A stretch of DNA of 64,000 nucleotides. Source: a virus. Shown here piece after piece: positions 1-64,000 of the stretch. Within the stretch, counting starts at the first letter, position 1. Each line of letters opens with the position of its first letter. The DNA lies in the IMG/VR virus record IMGVR_UViG_3300027969_000001, positions 94,715 to 158,714 of that record; one strand, given 5' to 3'. The notes beneath the pieces were generated by a model. It did not search any database. It was not told the origin of the DNA and was given only the letters and a program-made list of their open reading frames with translations. The position numbers and the translations under genes were made by a program.

Positions 1-303
1 TGGCTTGTTAATCTTTAAAGGTTTCTCAGTAAGAAAACTTTTAGCAGAAGAAAGAGTATCGTCTCCTGGCATTAAGTCAGACACATGTAGTCCAACAGAC
101 GCACATATTGCTTCTACGTCACAAGATTGACCACGATGGCAAGTGACCAGTACTCGTCCATCATCCCCTTGCCCAACGGAGAGTGAAGGGTTTGAGTCGT
201 CGTTTCTGCACGGGCATCTAGCCTGCCAGCCTGAACCAGTCTTGCGAACACCCTCAAGCCGCTGTAAAAAATTTTCTGTTATCTGAGATGCGATTACTGA
301 CAT
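1..303 (-). CDS. DNA primase, N-terminal zinc-finger part (partial)
   Basis: This gene starts at ATG 301-303 and runs off the left edge, leaving 101 codons. The translated N-terminus has the layout of a CHC2-type primase zinc finger. There is a RCPCRNDDSNPSLSV stretch (Cys pair, then a polar turn and PSLSV strand), about 20 residues later VTCHRG, then SCDVEAI. In DnaG-type and phage primase-helicase proteins this domain binds zinc and template DNA before primer synthesis. The catalytic TOPRIM part and any helicase part are outside the window, so the full architecture is unknown. It lies 18 nt downstream of the WhiB gene on the same strand and is probably co-transcribed with it. An ACAGG about 9 nt before the start could serve as ribosome binding site. 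Confidence 0.75.
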   Translation of the reverse strand, partial: MSVIASQITENFLQRLEGVRKTGSGWQARCPCRNDDSNPSLSVGQGDDGRVLVTCHRGQSCDVEAICASVGLHVSDLMPGDDTLSSAKSFLTEKPLKINKP

Positions 304-321
304 TTAGCAGGCCTGTCGTGG

Positions 322-636
322 TTAGTTTGGCAAAAGAATGTTGATTGGTTCTCGCGGTACTACGAAAATATTTAAGCGCCGACGCATTGTTTGTCTTTCA
401 CGTTCAGTCATCCCGCCCCATATCCCGAAGTGCTCATGATACAGGCCGTATGAAAGACATTCTTCCTTAACGTGACAGTCGGAACATATTTGTAAAGCAA
501 TACCGGTATTCATTCTGGCTTTTCTGTAGTTATCAGAAAAATTTCCTGGCTGAGTTTTATCAGCGTGTGGATACCAGATGTTTGGGTTAAGACCTTTGCA
601 ATCACCATCTCTTGGTGGTGTGTCAACTCTTTGCAT
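322..636 (-). CDS. whiB: WhiB-family iron-sulfur transcriptional regulator
   Basis: The protein has the WhiB signature: one early Cys (DCKGLNPNIWYP), then a ICSDCHVKEEC cluster giving CxxC and CxxxxxC spacing, then the GIWGG turn and a basic TERERQTMRRR tail. These four cysteines bind a 4Fe-4S cluster in the family, and WhiB proteins act with sigma factors. Phage copies can interfere with host WhiB function. I start at the ATG at 634-636 because GGGGAAAAG precedes it directly; an in-frame TTG at 649-651 would add five residues but has no binding site. WhiB proteins are essentially restricted to Actinobacteria and their phages, so this gene is the best host indicator in the window. It is likely in one operon with the primase. 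Confidence 0.93.
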   Translation of the reverse strand: MQRVDTPPRDGDCKGLNPNIWYPHADKTQPGNFSDNYRKARMNTGIALQICSDCHVKEECLSYGLYHEHFGIWGGMTERERQTMRRRLNIFVVPREPINILLPN

Positions 637-668
637 CTTTTCCCCGTTCAAGTAGTTAACGAAGAATA

Positions 669-1079
669 CTATCTTGCGTCAGACAGTCTTGCTACGTCGA
701 TTGAAGAAAGATATATCGTTGCGCTGCGTATAACAAGTTGACCATCAATGTCTTGAGCTTTTATGTCTACGGCGTCTTGTGATATGTTGAACTTTGCTGC
801 TATAGAAGCACGTGTTTGTTCTATGTGTAATTCTTCGTCAATCAATGTTGATTCGTAATATCTAGGAATCTTTGTATTTGCTAAAGCTTTTAACTCTGTG
901 TCTTTTTCGCTTGCGCGTAGGCACCATGCACAAGCTAAAACTTTTGTTGTTGCTGCTCTTTTACGAGACTCAACATGACCGCAAGAAAGTCTATGAAGAT
1001 AAACAAAATGACCCCATCTGCCGGTCTTCGATATTTCAATTATCTCCCTACGGGGAGCACGTCTGTGGTCGGTGGTCAT
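669..1079 (-). CDS. Hypothetical zinc-ribbon-like protein
   Basis: A 136-residue protein without a family I can name. The N-terminal half holds a possible zinc site: LSCGHVESRKRA followed by LACAWCLR, i.e. Cys-x-His and then CxxC about 15 residues later, in a basic context (RRAPRRE at the start). The C-terminal half has alternating hydrophobic and charged segments typical of a small alpha/beta fold. The start is ATG 1077-1079; there is no Shine-Dalgarno sequence, but a TATTGT box ends 6 nt upstream, consistent with a leaderless transcript. It precedes the WhiB gene on the same strand, so a nucleic-acid or regulatory role is possible but unproven. Confidence 0.7.
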   Translation of the reverse strand: MTTDHRRAPRREIIEISKTGRWGHFVYLHRLSCGHVESRKRAATTKVLACAWCLRASEKDTELKALANTKIPRYYESTLIDEELHIEQTRASIAAKFNISQDAVDIKAQDIDGQLVIRSATIYLSSIDVARLSDAR

Positions 1080-1085
1080 TTAACC

Positions 1086-1091
1086 ACAATA
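1086..1091 (-). promoter_or_regulatory. -10 box TATTGT for leaderless start at 1079
   Basis: On the minus strand TATTGT is followed by six bases and the ATG of the zinc-ribbon gene; no ribosome binding site is present. The geometry puts the transcription start at the A of ATG. Confidence 0.45.
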
Positions 1092-1108
1092 CATCAATAA
1101 GTCAATGC

Positions 1109-1447
1109 TTATTTGAGGCGAAGAATCTTACGAATCCAGCTTTTCTTCTTTTTTACTTCAGAAGCAAATGTGACGTTAATTTTCTCAACTACATCGTCAA
1201 CCTCGTCAAAAAAGATTCGAACTACTTCTTCTTTAACAGGGTCTGCCAAAGTAATTAATTCGTCGTCAAACTCAACAGCAATCGCTGTGGCTGATTTCTT
1301 TTTAGGAGCGGTCTTAGCAGCGGCAGCTTTTTTCGCCGGAGCTGGTTTAGGGGAACTCTTTTTTGGAGCAGCCTTTTTTGAAGTTGTTGCCTTTTTGGCG
1401 ACCTGCTTCTTTGGGGATGTTTTCTGTGTGGTTTTTTTCTGAGCCAT
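1109..1447 (-). CDS. Lys/Ala-rich histone-tail-like protein
   Basis: A 112-residue protein. Its first half is low-complexity Lys/Ala/Pro (repeats such as PKKQVAKKATTSKKAAPKK), like histone H1 tails and the C-terminal tails of actinobacterial HU proteins. The second half is an acidic-hydrophobic segment (VEFDDELITLADPVKEEVV) followed by a basic end (KKKKSWIRKILRLK). The tail suggests binding to DNA or RNA; the remaining part matches no domain I recognise. I choose the ATG at 1445-1447 because the residues before it do not fit the composition of the protein, and a TAGAGT box ends 7 nt upstream. An ATG at 1478-1480 would add eleven residues. The gene opens the leftward operon, divergent from the gene at 1537. 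Confidence 0.7.
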   Translation of the reverse strand: MAQKKTTQKTSPKKQVAKKATTSKKAAPKKSSPKPAPAKKAAAAKTAPKKKSATAIAVEFDDELITLADPVKEEVVRIFFDEVDDVVEKINVTFASEVKKKKSWIRKILRLK

Positions 1448-1454
1448 GGGGAAT

Positions 1455-1460
1455 ACTCTA
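1455..1460 (-). promoter_or_regulatory. -10 box TAGAGT for leaderless start at 1447
   Basis: Minus-strand TAGAGT, seven bases, then ATG. It supports the shorter start of the Lys/Ala-rich gene. Confidence 0.4.
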
Positions 1461-1524
1461 ATACACCGGTATGTCGTCATGGCGGAACCAATAACTCTTT
1501 ACGGCCTGAAGTGCATGCATTGCT

Positions 1525-1530
1525 TAGTAT
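1525..1530 (+). promoter_or_regulatory. -10 box TAGTAT for leaderless start at 1537
   Basis: TAGTAT is followed by six bases and the ATG at 1537. No Shine-Dalgarno spacing fits. It lies in the 89-base divergent gap between the leftward and rightward early genes. Confidence 0.5.
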
Positions 1531-1536
1531 CTAGGG

Positions 1537-2169
1537 ATGGAAGAGCATGTAAATGATATTAGTAAAATGGCACTTGCTCTCACCTCTGCCCAAATGGCAA
1601 AGGATTTGGCAATTTCTGAATTTGGTCTGGGCGAAGACGTTTCTATGCACTTTATGTCCTGGGACGACTCGTATTTAAGGGCTATTTGTCAAATGGGCGA
1701 GGCCCTGTCCAAGAAAAGCCCTGAAGAACGATTTATTCAAGCCAGAAGTCTTTGTTTAATTCTACGCAAATACTGGTGGTCAACGGCCATTACTATGGTT
1801 TCTGAAGGGTACTGCTCGCTAGATAACGAGAAAACCAAGGGAATGGACCTCTCTGTGGCTTTTGCCGACGCCGCACTGCCTGTATACGAATGCATAACCG
1901 TCAGTCATGTTGGCTCAGACGAGGATGGCAACGTACTGCCGATATCCATGGTTGCAGCCCCTTACAAGGTTGGTCTTGGGAGGAAGGTCACGTGGAACGA
2001 AGTTCTCGTATATCCAGAAATAGCCGAGAACTACATAAAACAGACAAAATACCCAACAATGCTTAAAAACGTCATGTTTGAAGACGTGGAGGAAGTGGCT
2101 AATCCGGCTGTACTGACTGACATGAGGCAGGAAATCGCATCCCTAGGTTTCCTTATGCAAGAATTTTAA
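1537..2169 (+). CDS. Hypothetical protein, 210 aa
   Basis: I do not recognise the family. The protein is acidic, with a predicted helical N-terminal two thirds (segments such as SAQMAKDLAISEFG and PEERFIQARSLCLILRKYWW) and a strand-rich region around SMVAAPYKVGLGRKVTWNEV. It has no transmembrane segment and no cysteine cluster. It is the first gene of the rightward early group, beginning with an apparently leaderless ATG. The next gene follows after 14 bases but carries its own -10-like box. Being near nrdJ, WhiB and primase suggests early or middle expression; no function is inferred. Confidence 0.75.
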   Translation: MEEHVNDISKMALALTSAQMAKDLAISEFGLGEDVSMHFMSWDDSYLRAICQMGEALSKKSPEERFIQARSLCLILRKYWWSTAITMVSEGYCSLDNEKTKGMDLSVAFADAALPVYECITVSHVGSDEDGNVLPISMVAAPYKVGLGRKVTWNEVLVYPEIAENYIKQTKYPTMLKNVMFEDVEEVANPAVLTDMRQEIASLGFLMQEF

Positions 2170-2172
2170 ATA

Positions 2173-2178
2173 TACACT
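2173..2178 (+). promoter_or_regulatory. -10 box TACACT for leaderless start at 2184
   Basis: TACACT lies in the 14-base gap after the gene ending at 2169, with five bases before ATG 2184. No Shine-Dalgarno sequence is present. Confidence 0.35.
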
Positions 2179-2183
2179 TAATT

Positions 2184-2513
2184 ATGAGCGCATTTTATAA
2201 TACTGAATCATTTCAGGAAGACCATCTTTTCAGGAATTCTTCCGATGGAATAAGAATTACAAGAGCGGATAGGTCCCCGTGTCCGGTGTGTGGGCATCCA
2301 ACCGGAGACTGTGTTGGGGACAGCGGACCGCCAACAATAATATTCGGATACGACACGCATTCAACGCTTGATGATAAAACAACGTTCTTAATTACTGAAG
2401 ACATTTTTGACGAAGTTGAGATAGCTCCAGGAATAAAAACGCGACTACTTATCCACAGGAAGGGAAAAACAATTCCTTTTGAAAAAGCCGTAGAGCTAGG
2501 TCTCGTAGATTAA
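2184..2513 (+). CDS. Hypothetical protein with CPVCGHPTGDC motif, 109 aa
   Basis: A small protein whose centre holds CPVCGHPTGDC, a compact CxxC-x-H-x(3)-C arrangement that looks like a zinc site. It is followed by a strand-rich C-terminal half ending in an RKGKTIPFEKAVELGLVD helix. Proteins with this CPVCGHP pattern are, from my general knowledge, common among actinobacteriophage early genes and remain without assigned function. Possible roles are DNA or RNA binding or a structural zinc module. The start is ATG 2184, apparently leaderless. The ORF ends 96 nt before nrdJ. Confidence 0.75.
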   Translation: MSAFYNTESFQEDHLFRNSSDGIRITRADRSPCPVCGHPTGDCVGDSGPPTIIFGYDTHSTLDDKTTFLITEDIFDEVEIAPGIKTRLLIHRKGKTIPFEKAVELGLVD

Positions 2514-2609
2514 ATAATTACGTCGACGCTAGACCTTTTCATTATTCATTCCTGCGCTACACTCTATCCCTACACCTCATCAACGATGAACTAGACGATA
2601 GGAATTAAG

Positions 2610-4535
2610 ATGCCATTTATTGACGACGCTTTCGTTAATGCTTACGCAGTAAAGCAAGCCCCATGGGGCTTTAACGGTATGGGGGAGATTGTTTTTCTTC
2701 GTACATATAGTCGCAAGAAAGATAACGGGAACATTGAAACATGGCCTGAAACAATTCAGAGAGTAATCAATGGCGCTCTTGAAATAGGTGTTCCGTATAC
2801 GCAGGAACAAGCAGAAGAACTGTTTGACCATATGTTTAATTTACGTTGCTCCATGAGTGGTCGCGCGCTATGGCAACTCGGTACGCCAATGGTTTCTAAG
2901 TTTGGTGGAGCTTCACTCAATAACTGCTACTTCACTAATATTGAAAAAGTTGAAGACTTCGAACTTCTTTTCGACTACTTAATGCTTGGCGGTGGCGTTG
3001 GCTTTTCCGTTGAACGCTCCAAGATTCACGACTTGCCAAAAGTTAAGGGTGGCGTAGTCATTACTCAAGAACGTTCTAATGATGCTGACATCATTGTCCC
3101 AGATAGCCGTCAAGGGTGGCGTAGACTTTTGCACAGTGTTCTTAAGTCGTACTTCGATACGGGGAGAAGCTTTTCTTACTCAACAATCTTGATTCGCGAA
3201 TACGGCGCTCCACTTAAAGCTTTCGGTGGTACGGCAAGCGGTCCTGGTGCGCTGATTGACGGTATTGCTGATATTTGCAAAGTAATGGATAACCGTGTAG
3301 GAAAGAAGCTTAGGTCTGTAGATGTTTTGGATATTTGCAACATTATTGGTCGCATTGTTGTTTCCGGCTCGTCACGTCGGTCCGCGCAAATAGCAATGGG
3401 TGACCCTGATGATGTCCTTTTTCTTCGTGCAAAGAATTGGTCATCAGGAAGTGTTCCTGCATGGAGAGCAAACAGCAACAACTCGCTCTATGCGGATGGT
3501 TACGATGAACTGAGCACTGAACTGTGGAAGGGCTACGACGGTTCTGGAGAGCCTTACGGCTTGGTGAACAGAAAGCTCGCCCGTACCTATGGTCGCCTTG
3601 GCGAGCGCCGTGTCGATAATTCTATTGAGGGTTTTAATCCATGTGCAGAGATTGCTCTTGCTGACGGAGAGTCGTGCAACCTTGCAACAATATTCTTGCC
3701 CAATATTGAATCGTTGGCGCAGTTCTTGTCAATATCAAAACTTCTCTACATGGCACAGAAGCAGATAACGCGTCTTGCTTACCCATACGAGAAGACCACG
3801 AATATTGTGCGTCAGAATGCTCGTCTTGGACAGAGCGTAACTGGAGTTCTTCAGTCAACAGAAAAACAAGTTTCTTGGTTGTCTCAGGCATATGAACACC
3901 TTCGTCAGTTTGACGCTGAGTATTCAGCCGAGCACGGATTCCCGCAGTCCATCAGAATGACCACCGTACAGCCCTCTGGGACGCTCTCCCTGCTGCCTGG
4001 AGTAACGCCGGGCATACATCCGGCATTCGCCCCTTATTATGTCCGTAGAGTGCGTTTTGGCTCCAATGACCCGCTTATTGACGCCTGCCGCAAGCGTGGC
4101 TACAAGGTTCAGTGGGATATCGGTTTGGACGGTCGCGAAGACCACACCAGACAGGTCATCGACTTCCCATGCATGTCACCAGAAGGCTCAATTTTGGCCA
4201 AGGACATGACCGCAGTTGAACAGCTTGAATGGGTGAAAAAGATGCAGACAGATTGGGCAGACAATGCCGTATCTGTAACCGTCTATTACCGTAAGGAAGA
4301 GCTGGAAGAAATCAAGACATGGTTGTCAAAGAATTACGACAAGAGCGTTAAGTCAGTTTCATTCTTGCTTCACTCGGACCATAACTTCGTACTCCCTCCA
4401 TACGAGGAAATAACAAAAGAAGCGTACGAGAAGCTTGTAGCAAAGATTGACTTCACTATTCCTTTGGTTCAAAATAGTTTTGAAGGAACCGTAGACCTTG
4501 AAGATTGTGCAACTGGTGCTTGTCCGATAAAGTAG
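2610..4535 (+). CDS. nrdJ: Class II (adenosylcobalamin-dependent) ribonucleotide reductase
   Basis: The enzyme reduces ribonucleotides to deoxyribonucleotides for phage DNA synthesis, using coenzyme B12 instead of a small radical subunit. The sequence shows the expected sites: NNCYF (Cys106), the NPCAEI loop (Cys345, Glu347) with a second cysteine at ESCNL (Cys356), LMLGGGVGFSVERS, and the C-terminal redox pair DCATGACPIK (Cys633, Cys638). The overall pattern matches the monomeric Lactobacillus-type ribonucleoside-triphosphate reductase. At 641 residues it is about 100 shorter than the Lactobacillus enzyme, but both ends are intact. No intein or intron interrupts it. The start has AGGA about 8 nt upstream. 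No nrdA/B or thioredoxin gene is nearby, so host reductants are presumably used. Two HNH genes follow immediately. Confidence 0.95.
   Translation: MPFIDDAFVNAYAVKQAPWGFNGMGEIVFLRTYSRKKDNGNIETWPETIQRVINGALEIGVPYTQEQAEELFDHMFNLRCSMSGRALWQLGTPMVSKFGGASLNNCYFTNIEKVEDFELLFDYLMLGGGVGFSVERSKIHDLPKVKGGVVITQERSNDADIIVPDSRQGWRRLLHSVLKSYFDTGRSFSYSTILIREYGAPLKAFGGTASGPGALIDGIADICKVMDNRVGKKLRSVDVLDICNIIGRIVVSGSSRRSAQIAMGDPDDVLFLRAKNWSSGSVPAWRANSNNSLYADGYDELSTELWKGYDGSGEPYGLVNRKLARTYGRLGERRVDNSIEGFNPCAEIALADGESCNLATIFLPNIESLAQFLSISKLLYMAQKQITRLAYPYEKTTNIVRQNARLGQSVTGVLQSTEKQVSWLSQAYEHLRQFDAEYSAEHGFPQSIRMTTVQPSGTLSLLPGVTPGIHPAFAPYYVRRVRFGSNDPLIDACRKRGYKVQWDIGLDGREDHTRQVIDFPCMSPEGSILAKDMTAVEQLEWVKKMQTDWADNAVSVTVYYRKEELEEIKTWLSKNYDKSVKSVSFLLHSDHNFVLPPYEEITKEAYEKLVAKIDFTIPLVQNSFEGTVDLEDCATGACPIK
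4528..4533 (+). promoter_or_regulatory. -10 box TAAAGT for leaderless start at 4540
   Basis: TAAAGT overlaps the end of nrdJ (its last codons and the stop) and sits six bases before ATG 4540, so the HNH gene may have its own promoter. Confidence 0.3.
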
Positions 4536-4539
4536 TGGC

Positions 4540-5169
4540 ATGGCAGGAAGAAAACCAATCCCAGAAGAAGAACGTTTTTGGGAGAAAGTAGATAAATCCG
4601 GACCTAATCCAGATTTTCCGGATTGCTGGGAATGGACTGCGAACAGGGTGAAAACATATGGTATGTTTTCGTGCAAGCGAAATGGAATAAATAAAAAAGT
4701 CCAAACGCATAAATACATTTGGGAAAAACTAAATGGCACTGTTCCTGAGGGGTTGGAAGTTTGCCATCTTTGCAATAACCCACCATGCGTTCGCCCTGAC
4801 CATCTTGAGGTTGGAACTCGCTCCCATAATCAACGTTATTCAGTTGTGCACGGGAACCATAAGGAAAGCAGAAAAACACACTGCAAACACGGGCATCTCT
4901 ACGATGAAGAAAACACAATTCACAAAATCAGTAAACGTACCGGTTTTTACACACGAGATTGTAAGGCTTGCCACAAGAGGTGGAAGAAAGAGCGCTTTGC
5001 GCGCAGGCGTGAGGAAAAGGGAATAGAGCCTAAAAAACCAAACCACTGCAGAAAAGGTCACGACTTTGGTGTTTACGGGGAAAAGTGGTACGTGAAAAAA
5101 AGCGGACGAAAGTATCGGACGTGCGCGGAGTGCATGCGAATCAGAAATGAAAAGAAAAAAAATGGCTAA
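4540..5169 (+). CDS. HNH endonuclease with C-terminal zinc-binding repeats
   Basis: A 209-residue HNH nuclease of the homing type. The core CHLCNNPPCVRPDHLEVGT supplies the HNH metal site together with two Cys pairs typical of the HNH_3-like zinc form. The N-terminal block EERFWEKVDKSG with DCWEWTA is the usual lead-in. Two Cys/His modules follow, THCKHGHLY...DCKACHKRW and NHCRKGHDF...TCAECMRIR, likely DNA-recognition zinc knuckles. The gene begins 4 nt after the nrdJ stop and overlaps the next HNH gene by 8 nt. As is common for free-standing phage homing genes, it may cut phages lacking it near nrdJ. The catalytic residues look intact. Confidence 0.9.
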   Translation: MAGRKPIPEEERFWEKVDKSGPNPDFPDCWEWTANRVKTYGMFSCKRNGINKKVQTHKYIWEKLNGTVPEGLEVCHLCNNPPCVRPDHLEVGTRSHNQRYSVVHGNHKESRKTHCKHGHLYDEENTIHKISKRTGFYTRDCKACHKRWKKERFARRREEKGIEPKKPNHCRKGHDFGVYGEKWYVKKSGRKYRTCAECMRIRNEKKKNG

Positions 5170-5722
5170 GAACTTGCCGCTCATTGAAAGATTTTTCCAG
5201 AAGGTCGATAAGTCTGGTAGCGAGGCGTATCCGGATTGCTGGATTTGGAAAGGCGGAAGGACGAGCAAGGATTATGGCTCTTTCAAGTACTATCAAGACA
5301 GGCCGGCGATTGGGTCGCATGTTTCAAGTCACCTATTCCATATAGGGGAAGTACCAAAAGGAATGCTTGTCTGTCACCATTGTGATAATCCACCGTGCGT
5401 TAATCCTAAACATCTTTTTCTAGATACGAATTCAGGAAACATGAAGGATATGTTTAAAAAAGGAAGAAATGGCTCTTCTACAAAAAAACAAACTCACTGT
5501 AAAAAAGGTCATTCTTTTGAGGAGTTTGAGCCTCTTGTTTACATCAAGAAGCAGGGCAGGCAAATTGGTGAAGAATACAGAACCTGCAGGGAATGCAAGC
5601 GCATCAATGACTCAAAAAGAAGAGGGAAGAACCTTGAATACATGCGCGAGTACAATCTTAAAAATAAAGATAAATTGAACGAACAGCAGAGAAACCTGTA
5701 TCATGCTCGAAAGAGTAAATAA
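5162..5722 (+). CDS. Second HNH endonuclease, paralogue of the preceding gene
   Basis: A 186-residue nuclease aligned along its length with the upstream protein: IERFFQKVDKSG, DCWIWKGG, then CHHCDNPPCVNPKHLFLDT as HNH/zinc core. Only one C-terminal module follows (THCKKGHSF...TCRECKRIN), then a basic tail rich in Lys, Arg, Asn and Gln. I start at the ATG at 5162 because MAKNLP aligns with the upstream paralogue's N-terminus; an ATG at 5147 would add KRKK. The pair probably arose by tandem duplication followed by loss of one module. Eight bases past its stop begins a tRNA gene. Homing at nrdJ or at the tRNA genes is possible. Confidence 0.88.
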   Translation: MAKNLPLIERFFQKVDKSGSEAYPDCWIWKGGRTSKDYGSFKYYQDRPAIGSHVSSHLFHIGEVPKGMLVCHHCDNPPCVNPKHLFLDTNSGNMKDMFKKGRNGSSTKKQTHCKKGHSFEEFEPLVYIKKQGRQIGEEYRTCRECKRINDSKRRGKNLEYMREYNLKNKDKLNEQQRNLYHARKSK

Positions 5723-5730
5723 ATCATCTA

Positions 5731-5802
5731 GCCTTTATAGTTAAATGGATATAACAAGAAACTTCTAATTTCTCGTTCTAGGTTCGATTCCTAGTGGAGG
5801 CA
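5731..5802 (+). tRNA. tRNA-Arg (TCT)
   Basis: The 72-base cloverleaf is complete: acceptor GCCTTTA with TGGAGGC (two G-T pairs), D stem GTTA/TAAC, anticodon stem AGAAA/TTTCT around loop CTTCTAA (anticodon TCT), and T stem CTAGG/CCTAG around TTCGATT. The discriminator is A and no CCA is encoded. It reads AGA, a codon used often in the tail genes of this window. Confidence 0.9.
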
Positions 5803-5884
5803 CGTAATGTGGTGCTAGAATGCTCCACACGGGGGACTGCGTGTATAACGCGTCTTAAACGACACTGTGGTGTGCCCTGTTATT

Positions 5885-5961
5885 TGGCAAGTAGCTCAGT
5901 TTGGCAGAGCAAGGGACTGTTAATCCCTGGGTCGTAGGTTCGAGCCCTACCTTGCCAGCCA
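5885..5961 (+). tRNA. tRNA-Asn (GTT), CCA encoded
   Basis: Acceptor TGGCAAG pairs with CTTGCCA, the D stem is GCTC/GAGC, the anticodon stem AGGGA/TCCCT encloses CTGTTAA (anticodon GTT), and the T stem GTAGG/CCTAC encloses TTCGAGC. Discriminator G and a genomically encoded CCA complete it. The D and T arms are close to bacterial consensus. Confidence 0.93.
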
Positions 5962-5986
5962 GCACAAAAGAGAGGCAGTAACGTCA

Positions 5987-6352
5987 ATGAGAGAAATAGG
6001 AAAAGATGAGTCGTTTTCTCACATCCTTGAGCGGTTTAGTGAAGAAAATACTTGGGTACATATCGACTGTTTCCCAGGCTGGGCTGGATTAATTTTGGAC
6101 ACCGATGCGCAATTGGCCAAGATTGACCCAGACTATAAGGTTTTGCAGATAAAACAAAAGTTTGGTCGTCTTCGCTATTACTTTAAGCCATCAAAAGATT
6201 CACTGCTTCCTAAAATGAATAGAGTTACAGTGAAGGCTGAGTCGATTTCAGGTGGCGTATGTGAGATTTGTGGAGCACGTGGGCAGGTCCAAAATCTTGG
6301 TGGTTCTTTATTTGTTCAGGCTTTGTGCATGAAACACAAGTTCGGTTATTAA
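5987..6352 (+). CDS. Conserved phage hypothetical protein, 121 aa
   Basis: The sequence GWAGLILDTDAQLAKID followed by QIKQKFGRLRYYFKPS and a C-terminal CEICGARG...CMKHK zinc-like motif resembles a small protein scattered through many phage genomes, with no function known to me. The centre is probably an alpha/beta unit; the CxxC and later Cys-x-x-His could hold zinc. The start is ATG 5987 with AGAGG about 11 nt upstream, 25 nt after tRNA-Asn. Its stop overlaps the stop of the convergent dps gene by four bases, so the two transcripts meet tail to tail with no separate terminator visible. Confidence 0.75.
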   Translation: MREIGKDESFSHILERFSEENTWVHIDCFPGWAGLILDTDAQLAKIDPDYKVLQIKQKFGRLRYYFKPSKDSLLPKMNRVTVKAESISGGVCEICGARGQVQNLGGSLFVQALCMKHKFGY

Positions 6353-6888
6353 AATCTATTAGCTTTTTGTATGCCGAGGCTTGCGCGAAGTTGCCATGCC
6401 CATTTTTGGGATGAATCAATTCTTTCTGCAATGAAGTTTGCAACACCCTGCTCGTTCATGTCATTGGCTATTGTGAAAACTTCTTTAAGCTCCATAATGT
6501 GTTCATTAATAGCTTTAAGCAATTCGGTACTCATTTCTTGTGGTGAGTCACCTTCTGAGATATCAAACTCCTCAATGGTTTTCATCTGAGCAAATCTTGA
6601 CATATGAAATGGTGCATCATAACCAAGCTTGAGAATTAATTCAGCAGTTGGGTCTACTGCTCCAAAGAAGTCTTCATAGATGTTTGCATATAGCTCATGA
6701 TATTGCGGGAAGTCTGGTCCTTTTACGTTCCAGTGAATACCATGCGTCTCGTGGTACAGGGTAAAAGTATTAGCCAAAAGTACCCCTAGCGCCGCAATCA
6801 ATGGGTTAGCCCCAGTTGTGCGCTTGTTGTCTTGTATCTTGTCTTGAATCATTTGCAGTTCTTCGTAGAGATTATCTTCAGCAGCCAT
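6349..6888 (-). CDS. dps: Dps-like miniferritin
   Basis: A 179-residue ferritin-like protein of the Dps group, which forms dodecamers that oxidise and store iron and can protect DNA. The inter-subunit ferroxidase residues keep Dps spacing: His52 in GIHWNVKG, His64 in YHELY, then Asp79 and Glu83 in VDPTAE (12, 15 and 4 residues apart, as in Listeria Dps). The N-terminal extension is short and not strongly basic, so DNA binding is uncertain. It is the last gene of the leftward array, 5 nt after the gene at 6894-7358. A Dps gene in a phage is unusual; protection of phage DNA from peroxide or iron handling in the infected cell are plausible roles. Confidence 0.92.
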   Translation of the reverse strand: MAAEDNLYEELQMIQDKIQDNKRTTGANPLIAALGVLLANTFTLYHETHGIHWNVKGPDFPQYHELYANIYEDFFGAVDPTAELILKLGYDAPFHMSRFAQMKTIEEFDISEGDSPQEMSTELLKAINEHIMELKEVFTIANDMNEQGVANFIAERIDSSQKWAWQLRASLGIQKANRF

Positions 6889-6893
6889 GGCTA

Positions 6894-7358
6894 TTATTTT
6901 CCTTCTTTTTCTTTACCGTCAGTGAGTGTTGGTCCACCAACAACCCATGCATCACATGTTCTTTCAGAGTGGCACTTAAAGTCAAATGCTTCACAGTATC
7001 CAATTTTACCAGCATCGATAATGTCCCATGCGGCACCTGATTCATTTCCAAGTGCGCTATCAATACATTCAAGTATTCTTGGTGAGCGAACAAATAGAAT
7101 GCAGTTCCCACAAAGAGACTTTTTAGCATCTTCTTCAGATACTGACCATCTCTTTGCTTTCTTTGGCCAGAATGCAGCATCAGGTTCTTTTGGATTCATC
7201 GGTCCGTAAGCTGCTGTGTCTATGGCATTTTGACGGTTTTTAATATTTACGGCAATACTTTGTGTTGCTGGAGGACAATTGTTTGGGTCTGCTTTTGTTT
7301 CAAACCTAAACCCCTTAATCTCTCCGCTGTAGTTGCCCCATGTCTGTCCCGTGGTCAT
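6894..7358 (-). CDS. Hypothetical Cys-rich protein, 154 aa
   Basis: The C-terminal half carries a spaced cysteine set, LCGNCILFV, LECI, IGYCEAFDFKC and RTCDAWV, that could bind an iron-sulfur cluster or zinc. A similar, shorter pattern (KCSNCVFF...GKCKII...GKCRFAV) is found around residues 365-390 of the giant protease fusion at 25404-35513. I start at ATG 7356-7358 because AAGGA lies about 9 nt upstream and the start overlaps the previous stop as ATGA. The extra nine residues possible from a TTG start overlap the nuclease gene needlessly. No function is known to me; position next to a nuclease and Dps gives no clear role. Confidence 0.75.
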   Translation of the reverse strand: MTTGQTWGNYSGEIKGFRFETKADPNNCPPATQSIAVNIKNRQNAIDTAAYGPMNPKEPDAAFWPKKAKRWSVSEEDAKKSLCGNCILFVRSPRILECIDSALGNESGAAWDIIDAGKIGYCEAFDFKCHSERTCDAWVVGGPTLTDGKEKEGK

Positions 7359-7762
7359 TTTGTTTCCTTCTTGAATTCGGTCCAAGTTTTATCGCCTATA
7401 CCAAAGTACTCGCGAGCATATCCTGATTGGATAATATCTTTATTTAAACAGGCCGTAGAAGGGTCTTCTATTTGGTCTGAAGAAAATATGCGGGCAAGAA
7501 TTCTTCCGTATTTATCATTCTTGTCTGGGATTGTGTTTACAAATACCCACTTGTGGTTTGTAAGCCAGTCTTCCGTGAAATGCTTAGCTTTGAGGCCCAT
7601 TTCTTTTTCTGCTAAATCTTTTGTTCGTGATTCAGGAGTATTAACTCCATAAAGACGAACACGTATTTTGTGATGAACGTTGAAACCAAGGTCAACCATT
7701 AACTCTATGGTGTCGCCGTCTATAACCTTAAGAAGGGTTGCTCCGTACCAGAAACGTTCCAT
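7355..7762 (-). CDS. Staphylococcal-nuclease-like thermonuclease
   Basis: A 135-residue OB-fold nuclease of the SNase (TNase) family, which cleaves DNA or RNA with calcium. The family motifs are present: KVIDGDTIEL, RVRLYGVNTPES and KYGRILARI. Counting residues gives Arg36 (Arg35 in the Staphylococcus enzyme), Glu44 (Glu43) and Arg87 (Arg87) as catalytic equivalents. The calcium ligand Asp40 is replaced by Asn41, a change that may alter metal use. There is no signal peptide, so it acts in the cell or in the virion. It starts at ATG 7762, overlapping the previous stop as TAATG, and is translationally coupled on both sides. Host DNA degradation or virion association are possible. Confidence 0.9.
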   Translation of the reverse strand: MERFWYGATLLKVIDGDTIELMVDLGFNVHHKIRVRLYGVNTPESRTKDLAEKEMGLKAKHFTEDWLTNHKWVFVNTIPDKNDKYGRILARIFSSDQIEDPSTACLNKDIIQSGYAREYFGIGDKTWTEFKKETK

Positions 7763-8766
7763 TACTTTGCTTTTCTCTTCTTTTTTATGTCTATCTGTAC
7801 TTGTTTTCTAGCCTTACCCATTCTAGTTTTAACTCCAGGCATCATGCGAATGTCTTCTACGGCAATTACTCCTGTTCTTGCTGTTTCTGCAAGTTTCTTT
7901 TTTATTTCTGCACGGCGCTTCAATAGTTCCGCGTCAACATTTTCAGTTTCATCGTCGTAGAGGTCTAGTGGTTCATCTGTTGCAATATTTTTAGCTGTAT
8001 TTTTTTCTGCAGCTACCGACTCTTCGGCGTATAGGTCCATATCGCTTGCGTCATCTATTCCGCGTAGGTCTGGGTCAATTGGTTTCTTTTTTGAAGTAAG
8101 AGCTTTTATTTCTTCATTAAAAGATAGTTCTTTTTTCTTTGTATTTGCATACTTCTCTAATAGTCTTTTGCCTTTTGCTGCAAGCGCAGCTGCATCTTCT
8201 GCGTTCTTTGGAACAGGCTCACCCCATGCAGCTGCCGAGAGGGCAAGTCTTGTTGCTCTACCTTTTTCGTCAATCATTGGACCTGATGGGTTGGTAAAAA
8301 ATCTTGTTAGGAACGAGCCTTTTCGACGCATTTTCTGTGGAGTATTGGCTGGCCCTTTTACTCCTGGCTTGAGGTTCGCGCCTTCTTTGTTTTTAAAGTA
8401 TTTTCTGCCGGCTGCGGTAAGCCCACCCTTCGGGTCGTGAAGTTGTTCAGCGCTTTTGCCTTCTACAGGGATGCAGTTAGGGACCATTTTCCCGCCCTTG
8501 CCTTTTTTCATCCCAAGCTGAACATATCCAGCCCAACATGGGTTGGCTGCTTTAAGCTCGAAAGAATTAACTACTGCCGAACCATAGAACTCATCAAAAA
8601 TTGGCATAAAGTCATCATGCTTTAACTCGACCATTGACTCTTCGACTATTTTGTTAAATTCAGTATCAGCGTCTATACGCTCAGATATGCGTAGAAGTTC
8701 ATCAAACATGTCTTCTTCTGTTGGGTTTAGCTCATTTTGCATACTCGTCCAGTCTTTCACACCCAT
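7762..8766 (-). CDS. Head-region protein with GGLTAAGRKYFK domain, function unknown
   Basis: About 334 residues. The middle holds a strongly patterned domain from GGLTAAGRKYF through GVKGPANTPQKMRRKGSF, FFTNPSGPM and RLALSAAAWGEPVPK. From memory this matches a domain of unknown function (I believe DUF6321) found in phage and environmental sequences. Before it is NPCWAGYVQLG...VPNC, a Cys-Trp motif resembling those in the neighbouring proteins at 10944 and 12405. The C-terminus is basic. The start is uncertain: ATG 8764-8766 is taken, a TTG at 8773-8775 is possible, and no clear ribosome binding site is visible. It ends with TAATG overlap into the nuclease gene. Possibly packaged, given the array it sits in. 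Confidence 0.75.
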   Translation of the reverse strand: MGVKDWTSMQNELNPTEEDMFDELLRISERIDADTEFNKIVEESMVELKHDDFMPIFDEFYGSAVVNSFELKAANPCWAGYVQLGMKKGKGGKMVPNCIPVEGKSAEQLHDPKGGLTAAGRKYFKNKEGANLKPGVKGPANTPQKMRRKGSFLTRFFTNPSGPMIDEKGRATRLALSAAAWGEPVPKNAEDAAALAAKGKRLLEKYANTKKKELSFNEEIKALTSKKKPIDPDLRGIDDASDMDLYAEESVAAEKNTAKNIATDEPLDLYDDETENVDAELLKRRAEIKKKLAETARTGVIAVEDIRMMPGVKTRMGKARKQVQIDIKKKRKAK

Positions 8767-8805
8767 CTGGGCCAATTGGGAACTGTAGTCCTTTATTATC
8801 CCACA

Positions 8806-9339
8806 TTAAATAGCATCTATGATTAAATGGATACGGTCGGTGTCGCCAGTATTTTCAACACTGTGATATCTATTGACATTGTCTATCACCCATATCTCGC
8901 CAGTTTTTAAGTTCTTTGCTTCGTCGCCCACTTTGAAAATGCATTTTGTGCTGGTGATTACAGGGACGTGTATTCTGTGTGTTTTGGCAGTTAGTGGCCC
9001 TTTGTCCCTATGTCTGGGAATAACCGTATTCGCCTTAAGCCGGGTTAACATTGCCTGCTTAATGACCATCTCACCAAGAGTCTTTGCTGTCGTTCTGACT
9101 ATCTCGTCAATGTGCCCCTCGAAGATAGCGTAGTTTTCATGTGTGATTCCAGAATTTAATCTTTGCGTTAGGTCATACATAAGTGGAATGGTATCGGTGT
9201 TGGAGGCGGCTGCTCCACCATTCATTTTGCGTTCTTTATTTTTTTCCCAGTCTCTGTCAGTTAGTGAATTTACATCATTAAGAAGGTTTTCAAAAAGCGC
9301 CATGTTTCCTATGAATTGAAAAGCTTTACTTTCTTTCAT
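8806..9339 (-). CDS. Aspartyl/asparaginyl beta-hydroxylase-like 2OG-Fe(II) oxygenase
   Basis: A 177-residue double-stranded beta-helix oxygenase. The iron site is VIPRHRDKG (His110, Asp112) and RYHSVENTG (His159), with Arg169 in DRIHLIID as the likely 2-oxoglutarate binder. The stretch HRIHVPVITS and GEIWVIDN fits the Asp/Asn hydroxylase branch, which hydroxylates protein side chains. I start at ATG 9337-9339 because GAGG stands 6 nt upstream; the longer reading adds eleven unsupported residues. The gene lies directly downstream of the capsid gene, beyond a terminator. A substrate among capsid or host proteins is conceivable, but nothing in the sequence identifies it. Small-molecule hydroxylation is an alternative. 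Confidence 0.88.
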   Translation of the reverse strand: MKESKAFQFIGNMALFENLLNDVNSLTDRDWEKNKERKMNGGAAASNTDTIPLMYDLTQRLNSGITHENYAIFEGHIDEIVRTTAKTLGEMVIKQAMLTRLKANTVIPRHRDKGPLTAKTHRIHVPVITSTKCIFKVGDEAKNLKTGEIWVIDNVNRYHSVENTGDTDRIHLIIDAI

Positions 9340-9357
9340 AACTACCTCATATATGGC

Positions 9358-9397
9358 AAAAACCCCGCCCACACCGTTCGAAGGTGCAGGCGGGGTT
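9358..9397 (-). terminator. Intrinsic terminator after the capsid gene
   Basis: A stem of AACCCCGCC with GGCGGGGTT, extended inside by GCACC/GGTGT and closed near TTCG, is followed on the minus strand by five T residues. It begins 15 nt past the capsid stop and would strongly separate capsid expression from the oxygenase gene. Confidence 0.9.
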
Positions 9398-9411
9398 CCG
9401 CTTAGTGCTTA

Positions 9412-10761
9412 TTAGGCTTCTGGAGCGCCGTCGAATGTTACTTTGACGAATGCTTCTGGGCGCTTGACTGCAAGTGCAAGACGCTGTTCAGCAAGAACAA
9501 CGATTGCGTTACGTACGAAGAAGTCGCTATGCTGTTCAGAAATTCTGATGCTAGCTTCTTCACGGTCGTACAATTGAGCACCAGTACCGAAGGCACCGAC
9601 GAGTGCGACTCCTTCTGCGATTGCTGGAGTGTCAACCAATGGCATGCGCCAAACTTTTGGCTCGCCGCCCATTGCAACTGAAACTGCGATGAGGTATTGG
9701 CCATTCTTGTCCTTGGTCAATTCGATATCTTCCCAGTCGTTCGGGTGAAGAACAACGCCGGAAGGCTCGTAGTATGCAAGGTACGACAAGGTAGCCGCAC
9801 GACGGATTGAGTCTGCCTTGGTGTCGGGCACTGGTAATGTTGCACCTTCTGACCATGAGTACTCCTGGATGTTTGGAGTCTGGAGAACACCGAGAAGGTT
9901 TTCGCCAGTTCCGTCACCGTTAAGGATTTGTGAATCCTCAAGAAGGCGGAGACCGTACATCAACTCGTTATCAATGATTGAACGAAGCTGTGGCTCGTCT
10001 GCAAGAACATTACGGTGCGCTGCTTCCCAGTGTGCGAGTGTACGCACTGGAGCTTGCTCACCAATGAAGTTGAATGACGACTGTGGCTTTGCTGCGAATG
10101 CTGAACCGTTACGCTCAGCTACTGCTGCCGCGTTATTTGTACCGCCACCGGTGAGGGTGGTGAAGCCAAGCTGGCGGAAGTATTCGATTACCTGTGCGTT
10201 TGTCTTGCGAACTGGGAACAAGTCACGAACACGCTTTGTACGCATTGGAGGGATAACGATTGAGTCACGCTGGATTGAACCGAAAACCGCATCTGCACCA
10301 CGGGCCATTGAGCCTGAAGGCATACCTGAGAAAACGTCTTTAACGTTGTACGAGGTAAGAGATGCTGAAATCTGCCAAGGAGCAGGCATGTTAGCGCCAT
10401 TACGGCCACCGTTCAGTGCCTTGAACTCAGCGGAATCGGTGAACATTTGACCAATGCTCTTGATTTCGCGTGAGGAAAGCTGATTGATGTCTGCAGACGA
10501 AGCTGCATATGCTGAACCAACAGAACCAGATGCTGGCTCTGAAGACCAGCTATCAACGTTGTCCATGGTCTGAAGGTCACCAAGGAGAGACTTAATCTCT
10601 TTGATGTCACGCATGTTCTTGTCGAACGCGCTCTTCTGCTCGGTTGAAACGATAACTGTACCGTCTTCAATTTTGAATGAATCTGCGATGGCTTTATTAT
10701 CTGCCATCTTTGTGCGAAGAGCTGATTGTAGCTCTTCTACGCGGGCTTTGTCTTGCGACAT
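9412..10761 (-). CDS. Major capsid protein, HK97 fold
   Basis: A 449-residue capsid subunit. The first 90 or so residues are a charged, helical delta/scaffold-like domain (KARVEELQSALRTK, QKSAFDKNMRDIKEIKSLL). After a Ser/Ala-rich linker comes the mature HK97 fold: SQILNGDGTGENLLGVLQ in the E-loop/P-domain region, YEPSGVVLHPNDWEDIEL, and the C-terminal RISEQHSDFFVRNAIVVLAE followed by RPEAFVKVTFD. QLSSREI at 94-100 sits at the domain boundary and resembles the SSG motif of the giant proteins. A strong AGGAG lies 8 nt before ATG. The gene has its own sigma70-type promoter (10885-10913) and terminator, as expected for the most abundant virion protein. Confidence 0.97.
   Translation of the reverse strand: MSQDKARVEELQSALRTKMADNKAIADSFKIEDGTVIVSTEQKSAFDKNMRDIKEIKSLLGDLQTMDNVDSWSSEPASGSVGSAYAASSADINQLSSREIKSIGQMFTDSAEFKALNGGRNGANMPAPWQISASLTSYNVKDVFSGMPSGSMARGADAVFGSIQRDSIVIPPMRTKRVRDLFPVRKTNAQVIEYFRQLGFTTLTGGGTNNAAAVAERNGSAFAAKPQSSFNFIGEQAPVRTLAHWEAAHRNVLADEPQLRSIIDNELMYGLRLLEDSQILNGDGTGENLLGVLQTPNIQEYSWSEGATLPVPDTKADSIRRAATLSYLAYYEPSGVVLHPNDWEDIELTKDKNGQYLIAVSVAMGGEPKVWRMPLVDTPAIAEGVALVGAFGTGAQLYDREEASIRISEQHSDFFVRNAIVVLAEQRLALAVKRPEAFVKVTFDGAPEA
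10468..10479 (-). other. Putative protease site LSSR in capsid protein
   Basis: Codes residues 95-98 (LSSR) at the delta-domain/mature-capsid junction. It resembles the LSSG motifs of the giant proteins; cleavage here is inferred. Confidence 0.4.
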
Positions 10762-10884
10762 TGTGTACTCCTGTATGGGTAAAAGGGTTGGGTTTTTAAG
10801 GTTTTGTTTTCACCAGCCTTAGGTAAGCACCCAGCCCTGGTACTACCAAAAGTAACACGCCGAAAGTATGGTTTAGTGGAACTA

Positions 10885-10913
10885 ATAATATTTACGCAAA
10901 TAAAGTGTGTAAA
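10885..10913 (-). promoter_or_regulatory. Sigma70-type promoter of the capsid gene
   Basis: On the minus strand TTTACA, a 17-base spacer and TATTAT match the -35 and -10 consensus at five of six positions each. Transcription would start near 10878, giving a leader of roughly 117 bases before the capsid ATG. The leader contains an imperfect hairpin (GGTA...TACC, inner ACC/GGT) near 10833-10858. Confidence 0.7.
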
Positions 10914-10943
10914 TATTTATAGCGACAAAAACGTATACAGCAA

Positions 10944-11675
10944 TTACTGTTTCTTAATAGGCTTTTTCTTGAGGTTTTCGCGCATCACGGTACGTACAGC
11001 TGTCTCAATATTTCTCTGCTGCCTAACACCCATGTTATGTCGTCCAAGGTCTGTAGAGCCAGCCCTGTTTGCGTAGTCAGACATGTTGGTGCATGGCATC
11101 CAAACCGCACGACCTGTTTTCGATATTCGCCTACTCACGCCAATGCATCCCATTTCACGGGCTTTTTGACGTGCTGATTCGATATCCATAAAAACATTAG
11201 AGTCATTATCTCTGACGTATTCGGGACCGGCGGTCTTGCCTGATTTTTTAACGGAATCATTTGCTCTTGGCTTGTATCCATTTGTCATTGGGGGAACAAT
11301 CCCCCCACCAAAAGCGGTAACCGTATTGCCAAAAGTATCTAACGATTCCTTGACAGCTACAGAGTTGGTGCCACTAACTAGTCCACCACCGGGAAGGGTA
11401 TCTATGGCCAGAACTGGACGTTCACGCAGCCTTTCCCAACCGTCTTCTCTTCTTTTTTTACGTTTTGCAGTCATTCCATCTTTTTCGGCCCTTGGATTAG
11501 GAACAACAGAACGCCATTTCGACCCCTCTGCCATCGTGGAAATTCTGTCAAGTTCAGTTGGAGACGAACAGGGGTTCCACTTATTGTCTTTATCTAGATG
11601 AGCGCCGGAACAGCCGATGTCTTTTGCAAGTCTAAGGGCTTGCATCTTTGGCGTTATTGATTCAACGTTTTTCAT
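10944..11675 (-). CDS. Hypothetical protein with two GC-x-G...W-x-PC repeats
   Basis: A 243-residue basic protein. Two internal repeats are visible: LAKDIGCSGAHLD...KWNPCSS (Cys22, Cys36) and AREMGCIGVSRR...VWMPCTN (Cys177, Cys195), each an A-rich helix, GCxG turn and W-x-PC. The middle is Gly-rich and probably disordered (DTLPGGGLVSG, AFGGGIVPPM). The C-terminus is Lys/Arg-rich. The repeats may be small Cys-stabilised or metal-binding units; I know no function. It overlaps the preceding gene by 14 nt (start ATG 11675) and lies just upstream of the capsid promoter, so it ends the multi-gene head operon. Association with the head is a guess from position. Confidence 0.72.
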   Translation of the reverse strand: MKNVESITPKMQALRLAKDIGCSGAHLDKDNKWNPCSSPTELDRISTMAEGSKWRSVVPNPRAEKDGMTAKRKKRREDGWERLRERPVLAIDTLPGGGLVSGTNSVAVKESLDTFGNTVTAFGGGIVPPMTNGYKPRANDSVKKSGKTAGPEYVRDNDSNVFMDIESARQKAREMGCIGVSRRISKTGRAVWMPCTNMSDYANRAGSTDLGRHNMGVRQQRNIETAVRTVMRENLKKKPIKKQ

Positions 11676-12405
11676 TTTTTTGCAACCTTGACTGAATTGA
11701 CATTTTTATTTTTTCTGACATGTCAATATCTTCTTTAGTTTCTGTTTCAGCAATAGATTTAACTCTTCGCTCAACTCTTCTTGAACTGCTTTTTTCTTCA
11801 AGTTTTGAACTGTTATTCAAGAATCTTCTCATGGAGCCTTTACCTACAGACAGCATAAGTTTTTCTACTGTGTACTGGGAGAGCGCATCGTTCTTGCGAT
11901 GAGTGAAAACGTTACTGCTCTTGTTGAATCCTATGTTTATGCCATCTATTGCTGCTATAGCAGTAGATGTTTTAGATGCAAGATTAAATTTTTTGGCTTT
12001 ATAGTTGACAATATTTGACTTGTCTTCGCTATTTTTAAATATATTCATCGGGGCAGAAGAAGATGGAATATTCTTCTTTGTGCCAAGCAAGTTTCTGCCA
12101 ACATGAAGCATTGGGGACTGTTCGGTAGTCTTTGTTGACCCAATTTGCTTTATTGTTTTTTCATAGACATCACCAAATGAGCTATTCAGCATTTCTTCCA
12201 TCTGCGGGTTTACTTCTCTAAATGGAGTAAGCATAAAACCTTCAGGAATTTGTTTTGTGTCTATTGAACCGAATCTAGACATGTCAGTGGCTATTGATTT
12301 TCCAAATTCTGTAATGCCCTCAACATTTAAGGAGCTATCTTCTTTGATGAGGATTGCATGAGGAGTATTTCCAAACACGTCTTTGATTATTGATACATGT
12401 TTCAT
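11662..12405 (-). CDS. Hypothetical protein, 247 aa
   Basis: I do not recognise this protein. It has an N-terminal alpha/beta-looking part (KHVSIIKDVFGNTPHAILI), a Ser/Lys/Asn-rich middle, and a C-terminal charged helix with SSRRVERRVKSIAETETKED that may form a coiled coil. No cysteine motif or membrane segment is present. The start ATG 12405 overlaps the upstream stop as TAATG, so translation is coupled to the gene at 12405-14450. The end overlaps the next gene by 14 nt. The tight packing suggests the three proteins are made in related amounts. Confidence 0.7.
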   Translation of the reverse strand: MKHVSIIKDVFGNTPHAILIKEDSSLNVEGITEFGKSIATDMSRFGSIDTKQIPEGFMLTPFREVNPQMEEMLNSSFGDVYEKTIKQIGSTKTTEQSPMLHVGRNLLGTKKNIPSSSAPMNIFKNSEDKSNIVNYKAKKFNLASKTSTAIAAIDGINIGFNKSSNVFTHRKNDALSQYTVEKLMLSVGKGSMRRFLNNSSKLEEKSSSRRVERRVKSIAETETKEDIDMSEKIKMSIQSRLQKNEKR

Positions 12406-14450
12406 TATGCAGTTCCCTTCATTAGCCACTTCAACACGTTTTTCTGAGAAGAAAGAGTGTTTAGTCTATTTGTGTATAGTTTTTGAATAATATTCAAGTG
12501 AAGTTTTTCTCCAGTTGATATCCCGTATTTATCAAGATTATTTGAAAATCTACTCACATTAAAAGAACGAGCTTTAGCTATCAGGGAGTCAATCATTTGA
12601 ATATAGGCAACGCGTTGAGTGGCTTGAAGCTGCATGTAATACTGAGAGTAGGCAGGTATTAAGGTACTCTCAAAATAGGACTCAAGCCTTATTTTGTTTC
12701 TTTGTGTTACTGATATCTTGTCGAGGTCAATAAGTCCTGAAGTTGAGTTTTGTCCAAGAACAAGACGCGCACCGTCAGGTGTCTCTACTGGATAGATGGA
12801 AGACATTGGCCTGTCTCTTTGGTCGGTGAGAAAATCTGAAATCATCATTCTTGCAACATCCTGAGGAGGTAAATCTGCAAACTTTATATCTGGATTGAAC
12901 TTCCCGCCAGGAATGGCAGACTGCACTTCTTGGCGAAGAAACTTTCTTTTATCCCCTGGAGGGCCAGCAAATATAACATCTGGAGACTCAAGGCCTAAAT
13001 GTTGTTGCAGGTCAGATGCAAATCTTTCTCCAATGTGTTGGAAGTCTTTTGGTCTTTCGTAGAGGAAATACTTGTTCCCCCCAGCGGTTACAGCGGTTAT
13101 GCCGTTTGCCATCTTTTGACTTTGCACTACATTTGACTGGGATAGTACTTTTGCCAAGATGTCGGGAGATATATCCGCGAGGCTTCCTCCGTCAGCTATG
13201 TGGTTTATAGCTTCATCAAGATTCCCTATCATTTCAGACGAACCAGCAAAACTAACCGTATTTCTTGCCGTACTGGATTCAATAGTCTGGGGAACTTCTC
13301 TCTTGGGGTTTGAGAATAACTGGTTTGCCCATCTGACGGTTCTTCCAGACCTTTCATTTGGGTTAGGGATGTTTATAAAGTTCTCAGTAAACTTTATGCC
13401 ATCTCCAATTTCTGCAGAAATACTTCTTAGACGAACAGATGGGTCATTTGCATTTGGAATAGCTTGAGATGAACTAACTAGTCTTCCAAGTTTTCTGCGT
13501 TCCCCAACTGTTAGTTGACGAGCTTTTTCTATCGAGATTGTAGAACCACCTGGAAGTACGTAAACAAGTTTTCCAACCCCCGTGTTGGAGAGCATGCCTA
13601 GTTCTTCTCCACCAATATCCCTCGGAGATAGGGCTGACATAATAAATGCCGCCCCTTCCATGTCTCTATTGTCAGGTATCGCACGAAGCACTTTGTTGGG
13701 CACCACGGGCTCTAGTACGAAGCCGTCTCGTCTTACCATTCTTCGTATTTTGGTACCAGAAGACTTGTTGAATTCGCCTATGGCTTTTATCGCTTCTGCA
13801 ACTCTAGATTTTTGTATGTCTGAAGCAAATATGCCAATTTTAGGTATCTGTGGAGCTCTCGATGCTATTAACCCGGATGGCGACGGCATGCCGGTTATGG
13901 GTGTTCCTTGAGCATTTACTGCGTTTACCGCAGAGCGAGCCTGTCTAGCTAAAGACAACGAAACACCAAGAGCTGAAGGGATATCAAATAACTTAAGCCC
14001 ACACGTAGTCAGCCTATTATCCGTAAACCGACCACCAAATTGGTACCCCTCTGGACACCTATAGGCACTGTTGCCGCCAGGCTTCGACCCACCACGTCCG
14101 CCAGGTATTCCTGGTCTTCCGGGTGTTATGGTTCTGAATCCTATAGAACGAACAGGACTTTGAATCCTGTCACTATCTCCAGGGACTATCGTGCTAACAA
14201 GGGAACTTAACGCAGAAGAGCCAGCGTTGGCTTTTGTTTGGAATCGTTCATTGTAGGAAGTTAGTTTTGTTTTTCTATGGGCCCCAAATACACGGGCCAA
14301 AGTTTTATAGTCAACAAGCTCTTGAGAAATTGCACCGATTCCTCTTATGTGGTCAACTGCCACCTTTGACTGGACGTCAAAAAGTATCACTCGCGTTATT
14401 GTTGATGAATTATCAGAACAACAATTATTAATACGAGCAGCTTTATCCAC
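12405..14450 (-). CDS. Large head-operon protein with a kinase-like C-terminal half (tentative)
   Basis: I start at GTG 14450, which overlaps the upstream stop (GTGGATAA); the reading frame is open further but only as shadow of the previous gene. The 681-residue protein has a Gly/Pro-rich segment (GRPGIPGGRGGSKPGGN), then YRCPEGYQFGGRFTD...CGLK, a motif shared with the giant protein at 15625-23562. The last 230 residues read like a protein-kinase-like or HipA-like fold: NKYFLYERP (possible Lys near 460), ARMMISDFLTDQRDRPMSS (Asp546) and GLIDLDK (Asp575), preceding a helical bundle. The usual Asn of the catalytic loop is replaced by Ser. Kinase identity is an inference needing structure prediction; otherwise the protein is of unknown function. 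Confidence 0.6.
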   Translation of the reverse strand: MDKAARINNCCSDNSSTITRVILFDVQSKVAVDHIRGIGAISQELVDYKTLARVFGAHRKTKLTSYNERFQTKANAGSSALSSLVSTIVPGDSDRIQSPVRSIGFRTITPGRPGIPGGRGGSKPGGNSAYRCPEGYQFGGRFTDNRLTTCGLKLFDIPSALGVSLSLARQARSAVNAVNAQGTPITGMPSPSGLIASRAPQIPKIGIFASDIQKSRVAEAIKAIGEFNKSSGTKIRRMVRRDGFVLEPVVPNKVLRAIPDNRDMEGAAFIMSALSPRDIGGEELGMLSNTGVGKLVYVLPGGSTISIEKARQLTVGERRKLGRLVSSSQAIPNANDPSVRLRSISAEIGDGIKFTENFINIPNPNERSGRTVRWANQLFSNPKREVPQTIESSTARNTVSFAGSSEMIGNLDEAINHIADGGSLADISPDILAKVLSQSNVVQSQKMANGITAVTAGGNKYFLYERPKDFQHIGERFASDLQQHLGLESPDVIFAGPPGDKRKFLRQEVQSAIPGGKFNPDIKFADLPPQDVARMMISDFLTDQRDRPMSSIYPVETPDGARLVLGQNSTSGLIDLDKISVTQRNKIRLESYFESTLIPAYSQYYMQLQATQRVAYIQMIDSLIAKARSFNVSRFSNNLDKYGISTGEKLHLNIIQKLYTNRLNTLSSQKNVLKWLMKGTA

Positions 14451-15123
14451 AGCACTCTTCTTCAAGGGATTTTTGAACAGTAATTGATACAACAACACGA
14501 GCACCACTATGGTCGTCTCCGTGGACTTCCCAGTTGTCATTGTTTCTAATAGCGTTAGTGAACGATGGCTCCATCTCCATAAAGTCACGCAAAACGGTCA
14601 TTGCATGCATTATGTCATCTTCTGTAACTACGTGGTTTTCTGCAGTGTCATATGGAGAGAAATCATGAAAGAACACGTCAGTTGATGCTTCGGCTGACTT
14701 ACCTGCTCCTTGAATTACGTTTGCAGGTTCTTTGCCTGTATTGATGTGTGTAGAGAATTGCCTATCATTCCAGTTCGTAAGTTTTTTAAGCTTCTTTCTA
14801 CAGTTCTTCATCCCAGGATGATGACATCCTTCATTTGGCCATAGTCCTGTAGTTTCATGATGTAACCATGCGCACATGTTGTTAAGTGGGAATAGCTCTG
14901 GATGGTTAGCCAAAATAAGACGGCACCTACGGAATCCGCCCTCTTTACGCATGATTGGACGCCAGTAGCGGAGGAGGCGCTCTAGATTGCCTCTGCGTGG
15001 CCCATGACCATGCATGATGTCACCAGTGATTCGTTCTTGTGGCAAAAAGTCCGGGACGGCATTTTGGGGCGTAGCTGGTACGTCAGCTGGAGAGATTTTT
15101 ACCTCATTGTCGTAGTCACTCAT
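14443..15123 (-). CDS. Conserved hypothetical head-operon protein, 226 aa
   Basis: The central block is distinctive: GPRRGNLERLLRYWRPIMRK, GGFRRCRLILANHPELFPL, CAWLHHETTGLWPNEGCHH, then a basic KNCRKKLKK. Blocks of this LLRYWRPIM/CAWLHHETTG type recur, from general knowledge, in actinobacteriophage head regions, without known function to me. The C-terminal third is acidic and ends VVVSITVQKS plus CCG. Start ATG 15123 has GAGG about 12 nt upstream, one base after the preceding stop. The high Arg/Trp/His content of the core suggests nucleic-acid contact or a structural role in the head. Confidence 0.75.
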   Translation of the reverse strand: MSDYDNEVKISPADVPATPQNAVPDFLPQERITGDIMHGHGPRRGNLERLLRYWRPIMRKEGGFRRCRLILANHPELFPLNNMCAWLHHETTGLWPNEGCHHPGMKNCRKKLKKLTNWNDRQFSTHINTGKEPANVIQGAGKSAEASTDVFFHDFSPYDTAENHVVTEDDIMHAMTVLRDFMEMEPSFTNAIRNNDNWEVHGDDHSGARVVVSITVQKSLEEECCG

Positions 15124-15124
15124 C

Positions 15125-15628
15125 TTATTTTTCCTCTATTTGTTTGAGAATTCTCATGGCAGTCCATGCTTTATTCTTGTCGCTTAATGTCTTGAATGAC
15201 AGATTTCCTATATCAGACTGTACCATCTCGCCACAACATGAATTGGATAGCTGCAAATTGCGTAATTGTTTATTAAGGAATGACTCAACTGCGTCAGATT
15301 TTGACTTAATATTTCTGGCGTTTCTGCCAAGTGATGTATATATTTTTATACCCTCAAGCATGGTTTTGTCTATGTCAATTGTTTTTGTTATAAACGTTTC
15401 ATACCATTTCCCACTAGTCACAGAATGAGGTGAATCCCATAGGGTTCTATGAAATCTTGAAGACCTCATTTTGGTTAAACCGGAAACCTTTGATGTAAAT
15501 GCAAAAAAATCTACACTTACGGTTCCTCCGTCTTGCTTCTCCACGACTCCATCATCACCGTCTGGGCCGGCATCAAGCACATAGAACAATTTGTCCCCAT
15601 GTATTGAGCCGACCAATACTGCCCTCAT
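15125..15628 (-). CDS. Hypothetical protein, 167 aa
   Basis: An unknown protein starting with a strand-rich block (RAVLVGSIHGDKLFYVLDAG). It is followed by a patterned central segment with RSSRFHRTLWDSPHSVTSG and KWYETFITKTIDIDK, then a helical C-terminus. A CC pair is present at NSCCGEM. The start overlaps the giant gene's stop as ATGA, so it is translationally coupled to the 2645-residue protein and may act with it. No catalytic motif is recognised. Confidence 0.7.
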   Translation of the reverse strand: MRAVLVGSIHGDKLFYVLDAGPDGDDGVVEKQDGGTVSVDFFAFTSKVSGLTKMRSSRFHRTLWDSPHSVTSGKWYETFITKTIDIDKTMLEGIKIYTSLGRNARNIKSKSDAVESFLNKQLRNLQLSNSCCGEMVQSDIGNLSFKTLSDKNKAWTAMRILKQIEEK

Positions 15629-18600
15629 CGTGGCCTTCTTAGATTTGTTATAAGTTCTGGTTTCCCACCCTTACGCATTTCTTTTAAGGCTTTTTCAGCT
15701 TGTTCCTGTATGTCAAACATTATTTCGTTACGCAATATGGATTCCATATTTGCTGACGGTGAAACATTTTTTGCAATAATTCGTGGATTTTCTATATTGA
15801 TTCCATCTGGGTGGGCAATTCGTATATTATTAAAACCAAGTTTATTGAATTTATCTTTAACTCCTTGAGCTGCCCGATACTCCCGAAGCATTTGCATATT
15901 TTGTGAGTTCATTTTCCCGGCACCACCAAGAGAGTAAAAGTAATCTATTTCTTCTTGGGAAAATCCGCTTGCTCTTAACTTTTCAGAAATAGTTTTTGTA
16001 TTGACCACATCGGATATGTCTACATTGCTTGACATTTCTTTGATTTTTGAATACGGGTAGTTTATTTGCTCGACTTCATCTTTATCAAAGCCACCAAGAA
16101 TCTGTGCCTCAAATGGAACACGCTTCCTGTCCGCTGTATCGAGTTTTTTAACTGGAGCCATTTTGCCGTCATCAGATAGTCCTGCATTTACATGTGCAAA
16201 GTTTCCATCCATGCCGGCCCCCATTAAATGAAGTGTTGCATCCATATTATTGTTTTTGTTGTTCTTACCTTCTGCGTTTATTGTTGCGTCAAGAATGTCA
16301 TGCTTATTAATTGAGTTAAGTTTTACTGGTCTATGAGACGTATTCATTGCTTCTCCGCGCCCATAAGACGTACGGTTGGAAACGCCAGATTTAAGTACGA
16401 CCTCTATGTCTCCGAGGGAAGTAAGACCGTCCCCGACTATGTCTTTATCGCCTATTTCAAATATGGCGTCATTTGAAACGTTCCCCTTATTTGCGGCTGT
16501 TGCTCTGCGTATTTTTTCATCAACATGGGATTTGTGTACAAGATATCCAGAAACTGGCATTGTCTCGTTGGATACGTCTGGCGGTATACCAATTCTTGAA
16601 TAGTACTCACGAGATAGTTTTTCATTTGCCATTCCAACCGAAGCCCCTGAAGAAAACTTCGCTGCAATAGGACCAGACGTCCAACCCCGCTGTTTGTTTA
16701 TTCTTCCAAATTTTCCTGCAGTGCGTTGGCTTGTGGGTGATAGTTTTTCTGCGTCTTTAGAGACCGTGGCAACTCTCATAAACGCATCTGATGCATCCTT
16801 GTAGGCGTTGGCTATTTTTGTTTTTTCTTCAACAGACATTGTTCCTGGTTGAATGTTCTTAATAGTGGAAAGCATTTCAGATTCTGTTATTTCTCCACGC
16901 CTATGAAGGTCCCTGATTGCTATTTCTGCTAATTCTGGAGCAGAATGACGGGATATATCATTAGCGAGCTGGTCGAGCTCGTAATGATAGGTTTGAATAG
17001 CGGAACGATGTGATTCCCAGATAGCATCCCTTATGGGCCTGCGGTAAGAGCTATTTATATTTGATTTCTTTAATGCTGAATTGACTGCACCGTTAACTGC
17101 ACGTCTTTTACTTCTTCCAGAAAGGTCACCATTTTCGATGCGTACTGGCTGGGGTGAACTTTTCTTAGCATTCTTGTCTTTTTCCCATCCCTCTTGGAGC
17201 ATGGCTTGAACTATGGATTCGCGTTTTTTGCTGGCTTTTTTGACTGCATCCAATTCTCTTGTCAGCTGTTTATCAGCATTAAATGGTTCCCCATACATGT
17301 CTTCATAAGATTTTCCGCCCTCGTAAACTTCATAGGCATCATGTACCGCTTTTGCTTCAGGAGTACCATCAAGTCGACGAGCAACCTCTGCCCCAAATGT
17401 GTCGCCTTCATCCCAACCGGCAATGGGAGCCTTTCCTCTTCCTCTTCCAGTAAGAGCATCAGATAAACCACTTGATAATTTATTTATTTTTTCTTCTACG
17501 GTTTTGGGAGCGGAACCAAGACGTGCTTCTTCGATAACTGCAGCGTTGTATGCTGTCTCTCTTGCTGCAGACGCCTCGGAAAGTAGGCGACGGTCATACG
17601 CTATGCTCTGCCGTTCAGAAAGTCGCGCGGCATAATCTGGATTTCTTGATAGGCCAACTGAACCAAGTTTGATAAAACTGCCTCCGGCGTACATTTCATC
17701 CACAAGACCTGGAGCGTCTTTTTCTAGAACCTTAGCCTTAGAAACAATATCCTCATCACTTATTGAATCTATAGTTCCAACTTTCCATTTATCTTCAACT
17801 CCAAGTTTTGCAGCTTTTATGCCCCACTCACCTTGGAATACTTTTCCTAAAGTCAATCCTTCTACAATGTCCGTCTGAACTTCATTTACATTCAATGGGA
17901 GTTGCAGCTCTTTAGGTAGTGAACGATTGGCAACTATTATTGCAGCCCATCTGTGGTGACCATCAAGTATGTATTTGTCTTCTGTTGCAAGTATTGGGCT
18001 CATGAACCATAATTTGCTCATTGCTTCATCGTACGCTTTTTTAAATTCTGGGGTTCCCCTAACAAGACCAGAATCTTCTAATTTTTTTACTTGTTTAAAA
18101 ACATCTTTGGTAATATCTTCGTTAGTACTATCAACTTTTGAAGCAACAAGCTGCCTCTGGGAAGGCTGATACGTGGTTGGGTCTGCTGCTTTTGTTATTA
18201 CGCCATCCCTGCCATCTTCCGTCTTGATTTGTTCTTTCAGAAATTCTATAAATGGCATTTCAAGGTTTACTTCTACGTCTTGCCAATTTGTATTGTCATA
18301 TAACCATTGTTTTTCGTCTTCAGGTAATGCTAGGAAAGTGGCGCGATGTTCTGCTACTGTTTTTTTAGTGAGTTCGTTTTCGGTATTGTGTTTTTCACCA
18401 ATAGTTTTATAAACAAAAGCAGTTTGTTGTTGGGGAGTCATTGCAGATTTTCCATCAGCAATCAATTTTTGATTTTCTTTTTCTATTTCCGCCACATATC
18501 TTTGCTCTATTTCGATATTTTGCTTAACGGCATCACCTTTGTTGCCTAATGGGGCCCACTTCCCAGCAGCTTTGCCGTCTTTAAGCATTCTGATAGCCAC

Positions 18601-21600
18601 AGAGTCGTGTCCAGTAGTTCGACCATTCGTCTGCGGCATGTCTTCACGAGCTATACCTATGTGTCCAGAGCAAAGAAGGTTATTCTCTGGGTTATAAAGC
18701 ATACATAGGTCTGCCTGATGTTTTTCTTTGTATTGACGCTTTGCCTCGGCAATCATTTCAGGACTTTTTAAATCTTCGTCAGAGTTAATTTTTTCAAATT
18801 CTGATTTAAATTTAAGCCATTCGGGGTGTTCGTTTTCAATTTGATTGGCTGCTTCTTGCTTAACAAGTTCTTCAAATTGTTTTTGAGCTTGCTCAGTAAG
18901 TCTTACATCTTCATGTTTTACCATCACATGATGACCTGCCATCATTAGCGCAAGAGCGTCCTCGACTTTATCTACTTCATATAGGTGTGAAGATTTTTCA
19001 CTTACAGACTTTTGACCAGACCTTCTGACGGTTCCACCAAAAAACGATGACAGCTCTTCTTCGGACATGGTTTCAATATCTTTGCCATTATCGGCTATTT
19101 TTTTAAAAGTTTCCAAAGCAGATTCAGCAATAGCTTTTTCTTTTTTCCCTCTTTCGGCTACCTGTTCAGCGGAGTCGGAGACACCAGAACTGAGTCTCCC
19201 AGCTCTTGCTGCTGGGTCCATACCGGCAAGTCTTTCAACTCTTCTACTACCACTAGAAACCTGAGGACCTACGCTGGATGCCCGCATGGTGCCGTCGGCA
19301 AGGAACTTTTCTAGGTCAGGTTCACGCATTCTCACCCTGACTCTTCTGTCAAATCCGTTATGCATCTGAAAGGCAGCGGTTTCCAGGTCTGAAATTATTT
19401 GCTCGTGAGACTGGGTCGAAAGTTTTTTAACAACAGCACTATCAAGTGATGAAATAGATAGCGCTTCGTGCTCGCCTGAACCAGAACCGGATATCACCTT
19501 ACGAAGTTCTACCGAACGGTCTTTTATTCTTCCGTTTCTTTGTGTAGTTCTTGCTTCCCGGGTCATTGCTGGTCCGAATACGTCGGAGTGGCCAGAAGAA
19601 AGTTTTCTAGCAACTTCCGACGCAGGACGGCCTCCTCTTTCTGCTGAAGTTTTACTTATAGATTCTAAATATGTTGGAAGCTCTGTTGGGGCTTCGCCAA
19701 ATACTCCACCCTTATCGACTACGTCAGAAAGAACTGTCCTGCTTGTTTCTTTAACAGAATCCGCATCGTCAGAGCGTGAGCCAGGAAGAGGGGAATCGTG
19801 TCTGGTTACTGCGTAGTTGTCTGCAAAGGTTTTAAGCTTTCTTGAAGCACCTTTACGCCATGCAGCATCATCAGTGCCCGATGCTATCGATGTAGCCATC
19901 GAATCAAGGACTTCAACGGTTCCTTTTTGCTCGGCAATTTCTATGCGAATAGTTCCGTCAGCTTCTCTTCCAACAATTCTAATTTTTCCTGGAGGCATAA
20001 CGACAGTTTGGTCTCCACTATCTCCAATATTGGGAAATATTCCCCTGTCTTTTGCTTTAGCAACAATAACTACGCGCTGTTTTACTTTTCCTGTTTCTTC
20101 ATTTATCTTGGTAGCTTCATCAATAACAGTTTTTTTCTGACCTTTAGAAATCACTCGGCCACTTAATAGTCCGTCGTTTTCTATCTCCCTACCTATGGAA
20201 ACTCCCGTGAAAATAGTAGGGTCAAATTCCATTACTGTTTCTATATCTAGCTGCTCTCCAAGTGAGGAAACTTCCATTGCCTCAAGTGTGGGAACTAGTA
20301 TGTTTTTGATTTGGTCATCGAAAGAAGCTTCACTACTAGATTTATCATCTATTGGAAGTGCAAGACGTTTTAATCGAGCATTTTTTCTGTTTGCAGCCCT
20401 ACCTACGGATATTTGCTTAGATGGCTCTAGCGCACCAGCTAACCCATCAGTATCGAATGTGCCCATCTCTTTAACGGCATCAGATTGTTCTTTTGTTATT
20501 TTTCTACGGAGCCGTGCTCTTTGCTTTTTACCCATATCTCGAGCTTCGGTAGCTGATGCTACTTTCCGTGATGCTCGTGGCTTAGGCGAAAGTACAGTTT
20601 CAACTTTCCCATCAAGCTCCATCAGGATTTGCGCAGTGGTTCTCTTATCGCCGGCGTCTTTTATAGATTTTGCATACTGGTTTCTGAGAAGGTCAAGTTC
20701 CTCTGCTTTATCCATGAGGTCTTTGTCTAGTGCTGCAATATCGACAACAGTTAATTCACCATCTGGAACGGTTTCTACGTCGGCTGGAACATAGGAAGCA
20801 ATTGAATTTTCTATATCTTTAATCAGTAATGAATGGTCAGCTATCTTGCGAACTAATTCTTTTTCTGACATCGAAGAAGCAAGTCCCTTTAGGTCATCAA
20901 GAGCTGCGGCCCTAGAAGCGGCCTCTATCTCTTCTGGAGCATAAAGACCGTGAGCATCTCTAACTTCTTTTACTCTCTCTTCAAATCTAGCCAACTCAGT
21001 TTTTGAACCAACGCCATGTTCTTTTCGCCATATTTTTTTGGCGTCTTCATACATTTTGTCGTAAAATTCAAATTCTTTTTGTGCAGAATCAAAAGCGGGA
21101 GAAGTTATGTCATCTATAGAATCCATTTTTGCTGAAGCATTATCACGCTGTGCTGCAACTAGTGCTGCGTTGTTTATCATGTCTTCTTCTGGGAGCTCCT
21201 TAAAAGCTTCACTGAAAGACTTAAGGGCTGCGCGTCGTTCTTCTGAGGTTCTTTCTCCAACTGAAATCAACTCTTCCGCCATGTCTTCCGCGGGCATATC
21301 CGGAACAGCGTCTCCAGATACGTCTGGAATAAAATCTCCACCAGCATCACCGCTTGGAATAATTGAAGAAACTATGGCTCTATCTTCAGCTGCCGCCCTC
21401 ATGGAGACATTGTCCATCCATTCAAGTGCTGCATCAATATCTTCGCCGTAAATTATTCCCTGTTCACGAAGCGCCCAAAGCTCTGCGCATACTTCTAGGG
21501 CCCAGTGCTCTCCGCCTTTTCTGTACACATCCCCTGGGTAGCTACCAGCAAGAGCTGATACAACTTCAATTCTGCTTAATGCTCCATTAAGTGCTTCAAT

Positions 21601-23562
21601 GTTTATATCATCAGCAACATCTATCATGATGTTGGGCCAGTCGTAGCTCGTTATCTGAGTAAAATCAGTAACAGTTCTGTATCTCCCCGTAAACATTCCC
21701 GTTTTTTTGTCATATTCCGGAATGCGGATTGAACCACCAGCCATTAGTTCTGCTTCAATATGGTCCATAAATGCTTGGTACTGAAGTGTGTGAGAAATTT
21801 CGTGGAATATCTGCTGGCGCATGTACGATTTTTCGCCATCAATCAAACCGGCCATACCTCGTGCCGTGTGGTCGGCGTTGACGAGGAAATCTGCAACTGT
21901 TGCCCGTGCTTCAGCGTCAGTAGAGGCTCCAACTGCAGCTACCGAAAGTCTTTGATTTGGGCGCAACGATGGAAGTAGTGACTCTTGCCCAGACATGCTG
22001 TTGTGCATGTTTAGGGAGATTATGTATTTTCCACCTACGTACCTTGTACTCATTTCGTCAGTGCTCGAGTTGTCATACTCCATGACGTTTGTGCGGCGCA
22101 TCGTTGTTGGGGATTTTACATACTGGTCCAGAAGTCCCTCTAGGACTGCGCGCTCAGTGCTGTAGTACCTAGATACGTCTGCTTTTAAAACAATATCTTG
22201 TTCTTCTTTAGTTAAGTCTCTCCATCCTTTTACGGACTGTAGTCTTGCTTGGCAAAACTGCTCAACTTCAACCGGAGTAAGCATTGCTCCATCGGCTCCA
22301 CCACGCTGATGAACGAGCCTTATGTCCCAACCAAGAGAGGGGTCAGAAGCCGCTAAAGCGCGAAGCGCATCAAACCCCTGCTTAAGGTCTTCATTTGTTG
22401 CTCGTGCAGTTTCACTTCTATCAACGCCGAGAGAATCAAGTATCGATGAAACACGGGCATCTGTTTGTAACATTCTGTCCTGTGCTCTTATTGCGCCATT
22501 CTTAAACCATCTCTGGTTTTCTGGCATCTCAATACTTCGCCAGTCAGGCGTGTCTACGCGTTCTCCAGTTATGGAGTCGTACCAGACAGTTCTTCCGAGT
22601 TTTGCCAAATAAGAAGGGCTCGGTATTTCGCCAGGAACCCTGTCTGCCATTGGGTCGTATCTTTGGGAGCTCCAGTTGCCGTTAAATACCCCATCAAAGA
22701 AACGTTGAGCAGTGGTTCTGGTCCCCTGTAGTTTCCCGTCAGCGGTGGCTGTTTGCGCCATTCTTGCAGCAAATCTACCGAACTTAGACGGACTAAAGCC
22801 AAAACAGTTTGTCCCATACATGTCCGTAAACTGATTTGCGGCCGGCGTCCCTGGAGGGCATCTGAACTTATTTAGCTCGTCTTTTATTACTCCAAATGCG
22901 GCAGCCGCACGTGAAGCCAGGTTTCCCCCGGGAATACTGGAGCCTATTCTTTCCCCAGGAAGAATCTTTACTTCGGGGTCGAGCTTGTTTCCTGTTTCGC
23001 GACGCTTTTCTCCAACTGTTAATCCAGAAGTTATTGAGAACGGGTTGACTACTCGTCCAGACTCTGGGACAATATCGTCAGTACGTGGATTGACATCGTA
23101 TACGGTTAGTTCTACGGATGGTTTTTTTATTATCTGATTTAGTTCGTCTTGAAAAGAACTTGACTTTGGCTCTTTATCAGCAAGCCAGCCAAAGTTTGGT
23201 TTTTCTTCCAAGCCATGAATACTTGAGTATGAAGGAAAAAGTTGAAGGTGTTTTCCTTCTTCCCATGTCTCGTCTGGCATGAATCTTTCGCCAGTAGGAA
23301 GAGATTCCATCCCAGGAATTGACCCGCCGCGCATGTCGCGCTTTTTGCCATCAGTATTATCTTTGTCTACGCCTCCACCAAGAGGAGTTCCATCAAGTGC
23401 TTTGATAGATATATCTGCGTATAGACGCTCAGTAGCAGAACTTATTGCAATTGATTTTCTGAACGAGACAGCAGTCTTGTTTATGTCTTTACAGCAAGAC
23501 GTAGGCACTATTAAGCGCGCAGATAATATTACTCGTTCACGGACTATTGAATCACCCGTCAT
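15625..23562 (-). CDS. Giant polyvalent protein 1: zincin metallopeptidase and ParB-like domains
   Basis: A 2645-residue protein. The N-terminal third has FRCPPGTPAANQFTD...NCFGF, then a zinc metallopeptidase site HEISH (587-591) with a downstream GGEHWALEVCAELWA helix (from about 685) that may give the third ligand. Residues 860-1300 are largely charged and helical. A ParB/sulfiredoxin-like site YILDGHHRWAA lies at about 1865-1874. The final 340 residues form a patterned domain (SGYLVHKSH, DIVGDGLTSLGDIEVVL, SYGRGEAMN) of unknown function. Four [LF]SSG motifs (1321, 1457, 2029, 2303) divide the protein into five segments, possible protease products. AAGGG lies about 9 nt before ATG 23562. 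It resembles the polyvalent proteins described for phages and conjugative elements, thought to be delivered with DNA. Confidence 0.85.
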   Translation of the reverse strand: MTGDSIVRERVILSARLIVPTSCCKDINKTAVSFRKSIAISSATERLYADISIKALDGTPLGGGVDKDNTDGKKRDMRGGSIPGMESLPTGERFMPDETWEEGKHLQLFPSYSSIHGLEEKPNFGWLADKEPKSSSFQDELNQIIKKPSVELTVYDVNPRTDDIVPESGRVVNPFSITSGLTVGEKRRETGNKLDPEVKILPGERIGSSIPGGNLASRAAAAFGVIKDELNKFRCPPGTPAANQFTDMYGTNCFGFSPSKFGRFAARMAQTATADGKLQGTRTTAQRFFDGVFNGNWSSQRYDPMADRVPGEIPSPSYLAKLGRTVWYDSITGERVDTPDWRSIEMPENQRWFKNGAIRAQDRMLQTDARVSSILDSLGVDRSETARATNEDLKQGFDALRALAASDPSLGWDIRLVHQRGGADGAMLTPVEVEQFCQARLQSVKGWRDLTKEEQDIVLKADVSRYYSTERAVLEGLLDQYVKSPTTMRRTNVMEYDNSSTDEMSTRYVGGKYIISLNMHNSMSGQESLLPSLRPNQRLSVAAVGASTDAEARATVADFLVNADHTARGMAGLIDGEKSYMRQQIFHEISHTLQYQAFMDHIEAELMAGGSIRIPEYDKKTGMFTGRYRTVTDFTQITSYDWPNIMIDVADDINIEALNGALSRIEVVSALAGSYPGDVYRKGGEHWALEVCAELWALREQGIIYGEDIDAALEWMDNVSMRAAAEDRAIVSSIIPSGDAGGDFIPDVSGDAVPDMPAEDMAEELISVGERTSEERRAALKSFSEAFKELPEEDMINNAALVAAQRDNASAKMDSIDDITSPAFDSAQKEFEFYDKMYEDAKKIWRKEHGVGSKTELARFEERVKEVRDAHGLYAPEEIEAASRAAALDDLKGLASSMSEKELVRKIADHSLLIKDIENSIASYVPADVETVPDGELTVVDIAALDKDLMDKAEELDLLRNQYAKSIKDAGDKRTTAQILMELDGKVETVLSPKPRASRKVASATEARDMGKKQRARLRRKITKEQSDAVKEMGTFDTDGLAGALEPSKQISVGRAANRKNARLKRLALPIDDKSSSEASFDDQIKNILVPTLEAMEVSSLGEQLDIETVMEFDPTIFTGVSIGREIENDGLLSGRVISKGQKKTVIDEATKINEETGKVKQRVVIVAKAKDRGIFPNIGDSGDQTVVMPPGKIRIVGREADGTIRIEIAEQKGTVEVLDSMATSIASGTDDAAWRKGASRKLKTFADNYAVTRHDSPLPGSRSDDADSVKETSRTVLSDVVDKGGVFGEAPTELPTYLESISKTSAERGGRPASEVARKLSSGHSDVFGPAMTREARTTQRNGRIKDRSVELRKVISGSGSGEHEALSISSLDSAVVKKLSTQSHEQIISDLETAAFQMHNGFDRRVRVRMREPDLEKFLADGTMRASSVGPQVSSGSRRVERLAGMDPAARAGRLSSGVSDSAEQVAERGKKEKAIAESALETFKKIADNGKDIETMSEEELSSFFGGTVRRSGQKSVSEKSSHLYEVDKVEDALALMMAGHHVMVKHEDVRLTEQAQKQFEELVKQEAANQIENEHPEWLKFKSEFEKINSDEDLKSPEMIAEAKRQYKEKHQADLCMLYNPENNLLCSGHIGIAREDMPQTNGRTTGHDSVAIRMLKDGKAAGKWAPLGNKGDAVKQNIEIEQRYVAEIEKENQKLIADGKSAMTPQQQTAFVYKTIGEKHNTENELTKKTVAEHRATFLALPEDEKQWLYDNTNWQDVEVNLEMPFIEFLKEQIKTEDGRDGVITKAADPTTYQPSQRQLVASKVDSTNEDITKDVFKQVKKLEDSGLVRGTPEFKKAYDEAMSKLWFMSPILATEDKYILDGHHRWAAIIVANRSLPKELQLPLNVNEVQTDIVEGLTLGKVFQGEWGIKAAKLGVEDKWKVGTIDSISDEDIVSKAKVLEKDAPGLVDEMYAGGSFIKLGSVGLSRNPDYAARLSERQSIAYDRRLLSEASAARETAYNAAVIEEARLGSAPKTVEEKINKLSSGLSDALTGRGRGKAPIAGWDEGDTFGAEVARRLDGTPEAKAVHDAYEVYEGGKSYEDMYGEPFNADKQLTRELDAVKKASKKRESIVQAMLQEGWEKDKNAKKSSPQPVRIENGDLSGRSKRRAVNGAVNSALKKSNINSSYRRPIRDAIWESHRSAIQTYHYELDQLANDISRHSAPELAEIAIRDLHRRGEITESEMLSTIKNIQPGTMSVEEKTKIANAYKDASDAFMRVATVSKDAEKLSPTSQRTAGKFGRINKQRGWTSGPIAAKFSSGASVGMANEKLSREYYSRIGIPPDVSNETMPVSGYLVHKSHVDEKIRRATAANKGNVSNDAIFEIGDKDIVGDGLTSLGDIEVVLKSGVSNRTSYGRGEAMNTSHRPVKLNSINKHDILDATINAEGKNNKNNNMDATLHLMGAGMDGNFAHVNAGLSDDGKMAPVKKLDTADRKRVPFEAQILGGFDKDEVEQINYPYSKIKEMSSNVDISDVVNTKTISEKLRASGFSQEEIDYFYSLGGAGKMNSQNMQMLREYRAAQGVKDKFNKLGFNNIRIAHPDGINIENPRIIAKNVSPSANMESILRNEIMFDIQEQAEKALKEMRKGGKPELITNLRRPR
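16645..16656 (-). other. FSSG motif, giant protein 1 residues 2303-2306
   Basis: K-FSSG-A context, just before the conserved C-terminal domain. Putative processing site or linker. Confidence 0.4.
17467..17478 (-). other. LSSG motif, giant protein 1 residues 2029-2032
   Basis: K-LSSG-LSD context, following the ParB-like segment. Putative processing site. Confidence 0.45.
19183..19194 (-). other. LSSG motif, giant protein 1 residues 1457-1460
   Basis: R-LSSG-VSD context, between a short basic segment and the ParB-containing segment. Putative processing site. Confidence 0.45.
19591..19602 (-). other. LSSG motif, giant protein 1 residues 1321-1324
   Basis: K-LSSG-HSD context; ends the zincin/coiled-coil segment. 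Putative processing site. Confidence 0.45.
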
Positions 23563-23576
23563 GCCGGGGTCCCTTT

Positions 23577-25277
23577 TTAAAATTCGTCGTCGAGAGTGTC
23601 TTCGAGCAACTGGAACTCGACAAGTGCTGCCATGAATTCTGCTTCATTGAGTGAGTCGCCCTTCTCTTCCGTACCAGCTAGCCAGCTTGCTGGCACAAGA
23701 CTCTCAAGCTTGAGAGCGCGAGCGCGCTTCATGATGTGCTTCTTGGTCGCGTCTTTGTCTTTTGCTCGCCCAAATGCCTGAATAGCATTACGGAGGTCTG
23801 ACTCTTTAACGATTGGGTAAGAACCGTCAGGCATTGCTTCGCCTGTTTTGGCTAAGTCAAAACGTCTTGTCTCTGAAAAAGCTCTCTTGAGTGCGATTTC
23901 GGCTGCTTCTGCTTCAATTGAAGCAGCTTCATCCTGTTCATATTTGTCGTAACCCAAAATTTCTCCATCTAGTGCAACGAAAACGTCGTATGACTTCCCG
24001 TCGAATCCTTCAATCTCTACTGCGTAGGAATCAAAGCCTTCGAAAACGTCTGGTTCAACAGCAACAACATGACCGTCAATTGATTTGACTGCAATTTCAG
24101 CAGCTTCGGTAAAGTCGATTAGTTTGTAACCACCGAAGTCTGATTTTTGCTCAAACTCAGCGTTGTCAAGCTTATGGAAACCCATAACCTCAGCACTTGT
24201 TCCATCAATGAATACTTCTTTAACAGAACCATCTTTTGTCTGAACATCAACTACGAACATGTCAGCATCAGATGAGTAACCAGAATCGATAACGACCCCG
24301 TTAAACATCTTCTCTGCAAGACCTTCTACGTGAAGAATTCCTGGCATTCCCTTTTCCGCAACACAACCGCCTGGGCAGTCATCACAAACCGGAGTTGAGC
24401 TATTATAGCCCTTGCGCTCTAGGGCACAAACGTAACCCTTGGTTCCCATTTCTGCTTCATCAATTCCCATTGATTTAATTCTCATAGAACGAATTTCTTC
24501 CCACTCTGGGTCGTTGGCAGAGAATGACTTTTCAGCCATCATGTCGTCTTCTTCGTCATCCACTTCTTCGCCAGTTTCAGGCATTTGAAGTTTTTTCTTC
24601 TTGAGTGGCATGCCGTTTTCATCTTCTTCTTCTTCATCTATGCCGCCGTCGAGAGCATCTTCTGCGTCAGCCATGCCCTTCTTCTTAATAGGCATACCGT
24701 TTTCGTCTTCTTCGATTTCTTCGTCAGCTGGACCATCCGCTACATAAGCTGGGTCGACAACAAGGTTAGGGGTACCCTTCATGGCTCCGGTCTGACGTAC
24801 TGGGACTCGAGGCTTTCCCGAATCATTATCTCCATCATCCATGGTTGCATCAATCGGGTCACCAACGGTGTCTTCGTAATCGTCGTCCATTCGGTCATCT
24901 TCGCCGTAAGGGACTGTTTCTGCATCTGCAGGAATCGGTTCTTCGTCGTCTTCTGGTTTTGGTTCAAGCTTCATGTCCTCTTCAGGCATATCGTCTTCCA
25001 TGACAGGATTGCCTTCGGCGTCGAGAATAGGGTTACCGTTTTGGTCAAGCTTTGGCTTTTTCTTTGGAGCAGTAGCTCCAGCCATTGGCTGTTCTGGGAC
25101 AATGGATGCTGCAGGCTCTGCTGGGACCATCTTCATTTCCATCGGCATTGCTCCGCACTTAGCGCACAAATCTGCGCCCTTTTCAAAACCGCACTCACTT
25201 ACAGCAAGCGCTTTTGCGCATTTAAGCACGTTTCCATCACTGTCAATGTTGACGGTAGCCTTTTCATCGTAGCTCAT
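23577..25277 (-). CDS. Acidic PepSY-domain protein, possible scaffold
   Basis: A 566-residue protein with three parts. Residues 1-50 carry Cys pairs (KCAKAL, LCAKCGAM). Residues 60-260 are extremely acidic and repetitive, with DENGMPIKKK and DENGMPLKKKK as direct repeats, likely disordered. The C-terminal half has another Cys cluster (CDDCPGGC), two alpha/beta units including AAEIAVKSIDGHVVAVEP...VALDGEILGYDKYE, which reads as a PepSY-like fold, and a final GEAMPDGSYPI...DLRNAIQAFGRAKD...KRARAL domain. From memory the last is a phage domain of unknown function (DUF6582) often seen in head proteins. AGGAG lies 8 nt before ATG. Between portal/protease and capsid, an acidic abundant protein fits a scaffold, but this is inferred. 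Confidence 0.75.
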   Translation of the reverse strand: MSYDEKATVNIDSDGNVLKCAKALAVSECGFEKGADLCAKCGAMPMEMKMVPAEPAASIVPEQPMAGATAPKKKPKLDQNGNPILDAEGNPVMEDDMPEEDMKLEPKPEDDEEPIPADAETVPYGEDDRMDDDYEDTVGDPIDATMDDGDNDSGKPRVPVRQTGAMKGTPNLVVDPAYVADGPADEEIEEDENGMPIKKKGMADAEDALDGGIDEEEEDENGMPLKKKKLQMPETGEEVDDEEDDMMAEKSFSANDPEWEEIRSMRIKSMGIDEAEMGTKGYVCALERKGYNSSTPVCDDCPGGCVAEKGMPGILHVEGLAEKMFNGVVIDSGYSSDADMFVVDVQTKDGSVKEVFIDGTSAEVMGFHKLDNAEFEQKSDFGGYKLIDFTEAAEIAVKSIDGHVVAVEPDVFEGFDSYAVEIEGFDGKSYDVFVALDGEILGYDKYEQDEAASIEAEAAEIALKRAFSETRRFDLAKTGEAMPDGSYPIVKESDLRNAIQAFGRAKDKDATKKHIMKRARALKLESLVPASWLAGTEEKGDSLNEAEFMAALVEFQLLEDTLDDEF

Positions 25278-25333
25278 AGAACTCCTGTGTTATCTGGGGA
25301 TGTCAAGTCGACACTGTCCAATAAATGTGTTTA

Positions 25334-25339
25334 ATTATA
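25334..25339 (-). promoter_or_regulatory. Possible -10 element upstream of the PepSY protein gene
   Basis: The 126-base gap between the giant fusion gene and the PepSY gene contains TATAAT on the minus strand, about 57 nt before the ATG. No good -35 lies 17 nt upstream, so this is only a candidate for a separate scaffold promoter. Confidence 0.3.
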
Positions 25340-25403
25340 ACCTATCATGAGGGTCTCCCATGACTTGCTACTAATTGACTGTTTTGCAACGGTCTTTTAT
25401 TAA

Positions 25404-28400
25404 CTAAACAGCTGTTGAATCAGAAATTACTCTCGTTCCATTTTTGTTTTTACCGTAAAGAGTTTTTCCATCTTTTTCTATACGCTCTCGCGCTGTACGA
25501 AGTTGTTCCGCACTGAAAATGTCATCTATGGAATAATTTGTTCCAAAAACTTCATTGAATCTATTTACAACACCCTGAAGCTCATTTGTTGAATATCGAG
25601 GGCTGTCGCCCTTCTTCGGAGAAAAAACTGGACCACGTGTAGCAGCCAGTTTAGGCAGCTCAGTATGTATGTCTTTTTTACCGATTATTGAATGAACAGT
25701 CTCTCTATTGGCTTTTGACTTTTCCACGCCACTCTTTTGAATGAATTCATTTAGGGCTTCGTACACAGCATGCTTGGAACGACTCAGCTCGGAATCAAGC
25801 TGTTGACCAGCTTTCCCTTCCGTCCAAATAGAAGAAGCATCAGGTATTACTCCCTTGCGAATCATTTCATCGATATAAGCGACGGGAACGCCTTTCTTTT
25901 CCCATTCAGCAGCATCACGCCTACTTCCAAGACCAACATTCTGACTACCAAAACTTTCAGCAATCACTTGACGGAGTTTTTCGTGCCAGTTATCGTTTTT
26001 GCTAATACCGAGGTGCTCCAGAAGGGGCTCTATTTTGAAATCCTGTCTAGATGTCTTGTCGGTTGCTATCTGCTCAGCAGTGACTGTTCCTGATGGAGTT
26101 AAGGATGCCCCAGACATTCCTTCCAGCATTAAATTATGTTCTGCTTCCGAGTCGCCATCAGTAGCACTATTCTTCTGGAATCGGCCCATTGCCTGAAACT
26201 TGGCAACAGGACTAACTTCCCCAAGAGAAGCGTATTCATCTGGCGTTATTGATTGTTGTTCTTCTTGGTCAAACCAGTGAGGGAATGCGTCTTTACCAAA
26301 AGTCTCAACAATGAATCGGTCTCGCATGCTGGCTCGGCCTATATTCTCGGCAAATACTTCTTCAGCGTTCCACTTTTTCTGCTTTGCTTCCGCCGAATCT
26401 ACTGGGGCAAAAAGCCTCCATGCTCCGAATTCTTTTTGCTTGCCGGTTTCGGCCAACATGTACCTGACTGCGTCATGGTTAATAGCTGCGCCATCTTTTT
26501 CCAACAACGCAGCGTCTCTTCTGCCAAGACCAAGCATGCTTGCTAACTCGGCATTGGTGATTGGACGAGTCTGTGAATGGAAAGACTCAGACAGTGAACC
26601 ACTATCGGTATAATCCCTAGTCCACTCTGTCGGAACACGAATGGCATCCTTGAGCTTGGATACTGGGAGCATCCATGTCTCAGCTGAAGGCTCTTGATTG
26701 CCACCATTTTGAGATATGTTTCCAATCTTAATTGATGGGCGCTCGCGCATTCTTTCAGAAATAGCATTAAGCGCATTATTCAGTGCTTTTTGTTTCTGGG
26801 CAGGGTCTGTTGAGTCGGAGTCAATATCAAGTGCTATGCCATTATCTCTAAAGCCCTTCCATATGCTCATTGATGTTTTTGTGATTGCTCTATTAGTGCC
26901 ACTATTTTTTGTAACGCTAGAGAACCCAGCAAGCTCTATGGGGTGCGCTAAACGTCGGGTGTCGCCTTCTGCACCAGACATGTCCTCGCCGGCATTACCG
27001 ACCGTACGAATACGCCTGGAGAGACGTCCACCAGCATTTGATGAAGCTGCACCACTGCTTAGTTTGGCAACGCTTCCTGAATCGCTTTCAGGGAAGTCAT
27101 TAATCCAGTCTAGTGAACCAAGTTCAAGCTGTTCTTCTGCTCTTGTAACGGCAACATAAGAAAGTCGGAGTTCCTGCTCGTCAGGCATAATCCATGTTTT
27201 CTTCTCTTTGTCCCACTTTGGTTTTCTAAAGTCTGACCAAATTTTTACTCTTGGAGACTCAAGACCCTTAGAGGTATGTGCTGTTTGAATATGCACGTAG
27301 TCGTCGCGATTTTCTGGCAGTTTTTTCTTGTCGGTAATAATCTTGCTGAGTGCTTCACGCAAGTCTGCAACAGAGTTCTCTGCAAGCAGCTTATTAAGCA
27401 TGTTTAATCTGTTGTTATCCCCGTCCTCTATGGCTTTTTTGAATTCTTCCATAGTAGTAATTCCGTCAAGGTCTTGACTTGGAGGTGGAGGAGTCTTGAC
27501 TTCTTTGCCAAATTCGTTGATGTAGAAAGGGTTGCCTTTTGCTTTGTTTTCCATCCAGTCAATGTTTTGGATAAAATTTTCTAAGTCTTTCTTAAAGTTC
27601 TTACTTCCATATACAGCGCCGCCCTTGCTGAAAACATCCATAGTTGCCGCAATGGCTCCACCGTTTGCACGAGTAAGAATCATTGTTGGTTTATCTATAG
27701 TTGTAATTACTCCATCTACAGGATTACCTGACTTGTCTGCTTTCTTTCCGGTCATGCGTTCTTTTGCACCAAGAAGCGATAGGAACTGGTTTCCTACTCC
27801 AGCAATTACTTTTCCAAATCTATAAGAATCTGTAATTGGCATGTCATATACGGATTTTGCATCATCTAAAGTTTTTCCATCAGCCCCTCGCCAGGCGTTG
27901 ATGGCCTGATTGGTATCGCCAATGTAAATTTTTTGAATATCGCCAGAGTTTGCCAGCATCTTTGCAAACACAGGGTTCATATCCTGTGCCTCGTCAACCA
28001 TGGCTATATTGGCTCCGGCTATTTTCCCAATGTCTGGGTCGGTTAGTGCCCATATTTTTGTTAAATGAGCGTTGTTCGTTGGCAACATTCCCTTTTTGCC
28101 ATCACGTGCAGTATTAATGTCTTCCCACATTTTCTTGGCATATCCGACCAACTCGGGAAGTATTTTTTCATCTTTCACTGCTAATGAACCATTGAAGGCA
28201 CCGGTAAAGTGCTGAGGGCCAACTTCCTTATCATCACTGATTACGAAAGCATCAATTGCCTTCTGTACTCTCTTGTAAACATCTATGGCACTGAGTTCAT
28301 CTGCTTCAGAAACCATACCCTTTATACCGAGATATGCGGCTCTATCTTTGTAAGACTTGATTGGGTCTATCCAGTTGACAGCATCAGCCTCGTAGCTTTT

Positions 28401-31400
28401 ATCAGTCAAGTTTCTATTAATTGCCTTCATGGCATTGTAGGAAAGACTGTCCATAGTTCTAATCTGGAAGAAATCTGGAGAGATGCCTTCTTTGGCTATT
28501 CTCTTTGTTACGTCGTCTTTGGCGTTAACGTTAAATACTAAATAAGCAATTCTTGCTTCCGGTTCTGATTTCTGCAGTCTCTTAGCAAAGTTAATAACTG
28601 TTGTTGTTTTACCCGTTGCCGCTAAAGCTCTAACCTTTACGTCTGCTCCAGTCATCATTGCGTCTATAGCAACATCTTGTTCAGGGTTAGGTTTTCTGTT
28701 GGCAGGGAGGTCTGGGTAGTCGTATTTCTCAACGTCTTTTATGTCAATTATTTTTCTAGGTTTTCTAGAGAATGGAGCACTTGGTGTACTTGGCGCACCT
28801 GGGGCATTCGGGGTGGAAGGCTTGGATGGAGTAGCGTCACCATTTGGCCATACGGTTTTGCCGTTTTCAACGGTAGGCCAGCCATAAACCATGTTACGAA
28901 GCGTGTCCCACTGTGACTGACTAAGGACTCCATTTTTACTCTTATGCTGAGAAAGAACACTAGGTAAGAAACTTTCTTCAAAACCCTTTTTGGGAGTTTT
29001 TGCTGCGGCAGCTTCTATTAGTTTTTTCTGCTCTTCTGGATTTGGCATGTCTCCTGGTGGATTTTTGCCAGAAGACAGGCTTTGCGGAGCAGTTACTGTT
29101 GGTGTAAATGTTGATGCTTTAGGAGCTCCACCACCGTACGGATTCCAGTGTCCGTTTGGCCTTTGTTGTTCTGGTCCGAGTTTTGTTGGACCATTGGCAA
29201 TGCCGTCAATACCGGTGTTTCTGGCTGGGTCGAATATCCAATCGAGGCCTGGACCGGGGTCAAAACCTAATTTTGCACGAGTAAGTGCAACATACAGAAG
29301 ATGTGCTTCTTCTCTTGGCAACCTATTGTTAACCTCACCAGCATCTTTCTGTGCTTGAGTGAGTGCAATCCCCATGTCACGAGCATTGGACCTTCCCCAG
29401 TCATCACCCATCATGACGTAGTCGGCTTCAAGGCCTTTTACCCCGTGTCCGGTAATTACTTCAATATCAACGCCTTCAGTGTCGTTTACGTGGTCTGTGA
29501 GGTATCTTCCAAGTTCTGAAACAATAGAAGCACTTTCTTCTAGGGTGTCACCGGAGACAACCCACCCATCGCCAGGCGGGCGCTGCGCCTTCCCGTCTAA
29601 AGCAACACTCTTCTCATGGTAGGATATTTTCCCTTCCATTTTGTGGTCTTTAATCCATTTTTGAAGTGCAAGTCTGCTTGGCCCGAGCGCAGTAGCTTTT
29701 GTGGCTGAGCCGTTCGCGGCCGTGTATGACTTTACTCCGTCAACTCCGTTACCGGTTATGAGAATACTCTTCCCGTCCCATTTGCCTGATGCCGTAACGC
29801 CAGGACCAAGCCACGAACCAGAGTCGGTAAATAATGGTCTCCAGTAAACCCTATTAATATCTGCGTCACCATTAAGAGATGCTGGAATAATTATGTTTGG
29901 CTCAAGGCCGCCCATTATCCACGGGCCATTAGCACCAGCACCAGATTTCTTGGGATTGAGTGCTCCCTGTATTTTTACAGCTTCAATATCAATTTGTTCA
30001 AATGGGTCTATGTCTACCCTTTCTTGAACTGGAATAATTTTTCTCTTAGAATAGTCAAATTCACCTTTTACTGAGTCCCACATGCCCTCTAAGGCTTCTA
30101 CGTAATCCATGGCGCTCATGTTGGCTTGCATTATCGCCCCGGTTTGTGGGTCTCTATATGTAGCCCGTGTTCCGTCTGGGTTCATTTTAGGCAAATCAAG
30201 AAGCCTCATCAACGAGAGCGCGTCAGCATTAGCTTTACCGTCGATAGAAAGTATTCTCTTGACGTCTTGAATACTTGCAGCGTCCATCACTTTTCCACCA
30301 AGAAGCTTTGACTCCACTGGTCTTGCAAGTTTTTTGCCAGAGTTAATCCAATTCAGAACCTTCATTGCGGCAAGCATTTTAGAGTGTCTTTCCTCCGGCA
30401 TGCCAAGCGTCTTACCAAGTCGCGTGCTTATTTCTATACCTTGAGAAATCATTCCCGCATTGGTCCTGAATATAACCATGTTTTTGCCAGGACGGTCAAA
30501 TTTGTAGTCTCTAAGTATTTCTCCGTCAGCCTGAGCAGCAAGAGCCTGCATGGCATCGGTTAATAATTTGTCTCTATCTTTTTCATTAAGTGAGGGAAGC
30601 GCGGAAAGACTTACAATGTTTTCATCCAGACGATTGTTTCTTTTTTGTATGTCGACCCATCGAGCGTCGTACTTCTTGGCAAGTTTTTGAAATTTTTTAG
30701 TAAGTTCATCTTTGGATAGTCCAGCAATACTGAAGTCGGCTTCGACTACACCAGCAGCTCTACCAAACAATTGGTAATCGGAAGCTTCTGGGTCTACGCC
30801 ATCGTTTCTGTCCTCGATATTCAGCATGTTAAGAATCGAGTTACCTAAGTATGCTTGTAATCTTCCGTATCTAAAAGAGTCACGAAGGGTTAGTTCAAAT
30901 GTTGGTTTTACTTGAGCAAAAGTATCTGATGAACCTCTAAACCCAAAGATTGACTGACGTGGGTCACCAACCATCATTATGCTGACGCCTTTTTCGGCAT
31001 TGTCGGCAATTACTTGCTGAACTACCTGGTTAGTGTCTTGTGCCTCGTCGAACATGAACAGGCTCAACGGTTTGTCTTTTGTTCCAAACTGGCGGTACCA
31101 CGTTGCACCTGTCTTGTTGTGTGTAACAATGCCTGTCTTGCCTTTGACGGCTCTTGTTCCGGATGGGGTGGCTTTTGGAAAACCCTGCTGGTCCCTGCTG
31201 GCGTGACCAATCAAACCTGGGTCTGTTGATAGGTCAGGCTTGGTTAATGCCCACATTTTTACTTGATGGTCAAAAGTTGGAAGAACGTTTGAATTATCGT
31301 CCGTAATGTCTTTCCACATCTGTTCCAACTGCTTAACCCAAGCATCTGGAACAGGCTGGGTCCACACGCGGTCTACTACAGGACTTAGGGTGGTGCTGCC

Positions 31401-34400
31401 TCCATTTAGAACCATGTTCTGTATGTCAAAAGCAGAATGTTCAAAGTGTTTTGCACTTATGGTCTCGTCGCCGCTTATGCAGAACCTGCTAAGAGCATTG
31501 TTGAGGATTGCTCCGTATTGAAGTGCGCTTATTTGCGTGGCATCAAACATCTGACTACCCAAGGGAAGTGCGCCACCATTGTTGCTTCCGCCATATTTGA
31601 TTTCGTCTAATTTGTATTTTTCGACAACAGCTTTAGAGCCCTCTATTTTGTCAAAAGCGGTATACCCAAGCGTTCTGTACCCAACAGACTTAACACCTAC
31701 TAAATCCACAGTAGTTCCATCAAATCTTGTGATGGTTTTTTTAACGGTTGCCTGTTTATGGGTTTTACCCCAGTACGAATTGCCTCCGCCACTTGCACCA
31801 ATTGAAACTTTTTCGGCAGTTTTTGGGCCGAACATTTTATTTCCGGTGCCAAACTTGAGTGACCAATACGCCAATTGATTAATTGTTGAAGAACCAGTAT
31901 TTTCTGGCATTCTTCCGTTTGCTTCTTGCGCGTTTTTTCTGGCAAAAGTAATGTAATAAACTCCTGCTTCTGGGTCTTCTAGTTGAACAGCTTTAGAGAC
32001 TGCTTCCAGGGTTGTCGTTTTGCCAGTTCCGGCACCCGCTCTTACTGCAGCTATCCCACCCGGTTGCTCCAAGAAATGAACTCCGGTGTCAATGATTGCA
32101 ACTTGTTCTTCAGTTGGCGTGTAGTTGAGGCCTAGGCGCTCGCGAGCGCTTTCCGCGTCGCTTCTCTTGACTATTCTCTTATCGTCAAACTTGCTTACAA
32201 TCGGCTTCAGGTCAGCGCCGCTGCTTAGCTTACGATAAGACTGGTCGTATCTATTGCCGTCTTTGTCTTTAATTAAGAATCCAGGGATTCCTGCAAGGTC
32301 TTCTCCAAAGAGTCCTGATGACATTGCACCAACAACGCCTCTTCTCTTTCCTCCTGCAGGAACTCTAAATGGAGCCTGTGGAGAAAGTGGTTTTTTCTCG
32401 CCTTTCTTTGGTGGGCCGAGCTTGACTGTAACGTTTCTGGCAGTGTTTGTTCCAGGAACCGTGAAGGTAAAGTCTTGACGACCTTTTCTTTCGTCGTCTC
32501 TTTTACCAGCAAGTCTACGAAGCGTTGGCGACTTGTTCATCATGTAGTCGATGGCCTGCTGTGCCTGTGTTAACGCATCTTGAAGTGCGTTTGGGTTATC
32601 GCGAATGGCTTGCATCCAGCCGGAAACGTACTGAGCGTGGTCTTCTCTGACTGTCGGCTCAAGGCCAAGGATTCCCATGGCGAAAGCGCTACCAATTTCA
32701 GCAATTAGTTCTTCAAATGCGTACCTAGATTTAGATTCGGCTCCAGCTCCTCGCATTCTTCCTGTTTGGTCTCTATTGAGGCGAGATGGGTGGCCGGTCC
32801 AGTGGGTTGTTTCGTGAAGCAGTGTTGAGTAGAAACCTATTGGGTCCTTAAAAGAAGAGAACGTGGGCATTGTAATAGAGTCATTGGAAGGTGAATAAAA
32901 TGCTCGGCCTTGTTTTGCCTCTTTCCAATCCGGTCCTATTTCTGAAATAACGTCTTCAATGTCTTTCATTCTCTTCGCTGCGTCAAGTTCGTCATGCGAG
33001 ATTGGTTTATAGAACTCCTCCGGCAAGCCTTTTACTTCAGCAACGTTAATAACTTCAGTAATGTGAAACGTTCCTGTTGGGCGACCGTTGTATAAAGTTG
33101 GTGCAATTATCTGTACGAGCTTATTCTCATATCCCGGTTCTAGTTCTCCGCCAGCTTTCTTCCATTGAGCCACCCCAGCCCAACGTGGAATCTCGTACCC
33201 ACGATGCGATGCAACCTGCATGAGAAGGAATTGGTTTGTTCCTTCATATGTTCTTTTGGTATTTGGATTAGTAGCAAAAAACATTGCTCTTCTCCAAGGA
33301 AATTCCCATGTTGAATTAGGGTCATTTTGTACTTTTTCAAGAGAAGCTAAAAAGTCTTTAGCCATCAAGTCGTACATTTCCTTAAGGGAACTTTCATCTA
33401 GTTCTTGACCTGATGAAAGTTTTGCTAGCGGACCATCGTACTTAAATCTGTCTTCGTCAGACCTGTTCTTGGGACTTGTTTTGAGATAAAACTTATAGTC
33501 GTTAGAAAGGTCTTTTCCAGGAATGCTGAATTTCTTATCTGGATTTGGTGATTTAGGAGCTGAAATTTTTGCTACAGAGTCGCCGACTTCGTTCTCTAGT
33601 TTTTGAACTGGTTTTTTAGCACTCGGAACACGGTCTTTTGGCTTGACGTCGGGGGCCCCAATAGGCTTCAATGCGTTCTGGATTCCTATGAAACGAGGAT
33701 TGGTTGAACCTTCGTCTACCCAGCCGTCATTGTCGGGGTCAAAGGTACTGAATGTGGGTTTTCTGTATCCGCGAACGCCACCAGTAGGGATGTCGATATC
33801 CGTGCTTCTATTTCTACGGTTGTCGCCAAGATGACGGTCACCAAGGGTTGGTCTGTCTATGAGACGAGAACCAATCGCCCTTCCTAAACGAAAGCCTGCG
33901 GCCTTTGTTTCGGGGTCAAACTCAATTAAAGATTTTTTTTTTAGGTTATTGAGTGCAGTGTCTACTGCATCTATGAGTTCCAGGGTTACTCCGGATGTGA
34001 GAACGATGCCTTCCGTATCAACAAAAGACTCAACTCTGTGATAATCAAAAATTGGGTCAAGAGCTTGTTTTACTTTAAATGCATGCTCTACGACTACCGG
34101 AATGTAATACGGCTTATCATCGTATGAATCACCGAGACTAAACTCGGCGAGGCTTTTGTACTTGCGACGGGAGAGGAATTTATTCTCAATTGCCCCACGG
34201 AGTGAAACAACAGCCAAATCTTCTGGGTACTTAACTTCTATGTCTGTTAAATACTCGACTTCTGAATTGAGTTCATCTAGTCTGTACGACTTCATGACAG
34301 ACGGACCGGCATTAACCACGCCAGGAGGAATTACGGCGAATCGACACTTTCCTTCACTCTCAACAGCCATGTCAATAATCTTGCATTTTCCTTCACCTTG

Positions 34401-35513
34401 GAAGAATACGCAGTTTGAGCATTTGACGCCTATTCTAGCAATTTCGTTTTCTATGGCCGGCGTATATCCAGCCCACACACCTTCGGAGTCTTCATTGAAC
34501 TTTCCGTGGCGAGCTACAATCTTTAGCAAAGCGTCTCTAAGGTCCGCTTCTTCTTTATCGAGGTTTCCAGGAGTTTGCTGACCCATGTTGCTGTTGCCTG
34601 TATTCGCGTACTCAACTCGTGGAAGAGCAATAACAGCCATTCCCTCGCTAGTTGGCTTAAACGCCATCGGTACCGATGCTGCTGGTGGGCGCATGGGAAC
34701 CGTTGGAGCCTGAACTCGTGGAGTCGGCATAGACATTGGCATAGCCATTGGGGCACCGAACATGAAGCGGCCGTTGTTGTGCATGAATGGGCACTTGTAC
34801 TTTTCATTTTGACCGTTTTCGCCTACATGTCCATACATGACATGATTATCTGCAACGTCAGTCACGGAAACTTTTTTGCCGAGCATCATCGAGAGTTGCT
34901 TCTCTAGTTCCTCTACGTCCATACCATCAGTAACAGGAGTACTCATCTGTGGGTTCTCCATGATTGCAGACTGACCGTCAGACTTGACAGAGATGGTCCC
35001 CGTGAGTTGGTTTGCGCCATGCAATACAGGGCTTACTTCATAGAGTTCAAGCTCGTAAATAACGTTTGCTTGAGCCTTTTGGTCATACTGAGCGCGGAGG
35101 GTTTTGTAGCCAATTGACCACTCCTGCTCTTGACCAAAGAAGGCTACGTTTGAGAACGCCTCTTTGCCTTTTTCTGAAAAAAGATTGAACTGAACGCGAG
35201 CAAAAAGTCCACCAATACCAGCCATCTTCATTTTCATTGGAAGACGATTGTCGGTTGGCGGTACTTCGTAAATTTCTAGAACCTTACCGATAGGGTCGTT
35301 CCAGTTATGTCCCCAAACAACACGCGGCTTTCTGCGCATAAGGCTCTTGGTAAATGCTCCAGTTGCACAAATGTCACCAACAGAGTCTCTATTACCAATG
35401 CCTGCCACAAAGCACTCAACGATTCCCTGCGCTTCATCTAGGTTTAGCGAGCCATTTGCTGCTGCTGTAGAACCTAGTGATGCTGCTTTGTATTCAAACA
35501 TTTCTAAAGGCAT
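25404..35513 (-). CDS. Giant fusion: prohead protease, ArdC antirestriction zincin and two SF1 helicases
   Basis: A 3369-residue protein. Residues 1-190 are an HK97-type (assemblin fold) prohead protease: VVWGHNW (His69), EWSIGY (Ser133) and ELELYEVSPVLHGAN. A Cys cluster (365-390) and an EF-hand-like FDPDNDGWVDEG (about 590-603) follow. After LSSG 699 comes an ArdC-type unit: ssDNA-binding WEFPWRRAMFF...YEGTNQFLLM and zincin HETTHWTGH (900-908). After SSG motifs at 1064 and 1096 comes SF1 helicase 1 (Walker A GAGTGKTTT, Lys1165; DEAQD 1489; GDPRQSIFGFRG; VALTRAK). After LSSG 2146 comes helicase 2 (ATGKTTT, Lys2302; DEAQD 2507; GDTNQAINAWRG; TSKGLESP; VAVTRAE). After LSSG 2818 follow about 550 residues of unknown function. 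The frame is unbroken. The gene sits just after the portal, the normal protease position. Confidence 0.93.
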   Translation of the reverse strand: MPLEMFEYKAASLGSTAAANGSLNLDEAQGIVECFVAGIGNRDSVGDICATGAFTKSLMRRKPRVVWGHNWNDPIGKVLEIYEVPPTDNRLPMKMKMAGIGGLFARVQFNLFSEKGKEAFSNVAFFGQEQEWSIGYKTLRAQYDQKAQANVIYELELYEVSPVLHGANQLTGTISVKSDGQSAIMENPQMSTPVTDGMDVEELEKQLSMMLGKKVSVTDVADNHVMYGHVGENGQNEKYKCPFMHNNGRFMFGAPMAMPMSMPTPRVQAPTVPMRPPAASVPMAFKPTSEGMAVIALPRVEYANTGNSNMGQQTPGNLDKEEADLRDALLKIVARHGKFNEDSEGVWAGYTPAIENEIARIGVKCSNCVFFQGEGKCKIIDMAVESEGKCRFAVIPPGVVNAGPSVMKSYRLDELNSEVEYLTDIEVKYPEDLAVVSLRGAIENKFLSRRKYKSLAEFSLGDSYDDKPYYIPVVVEHAFKVKQALDPIFDYHRVESFVDTEGIVLTSGVTLELIDAVDTALNNLKKKSLIEFDPETKAAGFRLGRAIGSRLIDRPTLGDRHLGDNRRNRSTDIDIPTGGVRGYRKPTFSTFDPDNDGWVDEGSTNPRFIGIQNALKPIGAPDVKPKDRVPSAKKPVQKLENEVGDSVAKISAPKSPNPDKKFSIPGKDLSNDYKFYLKTSPKNRSDEDRFKYDGPLAKLSSGQELDESSLKEMYDLMAKDFLASLEKVQNDPNSTWEFPWRRAMFFATNPNTKRTYEGTNQFLLMQVASHRGYEIPRWAGVAQWKKAGGELEPGYENKLVQIIAPTLYNGRPTGTFHITEVINVAEVKGLPEEFYKPISHDELDAAKRMKDIEDVISEIGPDWKEAKQGRAFYSPSNDSITMPTFSSFKDPIGFYSTLLHETTHWTGHPSRLNRDQTGRMRGAGAESKSRYAFEELIAEIGSAFAMGILGLEPTVREDHAQYVSGWMQAIRDNPNALQDALTQAQQAIDYMMNKSPTLRRLAGKRDDERKGRQDFTFTVPGTNTARNVTVKLGPPKKGEKKPLSPQAPFRVPAGGKRRGVVGAMSSGLFGEDLAGIPGFLIKDKDGNRYDQSYRKLSSGADLKPIVSKFDDKRIVKRSDAESARERLGLNYTPTEEQVAIIDTGVHFLEQPGGIAAVRAGAGTGKTTTLEAVSKAVQLEDPEAGVYYITFARKNAQEANGRMPENTGSSTINQLAYWSLKFGTGNKMFGPKTAEKVSIGASGGGNSYWGKTHKQATVKKTITRFDGTTVDLVGVKSVGYRTLGYTAFDKIEGSKAVVEKYKLDEIKYGGSNNGGALPLGSQMFDATQISALQYGAILNNALSRFCISGDETISAKHFEHSAFDIQNMVLNGGSTTLSPVVDRVWTQPVPDAWVKQLEQMWKDITDDNSNVLPTFDHQVKMWALTKPDLSTDPGLIGHASRDQQGFPKATPSGTRAVKGKTGIVTHNKTGATWYRQFGTKDKPLSLFMFDEAQDTNQVVQQVIADNAEKGVSIMMVGDPRQSIFGFRGSSDTFAQVKPTFELTLRDSFRYGRLQAYLGNSILNMLNIEDRNDGVDPEASDYQLFGRAAGVVEADFSIAGLSKDELTKKFQKLAKKYDARWVDIQKRNNRLDENIVSLSALPSLNEKDRDKLLTDAMQALAAQADGEILRDYKFDRPGKNMVIFRTNAGMISQGIEISTRLGKTLGMPEERHSKMLAAMKVLNWINSGKKLARPVESKLLGGKVMDAASIQDVKRILSIDGKANADALSLMRLLDLPKMNPDGTRATYRDPQTGAIMQANMSAMDYVEALEGMWDSVKGEFDYSKRKIIPVQERVDIDPFEQIDIEAVKIQGALNPKKSGAGANGPWIMGGLEPNIIIPASLNGDADINRVYWRPLFTDSGSWLGPGVTASGKWDGKSILITGNGVDGVKSYTAANGSATKATALGPSRLALQKWIKDHKMEGKISYHEKSVALDGKAQRPPGDGWVVSGDTLEESASIVSELGRYLTDHVNDTEGVDIEVITGHGVKGLEADYVMMGDDWGRSNARDMGIALTQAQKDAGEVNNRLPREEAHLLYVALTRAKLGFDPGPGLDWIFDPARNTGIDGIANGPTKLGPEQQRPNGHWNPYGGGAPKASTFTPTVTAPQSLSSGKNPPGDMPNPEEQKKLIEAAAAKTPKKGFEESFLPSVLSQHKSKNGVLSQSQWDTLRNMVYGWPTVENGKTVWPNGDATPSKPSTPNAPGAPSTPSAPFSRKPRKIIDIKDVEKYDYPDLPANRKPNPEQDVAIDAMMTGADVKVRALAATGKTTTVINFAKRLQKSEPEARIAYLVFNVNAKDDVTKRIAKEGISPDFFQIRTMDSLSYNAMKAINRNLTDKSYEADAVNWIDPIKSYKDRAAYLGIKGMVSEADELSAIDVYKRVQKAIDAFVISDDKEVGPQHFTGAFNGSLAVKDEKILPELVGYAKKMWEDINTARDGKKGMLPTNNAHLTKIWALTDPDIGKIAGANIAMVDEAQDMNPVFAKMLANSGDIQKIYIGDTNQAINAWRGADGKTLDDAKSVYDMPITDSYRFGKVIAGVGNQFLSLLGAKERMTGKKADKSGNPVDGVITTIDKPTMILTRANGGAIAATMDVFSKGGAVYGSKNFKKDLENFIQNIDWMENKAKGNPFYINEFGKEVKTPPPPSQDLDGITTMEEFKKAIEDGDNNRLNMLNKLLAENSVADLREALSKIITDKKKLPENRDDYVHIQTAHTSKGLESPRVKIWSDFRKPKWDKEKKTWIMPDEQELRLSYVAVTRAEEQLELGSLDWINDFPESDSGSVAKLSSGAASSNAGGRLSRRIRTVGNAGEDMSGAEGDTRRLAHPIELAGFSSVTKNSGTNRAITKTSMSIWKGFRDNGIALDIDSDSTDPAQKQKALNNALNAISERMRERPSIKIGNISQNGGNQEPSAETWMLPVSKLKDAIRVPTEWTRDYTDSGSLSESFHSQTRPITNAELASMLGLGRRDAALLEKDGAAINHDAVRYMLAETGKQKEFGAWRLFAPVDSAEAKQKKWNAEEVFAENIGRASMRDRFIVETFGKDAFPHWFDQEEQQSITPDEYASLGEVSPVAKFQAMGRFQKNSATDGDSEAEHNLMLEGMSGASLTPSGTVTAEQIATDKTSRQDFKIEPLLEHLGISKNDNWHEKLRQVIAESFGSQNVGLGSRRDAAEWEKKGVPVAYIDEMIRKGVIPDASSIWTEGKAGQQLDSELSRSKHAVYEALNEFIQKSGVEKSKANRETVHSIIGKKDIHTELPKLAATRGPVFSPKKGDSPRYSTNELQGVVNRFNEVFGTNYSIDDIFSAEQLRTARERIEKDGKTLYGKNKNGTRVISDSTAV
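27051..27062 (-). other. LSSG motif, giant fusion residues 2818-2821
   Basis: AK-LSSG-AASS context, at the end of helicase 2 and before the C-terminal segment. Putative processing site. Confidence 0.5.
29067..29078 (-). other. LSSG motif, giant fusion residues 2146-2149
   Basis: QS-LSSG-KNPP context, in the linker between the two helicases. Putative processing site. Confidence 0.5.
32217..32228 (-). other. LSSG motif, giant fusion residues 1096-1099
   Basis: RK-LSSG-ADLK context, immediately ahead of helicase 1. Putative processing site. Confidence 0.5.
32313..32324 (-). other. MSSG motif, giant fusion residues 1064-1067
   Basis: GA-MSSG-LFGED context, after the ArdC unit. It lies 32 residues before the next motif, so two cuts would free a short linker. 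Confidence 0.4.
33408..33419 (-). other. LSSG motif, giant fusion residues 699-702
   Basis: AK-LSSG-QELD context, directly before the ArdC N-terminal helix. Putative processing site separating the protease segment. Confidence 0.5.
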
Positions 35514-35617
35514 TTGGCTTCTTTTCTTTAGCGATGAAACGATAATAAACTATTTTGTAGGTCTGTTAGTGCACCTATTGTTATTATCCATTAATATAAA
35601 GAAACAATATAAAGAAA

Positions 35618-37681
35618 CTAAGCTACTTGAGCAAAGTTCCAAACATCCCTTGCGCCTGTTTCGGCTATTTCAAACTGTTCTTTAGCAAAGAAGTTTGCAT
35701 ACATATCAATCAAACCCTCCCTGAAGGAGAGGAGGCGTCTATCTTCTTCGGCAAACTCAAAAGACTTGAGCATTATGGAGTTGATGTCAGAGAAGAATAC
35801 GTCATTAACCTTTTTGATTCTAAGCAAATGTGACTCAATATTCTTGACAACGTCAAACGGCTGAAGAGTTTTAATCTTCATACCGTATTCGTTTGACTTC
35901 TCGCTTCTTAATTCGTATGAGTCATTAATAATTGCAGATAATACGGGTTTAATGTCGTCATCAATCTGCTTATTCCATATATCTTTTGAGAGAATTGAAT
36001 CTATGTCCAAAGTTCCAGACATAAGAGACTTTCTAGCCTTTGCCCCACTGGCCTTCTCAAGAACAACTCTTTGCTGTCTTTCGACAATACGTTCAATGCT
36101 TCTAGAAAGTATGTCCGTCCAGCGCTCAATTGCAGTCTCAGACCTATCTTCGGCTGTCGTTTCGTCACTCTTTGTTTGAATCTGAGTGTTTGAGTCAGAA
36201 GCCGTAACCATCCCAGGCATCGCCTCAGGAGCAAGCGCTTCTGGCGGAACAGTGTCTTGAGGCATTCCTTCAACTTGTCCTGCTGCTGCAAGGGCTCCCT
36301 GCATCGTATTGGGGTCAAGTGGCGGTGTTGCCCCCACTGGAGGCATTCCTGGTACTGGGGGTATTCCTGGAGCGCCTGGTGGCATTCCTGGCATTCCTGG
36401 CATTCCTGGAGCGCCTGGAATCTGTGCCGTATTTGGTTCTTCCATCTTCTTCTTAGTATTGGCAATTGGAATGAGGTTGGGGTTCATCAAAAGGGAGTCA
36501 GCCAAATCGGCTTCTACTTCTTTTCGTGAAGAACCTATTCTGTATTCGTTGTTGCTAATTAGACCTGCTTGGAATTCCTGCATCAGGTAGCGGTCGCGCT
36601 CTTGCTTGTAGAGCATCAAAATTGGGACACCGGTGGTATCAAAGTCAACGTAGTTCTTATCATCTAGTTCATCCAAAGCACGGGCGATTGGCTCCAAATG
36701 CGGAAGCATTGTCTCCATCCAGAATACCCTGATTTCCTCAGCAGCGTTACTAAACGTACGTCCTGCAGCATTTCCTATTACCGACTCCGGAACACCAAAA
36801 GCAGCAAGTATTTCCTCTTTGGTAACTTGGCGCATCTGAATATAGGCAGCATCTCTTGGGCTAGCCGAAGTGTCAACGAAGTCAACACCATCATCGGCCG
36901 AAATAACGGTCGTATGGCCGGCGCGTGTTATGTTTCCACGGAATCGACTACGGAGCTCCTCCTTGTCTTCTTCATCAATTTCTCCACGAAGGACAAGCAA
37001 TCCACCGGGACGACCATCATTAAGCAGGTAGTTGCGGTTGTAGAGCTTTGCCAAGTTCTCAATTTCTATCGCCACGCCAGATGCCTCAAGTGGAGTTAGG
37101 GACAGGTATGGGTCAAGAGGGTGCGGGCGACGAACCCAACAAACATCATCCGGCTTCATGATTACTTTTTGACCATTTGGCATGCTTACTTCGTAACCAG
37201 AAACAAAGGTCTTGGGGTCGGGAATTGGGGCAGTTGACTGAGGTGGGAGTAGGTTTAGTCCAATTATCCCACCATCACGACCACGCACTTTTTCGATAAA
37301 AGCACCCCGTGTACCAAGGAGAAGCTGAGCGGAAAGCCTGTATCTAAAAATAAATGAGTTTTCCCCAACATTGGACTTGACGTTTAGGAGTTCCAGCAAT
37401 GTTGAGCGGTTCGCCTCGCGGCCAACTATTATCTCACCCTTGCTGGAGTTGTCTTTGCGGAGTATGGCCGGTAGACGTGCCTGGTTTCCAGCGATAGCAT
37501 CAATGCACCGGTTAACCCAGGTAATTTTTGACATGCCTTCGCGGTAAGCACGCTCGATATCCCACGAGTCCCTGTATGGCTTACCCTCAAAAGAGGGGTT
37601 ATTTGAGATAGGTATTCCATACCCCAACCCCTTCGACCCCGATGACTGAACTGATTTATTCTCTGACGAGTTCCATCCCAT
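35618..37681 (-). CDS. Portal protein, HK97 family, with collagen-like insert
   Basis: A 687-residue portal, the dodecameric ring through which DNA is packaged and ejected. The core has the family landmarks: KITWVNRCIDAIAGNQARLP, LLLGTRGAFIEKVRG, DDVCWVRRPHPLDPYLSLTPL, NYLLNDGRPGGLLVLRG, VTKEEILAAFGVPESVIG and ERDRYLMQEFQAGLIS. After the core, around residues 410-440, is a Pro/Gly/Met tract of collagen-like triplets (GAPGMPGMPGMPPGAPGIPP). A helical C-terminal extension of about 200 residues follows, longer than in standard portals. It lies between a small membrane-protein gene and the protease fusion. The order portal, protease, (scaffold), capsid is that of HK97-type head operons even though the terminase is on the other strand. 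Confidence 0.96.
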   Translation of the reverse strand: MGWNSSENKSVQSSGSKGLGYGIPISNNPSFEGKPYRDSWDIERAYREGMSKITWVNRCIDAIAGNQARLPAILRKDNSSKGEIIVGREANRSTLLELLNVKSNVGENSFIFRYRLSAQLLLGTRGAFIEKVRGRDGGIIGLNLLPPQSTAPIPDPKTFVSGYEVSMPNGQKVIMKPDDVCWVRRPHPLDPYLSLTPLEASGVAIEIENLAKLYNRNYLLNDGRPGGLLVLRGEIDEEDKEELRSRFRGNITRAGHTTVISADDGVDFVDTSASPRDAAYIQMRQVTKEEILAAFGVPESVIGNAAGRTFSNAAEEIRVFWMETMLPHLEPIARALDELDDKNYVDFDTTGVPILMLYKQERDRYLMQEFQAGLISNNEYRIGSSRKEVEADLADSLLMNPNLIPIANTKKKMEEPNTAQIPGAPGMPGMPGMPPGAPGIPPVPGMPPVGATPPLDPNTMQGALAAAGQVEGMPQDTVPPEALAPEAMPGMVTASDSNTQIQTKSDETTAEDRSETAIERWTDILSRSIERIVERQQRVVLEKASGAKARKSLMSGTLDIDSILSKDIWNKQIDDDIKPVLSAIINDSYELRSEKSNEYGMKIKTLQPFDVVKNIESHLLRIKKVNDVFFSDINSIMLKSFEFAEEDRRLLSFREGLIDMYANFFAKEQFEIAETGARDVWNFAQVA

Positions 37682-37688
37682 GTTTTAT

Positions 37689-37889
37689 TTACTCAAGTCC
37701 TAATAAAAATCCGAATATGCCGCAACAAACACCAGCAACCACTAAACCTGCCGGCAGGTAAATCATGCTAGTGCCGACACTCGTAAACATTATAAATGAA
37801 AACATGAGCAAATTAGCGAATGTAGGCCTTTTGCTTTTGGACTTTAGCCATATTAAGGCTTTTCTACTAACTGTACGTAGTTTTGACAT
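37689..37889 (-). CDS. Small two-helix membrane protein, 66 aa
   Basis: I read this from ATG 37887-37889 (MSKLRTVSRKAL). The protein has a short basic N-terminus and two hydrophobic segments, NLLMFSFIMFTSVGTSMIYL and GLVVAGVCCGIFGFLLGL, joined by a Pro turn, so it should sit in the membrane as a hairpin. Small membrane proteins with a YLPAGLVVAG-type second helix are frequent between terminase and portal genes in actinobacteriophages, in my general knowledge, with unknown role. The start lacks a ribosome binding site but has TACTGT seven bases upstream. A longer reading to 37994 overlaps the terminase gene and is not supported. Confidence 0.65.
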   Translation of the reverse strand: MSKLRTVSRKALIWLKSKSKRPTFANLLMFSFIMFTSVGTSMIYLPAGLVVAGVCCGIFGFLLGLE

Positions 37890-37896
37890 ATACCAT

Positions 37897-37902
37897 ACAG
37901 TA
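37897..37902 (-). promoter_or_regulatory. -10 box TACTGT for leaderless start at 37889
   Basis: Minus-strand TACTGT, seven bases, then ATG. It would start the leftward head operon inside the 60-base divergent gap beside the terminase gene. Confidence 0.4.
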
Positions 37903-37949
37903 GCGCACAAATGCACCTTTTGGAACGACAAGAGTAGTGAAAGAAACTT

Positions 37950-39263
37950 ATGACAAAGAAACCTAACTGGGATGATGTCCTTGAGTACTTGCAACCAAAA
38001 GAACCATTGTTTTGCCCAGAAGAACCTTCAATTAACCAAAAGGTGTTCTTGAGAACAAATGGGATAGAAGCTTTGTTTGGCGGAGCAGCAGGTGGAGGAA
38101 AATCGTCGGCCTTACTAATGGCCGCTCTCCAGTACGTAGACGTGCCTGGTTATTCAGCCCTTCTCTGTCGTAGAACTTTCGCCGACCTTTCGCTCCCTGG
38201 AGCACTCATGGACCGCTTTAGGTCGTGGATAAGTAACTACGACGACGTTCATTGGAATAACAACACCTTTATCGCCACATTCCCATCTGGCGCAAGAATA
38301 TCCTTCGGTTATCTGAATAACGTCAATGACTACCTTCGCTACAAGGGTTCCGAATTTCAATTCATCGGAATGGATGAAGTTACAGAAATCAGAGAATCTG
38401 ACTACAGATACCTGTTCTCTCGTCTCCGTCGTCCAGCATCTGGTCCAGTTTCTCAAGTTCCACTACGGATGCGCTGTGCTTCAAACCCTGCCCCCAACTG
38501 GGTTAGACAAAGATTTATCGTAGAAGGCAAACAAGAGAGCAGGGTCTTTGTTCCTTCAACACTGAAAGATAACCCAGGAATTGACGCTGATTCATACCGT
38601 CAGTCACTGTCCGCTCTTGACCCTGTAGAAAGAAGAAGACTTGAAGAAGGAGACTGGTGGAGCACCACTCTTGGAAGCCTCTTTGACAGACCAGCATTTG
38701 AAATAATTGATGGCAACGAAATCCCACCCATATCTCCGGCAGCAAGAGTTGTTAGATACTGGGACCTTGCAGCCACGGAACCATCCACGTCCTATCCTGA
38801 CCCCGACTGGACGGTAGGAACGCTAATGATGTTCGACCAGGGCGTTTCATATATTTTGGATGTCAGGCGCGAACGCTTCAGAGGAGAAAAAGTTGAAAAA
38901 CTGATTGCTCAAACAGCTCTCGAAGATGGCATCGGAGTTCCGATACGAATGGAGCAAGAGCCTGGTTCGTCAGGTAAAGCACTCATGGACCAGTATGCAA
39001 GGTATGTGGTTCCAGGATATGACTTCGGTGCAATTCGTCCATCAGGAGACAAGGTAACAAGAGCCAGGCCGTTTGCTGCGGCTACTGCTAACGGAAACGT
39101 AAGAATAATCAGAGCGTCATGGTTGAGTGCGTGGCTTGACGAATTCTCATCTTTTCCTGAAGCCTGCGACCATGACGACCAAGTCGACTCTGCAGTTGGA
39201 GCTTTTACATTTTTAACTGGCTTGGGGTTGCCTCAAAGAAAACGTGTCTCTATACTCATCTAA
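37950..39263 (+). CDS. terL: Terminase large subunit
   Basis: A 437-residue packaging ATPase-nuclease. The ATPase part shows Walker A GGAAGGGKSS (44-53), an adenine/arginine-finger strand LLCRRTFADLSLPG, and Walker B FQFIGMDE (Asp142, Glu143). The RNase H-like nuclease part has VVRYWDLAAT, RMEQEPGSSGK and a final CDHDDQVDSAVGA, giving the acidic metal ligands. The order and spacing fit the Terminase_6 type. No small subunit gene is recognised next to it. The start ATG 37950 has GAAAG about 7 nt upstream. It heads the rightward cluster of recombination genes and is divergent from the portal operon, so packaging motor and portal are transcribed apart. Confidence 0.96.
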   Translation: MTKKPNWDDVLEYLQPKEPLFCPEEPSINQKVFLRTNGIEALFGGAAGGGKSSALLMAALQYVDVPGYSALLCRRTFADLSLPGALMDRFRSWISNYDDVHWNNNTFIATFPSGARISFGYLNNVNDYLRYKGSEFQFIGMDEVTEIRESDYRYLFSRLRRPASGPVSQVPLRMRCASNPAPNWVRQRFIVEGKQESRVFVPSTLKDNPGIDADSYRQSLSALDPVERRRLEEGDWWSTTLGSLFDRPAFEIIDGNEIPPISPAARVVRYWDLAATEPSTSYPDPDWTVGTLMMFDQGVSYILDVRRERFRGEKVEKLIAQTALEDGIGVPIRMEQEPGSSGKALMDQYARYVVPGYDFGAIRPSGDKVTRARPFAAATANGNVRIIRASWLSAWLDEFSSFPEACDHDDQVDSAVGAFTFLTGLGLPQRKRVSILI

Positions 39264-39286
39264 ACATAACTAGATAAGGGGATACT

Positions 39287-39784
39287 ATGACCCTGAGTAA
39301 AATTCAGGAAATACAATCACTCATTACAGCTCTCGATACTGAGTTGAGTGAGTTTATGGATTCATCGCCATCTGTATCGGAAGCCTGTGCCGTACTAATT
39401 GACATGAATCTACTGAAACGAGACATGTCTCTTGTTTATGACTTCTTTGCTACGTCGGTTGGACACACAATGGGCGACACCGAGAGTGTTCTCATTGAAG
39501 GCGGAGGAGAGGTTGAAAAGAAATCTTCTTATGACCGCAAGGGCTGGCAACACAAAGAAATAGGTTCTGCTGTTGCTGACAAGATTGTCAAAATGTCAGT
39601 CGATATGGACACTGGGGAAGTAATGAAAACCCCTCGCGAAATAGCCGTAGAGATGCTAAGTTACTGTGCGCCGTCGTACTGGCGGATTAAAGAACTAAAC
39701 AAAATTGGTATCAACCCTGACAACTACTGTGAAGTTGGGGAGCTGAAAACCAGCATCATTGTTCGCAAACCAAAGAATAAATAG
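39287..39784 (+). CDS. Hypothetical protein, 165 aa
   Basis: The N-terminal half is helical (KIQEIQSLITALDTELSEFM). The second half contains SSYDRKGWQHKEIGSAVADKI and TPREIAVEMLSYCAPSYWRI, a pattern that, from general knowledge, occurs in actinobacteriophage proteins located beside recombination genes. No catalytic motif is visible. AAGGGG stands 7 nt before the ATG. It lies between the terminase and the Rad52-like gene with short gaps, so it is likely co-transcribed and may assist recombination or be a regulator; neither can be shown. Confidence 0.75.
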   Translation: MTLSKIQEIQSLITALDTELSEFMDSSPSVSEACAVLIDMNLLKRDMSLVYDFFATSVGHTMGDTESVLIEGGGEVEKKSSYDRKGWQHKEIGSAVADKIVKMSVDMDTGEVMKTPREIAVEMLSYCAPSYWRIKELNKIGINPDNYCEVGELKTSIIVRKPKNK

Positions 39785-39798
39785 AAGGTAGAACCAAA

Positions 39799-40473
39799 AT
39801 GGACAGACATGAATCTGATATTGAAAAAGCACTAGCACAACCATTTCCTGAGGAGATGGAAAAGGTGCTCATGAAAAGTGGCGTAGAGCTTATCTACCTG
39901 CCAATCAGCGAAGTCATCAACCGCCTCAATAAGGTACTTGGTGTTGATAGTTGGTCGTTTGAAATTATTTCCGTACGACGTGACGACATAGACCCTGACG
40001 AACTAGTCGCTCACGTAAGTATCACTGCTGAAATCAACGGCAAGTCGGTAGTCAAGCATGGCTTCGGTGGACAAAGTGTAAAGCGCGTAAAGAGCAGTGG
40101 GAAACCAGTTGACCTTGGCAACGATTTCAAGGGTGCTGTTTCTGATGCATTAAAGAAGGCAGCACAGCTACTCGGTGTTGGTTTATACTTGGCACGAAGC
40201 GCTGACGCAATGGATGCTGAAGACGCAATGAGTATGCCAGAACATGTTGAGCCGCCACAGCCAGCTTCTCCCAAAGATGAAAAGTGGAACAATTTTGTAG
40301 ACATTACAAAAGGAATGTCTAAAGAACAAAAAGATGAACTCAATAAATTCTGGGAAGAGCATGCTCCGGGCAAACCAAAGCCTACAAAATCAACCGCAAC
40401 TGAAGAAGATATCCAAGCCCTTCTTGTTGAGTCATTGCGCATTCAACTCGGCGGAACATACGTAAATGAGTGA
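39799..40473 (+). CDS. Rad52/Rad22-type single-strand annealing protein
   Basis: A 224-residue recombinase of the Rad52-like annealing superfamily used by phages for strand annealing during recombination and replication. The core shows LIYLPISEVINRLNKVLG, SWSFEIISVRRDD, VAHVSITAEINGKSVVKHG and KGAVSDALKKAAQLLGVGLY, which are the characteristic helix, strand and DALKRAA-like segments. The C-terminal third is a charged linker followed by a helix, possibly a single-strand-binding-protein contact. The next gene, a Cas4/RecB-like nuclease, overlaps it by eight bases; exonuclease plus annealase is a standard phage recombination pair. Confidence 0.9.
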   Translation: MDRHESDIEKALAQPFPEEMEKVLMKSGVELIYLPISEVINRLNKVLGVDSWSFEIISVRRDDIDPDELVAHVSITAEINGKSVVKHGFGGQSVKRVKSSGKPVDLGNDFKGAVSDALKKAAQLLGVGLYLARSADAMDAEDAMSMPEHVEPPQPASPKDEKWNNFVDITKGMSKEQKDELNKFWEEHAPGKPKPTKSTATEEDIQALLVESLRIQLGGTYVNE

Positions 40474-41242
40474 TTCAAAAGCGCCACTAGTGGCTCCGGA
40501 GTACCTCTCTCCATCTTCGATATCAACGTTTAGACAGTGCCCGTTAAAGTTTAAGTTTGGCAAAATAGATGGCTTGTATGAACCAGGCTCTGATGCAACT
40601 GTTCTAGGTAACTTCGTTCATGAAGTTCTAGAAACGATGTATGCTCTCCCTCCGGAACAGCGTACGCAGGATACGGCAAAAGATATTGCTAGAGAACTAT
40701 GGGCATCTAAGTGGCTGGAAGAGTCATCAAAGTATGTTCGCGGTGAAAAAGAATTAAACCGTTTCCGATGGACTGCATGGTGGTGCATAGAAAATATTTG
40801 GATGCTTGAAAAGCCAGAAGATGTTGAACCTTGGGGTATTGAGACACACGTAAAGGGAGAGATAGGTGGAGTCAAAATACATGGCTTTATTGACAGACTC
40901 TCGATTAGTGGCGACACGGCAAAAGTTAGTGACTATAAAACTGGCAAGACACCCAAGAAAAACTACATGTCAGATAAGTACTTTCAACTAATTATCTACA
41001 CTCAACTTCTTTACAGTGTTGGTATTGATTCTCCTAAAAAAGAAATAGAACTTCTTTACCTCAAGGACGGGGTAAGGTTTGAAAAACAAATAACTCAAGA
41101 AGACATTGATGAGGTCGTACTAACACTTCGTGAAGTCAAAGACGGAATAGACTCAAGATGTGAATCCGGAGAATTTGAACCAAAAACATCAATACTGTGT
41201 AACTGGTGCGGTTTTAAGGCGCTATGTCCAGCTTGGAAATAA
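40466..41242 (+). CDS. Cas4/RecB-like PD-(D/E)xK exonuclease
   Basis: A 258-residue nuclease of the PD-(D/E)xK superfamily. LSPSSISTFRQCPLKFKF opens it, GNFVHEVLETM provides the His/Glu helix, and KIHGFIDRLS...KVSDYKTGK carries the catalytic Asp and D-x-K strand, followed by FQLIIYTQLL. Cys25 with Cys245, Cys248 and Cys254 (LCNWCGFKALCPAW) is the four-Cys arrangement that binds a 4Fe-4S cluster in Cas4 and AddB-type nucleases. No other CRISPR gene or array is in the window, so the role is DNA end processing with the annealing protein. The start overlaps that gene and the end overlaps the next by 19 nt. Confidence 0.92.
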   Translation: MSDSKAPLVAPEYLSPSSISTFRQCPLKFKFGKIDGLYEPGSDATVLGNFVHEVLETMYALPPEQRTQDTAKDIARELWASKWLEESSKYVRGEKELNRFRWTAWWCIENIWMLEKPEDVEPWGIETHVKGEIGGVKIHGFIDRLSISGDTAKVSDYKTGKTPKKNYMSDKYFQLIIYTQLLYSVGIDSPKKEIELLYLKDGVRFEKQITQEDIDEVVLTLREVKDGIDSRCESGEFEPKTSILCNWCGFKALCPAWK

Positions 41243-41772
41243 AACAGACAAAGGCAATAGGTGTGGAACTGAATGACGACGCATTTGCTCGCATGGTGGC
41301 TGAAGAGGTAAAAAACAAACTCTCACCAATTCACAAAAATGATTTAATGCAGGAGCACAACTGGGGCAGGTGGAAAGAAGCATTGCTGGCTCTTTCGGAG
41401 AATCTTCAGGACCAGATAGACAGCATTGAGGCCGATTCAGAGTCGGACGAGCGCAGGTACGCATCACTTGGGGCCAAAGGCAAAAGACTAAGTCGTGAGG
41501 CGACGTCGTACTACGACACTAAAGCCACGAGAATTAAACGGTTTCAATTTCATGTCGACAAACGCCTAGACGAAGTTATGCAGATGATTGAGACAGGAGA
41601 AGCTATTGTTAACGATGGCTGGTCTCAGGTTGAATTCTTAAAGAAAGCAATTACAACGCATAGGGAAATGTTGCGAGACTTTGACCTAGAAGACACATCT
41701 ATCGACAGAGCTCTTTGGGCTACACTTGACAACAAGTGGTTATTCGATTCGGTAACCGACGACAATTTGTAA
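41224..41772 (+). CDS. Hypothetical coiled-coil protein, 182 aa
   Basis: A mostly helical, charged protein (ENLQDQIDSIEADSESDERR; KRFQFHVDKRLDEVMQMIE) without a recognised domain. The central LGAKGKRLSREATSYYDTKATRIKRF segment (here only partly a motif) is basic and could contact nucleic acid. The gene begins inside the end of the nuclease gene and is followed after 12 nt by an HNH gene, so it belongs to the recombination operon. A role as accessory protein to the nuclease or annealase is only suggested by position. Confidence 0.72.
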   Translation: MSSLEIKQTKAIGVELNDDAFARMVAEEVKNKLSPIHKNDLMQEHNWGRWKEALLALSENLQDQIDSIEADSESDERRYASLGAKGKRLSREATSYYDTKATRIKRFQFHVDKRLDEVMQMIETGEAIVNDGWSQVEFLKKAITTHREMLRDFDLEDTSIDRALWATLDNKWLFDSVTDDNL

Positions 41773-41784
41773 ATTGGGGTATTA

Positions 41785-42129
41785 ATGTTGCGCAGAAACA
41801 AGCCCATTAAGAGACAAACAAAACCAATCGCTAACAGAAGCAAAAAGCAAGAAAAACTTTATGAAGAGCGACGCCCATTTGTTGCAAGAATCTTAGAAGA
41901 AAGACCAGCATGCGAGGCATGTAAAGTTTTCGCTGCACATGACGAAAAACCCACATTTGTGCAATACCCAAGTCAAGACGTACACGAACTGGTACGCAGG
42001 TCGCAAGGTGGGTCAATCTTGGACGAAAAAAACGTTTTAGCCGTTTGCCGTAAATGTCATACACGAATAGGGAATTACCCTCAATTAGCAATAGACCTTG
42101 GGTTGGCTAAAAGAAGCTGGGAAAGCTAA
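41785..42129 (+). CDS. HNH-type nuclease, 114 aa
   Basis: A small HNH protein with RPACEACKVF, a VHELVRRSQGGS segment supplying the first His, the LDEKNVLAVCRKCHTRIG core with the Asn and final CxxCH, and a basic N-terminus (RRNKPIKRQTKPIANRSKK). The two Cys pairs form the zinc-supported HNH fold. Proteins of this form near terminase genes can be required for packaging-related cleavage (as with HNH partners of phage terminases); here it is five genes downstream, so general endonuclease or recombination activity is equally possible. GGGG stands 7 nt before the ATG. Confidence 0.88.
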   Translation: MLRRNKPIKRQTKPIANRSKKQEKLYEERRPFVARILEERPACEACKVFAAHDEKPTFVQYPSQDVHELVRRSQGGSILDEKNVLAVCRKCHTRIGNYPQLAIDLGLAKRSWES

Positions 42130-42242
42130 TCATCATTTTTGTCAAAATACTGAAATGATAAAATAGATACAGTGCACTACTTCGTTCCGTAAAAAGAAAG
42201 GTGGTGATTTAGGTCTAGCAGGGAAACCTGCAGCAAAATTGA

Positions 42243-42947
42243 TTAGTCATTCAGTGACGAATCTTTCCCGTCTGCCTTTTGGTCGGGCGGGTTTTTGCTT
42301 TTTAAACTCTCCACAGAGCCAATACGGTTATCTATTCGTTCACTACCGCCAGGATAAATGTCTCGCAGTTTTTCGCCATCTGCTGTAGTAATTGCACCGC
42401 CGTGAATAACTTTGCCAGGGCTAAACCCGTAACAAGCGTTCACAACATCACAGACGCCAAACATCATGACTGAAATCCTCTTGCGTCGCCAGTTTGGAGA
42501 AGTAGTAATCTGCTGAATCATCGGGTCTCCAGCACGCCAGTTAATCATTCCGGCCCATGTGGACATATATTCCTTCTCAAGCACCCGAGAGGCTTCTGAG
42601 CCCTCAATCACGGTGCCCCAAGGGTATCTACTGTCGGCAAACCCAAGAAGAATTAAATGAGGAGGCTGGATATGTCGCCCGTCAAGTAGTACAAACCAAA
42701 GTTTAACTACTTCGTCTTCAGAGCCAAAGACTTCTGGACGGTAATACTTGACTACTAAATGACCTTCGGCATCAACTTCTCCGCGTCCCCACTCGGTCAG
42801 GTCTTCAGTGGGTAGTTCTTCATCAGGGCTATACCAGCGTTTGGGCGGTTGTTTATCTAGTCCGTAAGAAAACCAACGAATATCAAAGAAATTATCGCTT
42901 AATTTGTTTCCAGTATCAAGCGCAAATGTTGAGGGTAGTTTTGCCAT
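42243..42947 (-). CDS. GNAT-like protein (tentative), 234 aa
   Basis: The middle and C-terminal parts look like a degenerate N-acetyltransferase fold. A beta-rich first half (VVKLWFVLLDGRHIQPPHLI) is followed by NWRAGDPMIQQITTSPNWRR, then KRISVMMFGVCDVVNACYG, which resembles the acetyl-CoA-binding motif A loop and helix, and GKVIHGGAITTADGEKL. The usual R/Q-x-x-G-x-G/A loop is changed, so activity is doubtful. The start at ATG 42945-42947 has no ribosome binding site but TAGTAT lies six bases upstream. The gene converges with the recombination operon, and its 3' end overlaps that operon's terminator. Confidence 0.5.
   Translation of the reverse strand: MAKLPSTFALDTGNKLSDNFFDIRWFSYGLDKQPPKRWYSPDEELPTEDLTEWGRGEVDAEGHLVVKYYRPEVFGSEDEVVKLWFVLLDGRHIQPPHLILLGFADSRYPWGTVIEGSEASRVLEKEYMSTWAGMINWRAGDPMIQQITTSPNWRRKRISVMMFGVCDVVNACYGFSPGKVIHGGAITTADGEKLRDIYPGGSERIDNRIGSVESLKSKNPPDQKADGKDSSLND
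42268..42303 (+). terminator. Intrinsic terminator of the terminase/recombination operon
   Basis: CCCGTCT pairs with GGGCGGG (two G-T pairs) around a loop from 42275 to 42284, followed by TTTTTGCTTTTT. It lies about 140 nt after the HNH gene and within the last codons of the convergent GNAT-like gene. Confidence 0.75.
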
Positions 42948-42953
42948 ACGGCA

Positions 42954-42959
42954 ATACTA
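42954..42959 (-). promoter_or_regulatory. -10 box TAGTAT for leaderless start at 42947
   Basis: Minus-strand TAGTAT, six bases, then ATG. It is the same box and spacing as at 1525 on the other strand. Confidence 0.5.
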
Positions 42960-43646
42960 GTCGTTCCACCATGCTGTCCATGGCTTGGCTGAAGCAGATG
43001 CTCCATCCCCGTGGATACCAGTGTAAGCAACGGAGATTGTCACTTTTGCGTCATCTTCGTAGCCTGTCCAGTCTCCGCCATCAGCGTAAACGAACATTTG
43101 GAGAATTTCGTCAGTGTTCATAATTGCAACATCAGTGAGGTAGGTATTTGCCTCCCACTCATTAAAGGTGTTCCAACTGTTGTTTATCGCACGGGCTTTA
43201 TCAATAGGTGTTGCTGCTGTGCTTCGGATGTCAAGAGCACCGTTTCCCCAGTACTGCTGCGTCCCCCATGCCCCAACTCTTCCAGCAGCATCATCTGGGT
43301 TACCAAGCCACATTGTTGGCTTCAGTTCTTCATTGACATCGCCATCCCACGGAACATTTTCAAAGCCAAACACCCAATCTGATGGGTTGTCAATTGCGTT
43401 GTGCTGTGTCTTTGAGTTCTTTGACTTGATTGCCGCAAGGCGAAGTAGTCTTTCAGTTGACTCAATATCAACAGTTGTTTCGTCACCCTGCCAAAGACCA
43501 GATGTTGGACCGTAAATCTGCTGCGTGGTAAACCAGATTGACTCAATCTTCACACGGAACGGAAACGACACATTCAGATATGAAGGGTCGCCCTCTCTTA
43601 CTGTCCAGTCGTAGTTGACAATTGATGGTGCGATAATTCCTGACAT
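42957..43646 (-). CDS. Paralogous structural-like protein A, 229 aa
   Basis: The protein is a paralogue of the next gene upstream (43658-44359). Shared blocks are MSGII-x-PSI at the start, NVSFPFRVKIESIWFT, LLRLAAIKSKN, MWLGNPDD, and IMNTDEILQMFVYADGGDW followed by VAYTGI. It is rich in Trp, Gly and Asp with alternating strands, as in beta-sandwich surface proteins; no enzymatic motif is seen. AGGAG lies 7 nt before the ATG, a strong site like that of other virion genes here. Together with the decoration-like gene at 44454 it may form a surface or fibre module. Function is unknown. Confidence 0.78.
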   Translation of the reverse strand: MSGIIAPSIVNYDWTVREGDPSYLNVSFPFRVKIESIWFTTQQIYGPTSGLWQGDETTVDIESTERLLRLAAIKSKNSKTQHNAIDNPSDWVFGFENVPWDGDVNEELKPTMWLGNPDDAAGRVGAWGTQQYWGNGALDIRSTAATPIDKARAINNSWNTFNEWEANTYLTDVAIMNTDEILQMFVYADGGDWTGYEDDAKVTISVAYTGIHGDGASASAKPWTAWWND

Positions 43647-43657
43647 TTTGTCTCCTA

Positions 43658-44359
43658 TTAGTTGTTTCTTCCATCCCAGATACGGGTTGGATTAGAAATG
43701 TCTGAGCCGCCAATACCTGTGTATTGAACGAAGATTGATGCCAAGCCAGAGTTGTTGGTGTAGTCGCCCCAGTCACCACCGTCTTCGTAAACAAATAGCG
43801 ATAGAACCTCATCTGGGTTCATGATTGACAAGTCGGTCTTGTACTTATTTGCCAGATACTCGGCATTGTCCCAGCCGTAGTTATTCCATTCTCCCATTAC
43901 TTCCATGCTTGGAAGAGGGCGAGCGGTGCTGCGATACACGCTTCGCGTGTCTTGCCAGTTGTCGTACTGAACGACCTGTTCTGGAGTTTCTGGGTCGTTG
44001 TCATCAACATTGTCACGGTTGTCAGGGTCGCCGAACCAGATGGAAGGCTTTGATTCGTACTGCAATCCAGCACCCCACTCGTTCCATAGGATGTTGTAGT
44101 CGGTCGGGTAATCATCGGTTGAATCAGGGCGAAGAGCGTTGCGCGTCTTGACACCACCAAGCCGCAACACGCGGTTGAGGTTCTTGGGGTTGTACCCGCC
44201 ATCATTGTTGTCGCCGCGACCACTCAAAGCATCATCAGCAGTGAACCAGATTGACTCAATCTTAATTCGGAATGGAAACGAAAGGTTTACATACTTCTTG
44301 AAATATGTGTCTACTTCGTATTGCATGGTGAGGATTGACGGTGGAATAATTCCAGACAT
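43658..44359 (-). CDS. Paralogous structural-like protein B, 233 aa
   Basis: This is the second member of the pair, sharing NLSFPFRIKIESIWFT, RVLRLGGVKTRN, IWFGDPDN and IMNPDEVLSLFVYEDGGDW with its neighbour, while the intervening loops differ in length and sequence. The loops are rich in Asp, Asn and Tyr. The leader CAGGAGAAAAA before ATG is identical in form to that of the 44454 gene, which suggests similar high expression. Conserved core with diverged loops is what would be expected of duplicated surface-exposed or receptor-contacting proteins, but localisation is not shown by the sequence. Confidence 0.78.
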   Translation of the reverse strand: MSGIIPPSILTMQYEVDTYFKKYVNLSFPFRIKIESIWFTADDALSGRGDNNDGGYNPKNLNRVLRLGGVKTRNALRPDSTDDYPTDYNILWNEWGAGLQYESKPSIWFGDPDNRDNVDDNDPETPEQVVQYDNWQDTRSVYRSTARPLPSMEVMGEWNNYGWDNAEYLANKYKTDLSIMNPDEVLSLFVYEDGGDWGDYTNNSGLASIFVQYTGIGGSDISNPTRIWDGRNN

Positions 44360-44402
44360 TTTTTCTCCTGTTAGTAAGTAACGTTAATATTGTGACATAA
44401 AA

Positions 44403-44433
44403 AATCACCCCGCCCACTAGGAACGGGGTGATT
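44403..44433 (-). terminator. Intrinsic terminator after the decoration-like gene
   Basis: A perfect ten-base stem AATCACCCCG/CGGGGTGATT with an 11-base loop is followed on the minus strand by a T-rich tract; the plus strand also has a short T run. It begins 21 nt past the stop of the 44454 gene, so the paralogue pair must rely on readthrough or another promoter. Confidence 0.85.
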
Positions 44434-44453
44434 TTAATTACGAAAAAGTTAAA

Positions 44454-44804
44454 TTAGCCTTCAACAACCGTGAATGCGACAGTCATGTTTGAACCGGCAG
44501 TACTAGAACCAATTTGTGAAACGTCAAGGCTAACAAGAGCGCCTGCTGCAAAATCGCAATTAGCAGCGGTAAGCGTGCCTGCGTCTGAAGTGCCGCTGAT
44601 TGCGATTGAGAACGCTGCTGCGACATCAGAACCGACCTTGAGGTCTGCGTTAAGCGCTGCACCAGTAGGGGCTGTGGTGACGGCAACATAAGCGCCTGTG
44701 ATTGTGCCAGCAAACGGCATAGCCATTGTGACGATACTGTTTGTTGTAAGCACGCCTGGGATTGTGAGCGTGACGGTTGTTGGGGCAAGGACTGCTGTTG
44801 ACAT
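44454..44804 (-). CDS. Small capsid decoration / head-fibre-like protein
   Basis: A 116-residue protein that is nearly all small and hydrophobic residues (Ala, Thr, Val, Ser, Gly) with no Trp, typical of an Ig-like or jelly-roll beta-sandwich. The pattern FAGTITGAYVAVTTAPTGAA, LNADLKVGSDV and GALVSLDVSQIGSSTAGSN matches a class of short phage head-surface proteins (GTAPTGA...V.V...GD.L.VDI.QVGST). It has an excellent CAGGAG and its own terminator, implying high expression. Decoration of the capsid is the likeliest role; a short tail-fibre component is the alternative. Confidence 0.72.
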   Translation of the reverse strand: MSTAVLAPTTVTLTIPGVLTTNSIVTMAMPFAGTITGAYVAVTTAPTGAALNADLKVGSDVAAAFSIAISGTSDAGTLTAANCDFAAGALVSLDVSQIGSSTAGSNMTVAFTVVEG

Positions 44805-44961
44805 TTTTTCTCCTGTGAAAGTCGTTGTTAGTAGAAATTATAGCAAACTCTCGAACCACAAAAAGACCACCAAACCTGTAAAGGCAAATTTTATTTTTTT
44901 AATAATTTCGCTGTGTTAAAAAATACACATGTATAATTAAAGTTCTTAGGACCGTTATAGG

Positions 44962-44998
44962 CGCAGGGGCGGGGAGTCATTGGCTCCCCGTCCCTGCG
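44962..44998 (+). terminator. Strong GC hairpin upstream of the RuvC-like gene
   Basis: CGCAGGG and CGGGGAG pair with CTCCCCG and CCCTGCG with one mismatch, forming a long stem. TCTCTTTTG follows on the plus strand. No plus-strand gene lies close upstream, so it may insulate the next promoter or act as an RNA structure rather than end a known transcript. Confidence 0.55.
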
Positions 44999-45010
44999 TC
45001 TCTTTTGTTA

Positions 45011-45016
45011 TATAGT
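45011..45016 (+). promoter_or_regulatory. -10 box TATAGT for leaderless start at 45023
   Basis: TATAGT, six bases, then GTG 45023. No Shine-Dalgarno sequence exists between the hairpin and the start codon. Confidence 0.5.
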
Positions 45017-45022
45017 CCCCTT

Positions 45023-45577
45023 GTGAACATCATTGGACTAGACCTCTCCCTGACCTCGACTGGGTACAGCATCAATGAGAAAACTGGCGTCATTGTGTCC
45101 AAAAATAAAGGGCCGGCAAGATTATCTGAAATTAATAAAATAGTTCTTCAGTTATGTCTTGATAACGATATTGAACTAGCGGTCATTGAAAGTTACTCAT
45201 TTGCTTCACGCAACTCACAGGCCCACAGTATTGGAGAGCTTGGCGGATGCATCAGAATGACCCTCTGGGAATGTTTCATTCCATACATTGACGTTCCTCC
45301 AACGTGTAGGGCAAAGTTTGCTACAGGAAAAGGAAATGCGTCAAAAGGTGAAGTCATCTCCTCTGTTTCCGCCAAGACTGGAATGGTCTTTAGTGGGGCT
45401 GGCGGGAACGACGAATGCGATGCGTGGGTCCTTGAACAGATGGGCCTAACCATGGCAGGATTATCTAAATGGGAGTGGACCAAAGAGCAGTTATCTGCCA
45501 TGGACAAAGTAGACTGGGCCAATCTAGAGAAGCTACAAAGTGGGAAAAATGAGAACATCACCAATCAGTCAAGTTGA
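45023..45577 (+). CDS. RuvC-like Holliday junction resolvase
   Basis: A 184-residue RNase H-fold resolvase. NIIGLDLSLTSTGYS gives the first catalytic Asp (Asp7), LAVIESYSF the Glu, IGELGGCIRMTLWE the substrate-binding helix, and GGNDECDAWVLEQM the final Asp pair. Phages use such enzymes to resolve branched DNA before packaging. I use GTG 45023 as start because it begins exactly at the conserved first strand and six bases after a TATAGT box; the frame is open to a TTG at 45005. A C-terminal 40-residue tail is predicted to be helical and partly overlaps the next gene. It heads the operon with the ParB/PAPS-reductase genes. Confidence 0.9.
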   Translation: MNIIGLDLSLTSTGYSINEKTGVIVSKNKGPARLSEINKIVLQLCLDNDIELAVIESYSFASRNSQAHSIGELGGCIRMTLWECFIPYIDVPPTCRAKFATGKGNASKGEVISSVSAKTGMVFSGAGGNDECDAWVLEQMGLTMAGLSKWEWTKEQLSAMDKVDWANLEKLQSGKNENITNQSS

Positions 45578-45884
45578 TATTGAACAGGAACTAATACGTC
45601 TCGTTGAGAGACTTGAGGTACAAACCGAACAATTCGAAACACTGGCTATGGACTGTGCTAAAAAAGAAGCTCTTTATAAATCTAACTGGGCAAAAGAATA
45701 TCTTTCGGCTAAGGGCTCTATCAAAGAGAGAGAATCTTGGGCTGATTACAAGATGGACCAACAGAGTTTTGAGTACAAATGTGCTGAGGCTTTGGTTAAA
45801 TCTAAAAGAGAAAGTCTCTACTCAATTAGAACATCAATAGATGCAATACGAACCCTGAACGCAAACGTAAGAACGCAGGTATAA
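45549..45884 (+). CDS. Hypothetical coiled-coil protein, 111 aa
   Basis: An all-helical charged protein (QVDIEQELIRLVERLEVQTE; SFEYKCAEALVKSKRESLYS) with heptad-like spacing, so it probably forms a coiled-coil dimer. It overlaps the RuvC-like gene by 29 nt and is followed by the ParB-like gene after one base, so it is in the middle of a tight operon. I start at ATG 45549; a GTG at 45540 would add three residues. Proteins of this size and form often accompany phage resolvases, but no activity is known to me. Confidence 0.7.
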   Translation: MRTSPISQVDIEQELIRLVERLEVQTEQFETLAMDCAKKEALYKSNWAKEYLSAKGSIKERESWADYKMDQQSFEYKCAEALVKSKRESLYSIRTSIDAIRTLNANVRTQV

Positions 45885-45885
45885 A

Positions 45886-46758
45886 ATGGCAAACGGAATA
45901 CACAAGTCTTTACTCCCACTCGCAGTTGACATAGATACCCTGTCTCCACTCGGTGGTAACCCACGACATGGGAACGTGGAGGCAATCATGTCCTCTTATA
46001 CAGAGTTTGGACAGATAAAGCCGATAGTTGTTCGCCCAAACGTTGATGGCACTTCTACGATTATTGCGGGAAACCATCAATACCAAGCAGCCAAAAGACT
46101 TGGATGGGACAAGATTGCAGCAGTTGAATATCACGTAGATGACAAGAGAGCTTTGGCTTTTGCGCTCGCTGACAATAGAACAATGGAGCTCGGTTACACC
46201 GAACCAGAACTACTCAACGACATCATCACGGAGATAAATGAATTCTATCCGGAACTCATAGAAGGGCTTGGATGGGACGAGTACGAAGTTGCCGAAATAG
46301 AGCAGCGTTCAATCCGTGAAGATAACCAAGTTGTGTCTGGTGGGTCATACACAGCACCAACGATGGTAGCCAATAACGAATTTGCCGGCAATGGATTCTC
46401 ACCTTCTTCAAGGGTGGATAGCTTTAGTAGTTACGAAGAACGTGATGAAGATGAAGAACGACCAAAAGCATCAATAGACATGAATAACGTCTCAATAACG
46501 CGAGACAGGGATGGCAATCAACAAATCAATGCTCGTGCTGGAGTGGACCAGAACGATGCAGTTACTCGTGGTTCCACTACGGTTTCTCCGGGCTCTGCTC
46601 CTCAAGCTGTCGTACAGTACACAATCGTATTCGATAATCACGACCAGCAAAGAACTTGGTACGACTTCATTAAGTGGCTCAAATCAGATGCCGCAGTAGT
46701 AGGTACAACGACCGCAGAACGATTGATTGACTTTATTCAACAACATACGGAGATTTAA
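45886..46758 (+). CDS. ParB/Srx-like nuclease-domain protein
   Basis: A 290-residue protein whose first 130 residues form a ParB-like domain: DIDTLSPLGGNPRHGNVEAI, FGQIKPIVVRP, TIIAGNHQYQAAKRLGW (62-74 in place of the ParB GEHRxxA signature) and ALADNRTMELG. No DNA-binding helix-turn-helix block as in plasmid ParB follows. The second half is charged and probably disordered, ending in a conserved-looking VQYTIVFDNHDQQRTWYDF helix-strand unit. ParB-like proteins beside PAPS-reductase-like proteins recall the IbrB/IbrA pair. Translation is coupled to the next gene (TAATG). The exact reaction is unknown; CTP-binding or nuclease activity is possible for this fold. Confidence 0.88.
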   Translation: MANGIHKSLLPLAVDIDTLSPLGGNPRHGNVEAIMSSYTEFGQIKPIVVRPNVDGTSTIIAGNHQYQAAKRLGWDKIAAVEYHVDDKRALAFALADNRTMELGYTEPELLNDIITEINEFYPELIEGLGWDEYEVAEIEQRSIREDNQVVSGGSYTAPTMVANNEFAGNGFSPSSRVDSFSSYEERDEDEERPKASIDMNNVSITRDRDGNQQINARAGVDQNDAVTRGSTTVSPGSAPQAVVQYTIVFDNHDQQRTWYDFIKWLKSDAAVVGTTTAERLIDFIQQHTEI

Positions 46759-47018
46759 TGGCTATCGGTAGCGAAGGCGAAATAGGAACAACGTTTACTG
46801 TTTGGGGGAAAATGTCTCAAGCAGATAGAGACGCGTGGTTTAAGCACATGCGCGAGAATTGGGTGCCTTTACAAAAAGGTTACGCAACTCTTGTGTTGAA
46901 AAAAGAAAACAATCCGTTCTATGAGAGCAAAGAAGCTCGCGAATTAAGACAACTTAGGTCTCTTTATAATGAAGCCAAGGCCGAGATACAAAGACTTTCA
47001 CAGATTGCAAAATACTAA
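46758..47018 (+). CDS. Hypothetical protein between ParB-like and PAPS-reductase-like genes, 86 aa
   Basis: A small protein with a first part of strands (GTTFTVWGKMSQADRDAWF) and a Lys/Glu-rich helical end (SKEARELRQLRSLYNEAKAE). No motif is recognised. It starts in the upstream stop codon (TAATG) and ends immediately before the PAPS-reductase-like ATG, so three proteins are probably made in fixed ratio. It could be an accessory subunit of that enzyme pair. Confidence 0.7.
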   Translation: MAIGSEGEIGTTFTVWGKMSQADRDAWFKHMRENWVPLQKGYATLVLKKENNPFYESKEARELRQLRSLYNEAKAEIQRLSQIAKY

Positions 47019-48152
47019 ATGACCCGCCAAAGAATGTTTCTAGATATGAGCTGTGTTGATGCTGCGCGTCAGCGGATAAGGCATGTCTACGACACGTTTG
47101 ATACGGTTTGCGTTCAATTCTCTGGAGGCAAGGACAGCACTGCAATTCTTTTACTCGCCAAAGAGGTACATGAAGAACGCGGATTAGGTCCAGTAAAAGT
47201 AATCTTTCGCGATGAAGAAATGGTTAGTCCTGCAACCATCAAGTATGTAGAGATGGTTAGAAACTATGACTGGGTTGATATGGAATGGTACTGCCTTCCA
47301 TACCCTGCGGAGATATGGGTTCTTGGACACCGCATTACTACTCTTCTTTGGAGTCAAGAAAGATTCGAGCAGAACCGCTGGGTTCGTGACATGCCTGAGT
47401 GGGCAATAACTGGGAAGAACTTTGGTTTAACTCACAGTGTGTCTCTTCCTGAACAAACCGACTACTACACCATGCAGGGGAAGAAGGGGAACGTAGCCTT
47501 CCTTACTGGAGTACGAGCAAGCGAGTCAATGATTCGTTACCGCTCTATTGTTCAGAAGCTTCATGAGAACTACATCAACACTCCATACAAGCTCAAAAAA
47601 GGAATACCTCTCAAGTTTGCAAAAGTCATTTATGACTGGAACACGAATGACGTTTTCAAGTTCATCATTGAAGAGCATGGTGCTCCTTACTGTGAGTACT
47701 ACGACTTAGCTGCCGCCACCGGGAGCAATACAAGAATCGGAATTCCGCTTCATGCAACTGCCATTAGAAGAATTGGTGACGTGATTGCAACGGAGCCAGA
47801 GTTCTACGACAGGCTCTACGAATGCTTTCCATACATAGATGCACAGCGCCGACTGTGGCCAGAGTTTGATGTTGAGAAACTTATTGCTAGTTACGCTCGC
47901 CACGGGTTTGACGGAGCGTCAGCTTTTGTTGATGATTACTTGGTTGGTTCACGGCGTCAAATGGAAGCACGTGTCTATATAGGCAAGTTTAGGAAAAAAC
48001 ACCTCACGGACCCACACGGGTATCCGGTGTCGTGGCTTATCAGAAATCTAATGCTTAACGAAATAGACGTTAACTCACCTACGCCGGTTGGCCCCAAGAC
48101 AAGGGCCTATACAATCAGAGCCGCAGAAGAAGAACTAGAGGAAAACCTATGA
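47019..48152 (+). CDS. PAPS-reductase-family (PP-loop) protein, IbrA/DndC-like
   Basis: A 377-residue member of the PP-loop ATP pyrophosphatase superfamily in the phosphoadenosine phosphosulfate reductase branch. The nucleotide loop VQFSGGKDST (32-41) is intact, with FRDEEMVSPATIKYV and TGVRASESMIRYRS as the second and third conserved blocks; the last is the usual substrate/ATP-contacting segment. It lacks a clear Cys-rich iron-sulfur tail like that of DndC. Immediate ParB-like neighbours on both sides recall the IbrA/IbrB and DNA sulfur-modification gene neighbourhoods. I infer sulfur or adenylate chemistry on DNA or a nucleotide; assimilatory sulfate reduction is less likely, since no other sulfur genes are present. 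Confidence 0.88.
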   Translation: MTRQRMFLDMSCVDAARQRIRHVYDTFDTVCVQFSGGKDSTAILLLAKEVHEERGLGPVKVIFRDEEMVSPATIKYVEMVRNYDWVDMEWYCLPYPAEIWVLGHRITTLLWSQERFEQNRWVRDMPEWAITGKNFGLTHSVSLPEQTDYYTMQGKKGNVAFLTGVRASESMIRYRSIVQKLHENYINTPYKLKKGIPLKFAKVIYDWNTNDVFKFIIEEHGAPYCEYYDLAAATGSNTRIGIPLHATAIRRIGDVIATEPEFYDRLYECFPYIDAQRRLWPEFDVEKLIASYARHGFDGASAFVDDYLVGSRRQMEARVYIGKFRKKHLTDPHGYPVSWLIRNLMLNEIDVNSPTPVGPKTRAYTIRAAEEELEENL

Positions 48153-48709
48153 CAAAGCTAGATATCGAATACGTTGACCCAAGAACTTTAGTTATACCTG
48201 ACTGGAGAGCTACGTATTTACTACGCCCAGAGATGCTTGTTGTCTCTGCTTCCCTCTCGCAATACGGGTTCATACAGCCAATCCATGTACGAACAAGCAC
48301 TAGGGAAATTATAGACGGGTCAGAGCGAGTCCTTCTGGCTATGAATATTAGACAGATACTTGACCATTCAGACGGTCTCGTCCCAGCCGTATTTCACGAC
48401 TTAGACAAAATGGACGCAATGATGCTCCATTTGAGATTAAACCGCGGACACACCCAGATGGTTGCCGCCAAAACCTCACAGATAATTAGAACAGTTAAAC
48501 GTTCTGGCAAATACGGCAAAGACGATTTTGAAGCAATGTTATGCATGAGAAGCGAAGAATTAGCCTTAATGCTTGACGGGACAATCTTCAAAGCTCGCAA
48601 AATCAAGGAACACAACTATGCAAGAGCATGGATTCCGATAGAAGCGCCATCTGGAAAAGAGAGCGGGGAAAGCGTAATTATTGAACGCCCCCCAAATGCT
48701 GACCGTTAG
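48149..48709 (+). CDS. Second ParB-like protein, 186 aa
   Basis: A shorter ParB-like protein: YVDPRTLVIPDWRATYLLRP, SLSQYGFIQPIHVR, REIIDGSERVLLAM (Asp56-Gly57 and Arg60 replacing the DGEHR signature) and a downstream MMLHLRLNRGHTQMVAAK block. The His of the usual motif is missing, so any nuclease or CTP chemistry would differ from that of the first ParB-like protein. It overlaps the PAPS-reductase-like gene by four bases (ATGA), which suggests a physical complex. The C-terminus is a helical unit plus a charged tail. It is the last gene of the cassette. Confidence 0.8.
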   Translation: MTKLDIEYVDPRTLVIPDWRATYLLRPEMLVVSASLSQYGFIQPIHVRTSTREIIDGSERVLLAMNIRQILDHSDGLVPAVFHDLDKMDAMMLHLRLNRGHTQMVAAKTSQIIRTVKRSGKYGKDDFEAMLCMRSEELALMLDGTIFKARKIKEHNYARAWIPIEAPSGKESGESVIIERPPNADR

Positions 48710-48756
48710 TTAACACCTTTTAATGGTATATTTTAAATAACCATAAGGAGTTTAAT

Positions 48757-49470
48757 ATGCCAGGTGTACGCTACGGCCCAGACATTGCTGATGATGCCGC
48801 ATATATTATGAATAACCTTGTATCTATTAACAAGCGCCAGCGTGATTTAGAGAAAAAAGGCAAAAAACTCACGGCAAAAGAAAGCCGCAATAAAGACAAA
48901 CTTGCCAGTTTGGCTGATGGAATATTTGGCGTATCACGTGCAGATATTGACCAGAACAAGTTCGGCGACATGGGCAAACTAGCGCAATATAGCGCGTACG
49001 GAAAAAGCACTAGAGGCAAAGCGTACAAACGTTCAAAAATGGCTAAAAATGCACGTACTGGCAAAATACGTCAGCGAGAAATCGCGGCTGAACACTTACG
49101 AAGAAGTGATAATAAAGTATCTCGTGGATTGGATTCGTCCTCAAGCGGAGGTGCATCTTACTTGGGAAGAACCAAAACTAAAAGATTTGCAGCGCTTCAT
49201 GATGCAGCACAGGCACGTGCAGCTAAAAAAGGGGTTAGCTACCAAGGAAGAACAGTAAGAAGCAATAGTCAGGAATCTATCGACAATCTTGGTGTTGCCA
49301 ATGTAAGTAAAGGTTCACTAGGTCGGGCAGCTGCTGGCCTATCCAAGACAGGCTCGCTTAGACCACCAAAGCAATCGTCCGTGGCTCGCAGAAACCAAGG
49401 TAGCCGTGGCGGACCAAAGAAGCCTCCTGGACCAAAGAAGTCAACTAAGCCTACAAAAAGGAAAAAGTAA
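48757..49470 (+). CDS. Highly basic hypothetical protein, 237 aa
   Basis: A strongly basic protein (Lys/Arg throughout, Ser/Gly-rich second half, tail KKPPGPKKSTKPTKRKK) with an N-terminal helical unit (DDAAYIMNNLVSINKRQRDL). Such composition suggests binding to DNA, RNA or membranes; it could be a head-interior or DNA-condensing protein. No domain is recognised. It has a model AAGGAG site 8 nt before ATG and a TATATT upstream at 48726-48731 that could be a -10 element, so it is expressed separately from the ParB cassette. Its stop abuts the stop of the convergent gene at 49471. Confidence 0.72.
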   Translation: MPGVRYGPDIADDAAYIMNNLVSINKRQRDLEKKGKKLTAKESRNKDKLASLADGIFGVSRADIDQNKFGDMGKLAQYSAYGKSTRGKAYKRSKMAKNARTGKIRQREIAAEHLRRSDNKVSRGLDSSSSGGASYLGRTKTKRFAALHDAAQARAAKKGVSYQGRTVRSNSQESIDNLGVANVSKGSLGRAAAGLSKTGSLRPPKQSSVARRNQGSRGGPKKPPGPKKSTKPTKRKK

Positions 49471-49875
49471 CTAGTCGCCTAGCAGTTTTTTTTCGTGCAG
49501 GCCGAGGTTTATTTCAACATCACCCAACTCCGGGTCGTAGCCTTCGACAACGTCTTCAACCATGTCTTCATAGAATGGCTGACCTTCTATAGCAAAGTCT
49601 TCGTTTATTAAAAATTGTTTAACGCTGTCTACGGGTTTTAAAATAGCGGTATAAGAACCATCTTCGTTCTTTCCAGTAATACTTAGCCCTACTGCCGCCA
49701 TTGAGGATATTGATATATCCCACATGTAATCAACAAATTCAGCCAGTGCTGCATCGTCTCCAGCAAGGTCTTCCTGTTCTTCGTTGAAGAAGTAAAACAA
49801 CACCTCACAAACGTGGTTCATTACGTCAATAGTTGCAAGACGTTTTTCTTCTCTGGAGAACGGTGTGGTGGTCAT
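49471..49875 (-). CDS. Acidic hypothetical protein, 134 aa
   Basis: An acidic protein of two parts. The helical first half contains ATIDVMNHVCEVLFYFFNEE and FVDYMWDISISSMAAVGLS; the Asp/Glu-rich second half contains EDMVEDVVEGYDPELGDVE. It has no recognised domain. It lies alone on the minus strand between two rightward genes, with a TAGCCT box six bases before its ATG. A solitary acidic protein in this position could be a regulator or an anti-host factor; nothing in the sequence decides. Confidence 0.68.
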   Translation of the reverse strand: MTTTPFSREEKRLATIDVMNHVCEVLFYFFNEEQEDLAGDDAALAEFVDYMWDISISSMAAVGLSITGKNEDGSYTAILKPVDSVKQFLINEDFAIEGQPFYEDMVEDVVEGYDPELGDVEINLGLHEKKLLGD

Positions 49876-49881
49876 GCGTGA

Positions 49882-49887
49882 AGGCTA
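49882..49887 (-). promoter_or_regulatory. -10 box TAGCCT for leaderless start at 49875
   Basis: Minus-strand TAGCCT, six bases, then ATG; no ribosome binding site. Confidence 0.35.
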
Positions 49888-49935
49888 CACCCAAGGCGCT
49901 GTGTGGTCAAGCAAAGGTTGCTAGTCTGCGTGGTG

Positions 49936-49964
49936 GCAGATAGATGATAAAATTTAATATCTGC
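49936..49964. repeat. Inverted repeat upstream of the head-tail connector gene
   Basis: GCAGATA and TATCTGC are separated by 15 AT-rich bases in the divergent gap before the tail operon. It could be an operator or a weak hairpin; no T run follows. Confidence 0.4.
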
Positions 49965-49995
49965 AATTTATTGCATCAATTGACTCGAGGAATTC

Positions 49996-50646
49996 ATGCT
50001 TGTTGGCATCAATGACATAAAGACATACATGGATATTTCCCTCACTGCTCGGCAGGAAGATGCGGCAGAAATAATCCTCGCTGGACTTCAGAGCGAACTG
50101 GAGGGCTACCTTCGTCGACCTATTGAGGTCACCGAGTTTGAGGAAGAGCATGTTCTTCCGTCTAACCATACAGGTCTACCCATGGGGAGCTTCTTGACGA
50201 CCATGCGCAGTAGTGGTGGGCTCATGAACTCGTATACCACTGTTGATTCTATAGATTCAACCACATGGGCATATCCGCCTCCAACCATTTACCTCAAGAA
50301 CTCTCCAGTTGTGGAGATTTTGGAAGTTCGCGTTAAGCCATTATTTGGCTCAGACCGAGTATTGGTAGAAGAACAGGACTACACGAAGCGCGTCTATGGC
50401 CTTGATTATTACTACGGCTATGCCGACGATAGGGTTACGATTACCTATACTGCAGGCCTAGATGGTGCAGCCATTCCAGTATTTAAGTTATTGATACTCC
50501 GTGCAGCGACAAGAGAAATGCAAAATATGCACGATGACGTAGTTGGCGTAAAAGACCTAAACCCAAGAGGCGTTTCCGTCACGTCAACAGGATTTTTAGA
50601 TTCGGAACTATCGTCTGTGAGAAGATACCGCAGAGTTCGGGTATAG
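49996..50646 (+). CDS. Head-tail connector (gp6-like adaptor)
   Basis: A 216-residue protein with the connector pattern: an N-terminal helical bundle (GINDIKTYMDISLTARQEDA, LAGLQSELEGYLRRPIEV), a strand region with TIYLKNSPVVEILEVRVKP and RVTITYTAGLDGAAIPVFK, then a helix LLILRAATREMQNMHDD and a basic end. This is the layout of phage gp6/gp15-type adaptors that attach to the portal and start the neck. GAGG sits before ATG 49996. It is the first gene of the rightward tail operon, although the portal itself is on the other strand 12 kb away. Confidence 0.82.
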   Translation: MLVGINDIKTYMDISLTARQEDAAEIILAGLQSELEGYLRRPIEVTEFEEEHVLPSNHTGLPMGSFLTTMRSSGGLMNSYTTVDSIDSTTWAYPPPTIYLKNSPVVEILEVRVKPLFGSDRVLVEEQDYTKRVYGLDYYYGYADDRVTITYTAGLDGAAIPVFKLLILRAATREMQNMHDDVVGVKDLNPRGVSVTSTGFLDSELSSVRRYRRVRV

Positions 50647-50649
50647 GTC

Positions 50650-51129
50650 ATGGCGGACATTGAAGTAAGAATTCAGGTTCGTGTTCATGGAGAAGACGTC
50701 AAAGACAGATTAGATGGAATGCACGACAGGGCTCACAATATGAGACCCGTTCTTCATTGGGCCGGAGGACACCTAGAACGCGCACTAGGCGAGAACTTCA
50801 CCACGATGGGGGCAATGTCGGCTTTAGCCATGCTTAGAGGCGGATGGGCCCCACTTACGCCAAAATATGGAGCATGGAAGATGGCCCACTTTCCAGGAGA
50901 ACCAACACTCGTGCAGACCGGTGGCCTATTTGCTGCGGTAACACATATGGATGACGACATTTCAGACATGCGTGGAACCTACAGTGTTAACTCAAAAATA
51001 GCGAAGTTCCATCAATATGGAACAAGAGACATGGTTGCGCGTCCTATAGTCTTCGTACCTCGCGACTTTGATAGGGAGCTCGGCAAGAAAGCCAGCACCT
51101 ACATTATGGAAGGCAGTAAAATTACGTGA
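50650..51129 (+). CDS. Tail completion / virion morphogenesis protein (gpS/gpG-like)
   Basis: A 159-residue protein related in pattern to phage virion morphogenesis proteins (P2 gpS, Mu gpG). It has an N-terminal strand VRIQVRVHGEDV, then GGWAPLTPKYGAWKMAHFPG, a LVQTGGLFAAVTH strand, and KFHQYGTRDMVARPIVFVPR, the typical xHQ-G...ARP block. These proteins help finish the neck or the head-proximal tail end. It lies between the connector and a putative terminator protein, which fits a neck role. Its stop overlaps the next GTG start. Confidence 0.82.
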   Translation: MADIEVRIQVRVHGEDVKDRLDGMHDRAHNMRPVLHWAGGHLERALGENFTTMGAMSALAMLRGGWAPLTPKYGAWKMAHFPGEPTLVQTGGLFAAVTHMDDDISDMRGTYSVNSKIAKFHQYGTRDMVARPIVFVPRDFDRELGKKASTYIMEGSKIT

Positions 51130-51728
51130 TTGAGCTAATGAATGGCTCTCATTATGCCAAACAGTACGTTAATAGCTACCTTTCCACGGATATGCCACTA
51201 CGGCTTATTACGTACAGAAATGGGTGGGGTCTTGACAGTCGTGAACTCCCAGACCCTGAACAGTTCATAATCCACGAACCGTTAGCAATAGATAGGTGGC
51301 CGTCAGTGATAACTACGGTGCTTTCTACTAATCAGTTAACAAGAATTGGTTTTGAGGGGAATAATCCCCTCTACCGAATCTCCTATTCAATGAGAACCTA
51401 CATATGGGTCCGTACAGAGGGTTCAGAAGCATGTGGGCTAATGAGGGACAGACTTACTACTGTCGTGCGCTCAGCCCTTCTTGACTACCCATGCTTAAAG
51501 GCATTTGATGCTCGCACCAACTTCAGAGCGTTAATAGATGAGGGGACTTTTAGAGAAGAGTTTTCAGACATTACTTTGCTAAAAGGTGACAGAGTTATGT
51601 CTGGTGCTTACATCGGTTACACGCTTGAAATAGATGAAGTTGTTGATAGGCAAGACCAAGGCACCATCGGTGAGATAGATGTAGATACCACATCTGTTGG
51701 TGTAGGCCAGGAACTTCCTGTCCTATAG
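51126..51728 (+). CDS. Putative tail terminator / neck protein, 200 aa
   Basis: The start is GTG 51126 within GTGA, overlapping the previous stop. The 200-residue protein has a helix followed by a long beta region: MPLRLITYRNGWG, YRISYSMRTYIWVR, then MRDRLTTVVRSALLDYP and YIGYTLEIDEVVDRQ. The strand-helix-strand order and location after the gpS/gpG-like gene and before the sheath are typical of tail terminator proteins, which cap the tube at the head side. I do not see a decisive motif, so the assignment rests mostly on gene order. Confidence 0.6.
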   Translation: MIELMNGSHYAKQYVNSYLSTDMPLRLITYRNGWGLDSRELPDPEQFIIHEPLAIDRWPSVITTVLSTNQLTRIGFEGNNPLYRISYSMRTYIWVRTEGSEACGLMRDRLTTVVRSALLDYPCLKAFDARTNFRALIDEGTFREEFSDITLLKGDRVMSGAYIGYTLEIDEVVDRQDQGTIGEIDVDTTSVGVGQELPVL

Positions 51729-51853
51729 CTTGAAATTTTATTTAAAAGTCTCTTGGAATAAGTTAAATAGATAGTTGCACAGAATATTAATACAGCCTCT
51801 GTACAATTGAAATCACATACGGTATTCCCCCTAATCCGAAACAGGAAGGTCCT

Positions 51854-53320
51854 ATGCCAGGCGTAGTAATCTCAACTTCAGTTAGAACAGGTCCATCGAC
51901 AGCGACGGTCCGCGAGTCTTCACAATTCTTCGTAGCCGGCAAAGCCGAGCGAGGTCCAGCAGGTACAGCCGTAATGGTTGAAAGTCTTGCTGAATTCGAA
52001 GACACATTCGGTGGATACGTTTCGTATTCTAACTTGCACCCAACAATCGAAACTTTCTTTGAAGAAGGCGGAACCCGTGCTTACGTTTCTCGCGTAGTAG
52101 GTTCTGATGCAACAGTAGGAACCCTCAGTCTCAACGAAGGCGGAGTAGGTGGAGATGACTGCATCGCACTCACAGCAAACGGAGCAGGCGCATGGAGCTC
52201 TAACGTGACAGTAGACGTTACTCACCCAACAGCTTCAACTTTCAAGATTGATATCAAGTATTCGGGTGTTCTCAAATACACAACCGGAACTGTCAGTTCT
52301 GTATCTCAAGCAGTTGGCAGAATAAACCTCAGCTCCATAGCTGCTCGTTATGTTTCTGCTGAAGTTATTGATGCGACAATCGCGCGACCTGAAGTATCAA
52401 CTGCCTCAGCATTGAGCGCCGGTGATGATGACAGAGATGCTATTATTGTCGCGGATTACGTAGCAAGCCTTGAAGCCTTTAACGACGCCCTCGGAACCGG
52501 AGTGGTTGCATGTGCTGAAGACTCAAGCTCAACAGTAACTAACGCTCTTGTTGCTCATGCAAATGCATACAGCAGAGTTGCTTTCTTGTATGACACAGAA
52601 AATGCAAATACAGCAAGCGTCAAGGCCAAGGCTCTCGCTATCCAAGCAGAAGACAATGCAGAACATGCAGCAATCTTCTATCCTTGGATAGAGGTTCCAA
52701 CAGCAACCGCTGGAATCACTCGCTTTATCCCTCCAGTTGGATATGCTGCCGCAAAACGCGCAGTTGCCCACAACCAGACTGGACCACATCTTCCAGCTGC
52801 TGGTCTCTTGTCAGTAGCAAAGTTTGTTACAGGAATCAAGGCAGAAATAAGCAAAGTAACCGGCGATGACCTTGACGAAAACTATGTCAATGCAATTCGC
52901 GTCATTCAGAACACTGTGAGAATCTACGGAGCACGTTCATGCTCAGTAGATACGGACAACTTCCGTCACATCACACAGCAAGACGTTGTAAACTCAATCG
53001 TCACAATGTGCTACCGTTCACTTGAGGACCTTGTTTTCAGTACAATCGACGGAAGAAATACAATCTTTGCAAGCATTGAGTCTCGTATAGTTGTAATTCT
53101 TGCTGGTATGCGTGACCTTGGTGCGCTTTACCCAGCATTCAACGTCAATGGCAAGCAACTTGACAACGGATACACCGTTAAGTGCGACACCACAATCAAC
53201 CCTGCTGCACAACTTCAGACTGGCCTCGTAAAGGCTAAAGTCGGAGTAAGAGTAAGCAGCGTTGGCGACAAGATTGAAATCGATATCGTCAAATCAAACT
53301 TAACAACATCAGTGGTCTGA
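51854..53320 (+). CDS. Contractile tail sheath protein
   Basis: A 488-residue sheath subunit. MPGVVISTSVRTGPSTATV and FFVAGKAERGPAGTAVMVES are the conserved N-terminal strand that links neighbouring subunits. Next comes FGGYVSYSNLHPTIETFFEEG with RAYVSRVVGSD, variable outer domains, and the C-terminal core: YAAAKRAVAHNQTGPHLPAA, RIYGARSC, FRHITQQDVVNSIVTMCYRS and KVGVRVSSVGDKIEIDIVK. This establishes a contractile-tail phage. AGGAAGG precedes ATG 51854. The 125-base leader before it is AT-rich, and I see no convincing promoter pair. Confidence 0.96.
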   Translation: MPGVVISTSVRTGPSTATVRESSQFFVAGKAERGPAGTAVMVESLAEFEDTFGGYVSYSNLHPTIETFFEEGGTRAYVSRVVGSDATVGTLSLNEGGVGGDDCIALTANGAGAWSSNVTVDVTHPTASTFKIDIKYSGVLKYTTGTVSSVSQAVGRINLSSIAARYVSAEVIDATIARPEVSTASALSAGDDDRDAIIVADYVASLEAFNDALGTGVVACAEDSSSTVTNALVAHANAYSRVAFLYDTENANTASVKAKALAIQAEDNAEHAAIFYPWIEVPTATAGITRFIPPVGYAAAKRAVAHNQTGPHLPAAGLLSVAKFVTGIKAEISKVTGDDLDENYVNAIRVIQNTVRIYGARSCSVDTDNFRHITQQDVVNSIVTMCYRSLEDLVFSTIDGRNTIFASIESRIVVILAGMRDLGALYPAFNVNGKQLDNGYTVKCDTTINPAAQLQTGLVKAKVGVRVSSVGDKIEIDIVKSNLTTSVV

Positions 53321-53335
53321 TAGAGGAGTAACCCA

Positions 53336-53839
53336 ATGTCAAAAATTGCACAGAGACAAGTACTTGCGGAAATTGTTCCAAGTAACTTTGTTAACAATTT
53401 AAAACAGCAGTCAAATGTTCAAGGTAACTTGCCAGTATGGAACGGTTTTCGTTTTGCACAAGTTTCTGGTGGCGAAATCACTGCTTCTGTAGAGAAAATC
53501 TACGAAGGCGGAAGTCGTCGACCTACGGTATTGTGTGCTCCGTCAGAAATCGGTGACATTACGCTTACCGCTCACTATGACGACGACATGAACCCAGCTT
53601 CAACAGCTTCGGGAATTGGTGAAAAAATTCAGAAGTTGCGCCGTTACGTAGGTGTTGCTTACTACAACATCACGGTATCTGTTTACGACTGTGACATCAA
53701 AGACCCAACCAACGACCGCTTCTACTACGATGCCCTCCTTGTTGGAATCACTGAGCCAGACGGCGACTCGTCATCTGGTGCCCCAGCTACATTTGCTCTT
53801 ACCTTCGCAATCTCAGACGTAACCTCTACTCCTAGATAA
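53336..53839 (+). CDS. Tail tube protein
   Basis: A 167-residue protein directly after the sheath gene, as tube genes usually are. It shows the tube-type beta pattern: VLAEIVPSNFVNNLKQQS, FRFAQVSGGEITASVEKIYE, a short loop, DITLTAHYDDDMN, and YYNITVSVYDCD with FALTFAISDV at the end. The tube is the inner channel through which DNA passes when the sheath contracts. GAGGAG is 7 nt before the ATG. No second domain or extension is seen. Confidence 0.88.
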   Translation: MSKIAQRQVLAEIVPSNFVNNLKQQSNVQGNLPVWNGFRFAQVSGGEITASVEKIYEGGSRRPTVLCAPSEIGDITLTAHYDDDMNPASTASGIGEKIQKLRRYVGVAYYNITVSVYDCDIKDPTNDRFYYDALLVGITEPDGDSSSGAPATFALTFAISDVTSTPR

Positions 53840-53873
53840 TAGGTAGTTGCGCTACGGCGTGATAATGATGTGC

Positions 53874-53879
53874 TAGTTT
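53874..53879 (+). promoter_or_regulatory. -10 box TAGTTT for leaderless start at 53887
   Basis: TAGTTT, seven bases, then ATG 53887. A separate start for the chaperone gene would allow expression different from the tube gene. Confidence 0.35.
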
Positions 53880-53886
53880 CATTCGT

Positions 53887-54456
53887 ATGAGTGATTCACC
53901 AATTTCAGTACAAGAAGACGGCACGGACGAAGTAAAGCCTGTAGCCAAGAAACAGCTCCGTGATGCTGGATTCAGCCCTTCAGGCATGTCCACAGGTCCG
54001 GAAGAGACACAACTAGACAAGTTGCGCTCAATCGTTCGCAAAAAAGTAGAACGAAGTGCTGTTCTTATTCCCGTAACAGAACGCCCTGGCGTGGCCATTA
54101 AGGTCAGTCCAAATATTACACAAACACAAATGCGCAACTGGCGTAAAAATGCCGGAGAAGACACGCGAAACGGATTAGACGCTACCAAGTTTGCTTGTTT
54201 GGTAATTGGTCACACAACAACTGGTATTTATATTGACGACGAAGAAGTATTCGATGAGGGTGGAAATTTTCTTAATTTTGCTCACCCATTGATTCTTGAA
54301 ATGACAGAGACAACACGTCCTGTTCCTGATGCTGTTAGAGCCCTATTTGGAGTAGACCCACACATCGAATCTGCAGCACTTGCAATTCTTGATGCTGCTG
54401 GATACTCAGACTCGGTCGAAGCAGTGGACCCTACGAAGGAGTCTTCGACGAACTAG
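53887..54456 (+). CDS. Tail assembly chaperone, first frame
   Basis: A 189-residue protein in the invariant position between tube and tape measure. After a disordered acidic start comes LRSIVRKKVERSAVLIPVTE, then SPNITQTQMRNWRKNAG and FACLVIGHTTTGIYIDDEEV, and a helical PDAVRALFGVDPHIESAALA end. Tail assembly chaperones bind the tape measure protein while the tube polymerises. The open -1 frame that overlaps its end (next entry) supports a G/GT-type frameshift pair. By family analogy the short form is made in excess over the frameshifted form. Confidence 0.78.
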   Translation: MSDSPISVQEDGTDEVKPVAKKQLRDAGFSPSGMSTGPEETQLDKLRSIVRKKVERSAVLIPVTERPGVAIKVSPNITQTQMRNWRKNAGEDTRNGLDATKFACLVIGHTTTGIYIDDEEVFDEGGNFLNFAHPLILEMTETTRPVPDAVRALFGVDPHIESAALAILDAAGYSDSVEAVDPTKESSTN

Positions 54457-54629
54457 TCGTAGATTCCGGCCTAATGGCAGCTGCAAGGCTGGGCGAGTTA
54501 TTTAATCAGAATCCACTTACGTTCCTAGATTTAGAAGAAACTGACTGGATACTACTTTTGGCCTGTGCTAAAGTTATAAGTAACGACCGCGAAGAGCAAG
54601 AGCGTAAGTCAAAGACTCAGAATCCGTAG
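54393..54629 (+). CDS. Tail assembly chaperone -1 frame extension (GT-type)
   Basis: The -1 frame is open from 54393 to the TAG at 54627-54629. From about 54432 it reads like protein: YEGVFDELVVDSGLMAAARL, then FNQNPLTFLDLEETDWILLL. The first-frame stop is at 54454-54456, so the slip must occur between 54393 and 54456. GGACCCT at 54426-54432 (in-frame G-GAC-CCT) is one candidate and would give ...AVDP then YEGVFDEL. A stand-alone ATG at 54474 giving 51 residues is possible but has no ribosome binding site. A shift from first to -1 frame before the tape measure is the classic arrangement. Confidence 0.6.
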   Translation, partial: CCWILRLGRSSGPYEGVFDELVVDSGLMAAARLGELFNQNPLTFLDLEETDWILLLACAKVISNDREEQERKSKTQNP

Positions 54630-54695
54630 ATTTAATCCGGATTTATAGCTTGACAACTTTTACACTCACGTGACTTAAAAATCACCGGAGACGTA

Positions 54696-57600
54696 ATGGC
54701 TGACGAAAAACTTAAAGTTATAGTCGATTTTGACGCCCGTACGGGTGGTCTCAAGAAAGCCATGACGGAGCTCAAGGCGCTTGAGCAAATGGATAAAAGG
54801 TTTTCTTCTGGGGACCGAATAAGCCAAATGGCTAAAAAAAACGCTCAAGGACTAACGGCCTTTAAGAGAAGTCTCGATGACGTCGAAAAAGGCGTAAAAA
54901 TGTTCGGCAAAGGGGTAAGTAAATTCATCACCTTAGCCCTAAAAGGTGCGATAGTAGAAATGGCGGCTTTTAGCGTCGCAATGCTAGGTATTCACGCTTT
55001 ATTTGCAAGCGGTCAGTTCATAATGAAAGCTTACAACGGCGCTATGCAAATGGTCTCTGTTGGTGTCGCGGGAGTTACGGTAGCGCTCTCCGCCGCATCT
55101 GCTGCTATTCGAGAACAGCAAGCAGCAATGTTTGCATATAGAGGAAAAGGTGCTGCAGCATTTGGCTCAGGCATGGCTCAAACACAAATGGGTATGAGAA
55201 ACCTCCAGAGCGATGTAGACCTTGCAACTCTTGGTGTTGAAGCCCTCAACAAAGCATATGGAAACATGTCCAAGAAAATGAGTGTTGCCCAAATTAACGC
55301 TTCTAAGCCAATGATTAAATCTCTTATGGATTTTGGTTCCGCTGGTCAGGACCCAGCAAAAGGCTTAGAACAGGTCTCTGTAGTTATGCAGACAATTGCT
55401 GACAAGAAAAAAACACTCTCTCAAGTAACTACGGAGTATAAGAAGCTTGGTGAGGAAGCAAAGAAGTCGCTTAAAGGGAAAAACATAAAGTCAAAAAAAG
55501 ACTTTGAAGACTTTATCATGTCTGGCGAAGCCGCTAAAAAAGGTGGAGTTACTGGACAATTTTCTGCAGTAAATAGCACTCTTGTTAGCCAGCTAAAAGG
55601 CTACATGACACTTATTAAGGGTCAATTTGCAGACCAAGGTGACGAGATGCTTGCACCCCTGAAGGAGTCTTTTGCAAAAGTATTTGGGATAATAACCAAA
55701 GATATTACAAGGATAATGGCTGCAGTTAGTTCAAGTTTTGGAACCCAAACTTTTCTTGACGGATTTGTAAGCGCCGTAGACAAAGTCGGTAACTTTTTTG
55801 TAAAAATGGTAAGAGAATACCTTCCAAAATCAAAAGGAATGATGACCGGCTTGTCCGATTGGTGGACTTCTTTTAGAAGAGGATGGAATAGGGTTCTTGA
55901 TTATCTTCGCCCATTTATAGATGGTGCAAAAGTAATTGAAAGTGCTTTTAAACCAGTATGGAACTCAATTAAAAAGGGAGCAAGCAACTTCGGCCAATTC
56001 AATAAACTACTTCAGGCAAACGAAGTTCATGTTGTTGAGACGGGAACAAAAGTTGCAGGGCTAATAGATGCGGTGTCAAAACTGTTCTCGGACGTTAAAA
56101 AAGTCATATTTAGTATGCTTCCATTTATAAACGACTTAATTAGTGGCGTAACAATGGTAGTAAAACTCATGTCTTCACTATTTGGAATGGTGGCAGATAA
56201 GGGATTCAATCAAGGGTTTGCTGCAATATTTGGTGGGTTAATAGCTTCAAAACAACTAGGAAAAATTCAAGGAAGTTTTTCACCAAAAGTTCCGGTAATG
56301 AATCCCAATGTAATGCAGGTAACGGCTACTCAGGTAAACGTTAATGGGGCAACAGGAGTTGGTCCAGGAACCACACCTCAAGCTAGTGCAGCTGCTACAA
56401 GCACCGCAGCTGCCGACAAGCTATCAAGTGGGCACAAGAAGACCCTTGCTGAAGCATCAAAGGACGCCACTAGTTTCAAAACTACCGGTTCCTCTTCTCC
56501 AGACAAGCCTGGAAAAATGGACATGATTCACCCCAAAGGCGGACTAGCTGGCGCTGGTGCAGCACTTCCTTACGAGGCTGGATACGGCACAATAAGGGAC
56601 TTAAAAAATTACAATGGCGGAAAATTTAGCGGCTATGTAAGCAGCGCCATAAACATGAACAGACGAGACACGGAACGGTCTTTCCTTGAACGGGATGCGC
56701 GTAATAAGCAACTAATTGAGCAGTCAAAAAAAAGAAGTGAGGCAATAAAAGAAGCTGCCGTAACCCCGAAAGCATCTTCTTATCTCGATGCTCTTTCTAT
56801 GACCCGGTTAGAAAGAGGAGGGGAATCAGCAACTGACGCATTAACCCCACCTGGAAAATTGTCAATAGAAGACAGAAACAATCTCAATGCTGAAAAAATG
56901 GAACGCGCAAAATTACGTGTTAAACAAAAGATAAACAAAGCCGGCAGAACTGTGCGAAAGGGGGTTGCTGGATATAGAGGTGCGATAGCTTTTTCAAAAT
57001 CTGGAGCTATTGACCCGGAAACCGGTGGATACTTTGACCCAAGTGCAGCAAGGGCTCAAATAGACGCCAGAAGTGATTACTCAGCATTTAAAAAATTTAG
57101 AGCTAAGAACAAAATCAATAGAGGACCAACGACAAAGTTTGGTTCCAAAGTAAATAAATTTCAAAAAGGTTTTGGCGGGAAGATGGGTACTGGCCTCGGC
57201 CTTGGTTTAGCCAGCCAGTACGCTCCCGAAGAAATGCGTGGGGCCATGGCTCTCGGCGCAACGGTCAGCCAGATAGACCCACTACTCGGTCTTGCTGTCG
57301 CTGGTCTTGGCGGAGCAATGAAAGCCAAGAGTGCTGGAGCGGGAATGGCCGCTGGTGCCATGGGTGGAGCCGCTCTTGGTGCAAAGTTTGGTGCCCAAGG
57401 AGCAGTAATTGGTGCGCTCGTTGGTGGACTTTTTGGTGGAATTAGTGGAGCTGTAAATAAAGGAAGAATGACGGTAAAAGCTGCCCAAGAATCCGTTAAG
57501 CAAACTATGGATGGTTTCTATAAATCCATAGGCCGTGCAGCTGCGTACGACTACGAACAAAACGTCAAAAAAATAAACGCTGGAGAATCATTGAAAGGTC

Positions 57601-59585
57601 AGAAAGGAGCTTTTCAAGATATAGCCGGACAGATGGTTAAAAAACAGGAGGAGATGAAAAATATAGCTTTATCCACCACTCCTGGACTAGGAAATCTTTA
57701 CAATGCAGAGGCTTTGGTAAAATCAAATGTTGGTGCAACGTATGACACAGAAATAGGTCAAGCCGGGTTTACTAACATTCAAATGGTAGATGAAGTAAAA
57801 AAACGATTTGGTATAGACCTTTATACAACCAATAACGCCGCGCAGCAAAGTATACTAAGAGGAAAACAGTCTGACCTCATTGGCAAAAAAGGCCAGGCAG
57901 AAAATCGTAAATTGCTTACGCGGTTTAAAAAAGAAGGTTTACTTGGGGACATAACTCCAGAACAATTCAAAGCTCAACTAGAAGCACCAGCTCATGCAAT
58001 ACAAGCACTGATGGGAGACAGCACAGAGGCTAGAAACCTAGCAATGATTCAAACCCAAACAACCAAACGAATGGACTTACTGACAAAGGCCACGGGAAAG
58101 AGTGCTCCTGAGCTTGAAAAAATGGCGCGGGAGATGGGCTTTGACCTTTATGACGCCACCAAAGACTACAACGACATTCTTAAAAAATTCACAGACAATA
58201 TGGTTCGTACTTCTGTGCAACTCAACGATGCCATTATTGACGTATTTCTGTCAGGTAGTGACGTTTTCAAAAAAGCAAGAGAAGCCAGAGAAGCAACACA
58301 GACTATTAATAAATCTTCTCGAGGGCTGGGAGATACCTTGCGTGCGGGAGGAAGTCCCACATCAAAGACAGAAGCTGTCAACTCGTACATGGAGACTTTT
58401 TATCCTCAGATACTTGCTGCAGCAGGCGGCGATGCGGGCAAGGCATTCATAGCAAGTCGAAAACTGATTGGCCCATCAACAACGATAGACCCCAAAACGG
58501 GTAAAAAAGTATCAACTGGCGGTGGCCTAGCTTTTGCTCCTGGACAAGAACTTGCAGGCCAAGAAGCCTTTTTCACCAACAACCCACTCAAGCAGCAAGC
58601 TGATGCCAAGATAAAAACAGGAATCGCTGACCAGTACACCACACAAATCCAGGGCATACTAGGACAGAAGGGGTTCTCGGGGAACATAGACGCAATTAAA
58701 ACTTCTATTGCCGGCATGGATGATGCTCAAATAGAAAAATTAATAAAAGACATGAGTACCCTTAATACAAACACCATGAGTGGAAAGGGAAAACGCGCGG
58801 TTGAACAAAACAATTTTAAGAAATTTAAAAAGTTCCAAACAACAGGCGCAGTAGAAGAAATCCTTGCAAATGCCGGAATTCAAACATCCATAACATCTCA
58901 AACCTCGGGTACGGACGCCGCCCTAGCCAACAGCGTATATGACACACTTGCTGGACTTAAACCGGCAATAGCGGGCATGGACGATGCCATAACGTTGTTT
59001 AATGAGTCTGCCAAGGAATTCATGAAGGGTCCACTTACGGGGGTCCCCGAATGGTGGGCTAGGGGTCTTAAAGTTACCGGAACCGGCGACGACATGAGAC
59101 TGATGCCAGATGGTGATACTTCATCACCTCGTGGCGGACACATTGGCGATACAGCAACAAGCAAACTGTCACAAACAATGGCTCGCCATCAGGCAATGAA
59201 CTCACAGTTGACTGGTACGCGTCAAATAACTTCATCTCTCAGAACAACCAACCTTGGTTCACCAAGTTCAGACCACGCAACTGGCGCTGCCTATGACTTG
59301 ACCGGACAAAACCTTGGGGCCTACTCCAAGCTTGTTCATGCAAATGGTGGTTTTGCCGAATTCCACGGAAGCATGGCAACTAGACATCTTCACGTAGTGC
59401 CAGGTCCAGGAAACTTGAACTCAACAGTTGCTCCGTCTGGACAGGCCGGAGGCCAGATTGGCGCACCAATAACAAACCATTACAACATCCACGTAAATGG
59501 CGCAAAGCATTCGCCACAAGAAATAGCTTCTGAAGTAATGTCTCACATACGTCGTGAAGACAGGGTCGGAAGAGAGCGTTCATAA
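54696..59585 (+). CDS. Tape measure protein with C-terminal M15-type peptidase domain
   Basis: A 1629-residue tail length determinant. The N-terminal third is helical with hydrophobic stretches (FITLALKGAIVEMAAFSVAM; VSVGVAGVTVALSAASAAI). A glycine-zipper membrane-like segment lies near residues 870-920 (GMAAGAMGGAALGAKFGAQG; VIGALVGGLFGGISG). The C-terminus contains SSDHATGAAYDL (His1527, Asp1534) and ATRHLHVVPG (His1564, His1566), the SxHxxGxAxD plus HxH zinc pattern of VanY/M15 D,D-carboxypeptidases, so the tail probably carries a peptidoglycan-cutting end for DNA entry. An LSSG motif occurs at 576-579. GGAG precedes ATG 54696. It overlaps the next gene by one base. Confidence 0.95.
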   Translation: MADEKLKVIVDFDARTGGLKKAMTELKALEQMDKRFSSGDRISQMAKKNAQGLTAFKRSLDDVEKGVKMFGKGVSKFITLALKGAIVEMAAFSVAMLGIHALFASGQFIMKAYNGAMQMVSVGVAGVTVALSAASAAIREQQAAMFAYRGKGAAAFGSGMAQTQMGMRNLQSDVDLATLGVEALNKAYGNMSKKMSVAQINASKPMIKSLMDFGSAGQDPAKGLEQVSVVMQTIADKKKTLSQVTTEYKKLGEEAKKSLKGKNIKSKKDFEDFIMSGEAAKKGGVTGQFSAVNSTLVSQLKGYMTLIKGQFADQGDEMLAPLKESFAKVFGIITKDITRIMAAVSSSFGTQTFLDGFVSAVDKVGNFFVKMVREYLPKSKGMMTGLSDWWTSFRRGWNRVLDYLRPFIDGAKVIESAFKPVWNSIKKGASNFGQFNKLLQANEVHVVETGTKVAGLIDAVSKLFSDVKKVIFSMLPFINDLISGVTMVVKLMSSLFGMVADKGFNQGFAAIFGGLIASKQLGKIQGSFSPKVPVMNPNVMQVTATQVNVNGATGVGPGTTPQASAAATSTAAADKLSSGHKKTLAEASKDATSFKTTGSSSPDKPGKMDMIHPKGGLAGAGAALPYEAGYGTIRDLKNYNGGKFSGYVSSAINMNRRDTERSFLERDARNKQLIEQSKKRSEAIKEAAVTPKASSYLDALSMTRLERGGESATDALTPPGKLSIEDRNNLNAEKMERAKLRVKQKINKAGRTVRKGVAGYRGAIAFSKSGAIDPETGGYFDPSAARAQIDARSDYSAFKKFRAKNKINRGPTTKFGSKVNKFQKGFGGKMGTGLGLGLASQYAPEEMRGAMALGATVSQIDPLLGLAVAGLGGAMKAKSAGAGMAAGAMGGAALGAKFGAQGAVIGALVGGLFGGISGAVNKGRMTVKAAQESVKQTMDGFYKSIGRAAAYDYEQNVKKINAGESLKGQKGAFQDIAGQMVKKQEEMKNIALSTTPGLGNLYNAEALVKSNVGATYDTEIGQAGFTNIQMVDEVKKRFGIDLYTTNNAAQQSILRGKQSDLIGKKGQAENRKLLTRFKKEGLLGDITPEQFKAQLEAPAHAIQALMGDSTEARNLAMIQTQTTKRMDLLTKATGKSAPELEKMAREMGFDLYDATKDYNDILKKFTDNMVRTSVQLNDAIIDVFLSGSDVFKKAREAREATQTINKSSRGLGDTLRAGGSPTSKTEAVNSYMETFYPQILAAAGGDAGKAFIASRKLIGPSTTIDPKTGKKVSTGGGLAFAPGQELAGQEAFFTNNPLKQQADAKIKTGIADQYTTQIQGILGQKGFSGNIDAIKTSIAGMDDAQIEKLIKDMSTLNTNTMSGKGKRAVEQNNFKKFKKFQTTGAVEEILANAGIQTSITSQTSGTDAALANSVYDTLAGLKPAIAGMDDAITLFNESAKEFMKGPLTGVPEWWARGLKVTGTGDDMRLMPDGDTSSPRGGHIGDTATSKLSQTMARHQAMNSQLTGTRQITSSLRTTNLGSPSSDHATGAAYDLTGQNLGAYSKLVHANGGFAEFHGSMATRHLHVVPGPGNLNSTVAPSGQAGGQIGAPITNHYNIHVNGAKHSPQEIASEVMSHIRREDRVGRERS
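56421..56432 (+). other. LSSG motif in tape measure, residues 576-579
   Basis: K-LSSG-HKK context in a flexible Ser/Thr/Lys linker after the N-terminal hydrophobic region. It is identical in core to the motifs of the giant head proteins; cleavage is uncertain. Confidence 0.35.
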
Positions 59586-61090
59586 TGGCATATGGAGACA
59601 TACTGTTAATTACGGTCGGTTATACATCTTCTGACCCAAGTAGCTTGCGCAAGCATTATCCAATCAAAAAAAGGTATCGCCAGACTACAACAAACCGGGC
59701 TCCAGAGTTTCCAACTGATTATTCTCTTTATCCGGCACCAACACTAGAGAACCCAATATCAAAGACTTACTGGTTTCCATACACCAGTATTACGCCTTCC
59801 GATGCTTTATATATTGAATATACATACGGGGATGAATATGCATGGAATGATATTGATTCTAAAAGACCTGCCCTAATCGCTGCCCCAAATAAAAACTTAT
59901 TAAAATCTTACGATTTCCCAGTTGGGGAAAGACGAATTTATTCAGATGCAGCATATGAATGCACTCAGTATTTGTTTCACTGGACTGATACCAATTATCC
60001 AGAATCAAAAAATCCATATAGAACAAACCTTATACACAAATGGAGACGTCTAGATGACACCTCTACGCCGTGGGCACAGTTCTGGTTTCACCCTCAATTA
60101 AAAAGATTTTATGCACTGGAAAATACAGATGCCCTACAAATGTTACCGGACCCAGATTTATTTAACTCTGGAGCATGGTCTTCATTTACTGGAGACGCTC
60201 AAGAAATAAATTTAGCGAACTTTACACTTGCAAAAATACGCGAGTTGGTGTCTGCTGGATATTCGACACCATCTGCAACAGCATTAATAAACTCAAACGA
60301 AGCTAAAGCTGCAGGGACAGAAGCAATTGCAAAAAAAGCAAATATAGGCGCAGATAAATTACTAGCAAAAGTCGGCTCAATAGCTGAAGCAACAGTTAAA
60401 ACTGTTTCTGTTCTTACATCAACAGCCGTAAGTAGTTCACCGGCTTCACAAGCCGCAACAATGACTCAAATATTTACAAACAAATCAGGACAATCGGATT
60501 CTGTTTCATATGAATTTAAATACCGTCCAAACAATGCCACTTACAGCAATATAGGGGCTGAATGGACTGAAATAGATAGAGTTAACAATACGCCATTAGT
60601 AGATTTTAGAAACTTTAAACTGATGAAAGTTAGTTTTGATTTTGTTGTTGGAGACAATTTGAATTTATTTTCGAACTGTGATGATGAATTGAAAAAATTA
60701 AGACAAATGGCGTCCAGGCCTTATCCCGTAGCTTTAACTGGCCTGGATAACATGTTTGCAGAACAATTAAGTTTTTATAAAGACGATAAAGCAAAACAGA
60801 TGGTTTTTGTTATTGCTGATTTATCTATTACTTCAGCACAAAGAAGCAATGGTACCGATGCACAATCTTCACTGGGTAAGATAAATAGAGCGACTGTTTC
60901 AATTACTCTTCAAGAGATACCATTGAGCGGAATACAGCTAATAGTCATGCCAAAACTCACACCAGACAGTATTGCACCAAGAAGAAGAACCACTAACGGA
61001 ACCGATACTATCCCCGCCATTCTTGACACAACCGGGTTTACTACAATCGAGTCTGTTGGCACTCAAGTTGTAGATAGTACACCACCTTAA
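59585..61090 (+). CDS. Tail/baseplate protein, 501 aa
   Basis: This follows the tape measure with a one-base overlap. The N-terminal half has aromatic-rich strands (YLFHWTDTNYPESKNPYRTN, TPWAQFWFHPQLKRFYALEN). The middle is an Ala/Thr-rich helical linker. The C-terminal part, DSVSYEFKYRPNNATYSNIG with VDFRNFKLMKVSFDFVVGDN and DDELKKLRQMASRPYPVALT, reads like a baseplate protein that sits between tape measure and hub; phage genes of this position often combine such a domain with LysM-like units, though I see no LysM motif. Its role is most likely to join the tube end to the hub. Confidence 0.72.
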   Translation: MAYGDILLITVGYTSSDPSSLRKHYPIKKRYRQTTTNRAPEFPTDYSLYPAPTLENPISKTYWFPYTSITPSDALYIEYTYGDEYAWNDIDSKRPALIAAPNKNLLKSYDFPVGERRIYSDAAYECTQYLFHWTDTNYPESKNPYRTNLIHKWRRLDDTSTPWAQFWFHPQLKRFYALENTDALQMLPDPDLFNSGAWSSFTGDAQEINLANFTLAKIRELVSAGYSTPSATALINSNEAKAAGTEAIAKKANIGADKLLAKVGSIAEATVKTVSVLTSTAVSSSPASQAATMTQIFTNKSGQSDSVSYEFKYRPNNATYSNIGAEWTEIDRVNNTPLVDFRNFKLMKVSFDFVVGDNLNLFSNCDDELKKLRQMASRPYPVALTGLDNMFAEQLSFYKDDKAKQMVFVIADLSITSAQRSNGTDAQSSLGKINRATVSITLQEIPLSGIQLIVMPKLTPDSIAPRRRTTNGTDTIPAILDTTGFTTIESVGTQVVDSTPP

Positions 61091-61091
61091 T

Positions 61092-64000
<2,909 letters not shown>

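What the first reader, a model, noticed from the sequence alone, without database searches (positions are those of the whole stretch)
25404..35513. Prohead protease fused to ArdC antirestriction zincin and two SF1 helicases in one 3369-residue protein
Seen: HK97-type protease motifs (His69, Ser133), then HETTHWTGH in an ArdC context, then two complete sets of SF1 helicase motifs, all in one unbroken frame located right after the portal. Known: prohead proteases are normally 150-250 residue stand-alone proteins; ArdC-type proteins block restriction after DNA entry; UvrD/Rep helicases unwind DNA. Inference: fusion to the protease targets these enzymes into the prohead so they can be released and delivered with the genome. 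This would be a packaged anti-defence and takeover kit.
Basis: partly seen in the sequence, partly recalled or inferred. Interest (0 to 1): 0.95.

Follow-up and report, generated by a model that had tools for sequence, protein, structure and literature searches.

The report
Likely self-cutting phage enzyme polyprotein
A large uncultured bacterial virus strings its capsid-maturation protease, an anti-restriction protein and two helicases into one giant chain, with a short repeated sequence at nearly every junction that looks like the protease's own cutting site, so a DNA phage seems to build and load a set of takeover proteins the way RNA viruses use polyproteins.

Summary
In detail: one unbroken 3369-aa minus-strand ORF just downstream of the portal gene joins an S78 prohead protease, a complete ArdC (ArdcN + zincin), two UvrD-type helicases and a conserved C-terminal module. 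It is not an assembly artefact: more than 20 divergent relatives carry the same fusion.
The new result is a recurring tetrapeptide, [LFM]SSG, between the modules. This virus has 22 copies in four large proteins (0.7 expected), including a 4250-aa protein with 11. In 23 distinct relatives there are 134 copies (about 3 expected) and none inside an aligned domain. Codons vary, so the signal is at protein level. Two other lineages use a different motif at the same kind of boundary: G[FLM]AS, or ISGRM. Motif type follows the protease tree, and homologous modules carry the motif of the lineage they sit in. The best reading is a polyprotein cut by its own prohead protease into packaged, probably injected, enzymes. 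Cleavage, packaging and injection are inferred, not shown. The class is known (polyvalent proteins, Iyer 2017); the repeated, lineage-specific site coupled to an N-terminal prohead protease appears undescribed in the papers I could search.

The parts
25404..35513 (-). Giant ORF P0001, 3369 aa: prohead protease - ArdC - helicase 1 - helicase 2 - C-terminal module, with five [LFM]SSG motifs
34989..35423 (-). Peptidase_S78 (HK97-type prohead protease) domain, aa 31-175; conserved His69, Ser133
   Evidence: Pfam PF04586 E 3e-8; PHROG head maturation protease; alignment with cultured phages
33681..33911 (-). 77-aa element (aa 535-611, ...PTGGVRGYRKPTFSTFDPDNDGWVDEGSTNPRFIGI) shared at 70% identity with aa 24-96 of the 4250-aa giant outside the window; candidate capsid-targeting element
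   Evidence: also in relatives
33408..33419 (-). Boundary motif LSSG at aa 699 (before ArdC)
33123..33380 (-). ArdcN domain, aa 712-797
   Evidence: PF08401 E 9e-13
32574..32960 (-). MPTase-PolyVal zincin, aa 852-980, HETTH at 900; with ArdcN a full-length ArdC
   Evidence: PF18818 E 6e-35; PDB 6sna/6i89 E 3e-36
32313..32324 (-). Boundary motif MSSG at aa 1064 (after ArdC)
   Evidence: low-confidence stretch in the model
32217..32228 (-). Boundary motif LSSG at aa 1096 (before helicase 1)
29259..32126 (-). SF1 (UvrD-like) helicase 1, aa about 1130-2085
   Evidence: Pfam AAA_19/AAA_30/UvrD_C_2
29067..29078 (-). Boundary motif LSSG at aa 2146 (between the two helicases)
27114..28745 (-). SF1 (UvrD-like) helicase 2, aa about 2257-2800
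   Evidence: PF00580 E 6.5e-27; phrog_1967
27051..27062 (-). Boundary motif LSSG at aa 2818 (before C-terminal module)
25407..26966 (-). Conserved C-terminal module of unknown fold, aa 2850-3369 (35-49% identical in 13 relatives)
   Evidence: model pLDDT 77.7, no significant PDB or BFVD match
15625..23562 (-). Second giant, P0002, 2645 aa, four [LFM]SSG motifs in its C-terminal half (aa 1321, 1457, 2029, 2303 = 19591-19602, 19183-19194, 17467-17478, 16645-16656)
   Evidence: relatives upstream of MCP carry the motif too
23577..25277 (-). 566-aa acidic protein between the two giants, no motif; possible scaffold (inference)
35618..37681 (-). Portal protein, 687 aa
   Evidence: PF04860 E 6.5e-50
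9412..10761 (-). Major capsid protein, 449 aa; QLSSREIKSIGQMF near the presumed delta-domain/N-arm junction
   Evidence: phrog_10 E 6.5e-58; alignment
54696..59585 (+). 1629-aa protein, probably tape measure (by size and position), with two [LFM]SSG motifs (54801-54812 and 56421-56432)

Best explanation
P0001 is a phage polyprotein. The N-terminal S78 prohead protease (shown by homology) recognises a short motif, [LFM]SSG in this lineage, that lies between the modules (motif and its placement shown). It probably cuts there in cis and in trans, in P0001, P0002, the 4250-aa protein and possibly the tape measure (inferred). This would happen in or around the prohead and release a free protease, an ArdC, two helicases and further enzymes inside the capsid. 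These would then be ejected with the DNA to block restriction and take over the cell (inferred from polyvalent-protein and T4/SPN3US precedents). In two related lineages the same modules carry another motif, G[FLM]AS or [IV]SGRM, because the protease's specificity has drifted and its substrates have followed (association shown, causation inferred).
For: (1) [LFM]SSG occurs 22 times in this virus's four giant proteins against 0.65 after shuffling (max 3 of 300 shuffles), and once in the other 37,754 aa; in 23 distinct relatives 134 against 3.3. Among the 12 permutations of L,S,S,G, LSSG has 121 and the next 9. It is the most enriched 4-mer when searched without bias. (2) None of the 134 motifs lies in an aligned domain although domains cover 43% of residues; they bracket ArdC, the helicase region and the C-terminal module. 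(3) 21 different codon strings for 22 motifs: selection on protein, not DNA. (4) Three lineages, three largely exclusive motifs: 134/0/4, 1/47/0, 2/2/23. (5) S78 domains of LSSG viruses form one clade (100/93), GFAS viruses another (98/81); group labels fit the tree with 5 changes against 14.4 shuffled. (6) Homologous modules carry the lineage's own motif at matching borders: ArdC at 699/1064 here and GFAS 1049/1377 in G011; the exonuclease at 870/1162 in the 4250-aa protein and ISGRM 787/1071 in G005, 796/1080 in G006. (7) G010, G012 and G013 protease polyproteins with 5-9 motifs contain no HExxH, so S78 is the only peptidase recognised in all fused polyproteins. (8) Precedent: the prohead protease of SPN3US cuts several head and ejection proteins at one AXE motif (PMC7411985, PMC10052503).
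Against: No cleavage, virion or infection data exist; no close isolate is known (best phage S78 matches about 40%). The motif is short and the exact cut position unknown. The capsid protein junction has LSSR/LTSR, and LTSRE also occurs in ISGRM-type viruses (G004), so the capsid substrate does not clearly follow the rule. Protease and motif share a history, so covariation could be common descent. Another protease (a zincin) or a docking role for the motif is not excluded. One of three sites examined by AlphaFold is in a confidently predicted loop, not a disordered linker.
Confidence: 0.72

Rival explanations
1. The chain is processed, but by the zincin (MPTase-PolyVal) domains, as Iyer et al. 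proposed for polyvalent proteins; the prohead protease only matures the capsid.
For: All 23 distinct LSSG-lineage polyproteins have an HExxH zincin; Iyer et al. suggest autoproteolytic release by MPTase (PMC5512222).
Against: G010, G012 and G013 polyproteins have 5-9 motifs and no HExxH in the protein itself, though a neighbouring protein has one. Motif type tracks S78 clades. The solved ArdC homologue is a free-standing protein.
Confidence: 0.12
2. The motif is a docking or packaging signal, for example binding scaffold or portal, and the giant is delivered uncut, like N4 virion RNA polymerase.
For: Short conserved motifs in linkers can be docking sites; N4 virion RNAP is packaged unprocessed (PMC5512222).
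Against: A docking signal need not sit on both sides of nearly every module, nor be repeated 16 times in one chain (G011). A prohead protease in the same chain makes cleavage the simpler reading.
Confidence: 0.1
3. The motifs are neutral linkers or scars of module shuffling with no recognition role.
For: They lie between modules, and modules do move between proteins.
Against: Order-specific (LSSG 121 versus 9 for the next permutation), 21 codon spellings of 22, and lineage-wide change of all copies.
Confidence: 0.04
4. The segments are made from internal translation starts, not by cleavage.
For: One motif is MSSG, with AGGAGG about 30 nt upstream.
Against: The other four P0001 motifs have no start codon at the motif and no suitably spaced Shine-Dalgarno sequence; codon spelling is free.
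Confidence: 0.02

Closest known systems
Phage polyvalent proteins (Iyer et al. 2017, PMC5512222)
   Same: Large multidomain protein in the head gene region with ArdcN, MPTase-PolyVal zincin and helicases; proposed packaging, injection and release by embedded peptidases; the authors drew the analogy with polyproteins.
   Different: They found assemblin-like peptidases limited in distribution and always C-terminal; here the prohead protease is N-terminal and general in the clade. They describe UvrD helicases in a few actinomycete plasmid-type proteins. I found no repeated boundary motif described there.
SPN3US / T4-type prohead protease processing of ejection proteins (PMC7411985, PMC10052503)
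   Same: One prohead protease cuts many head proteins, including ejected ones, at a short shared motif; propeptides are thought to target cargo to the core.
   Different: Separate protease gene of the T4 gp21 type, mostly one N-terminal propeptide per substrate, motif AXE; not a chain of enzymes.
Stand-alone S78 proteases of Gordonia phage Gray, Brevibacterium phage Cantare, Streptomyces phage Gilgamesh
   Same: Best cultured relatives by S78 (37-42%) and portal (38-44%); between portal and protease lie cargo-like genes (ADP-ribosyltransferase, RNA ligase, large hypothetical proteins).
   Different: Protease of 417-641 aa, not fused to cargo, no LSSG repeats.
RNA-virus polyproteins
   Same: Works like: several enzymes in one chain with an embedded protease and a repeated site.
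   Different: No homology claimed; dsDNA tailed phage, with several other giant substrates apparently cut in trans.

Membership tests
Polyvalent proteins | Multiple conflict-type domains incl. ArdcN and MPTase-PolyVal in one chain | tested here: met
Polyvalent proteins | Encoded among virion genes of a portal/terminase phage | tested here: met
   portal upstream, MCP downstream; terminase not tested by profile
Polyvalent proteins | Delivered to the host with the genome | not testable with these tools
   needs virion proteomics
S78 prohead protease | S78 profile match with catalytic His and Ser | tested here: met
   PF04586 above cut-off; H69 and S133 conserved; no PDB sequence match
S78 prohead protease | Cuts the MCP delta domain and acts in the prohead | not testable with these tools
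   MCP junction QLSSREIKSIG suggestive only
Viral polyprotein (works like) | Embedded protease | tested here: met
Viral polyprotein (works like) | Repeated short site at module borders | tested here: met
   motif and placement shown; that it is the cut site is inferred
Viral polyprotein (works like) | Mature products found after cleavage | not testable with these tools
   no isolate, no proteomics
ArdC anti-restriction protein | ArdcN plus zincin with HExxH over full length | tested here: met

The most novel reading that the evidence does not exclude
A dsDNA phage clade has a true polyprotein strategy: a prohead protease fused to, and cutting, an interchangeable chain of packaged effector enzymes at a repeated site, with at least three protease/site specificities (LSSG, G[FLM]AS, ISGRM) and modules that acquire the recipient's site when they move between proteins and lineages.
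Probability: 0.65. Interest if true: 0.92.

Novelty: new variant of a known kind. Interest (0 to 1): 0.86.

Why it matters
If true, it shows how a phage makes, loads and separates many takeover proteins from few genes, gives a sequence rule that marks module borders (and so finds new anti-defence effectors, most without Pfam names) in hundreds of uncultured viral contigs, and supplies naturally diverged protease/site pairs for testing how capsid proteases choose substrates.

Tried and rejected
Assembly artefact: rejected (L008 and many relatives; three other contigs, L007, L014 and L018, show single frameshifts after which the next frame continues the protein). Internal starts: no start/SD at four of five motifs. 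DNA-level repeat or recombination site: rejected by codon diversity. Generic Ser/Gly linker: rejected by the permutation control. MCP junction as proof of specificity: dropped, because QLTSRE also occurs with ISGRM-type cargo and LSSR never occurs in the 23 polyproteins. C-terminal module fold: no significant PDB or viral match. Pfam/NCBIfam on most modules of P0002 and the 4250-aa protein: mostly nothing above cut-off except exonuclease and DUF3626. Host by genome contigs: only MAG contigs of mixed labels (Gammaproteobacteria, Phycisphaerae, Acidimicrobiia), inconclusive. Near-DNA search of cultured phages: no match. Literature searches for a prohead-protease polyprotein or LSSG: only the polyvalent paper and SPN3US-type work; subscription papers and preprints are not covered. 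Herpesvirus assemblin's hydrophobic-x-Ala|Ser rule, recalled from memory, suggests LS|SG, FA|SR and IS|GR; the paper checked did not state the consensus, so this is only a lead.

Full report
WHAT IS THERE. The window lies at 94715-158714 of a 158,714-base IMG/VR viral contig. On the minus strand, 105 nt after the portal gene, one ORF of 3369 aa runs from 35513 to 25404 without a stop. Its order is S78 prohead protease, a long region with a 77-aa element, ArdcN plus MPTase-PolyVal zincin (a full ArdC, matching PDB 6sna/6i89), helicase 1, helicase 2, and a C-terminal module without a recognised fold. Then follow a 566-aa acidic protein, a 2645-aa giant and, further down, the major capsid protein. 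A third giant of 4250 aa lies at G000 79459-92211 on the same strand.

THE KEY OBSERVATION. Each recognised domain of P0001 beyond the protease is set off by the tetrapeptide [LFM]SSG, often preceded by K or R, at aa 699, 1064, 1096, 2146 and 2818. The 2645-aa protein has four, the 4250-aa protein eleven, the probable tape measure two; only one more occurs among 197 longest-ORF gene calls (a simple caller, not a curated annotation). In the four giants 22 are seen against 0.65 expected by shuffling. The codons are almost never the same twice (21 spellings of 22), so the constraint acts on the protein.

RELATIVES. 565 viral stretches encode a relative of the protease; 80 were read. After removing near-copies, 23 polyproteins of 2242 aa or more remain (some cut by contig ends; one is the window virus itself). 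They contain 134 motifs against 3.3 expected; LSSG occurs 121 times, its best permutation 9. ArdC is kept at 39-50% identity and the helicases at 22-46%, while the S78 domain is at 82-94%, yet none of the 134 motifs falls inside an aligned domain although domains cover 43% of residues. The proteins are related, so these are not 134 independent events. Flanks of the motif are poor in order-promoting residues (0.23 against 0.30). In the AlphaFold model of the ArdC region the motifs at 1064 and 1096 lie in low-confidence stretches and that at 699 in a well-predicted loop between a conserved helical peptide and the ArdC body.

THREE LINEAGES, THREE MOTIFS. Viruses with more distant capsid proteins showed other repeated strings. 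I then fetched their protease regions, which mostly do not overlap the stretches in which the strings were noticed. In G010-G013 the protease is again fused (1938-4905 aa) and the repeated string is G[FLM]AS; in G004-G006 the protease is unfused (785-896 aa) and neighbouring large proteins carry [IV]SG[RK]M. Counts of the three motifs in the three groups are 134/0/4, 1/47/0 and 2/2/23, about one expected by chance in the smaller groups, and each lineage's motif heads an unbiased 4-mer ranking. A MAG contig fetched later has a 2698-aa protease polyprotein with four G[LFM]AS. The S78 tree puts all LSSG rows in one clade (100/93) and all G[FLM]AS rows in another (98/81), joined as a fused clade (95/86), with the unfused ISGRM viruses outside it. 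The simplest history is fusion of an originally separate protease onto its cargo, together with change of specificity.

MODULES WITH THE LOCAL LABEL. The ArdC module between LSSG 699 and MSSG 1064 aligns with G011 1053-1373, which lies between GFAS 1049 and 1377. The exonuclease module (870-1161 of the 4250-aa protein) aligns with G005 799-1069 between ISGRM 787 and 1071, and G006 808-1076 between 796 and 1080. The last zincin module (3955-4250) aligns with G010 1468-1751 right after GLAS 1459, in a different host protein. In G011 a DUF2958 domain (1626-1709) lies between motifs at about 1602 and 1726. Same module, same border, different label: this is what a protease-recognition site would do, and what a passive linker would not.

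HOW IT PROBABLY WORKS. Shown: domain order, motif, placement, protein-level constraint, lineage association. Inferred: the S78 protease cuts at the motif; cutting happens in the prohead; the freed enzymes travel with the DNA. Established precedents are T4 internal proteins and Alt, and SPN3US ejection proteins cut by prohead protease at AXE (PMC7411985, PMC10052503), and phage P1 DdrB and DarA processing (PMC5512222). The 77-aa element shared by P0001 and the 4250-aa protein shortly before the first motif would suit a targeting propeptide that is cut off, like the T4 capsid-targeting sequence; that is inference. ArdC would counter restriction, the helicases may act on incoming or host DNA, and the 4250-aa protein adds a DEDD exonuclease, DUF3626, two HExxH zincins and, by eye and weak hits, ADP-ribosyltransferase-like and GNAT-like modules.

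STATUS AGAINST KNOWN SYSTEMS. By domains and context it is a phage polyvalent protein. It departs from the published description in having the assemblin-like/prohead protease at the N-terminus as a clade-wide feature, in the repeated border motif, and in the lineage-specific motif classes. No paper in the searchable library describes this; papers outside it may. I therefore call it a new variant of a known kind, with the polyprotein mechanism as the novel claim.

Noticed in passing
L002:4744-17496 minus (G000 79459-92211), outside the window: 4250-aa protein with 11 [LM]SSG motifs giving 12 modules: DEDD exonuclease, DUF3626, two HExxH zincins, GNAT-like and ADP-ribosyltransferase-like segments; most modules have no Pfam family.
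   Followed up: partly
window 12405-14588 and 15625-23562: A 727-aa head-region protein shares a weak Cys-containing element (34% over 91 aa, E 0.008) with aa 201-285 of the 2645-aa giant; possibly a second targeting element.
   Followed up: no
P0001 aa 673-694 (window about 33432-33497): A conserved 22-aa peptide (Y..YL.KP..KR[TS]..E..K.DG) precedes ArdC in 15 of the 23 distinct polyproteins (regular-expression hit), often between two motifs, and is found nowhere else in this virus.
   Followed up: partly
window 62849-64000 and G000 20811-23603, 18268-19533, 15597-17501, 8852-10240: Collagen-like G-x-T/G-P-T-G repeat proteins, probably tail fibres, share long repeat blocks, suggesting recombination among fibre genes.
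   Followed up: no
window 4540-5169/5147-5722 and 42957-43646/43658-44359: Two adjacent pairs of paralogous genes (33% and 35% identity), the first pair overlapping.
   Followed up: no
L169:4764-18638 (Streptomyces phage Gilgamesh gp48): A cultured distant relative has a 4624-aa hypothetical protein between portal and protease, without LSSG repeats; a cultivable model for giant cargo proteins.
   Followed up: partly
L202:556-15270: G011 protease polyprotein of 4905 aa has ArdC, DUF2958 and five KTSC domains with about 16 G[LFM]AS motifs.
   Followed up: partly
P0001 aa 1130-2800: Most relatives appear to have a single helicase region; the window virus has two, separated by a motif, as if a helicase module was added with its own border. 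G016 also shows a second helicase region.
   Followed up: partly
L014, L018, L007: Protease-polyprotein ORFs broken by single frameshifts (at about aa 536, 548 and 2981); the next frame continues the protein. Assembly error, programmed frameshift or decay not distinguished.
   Followed up: partly
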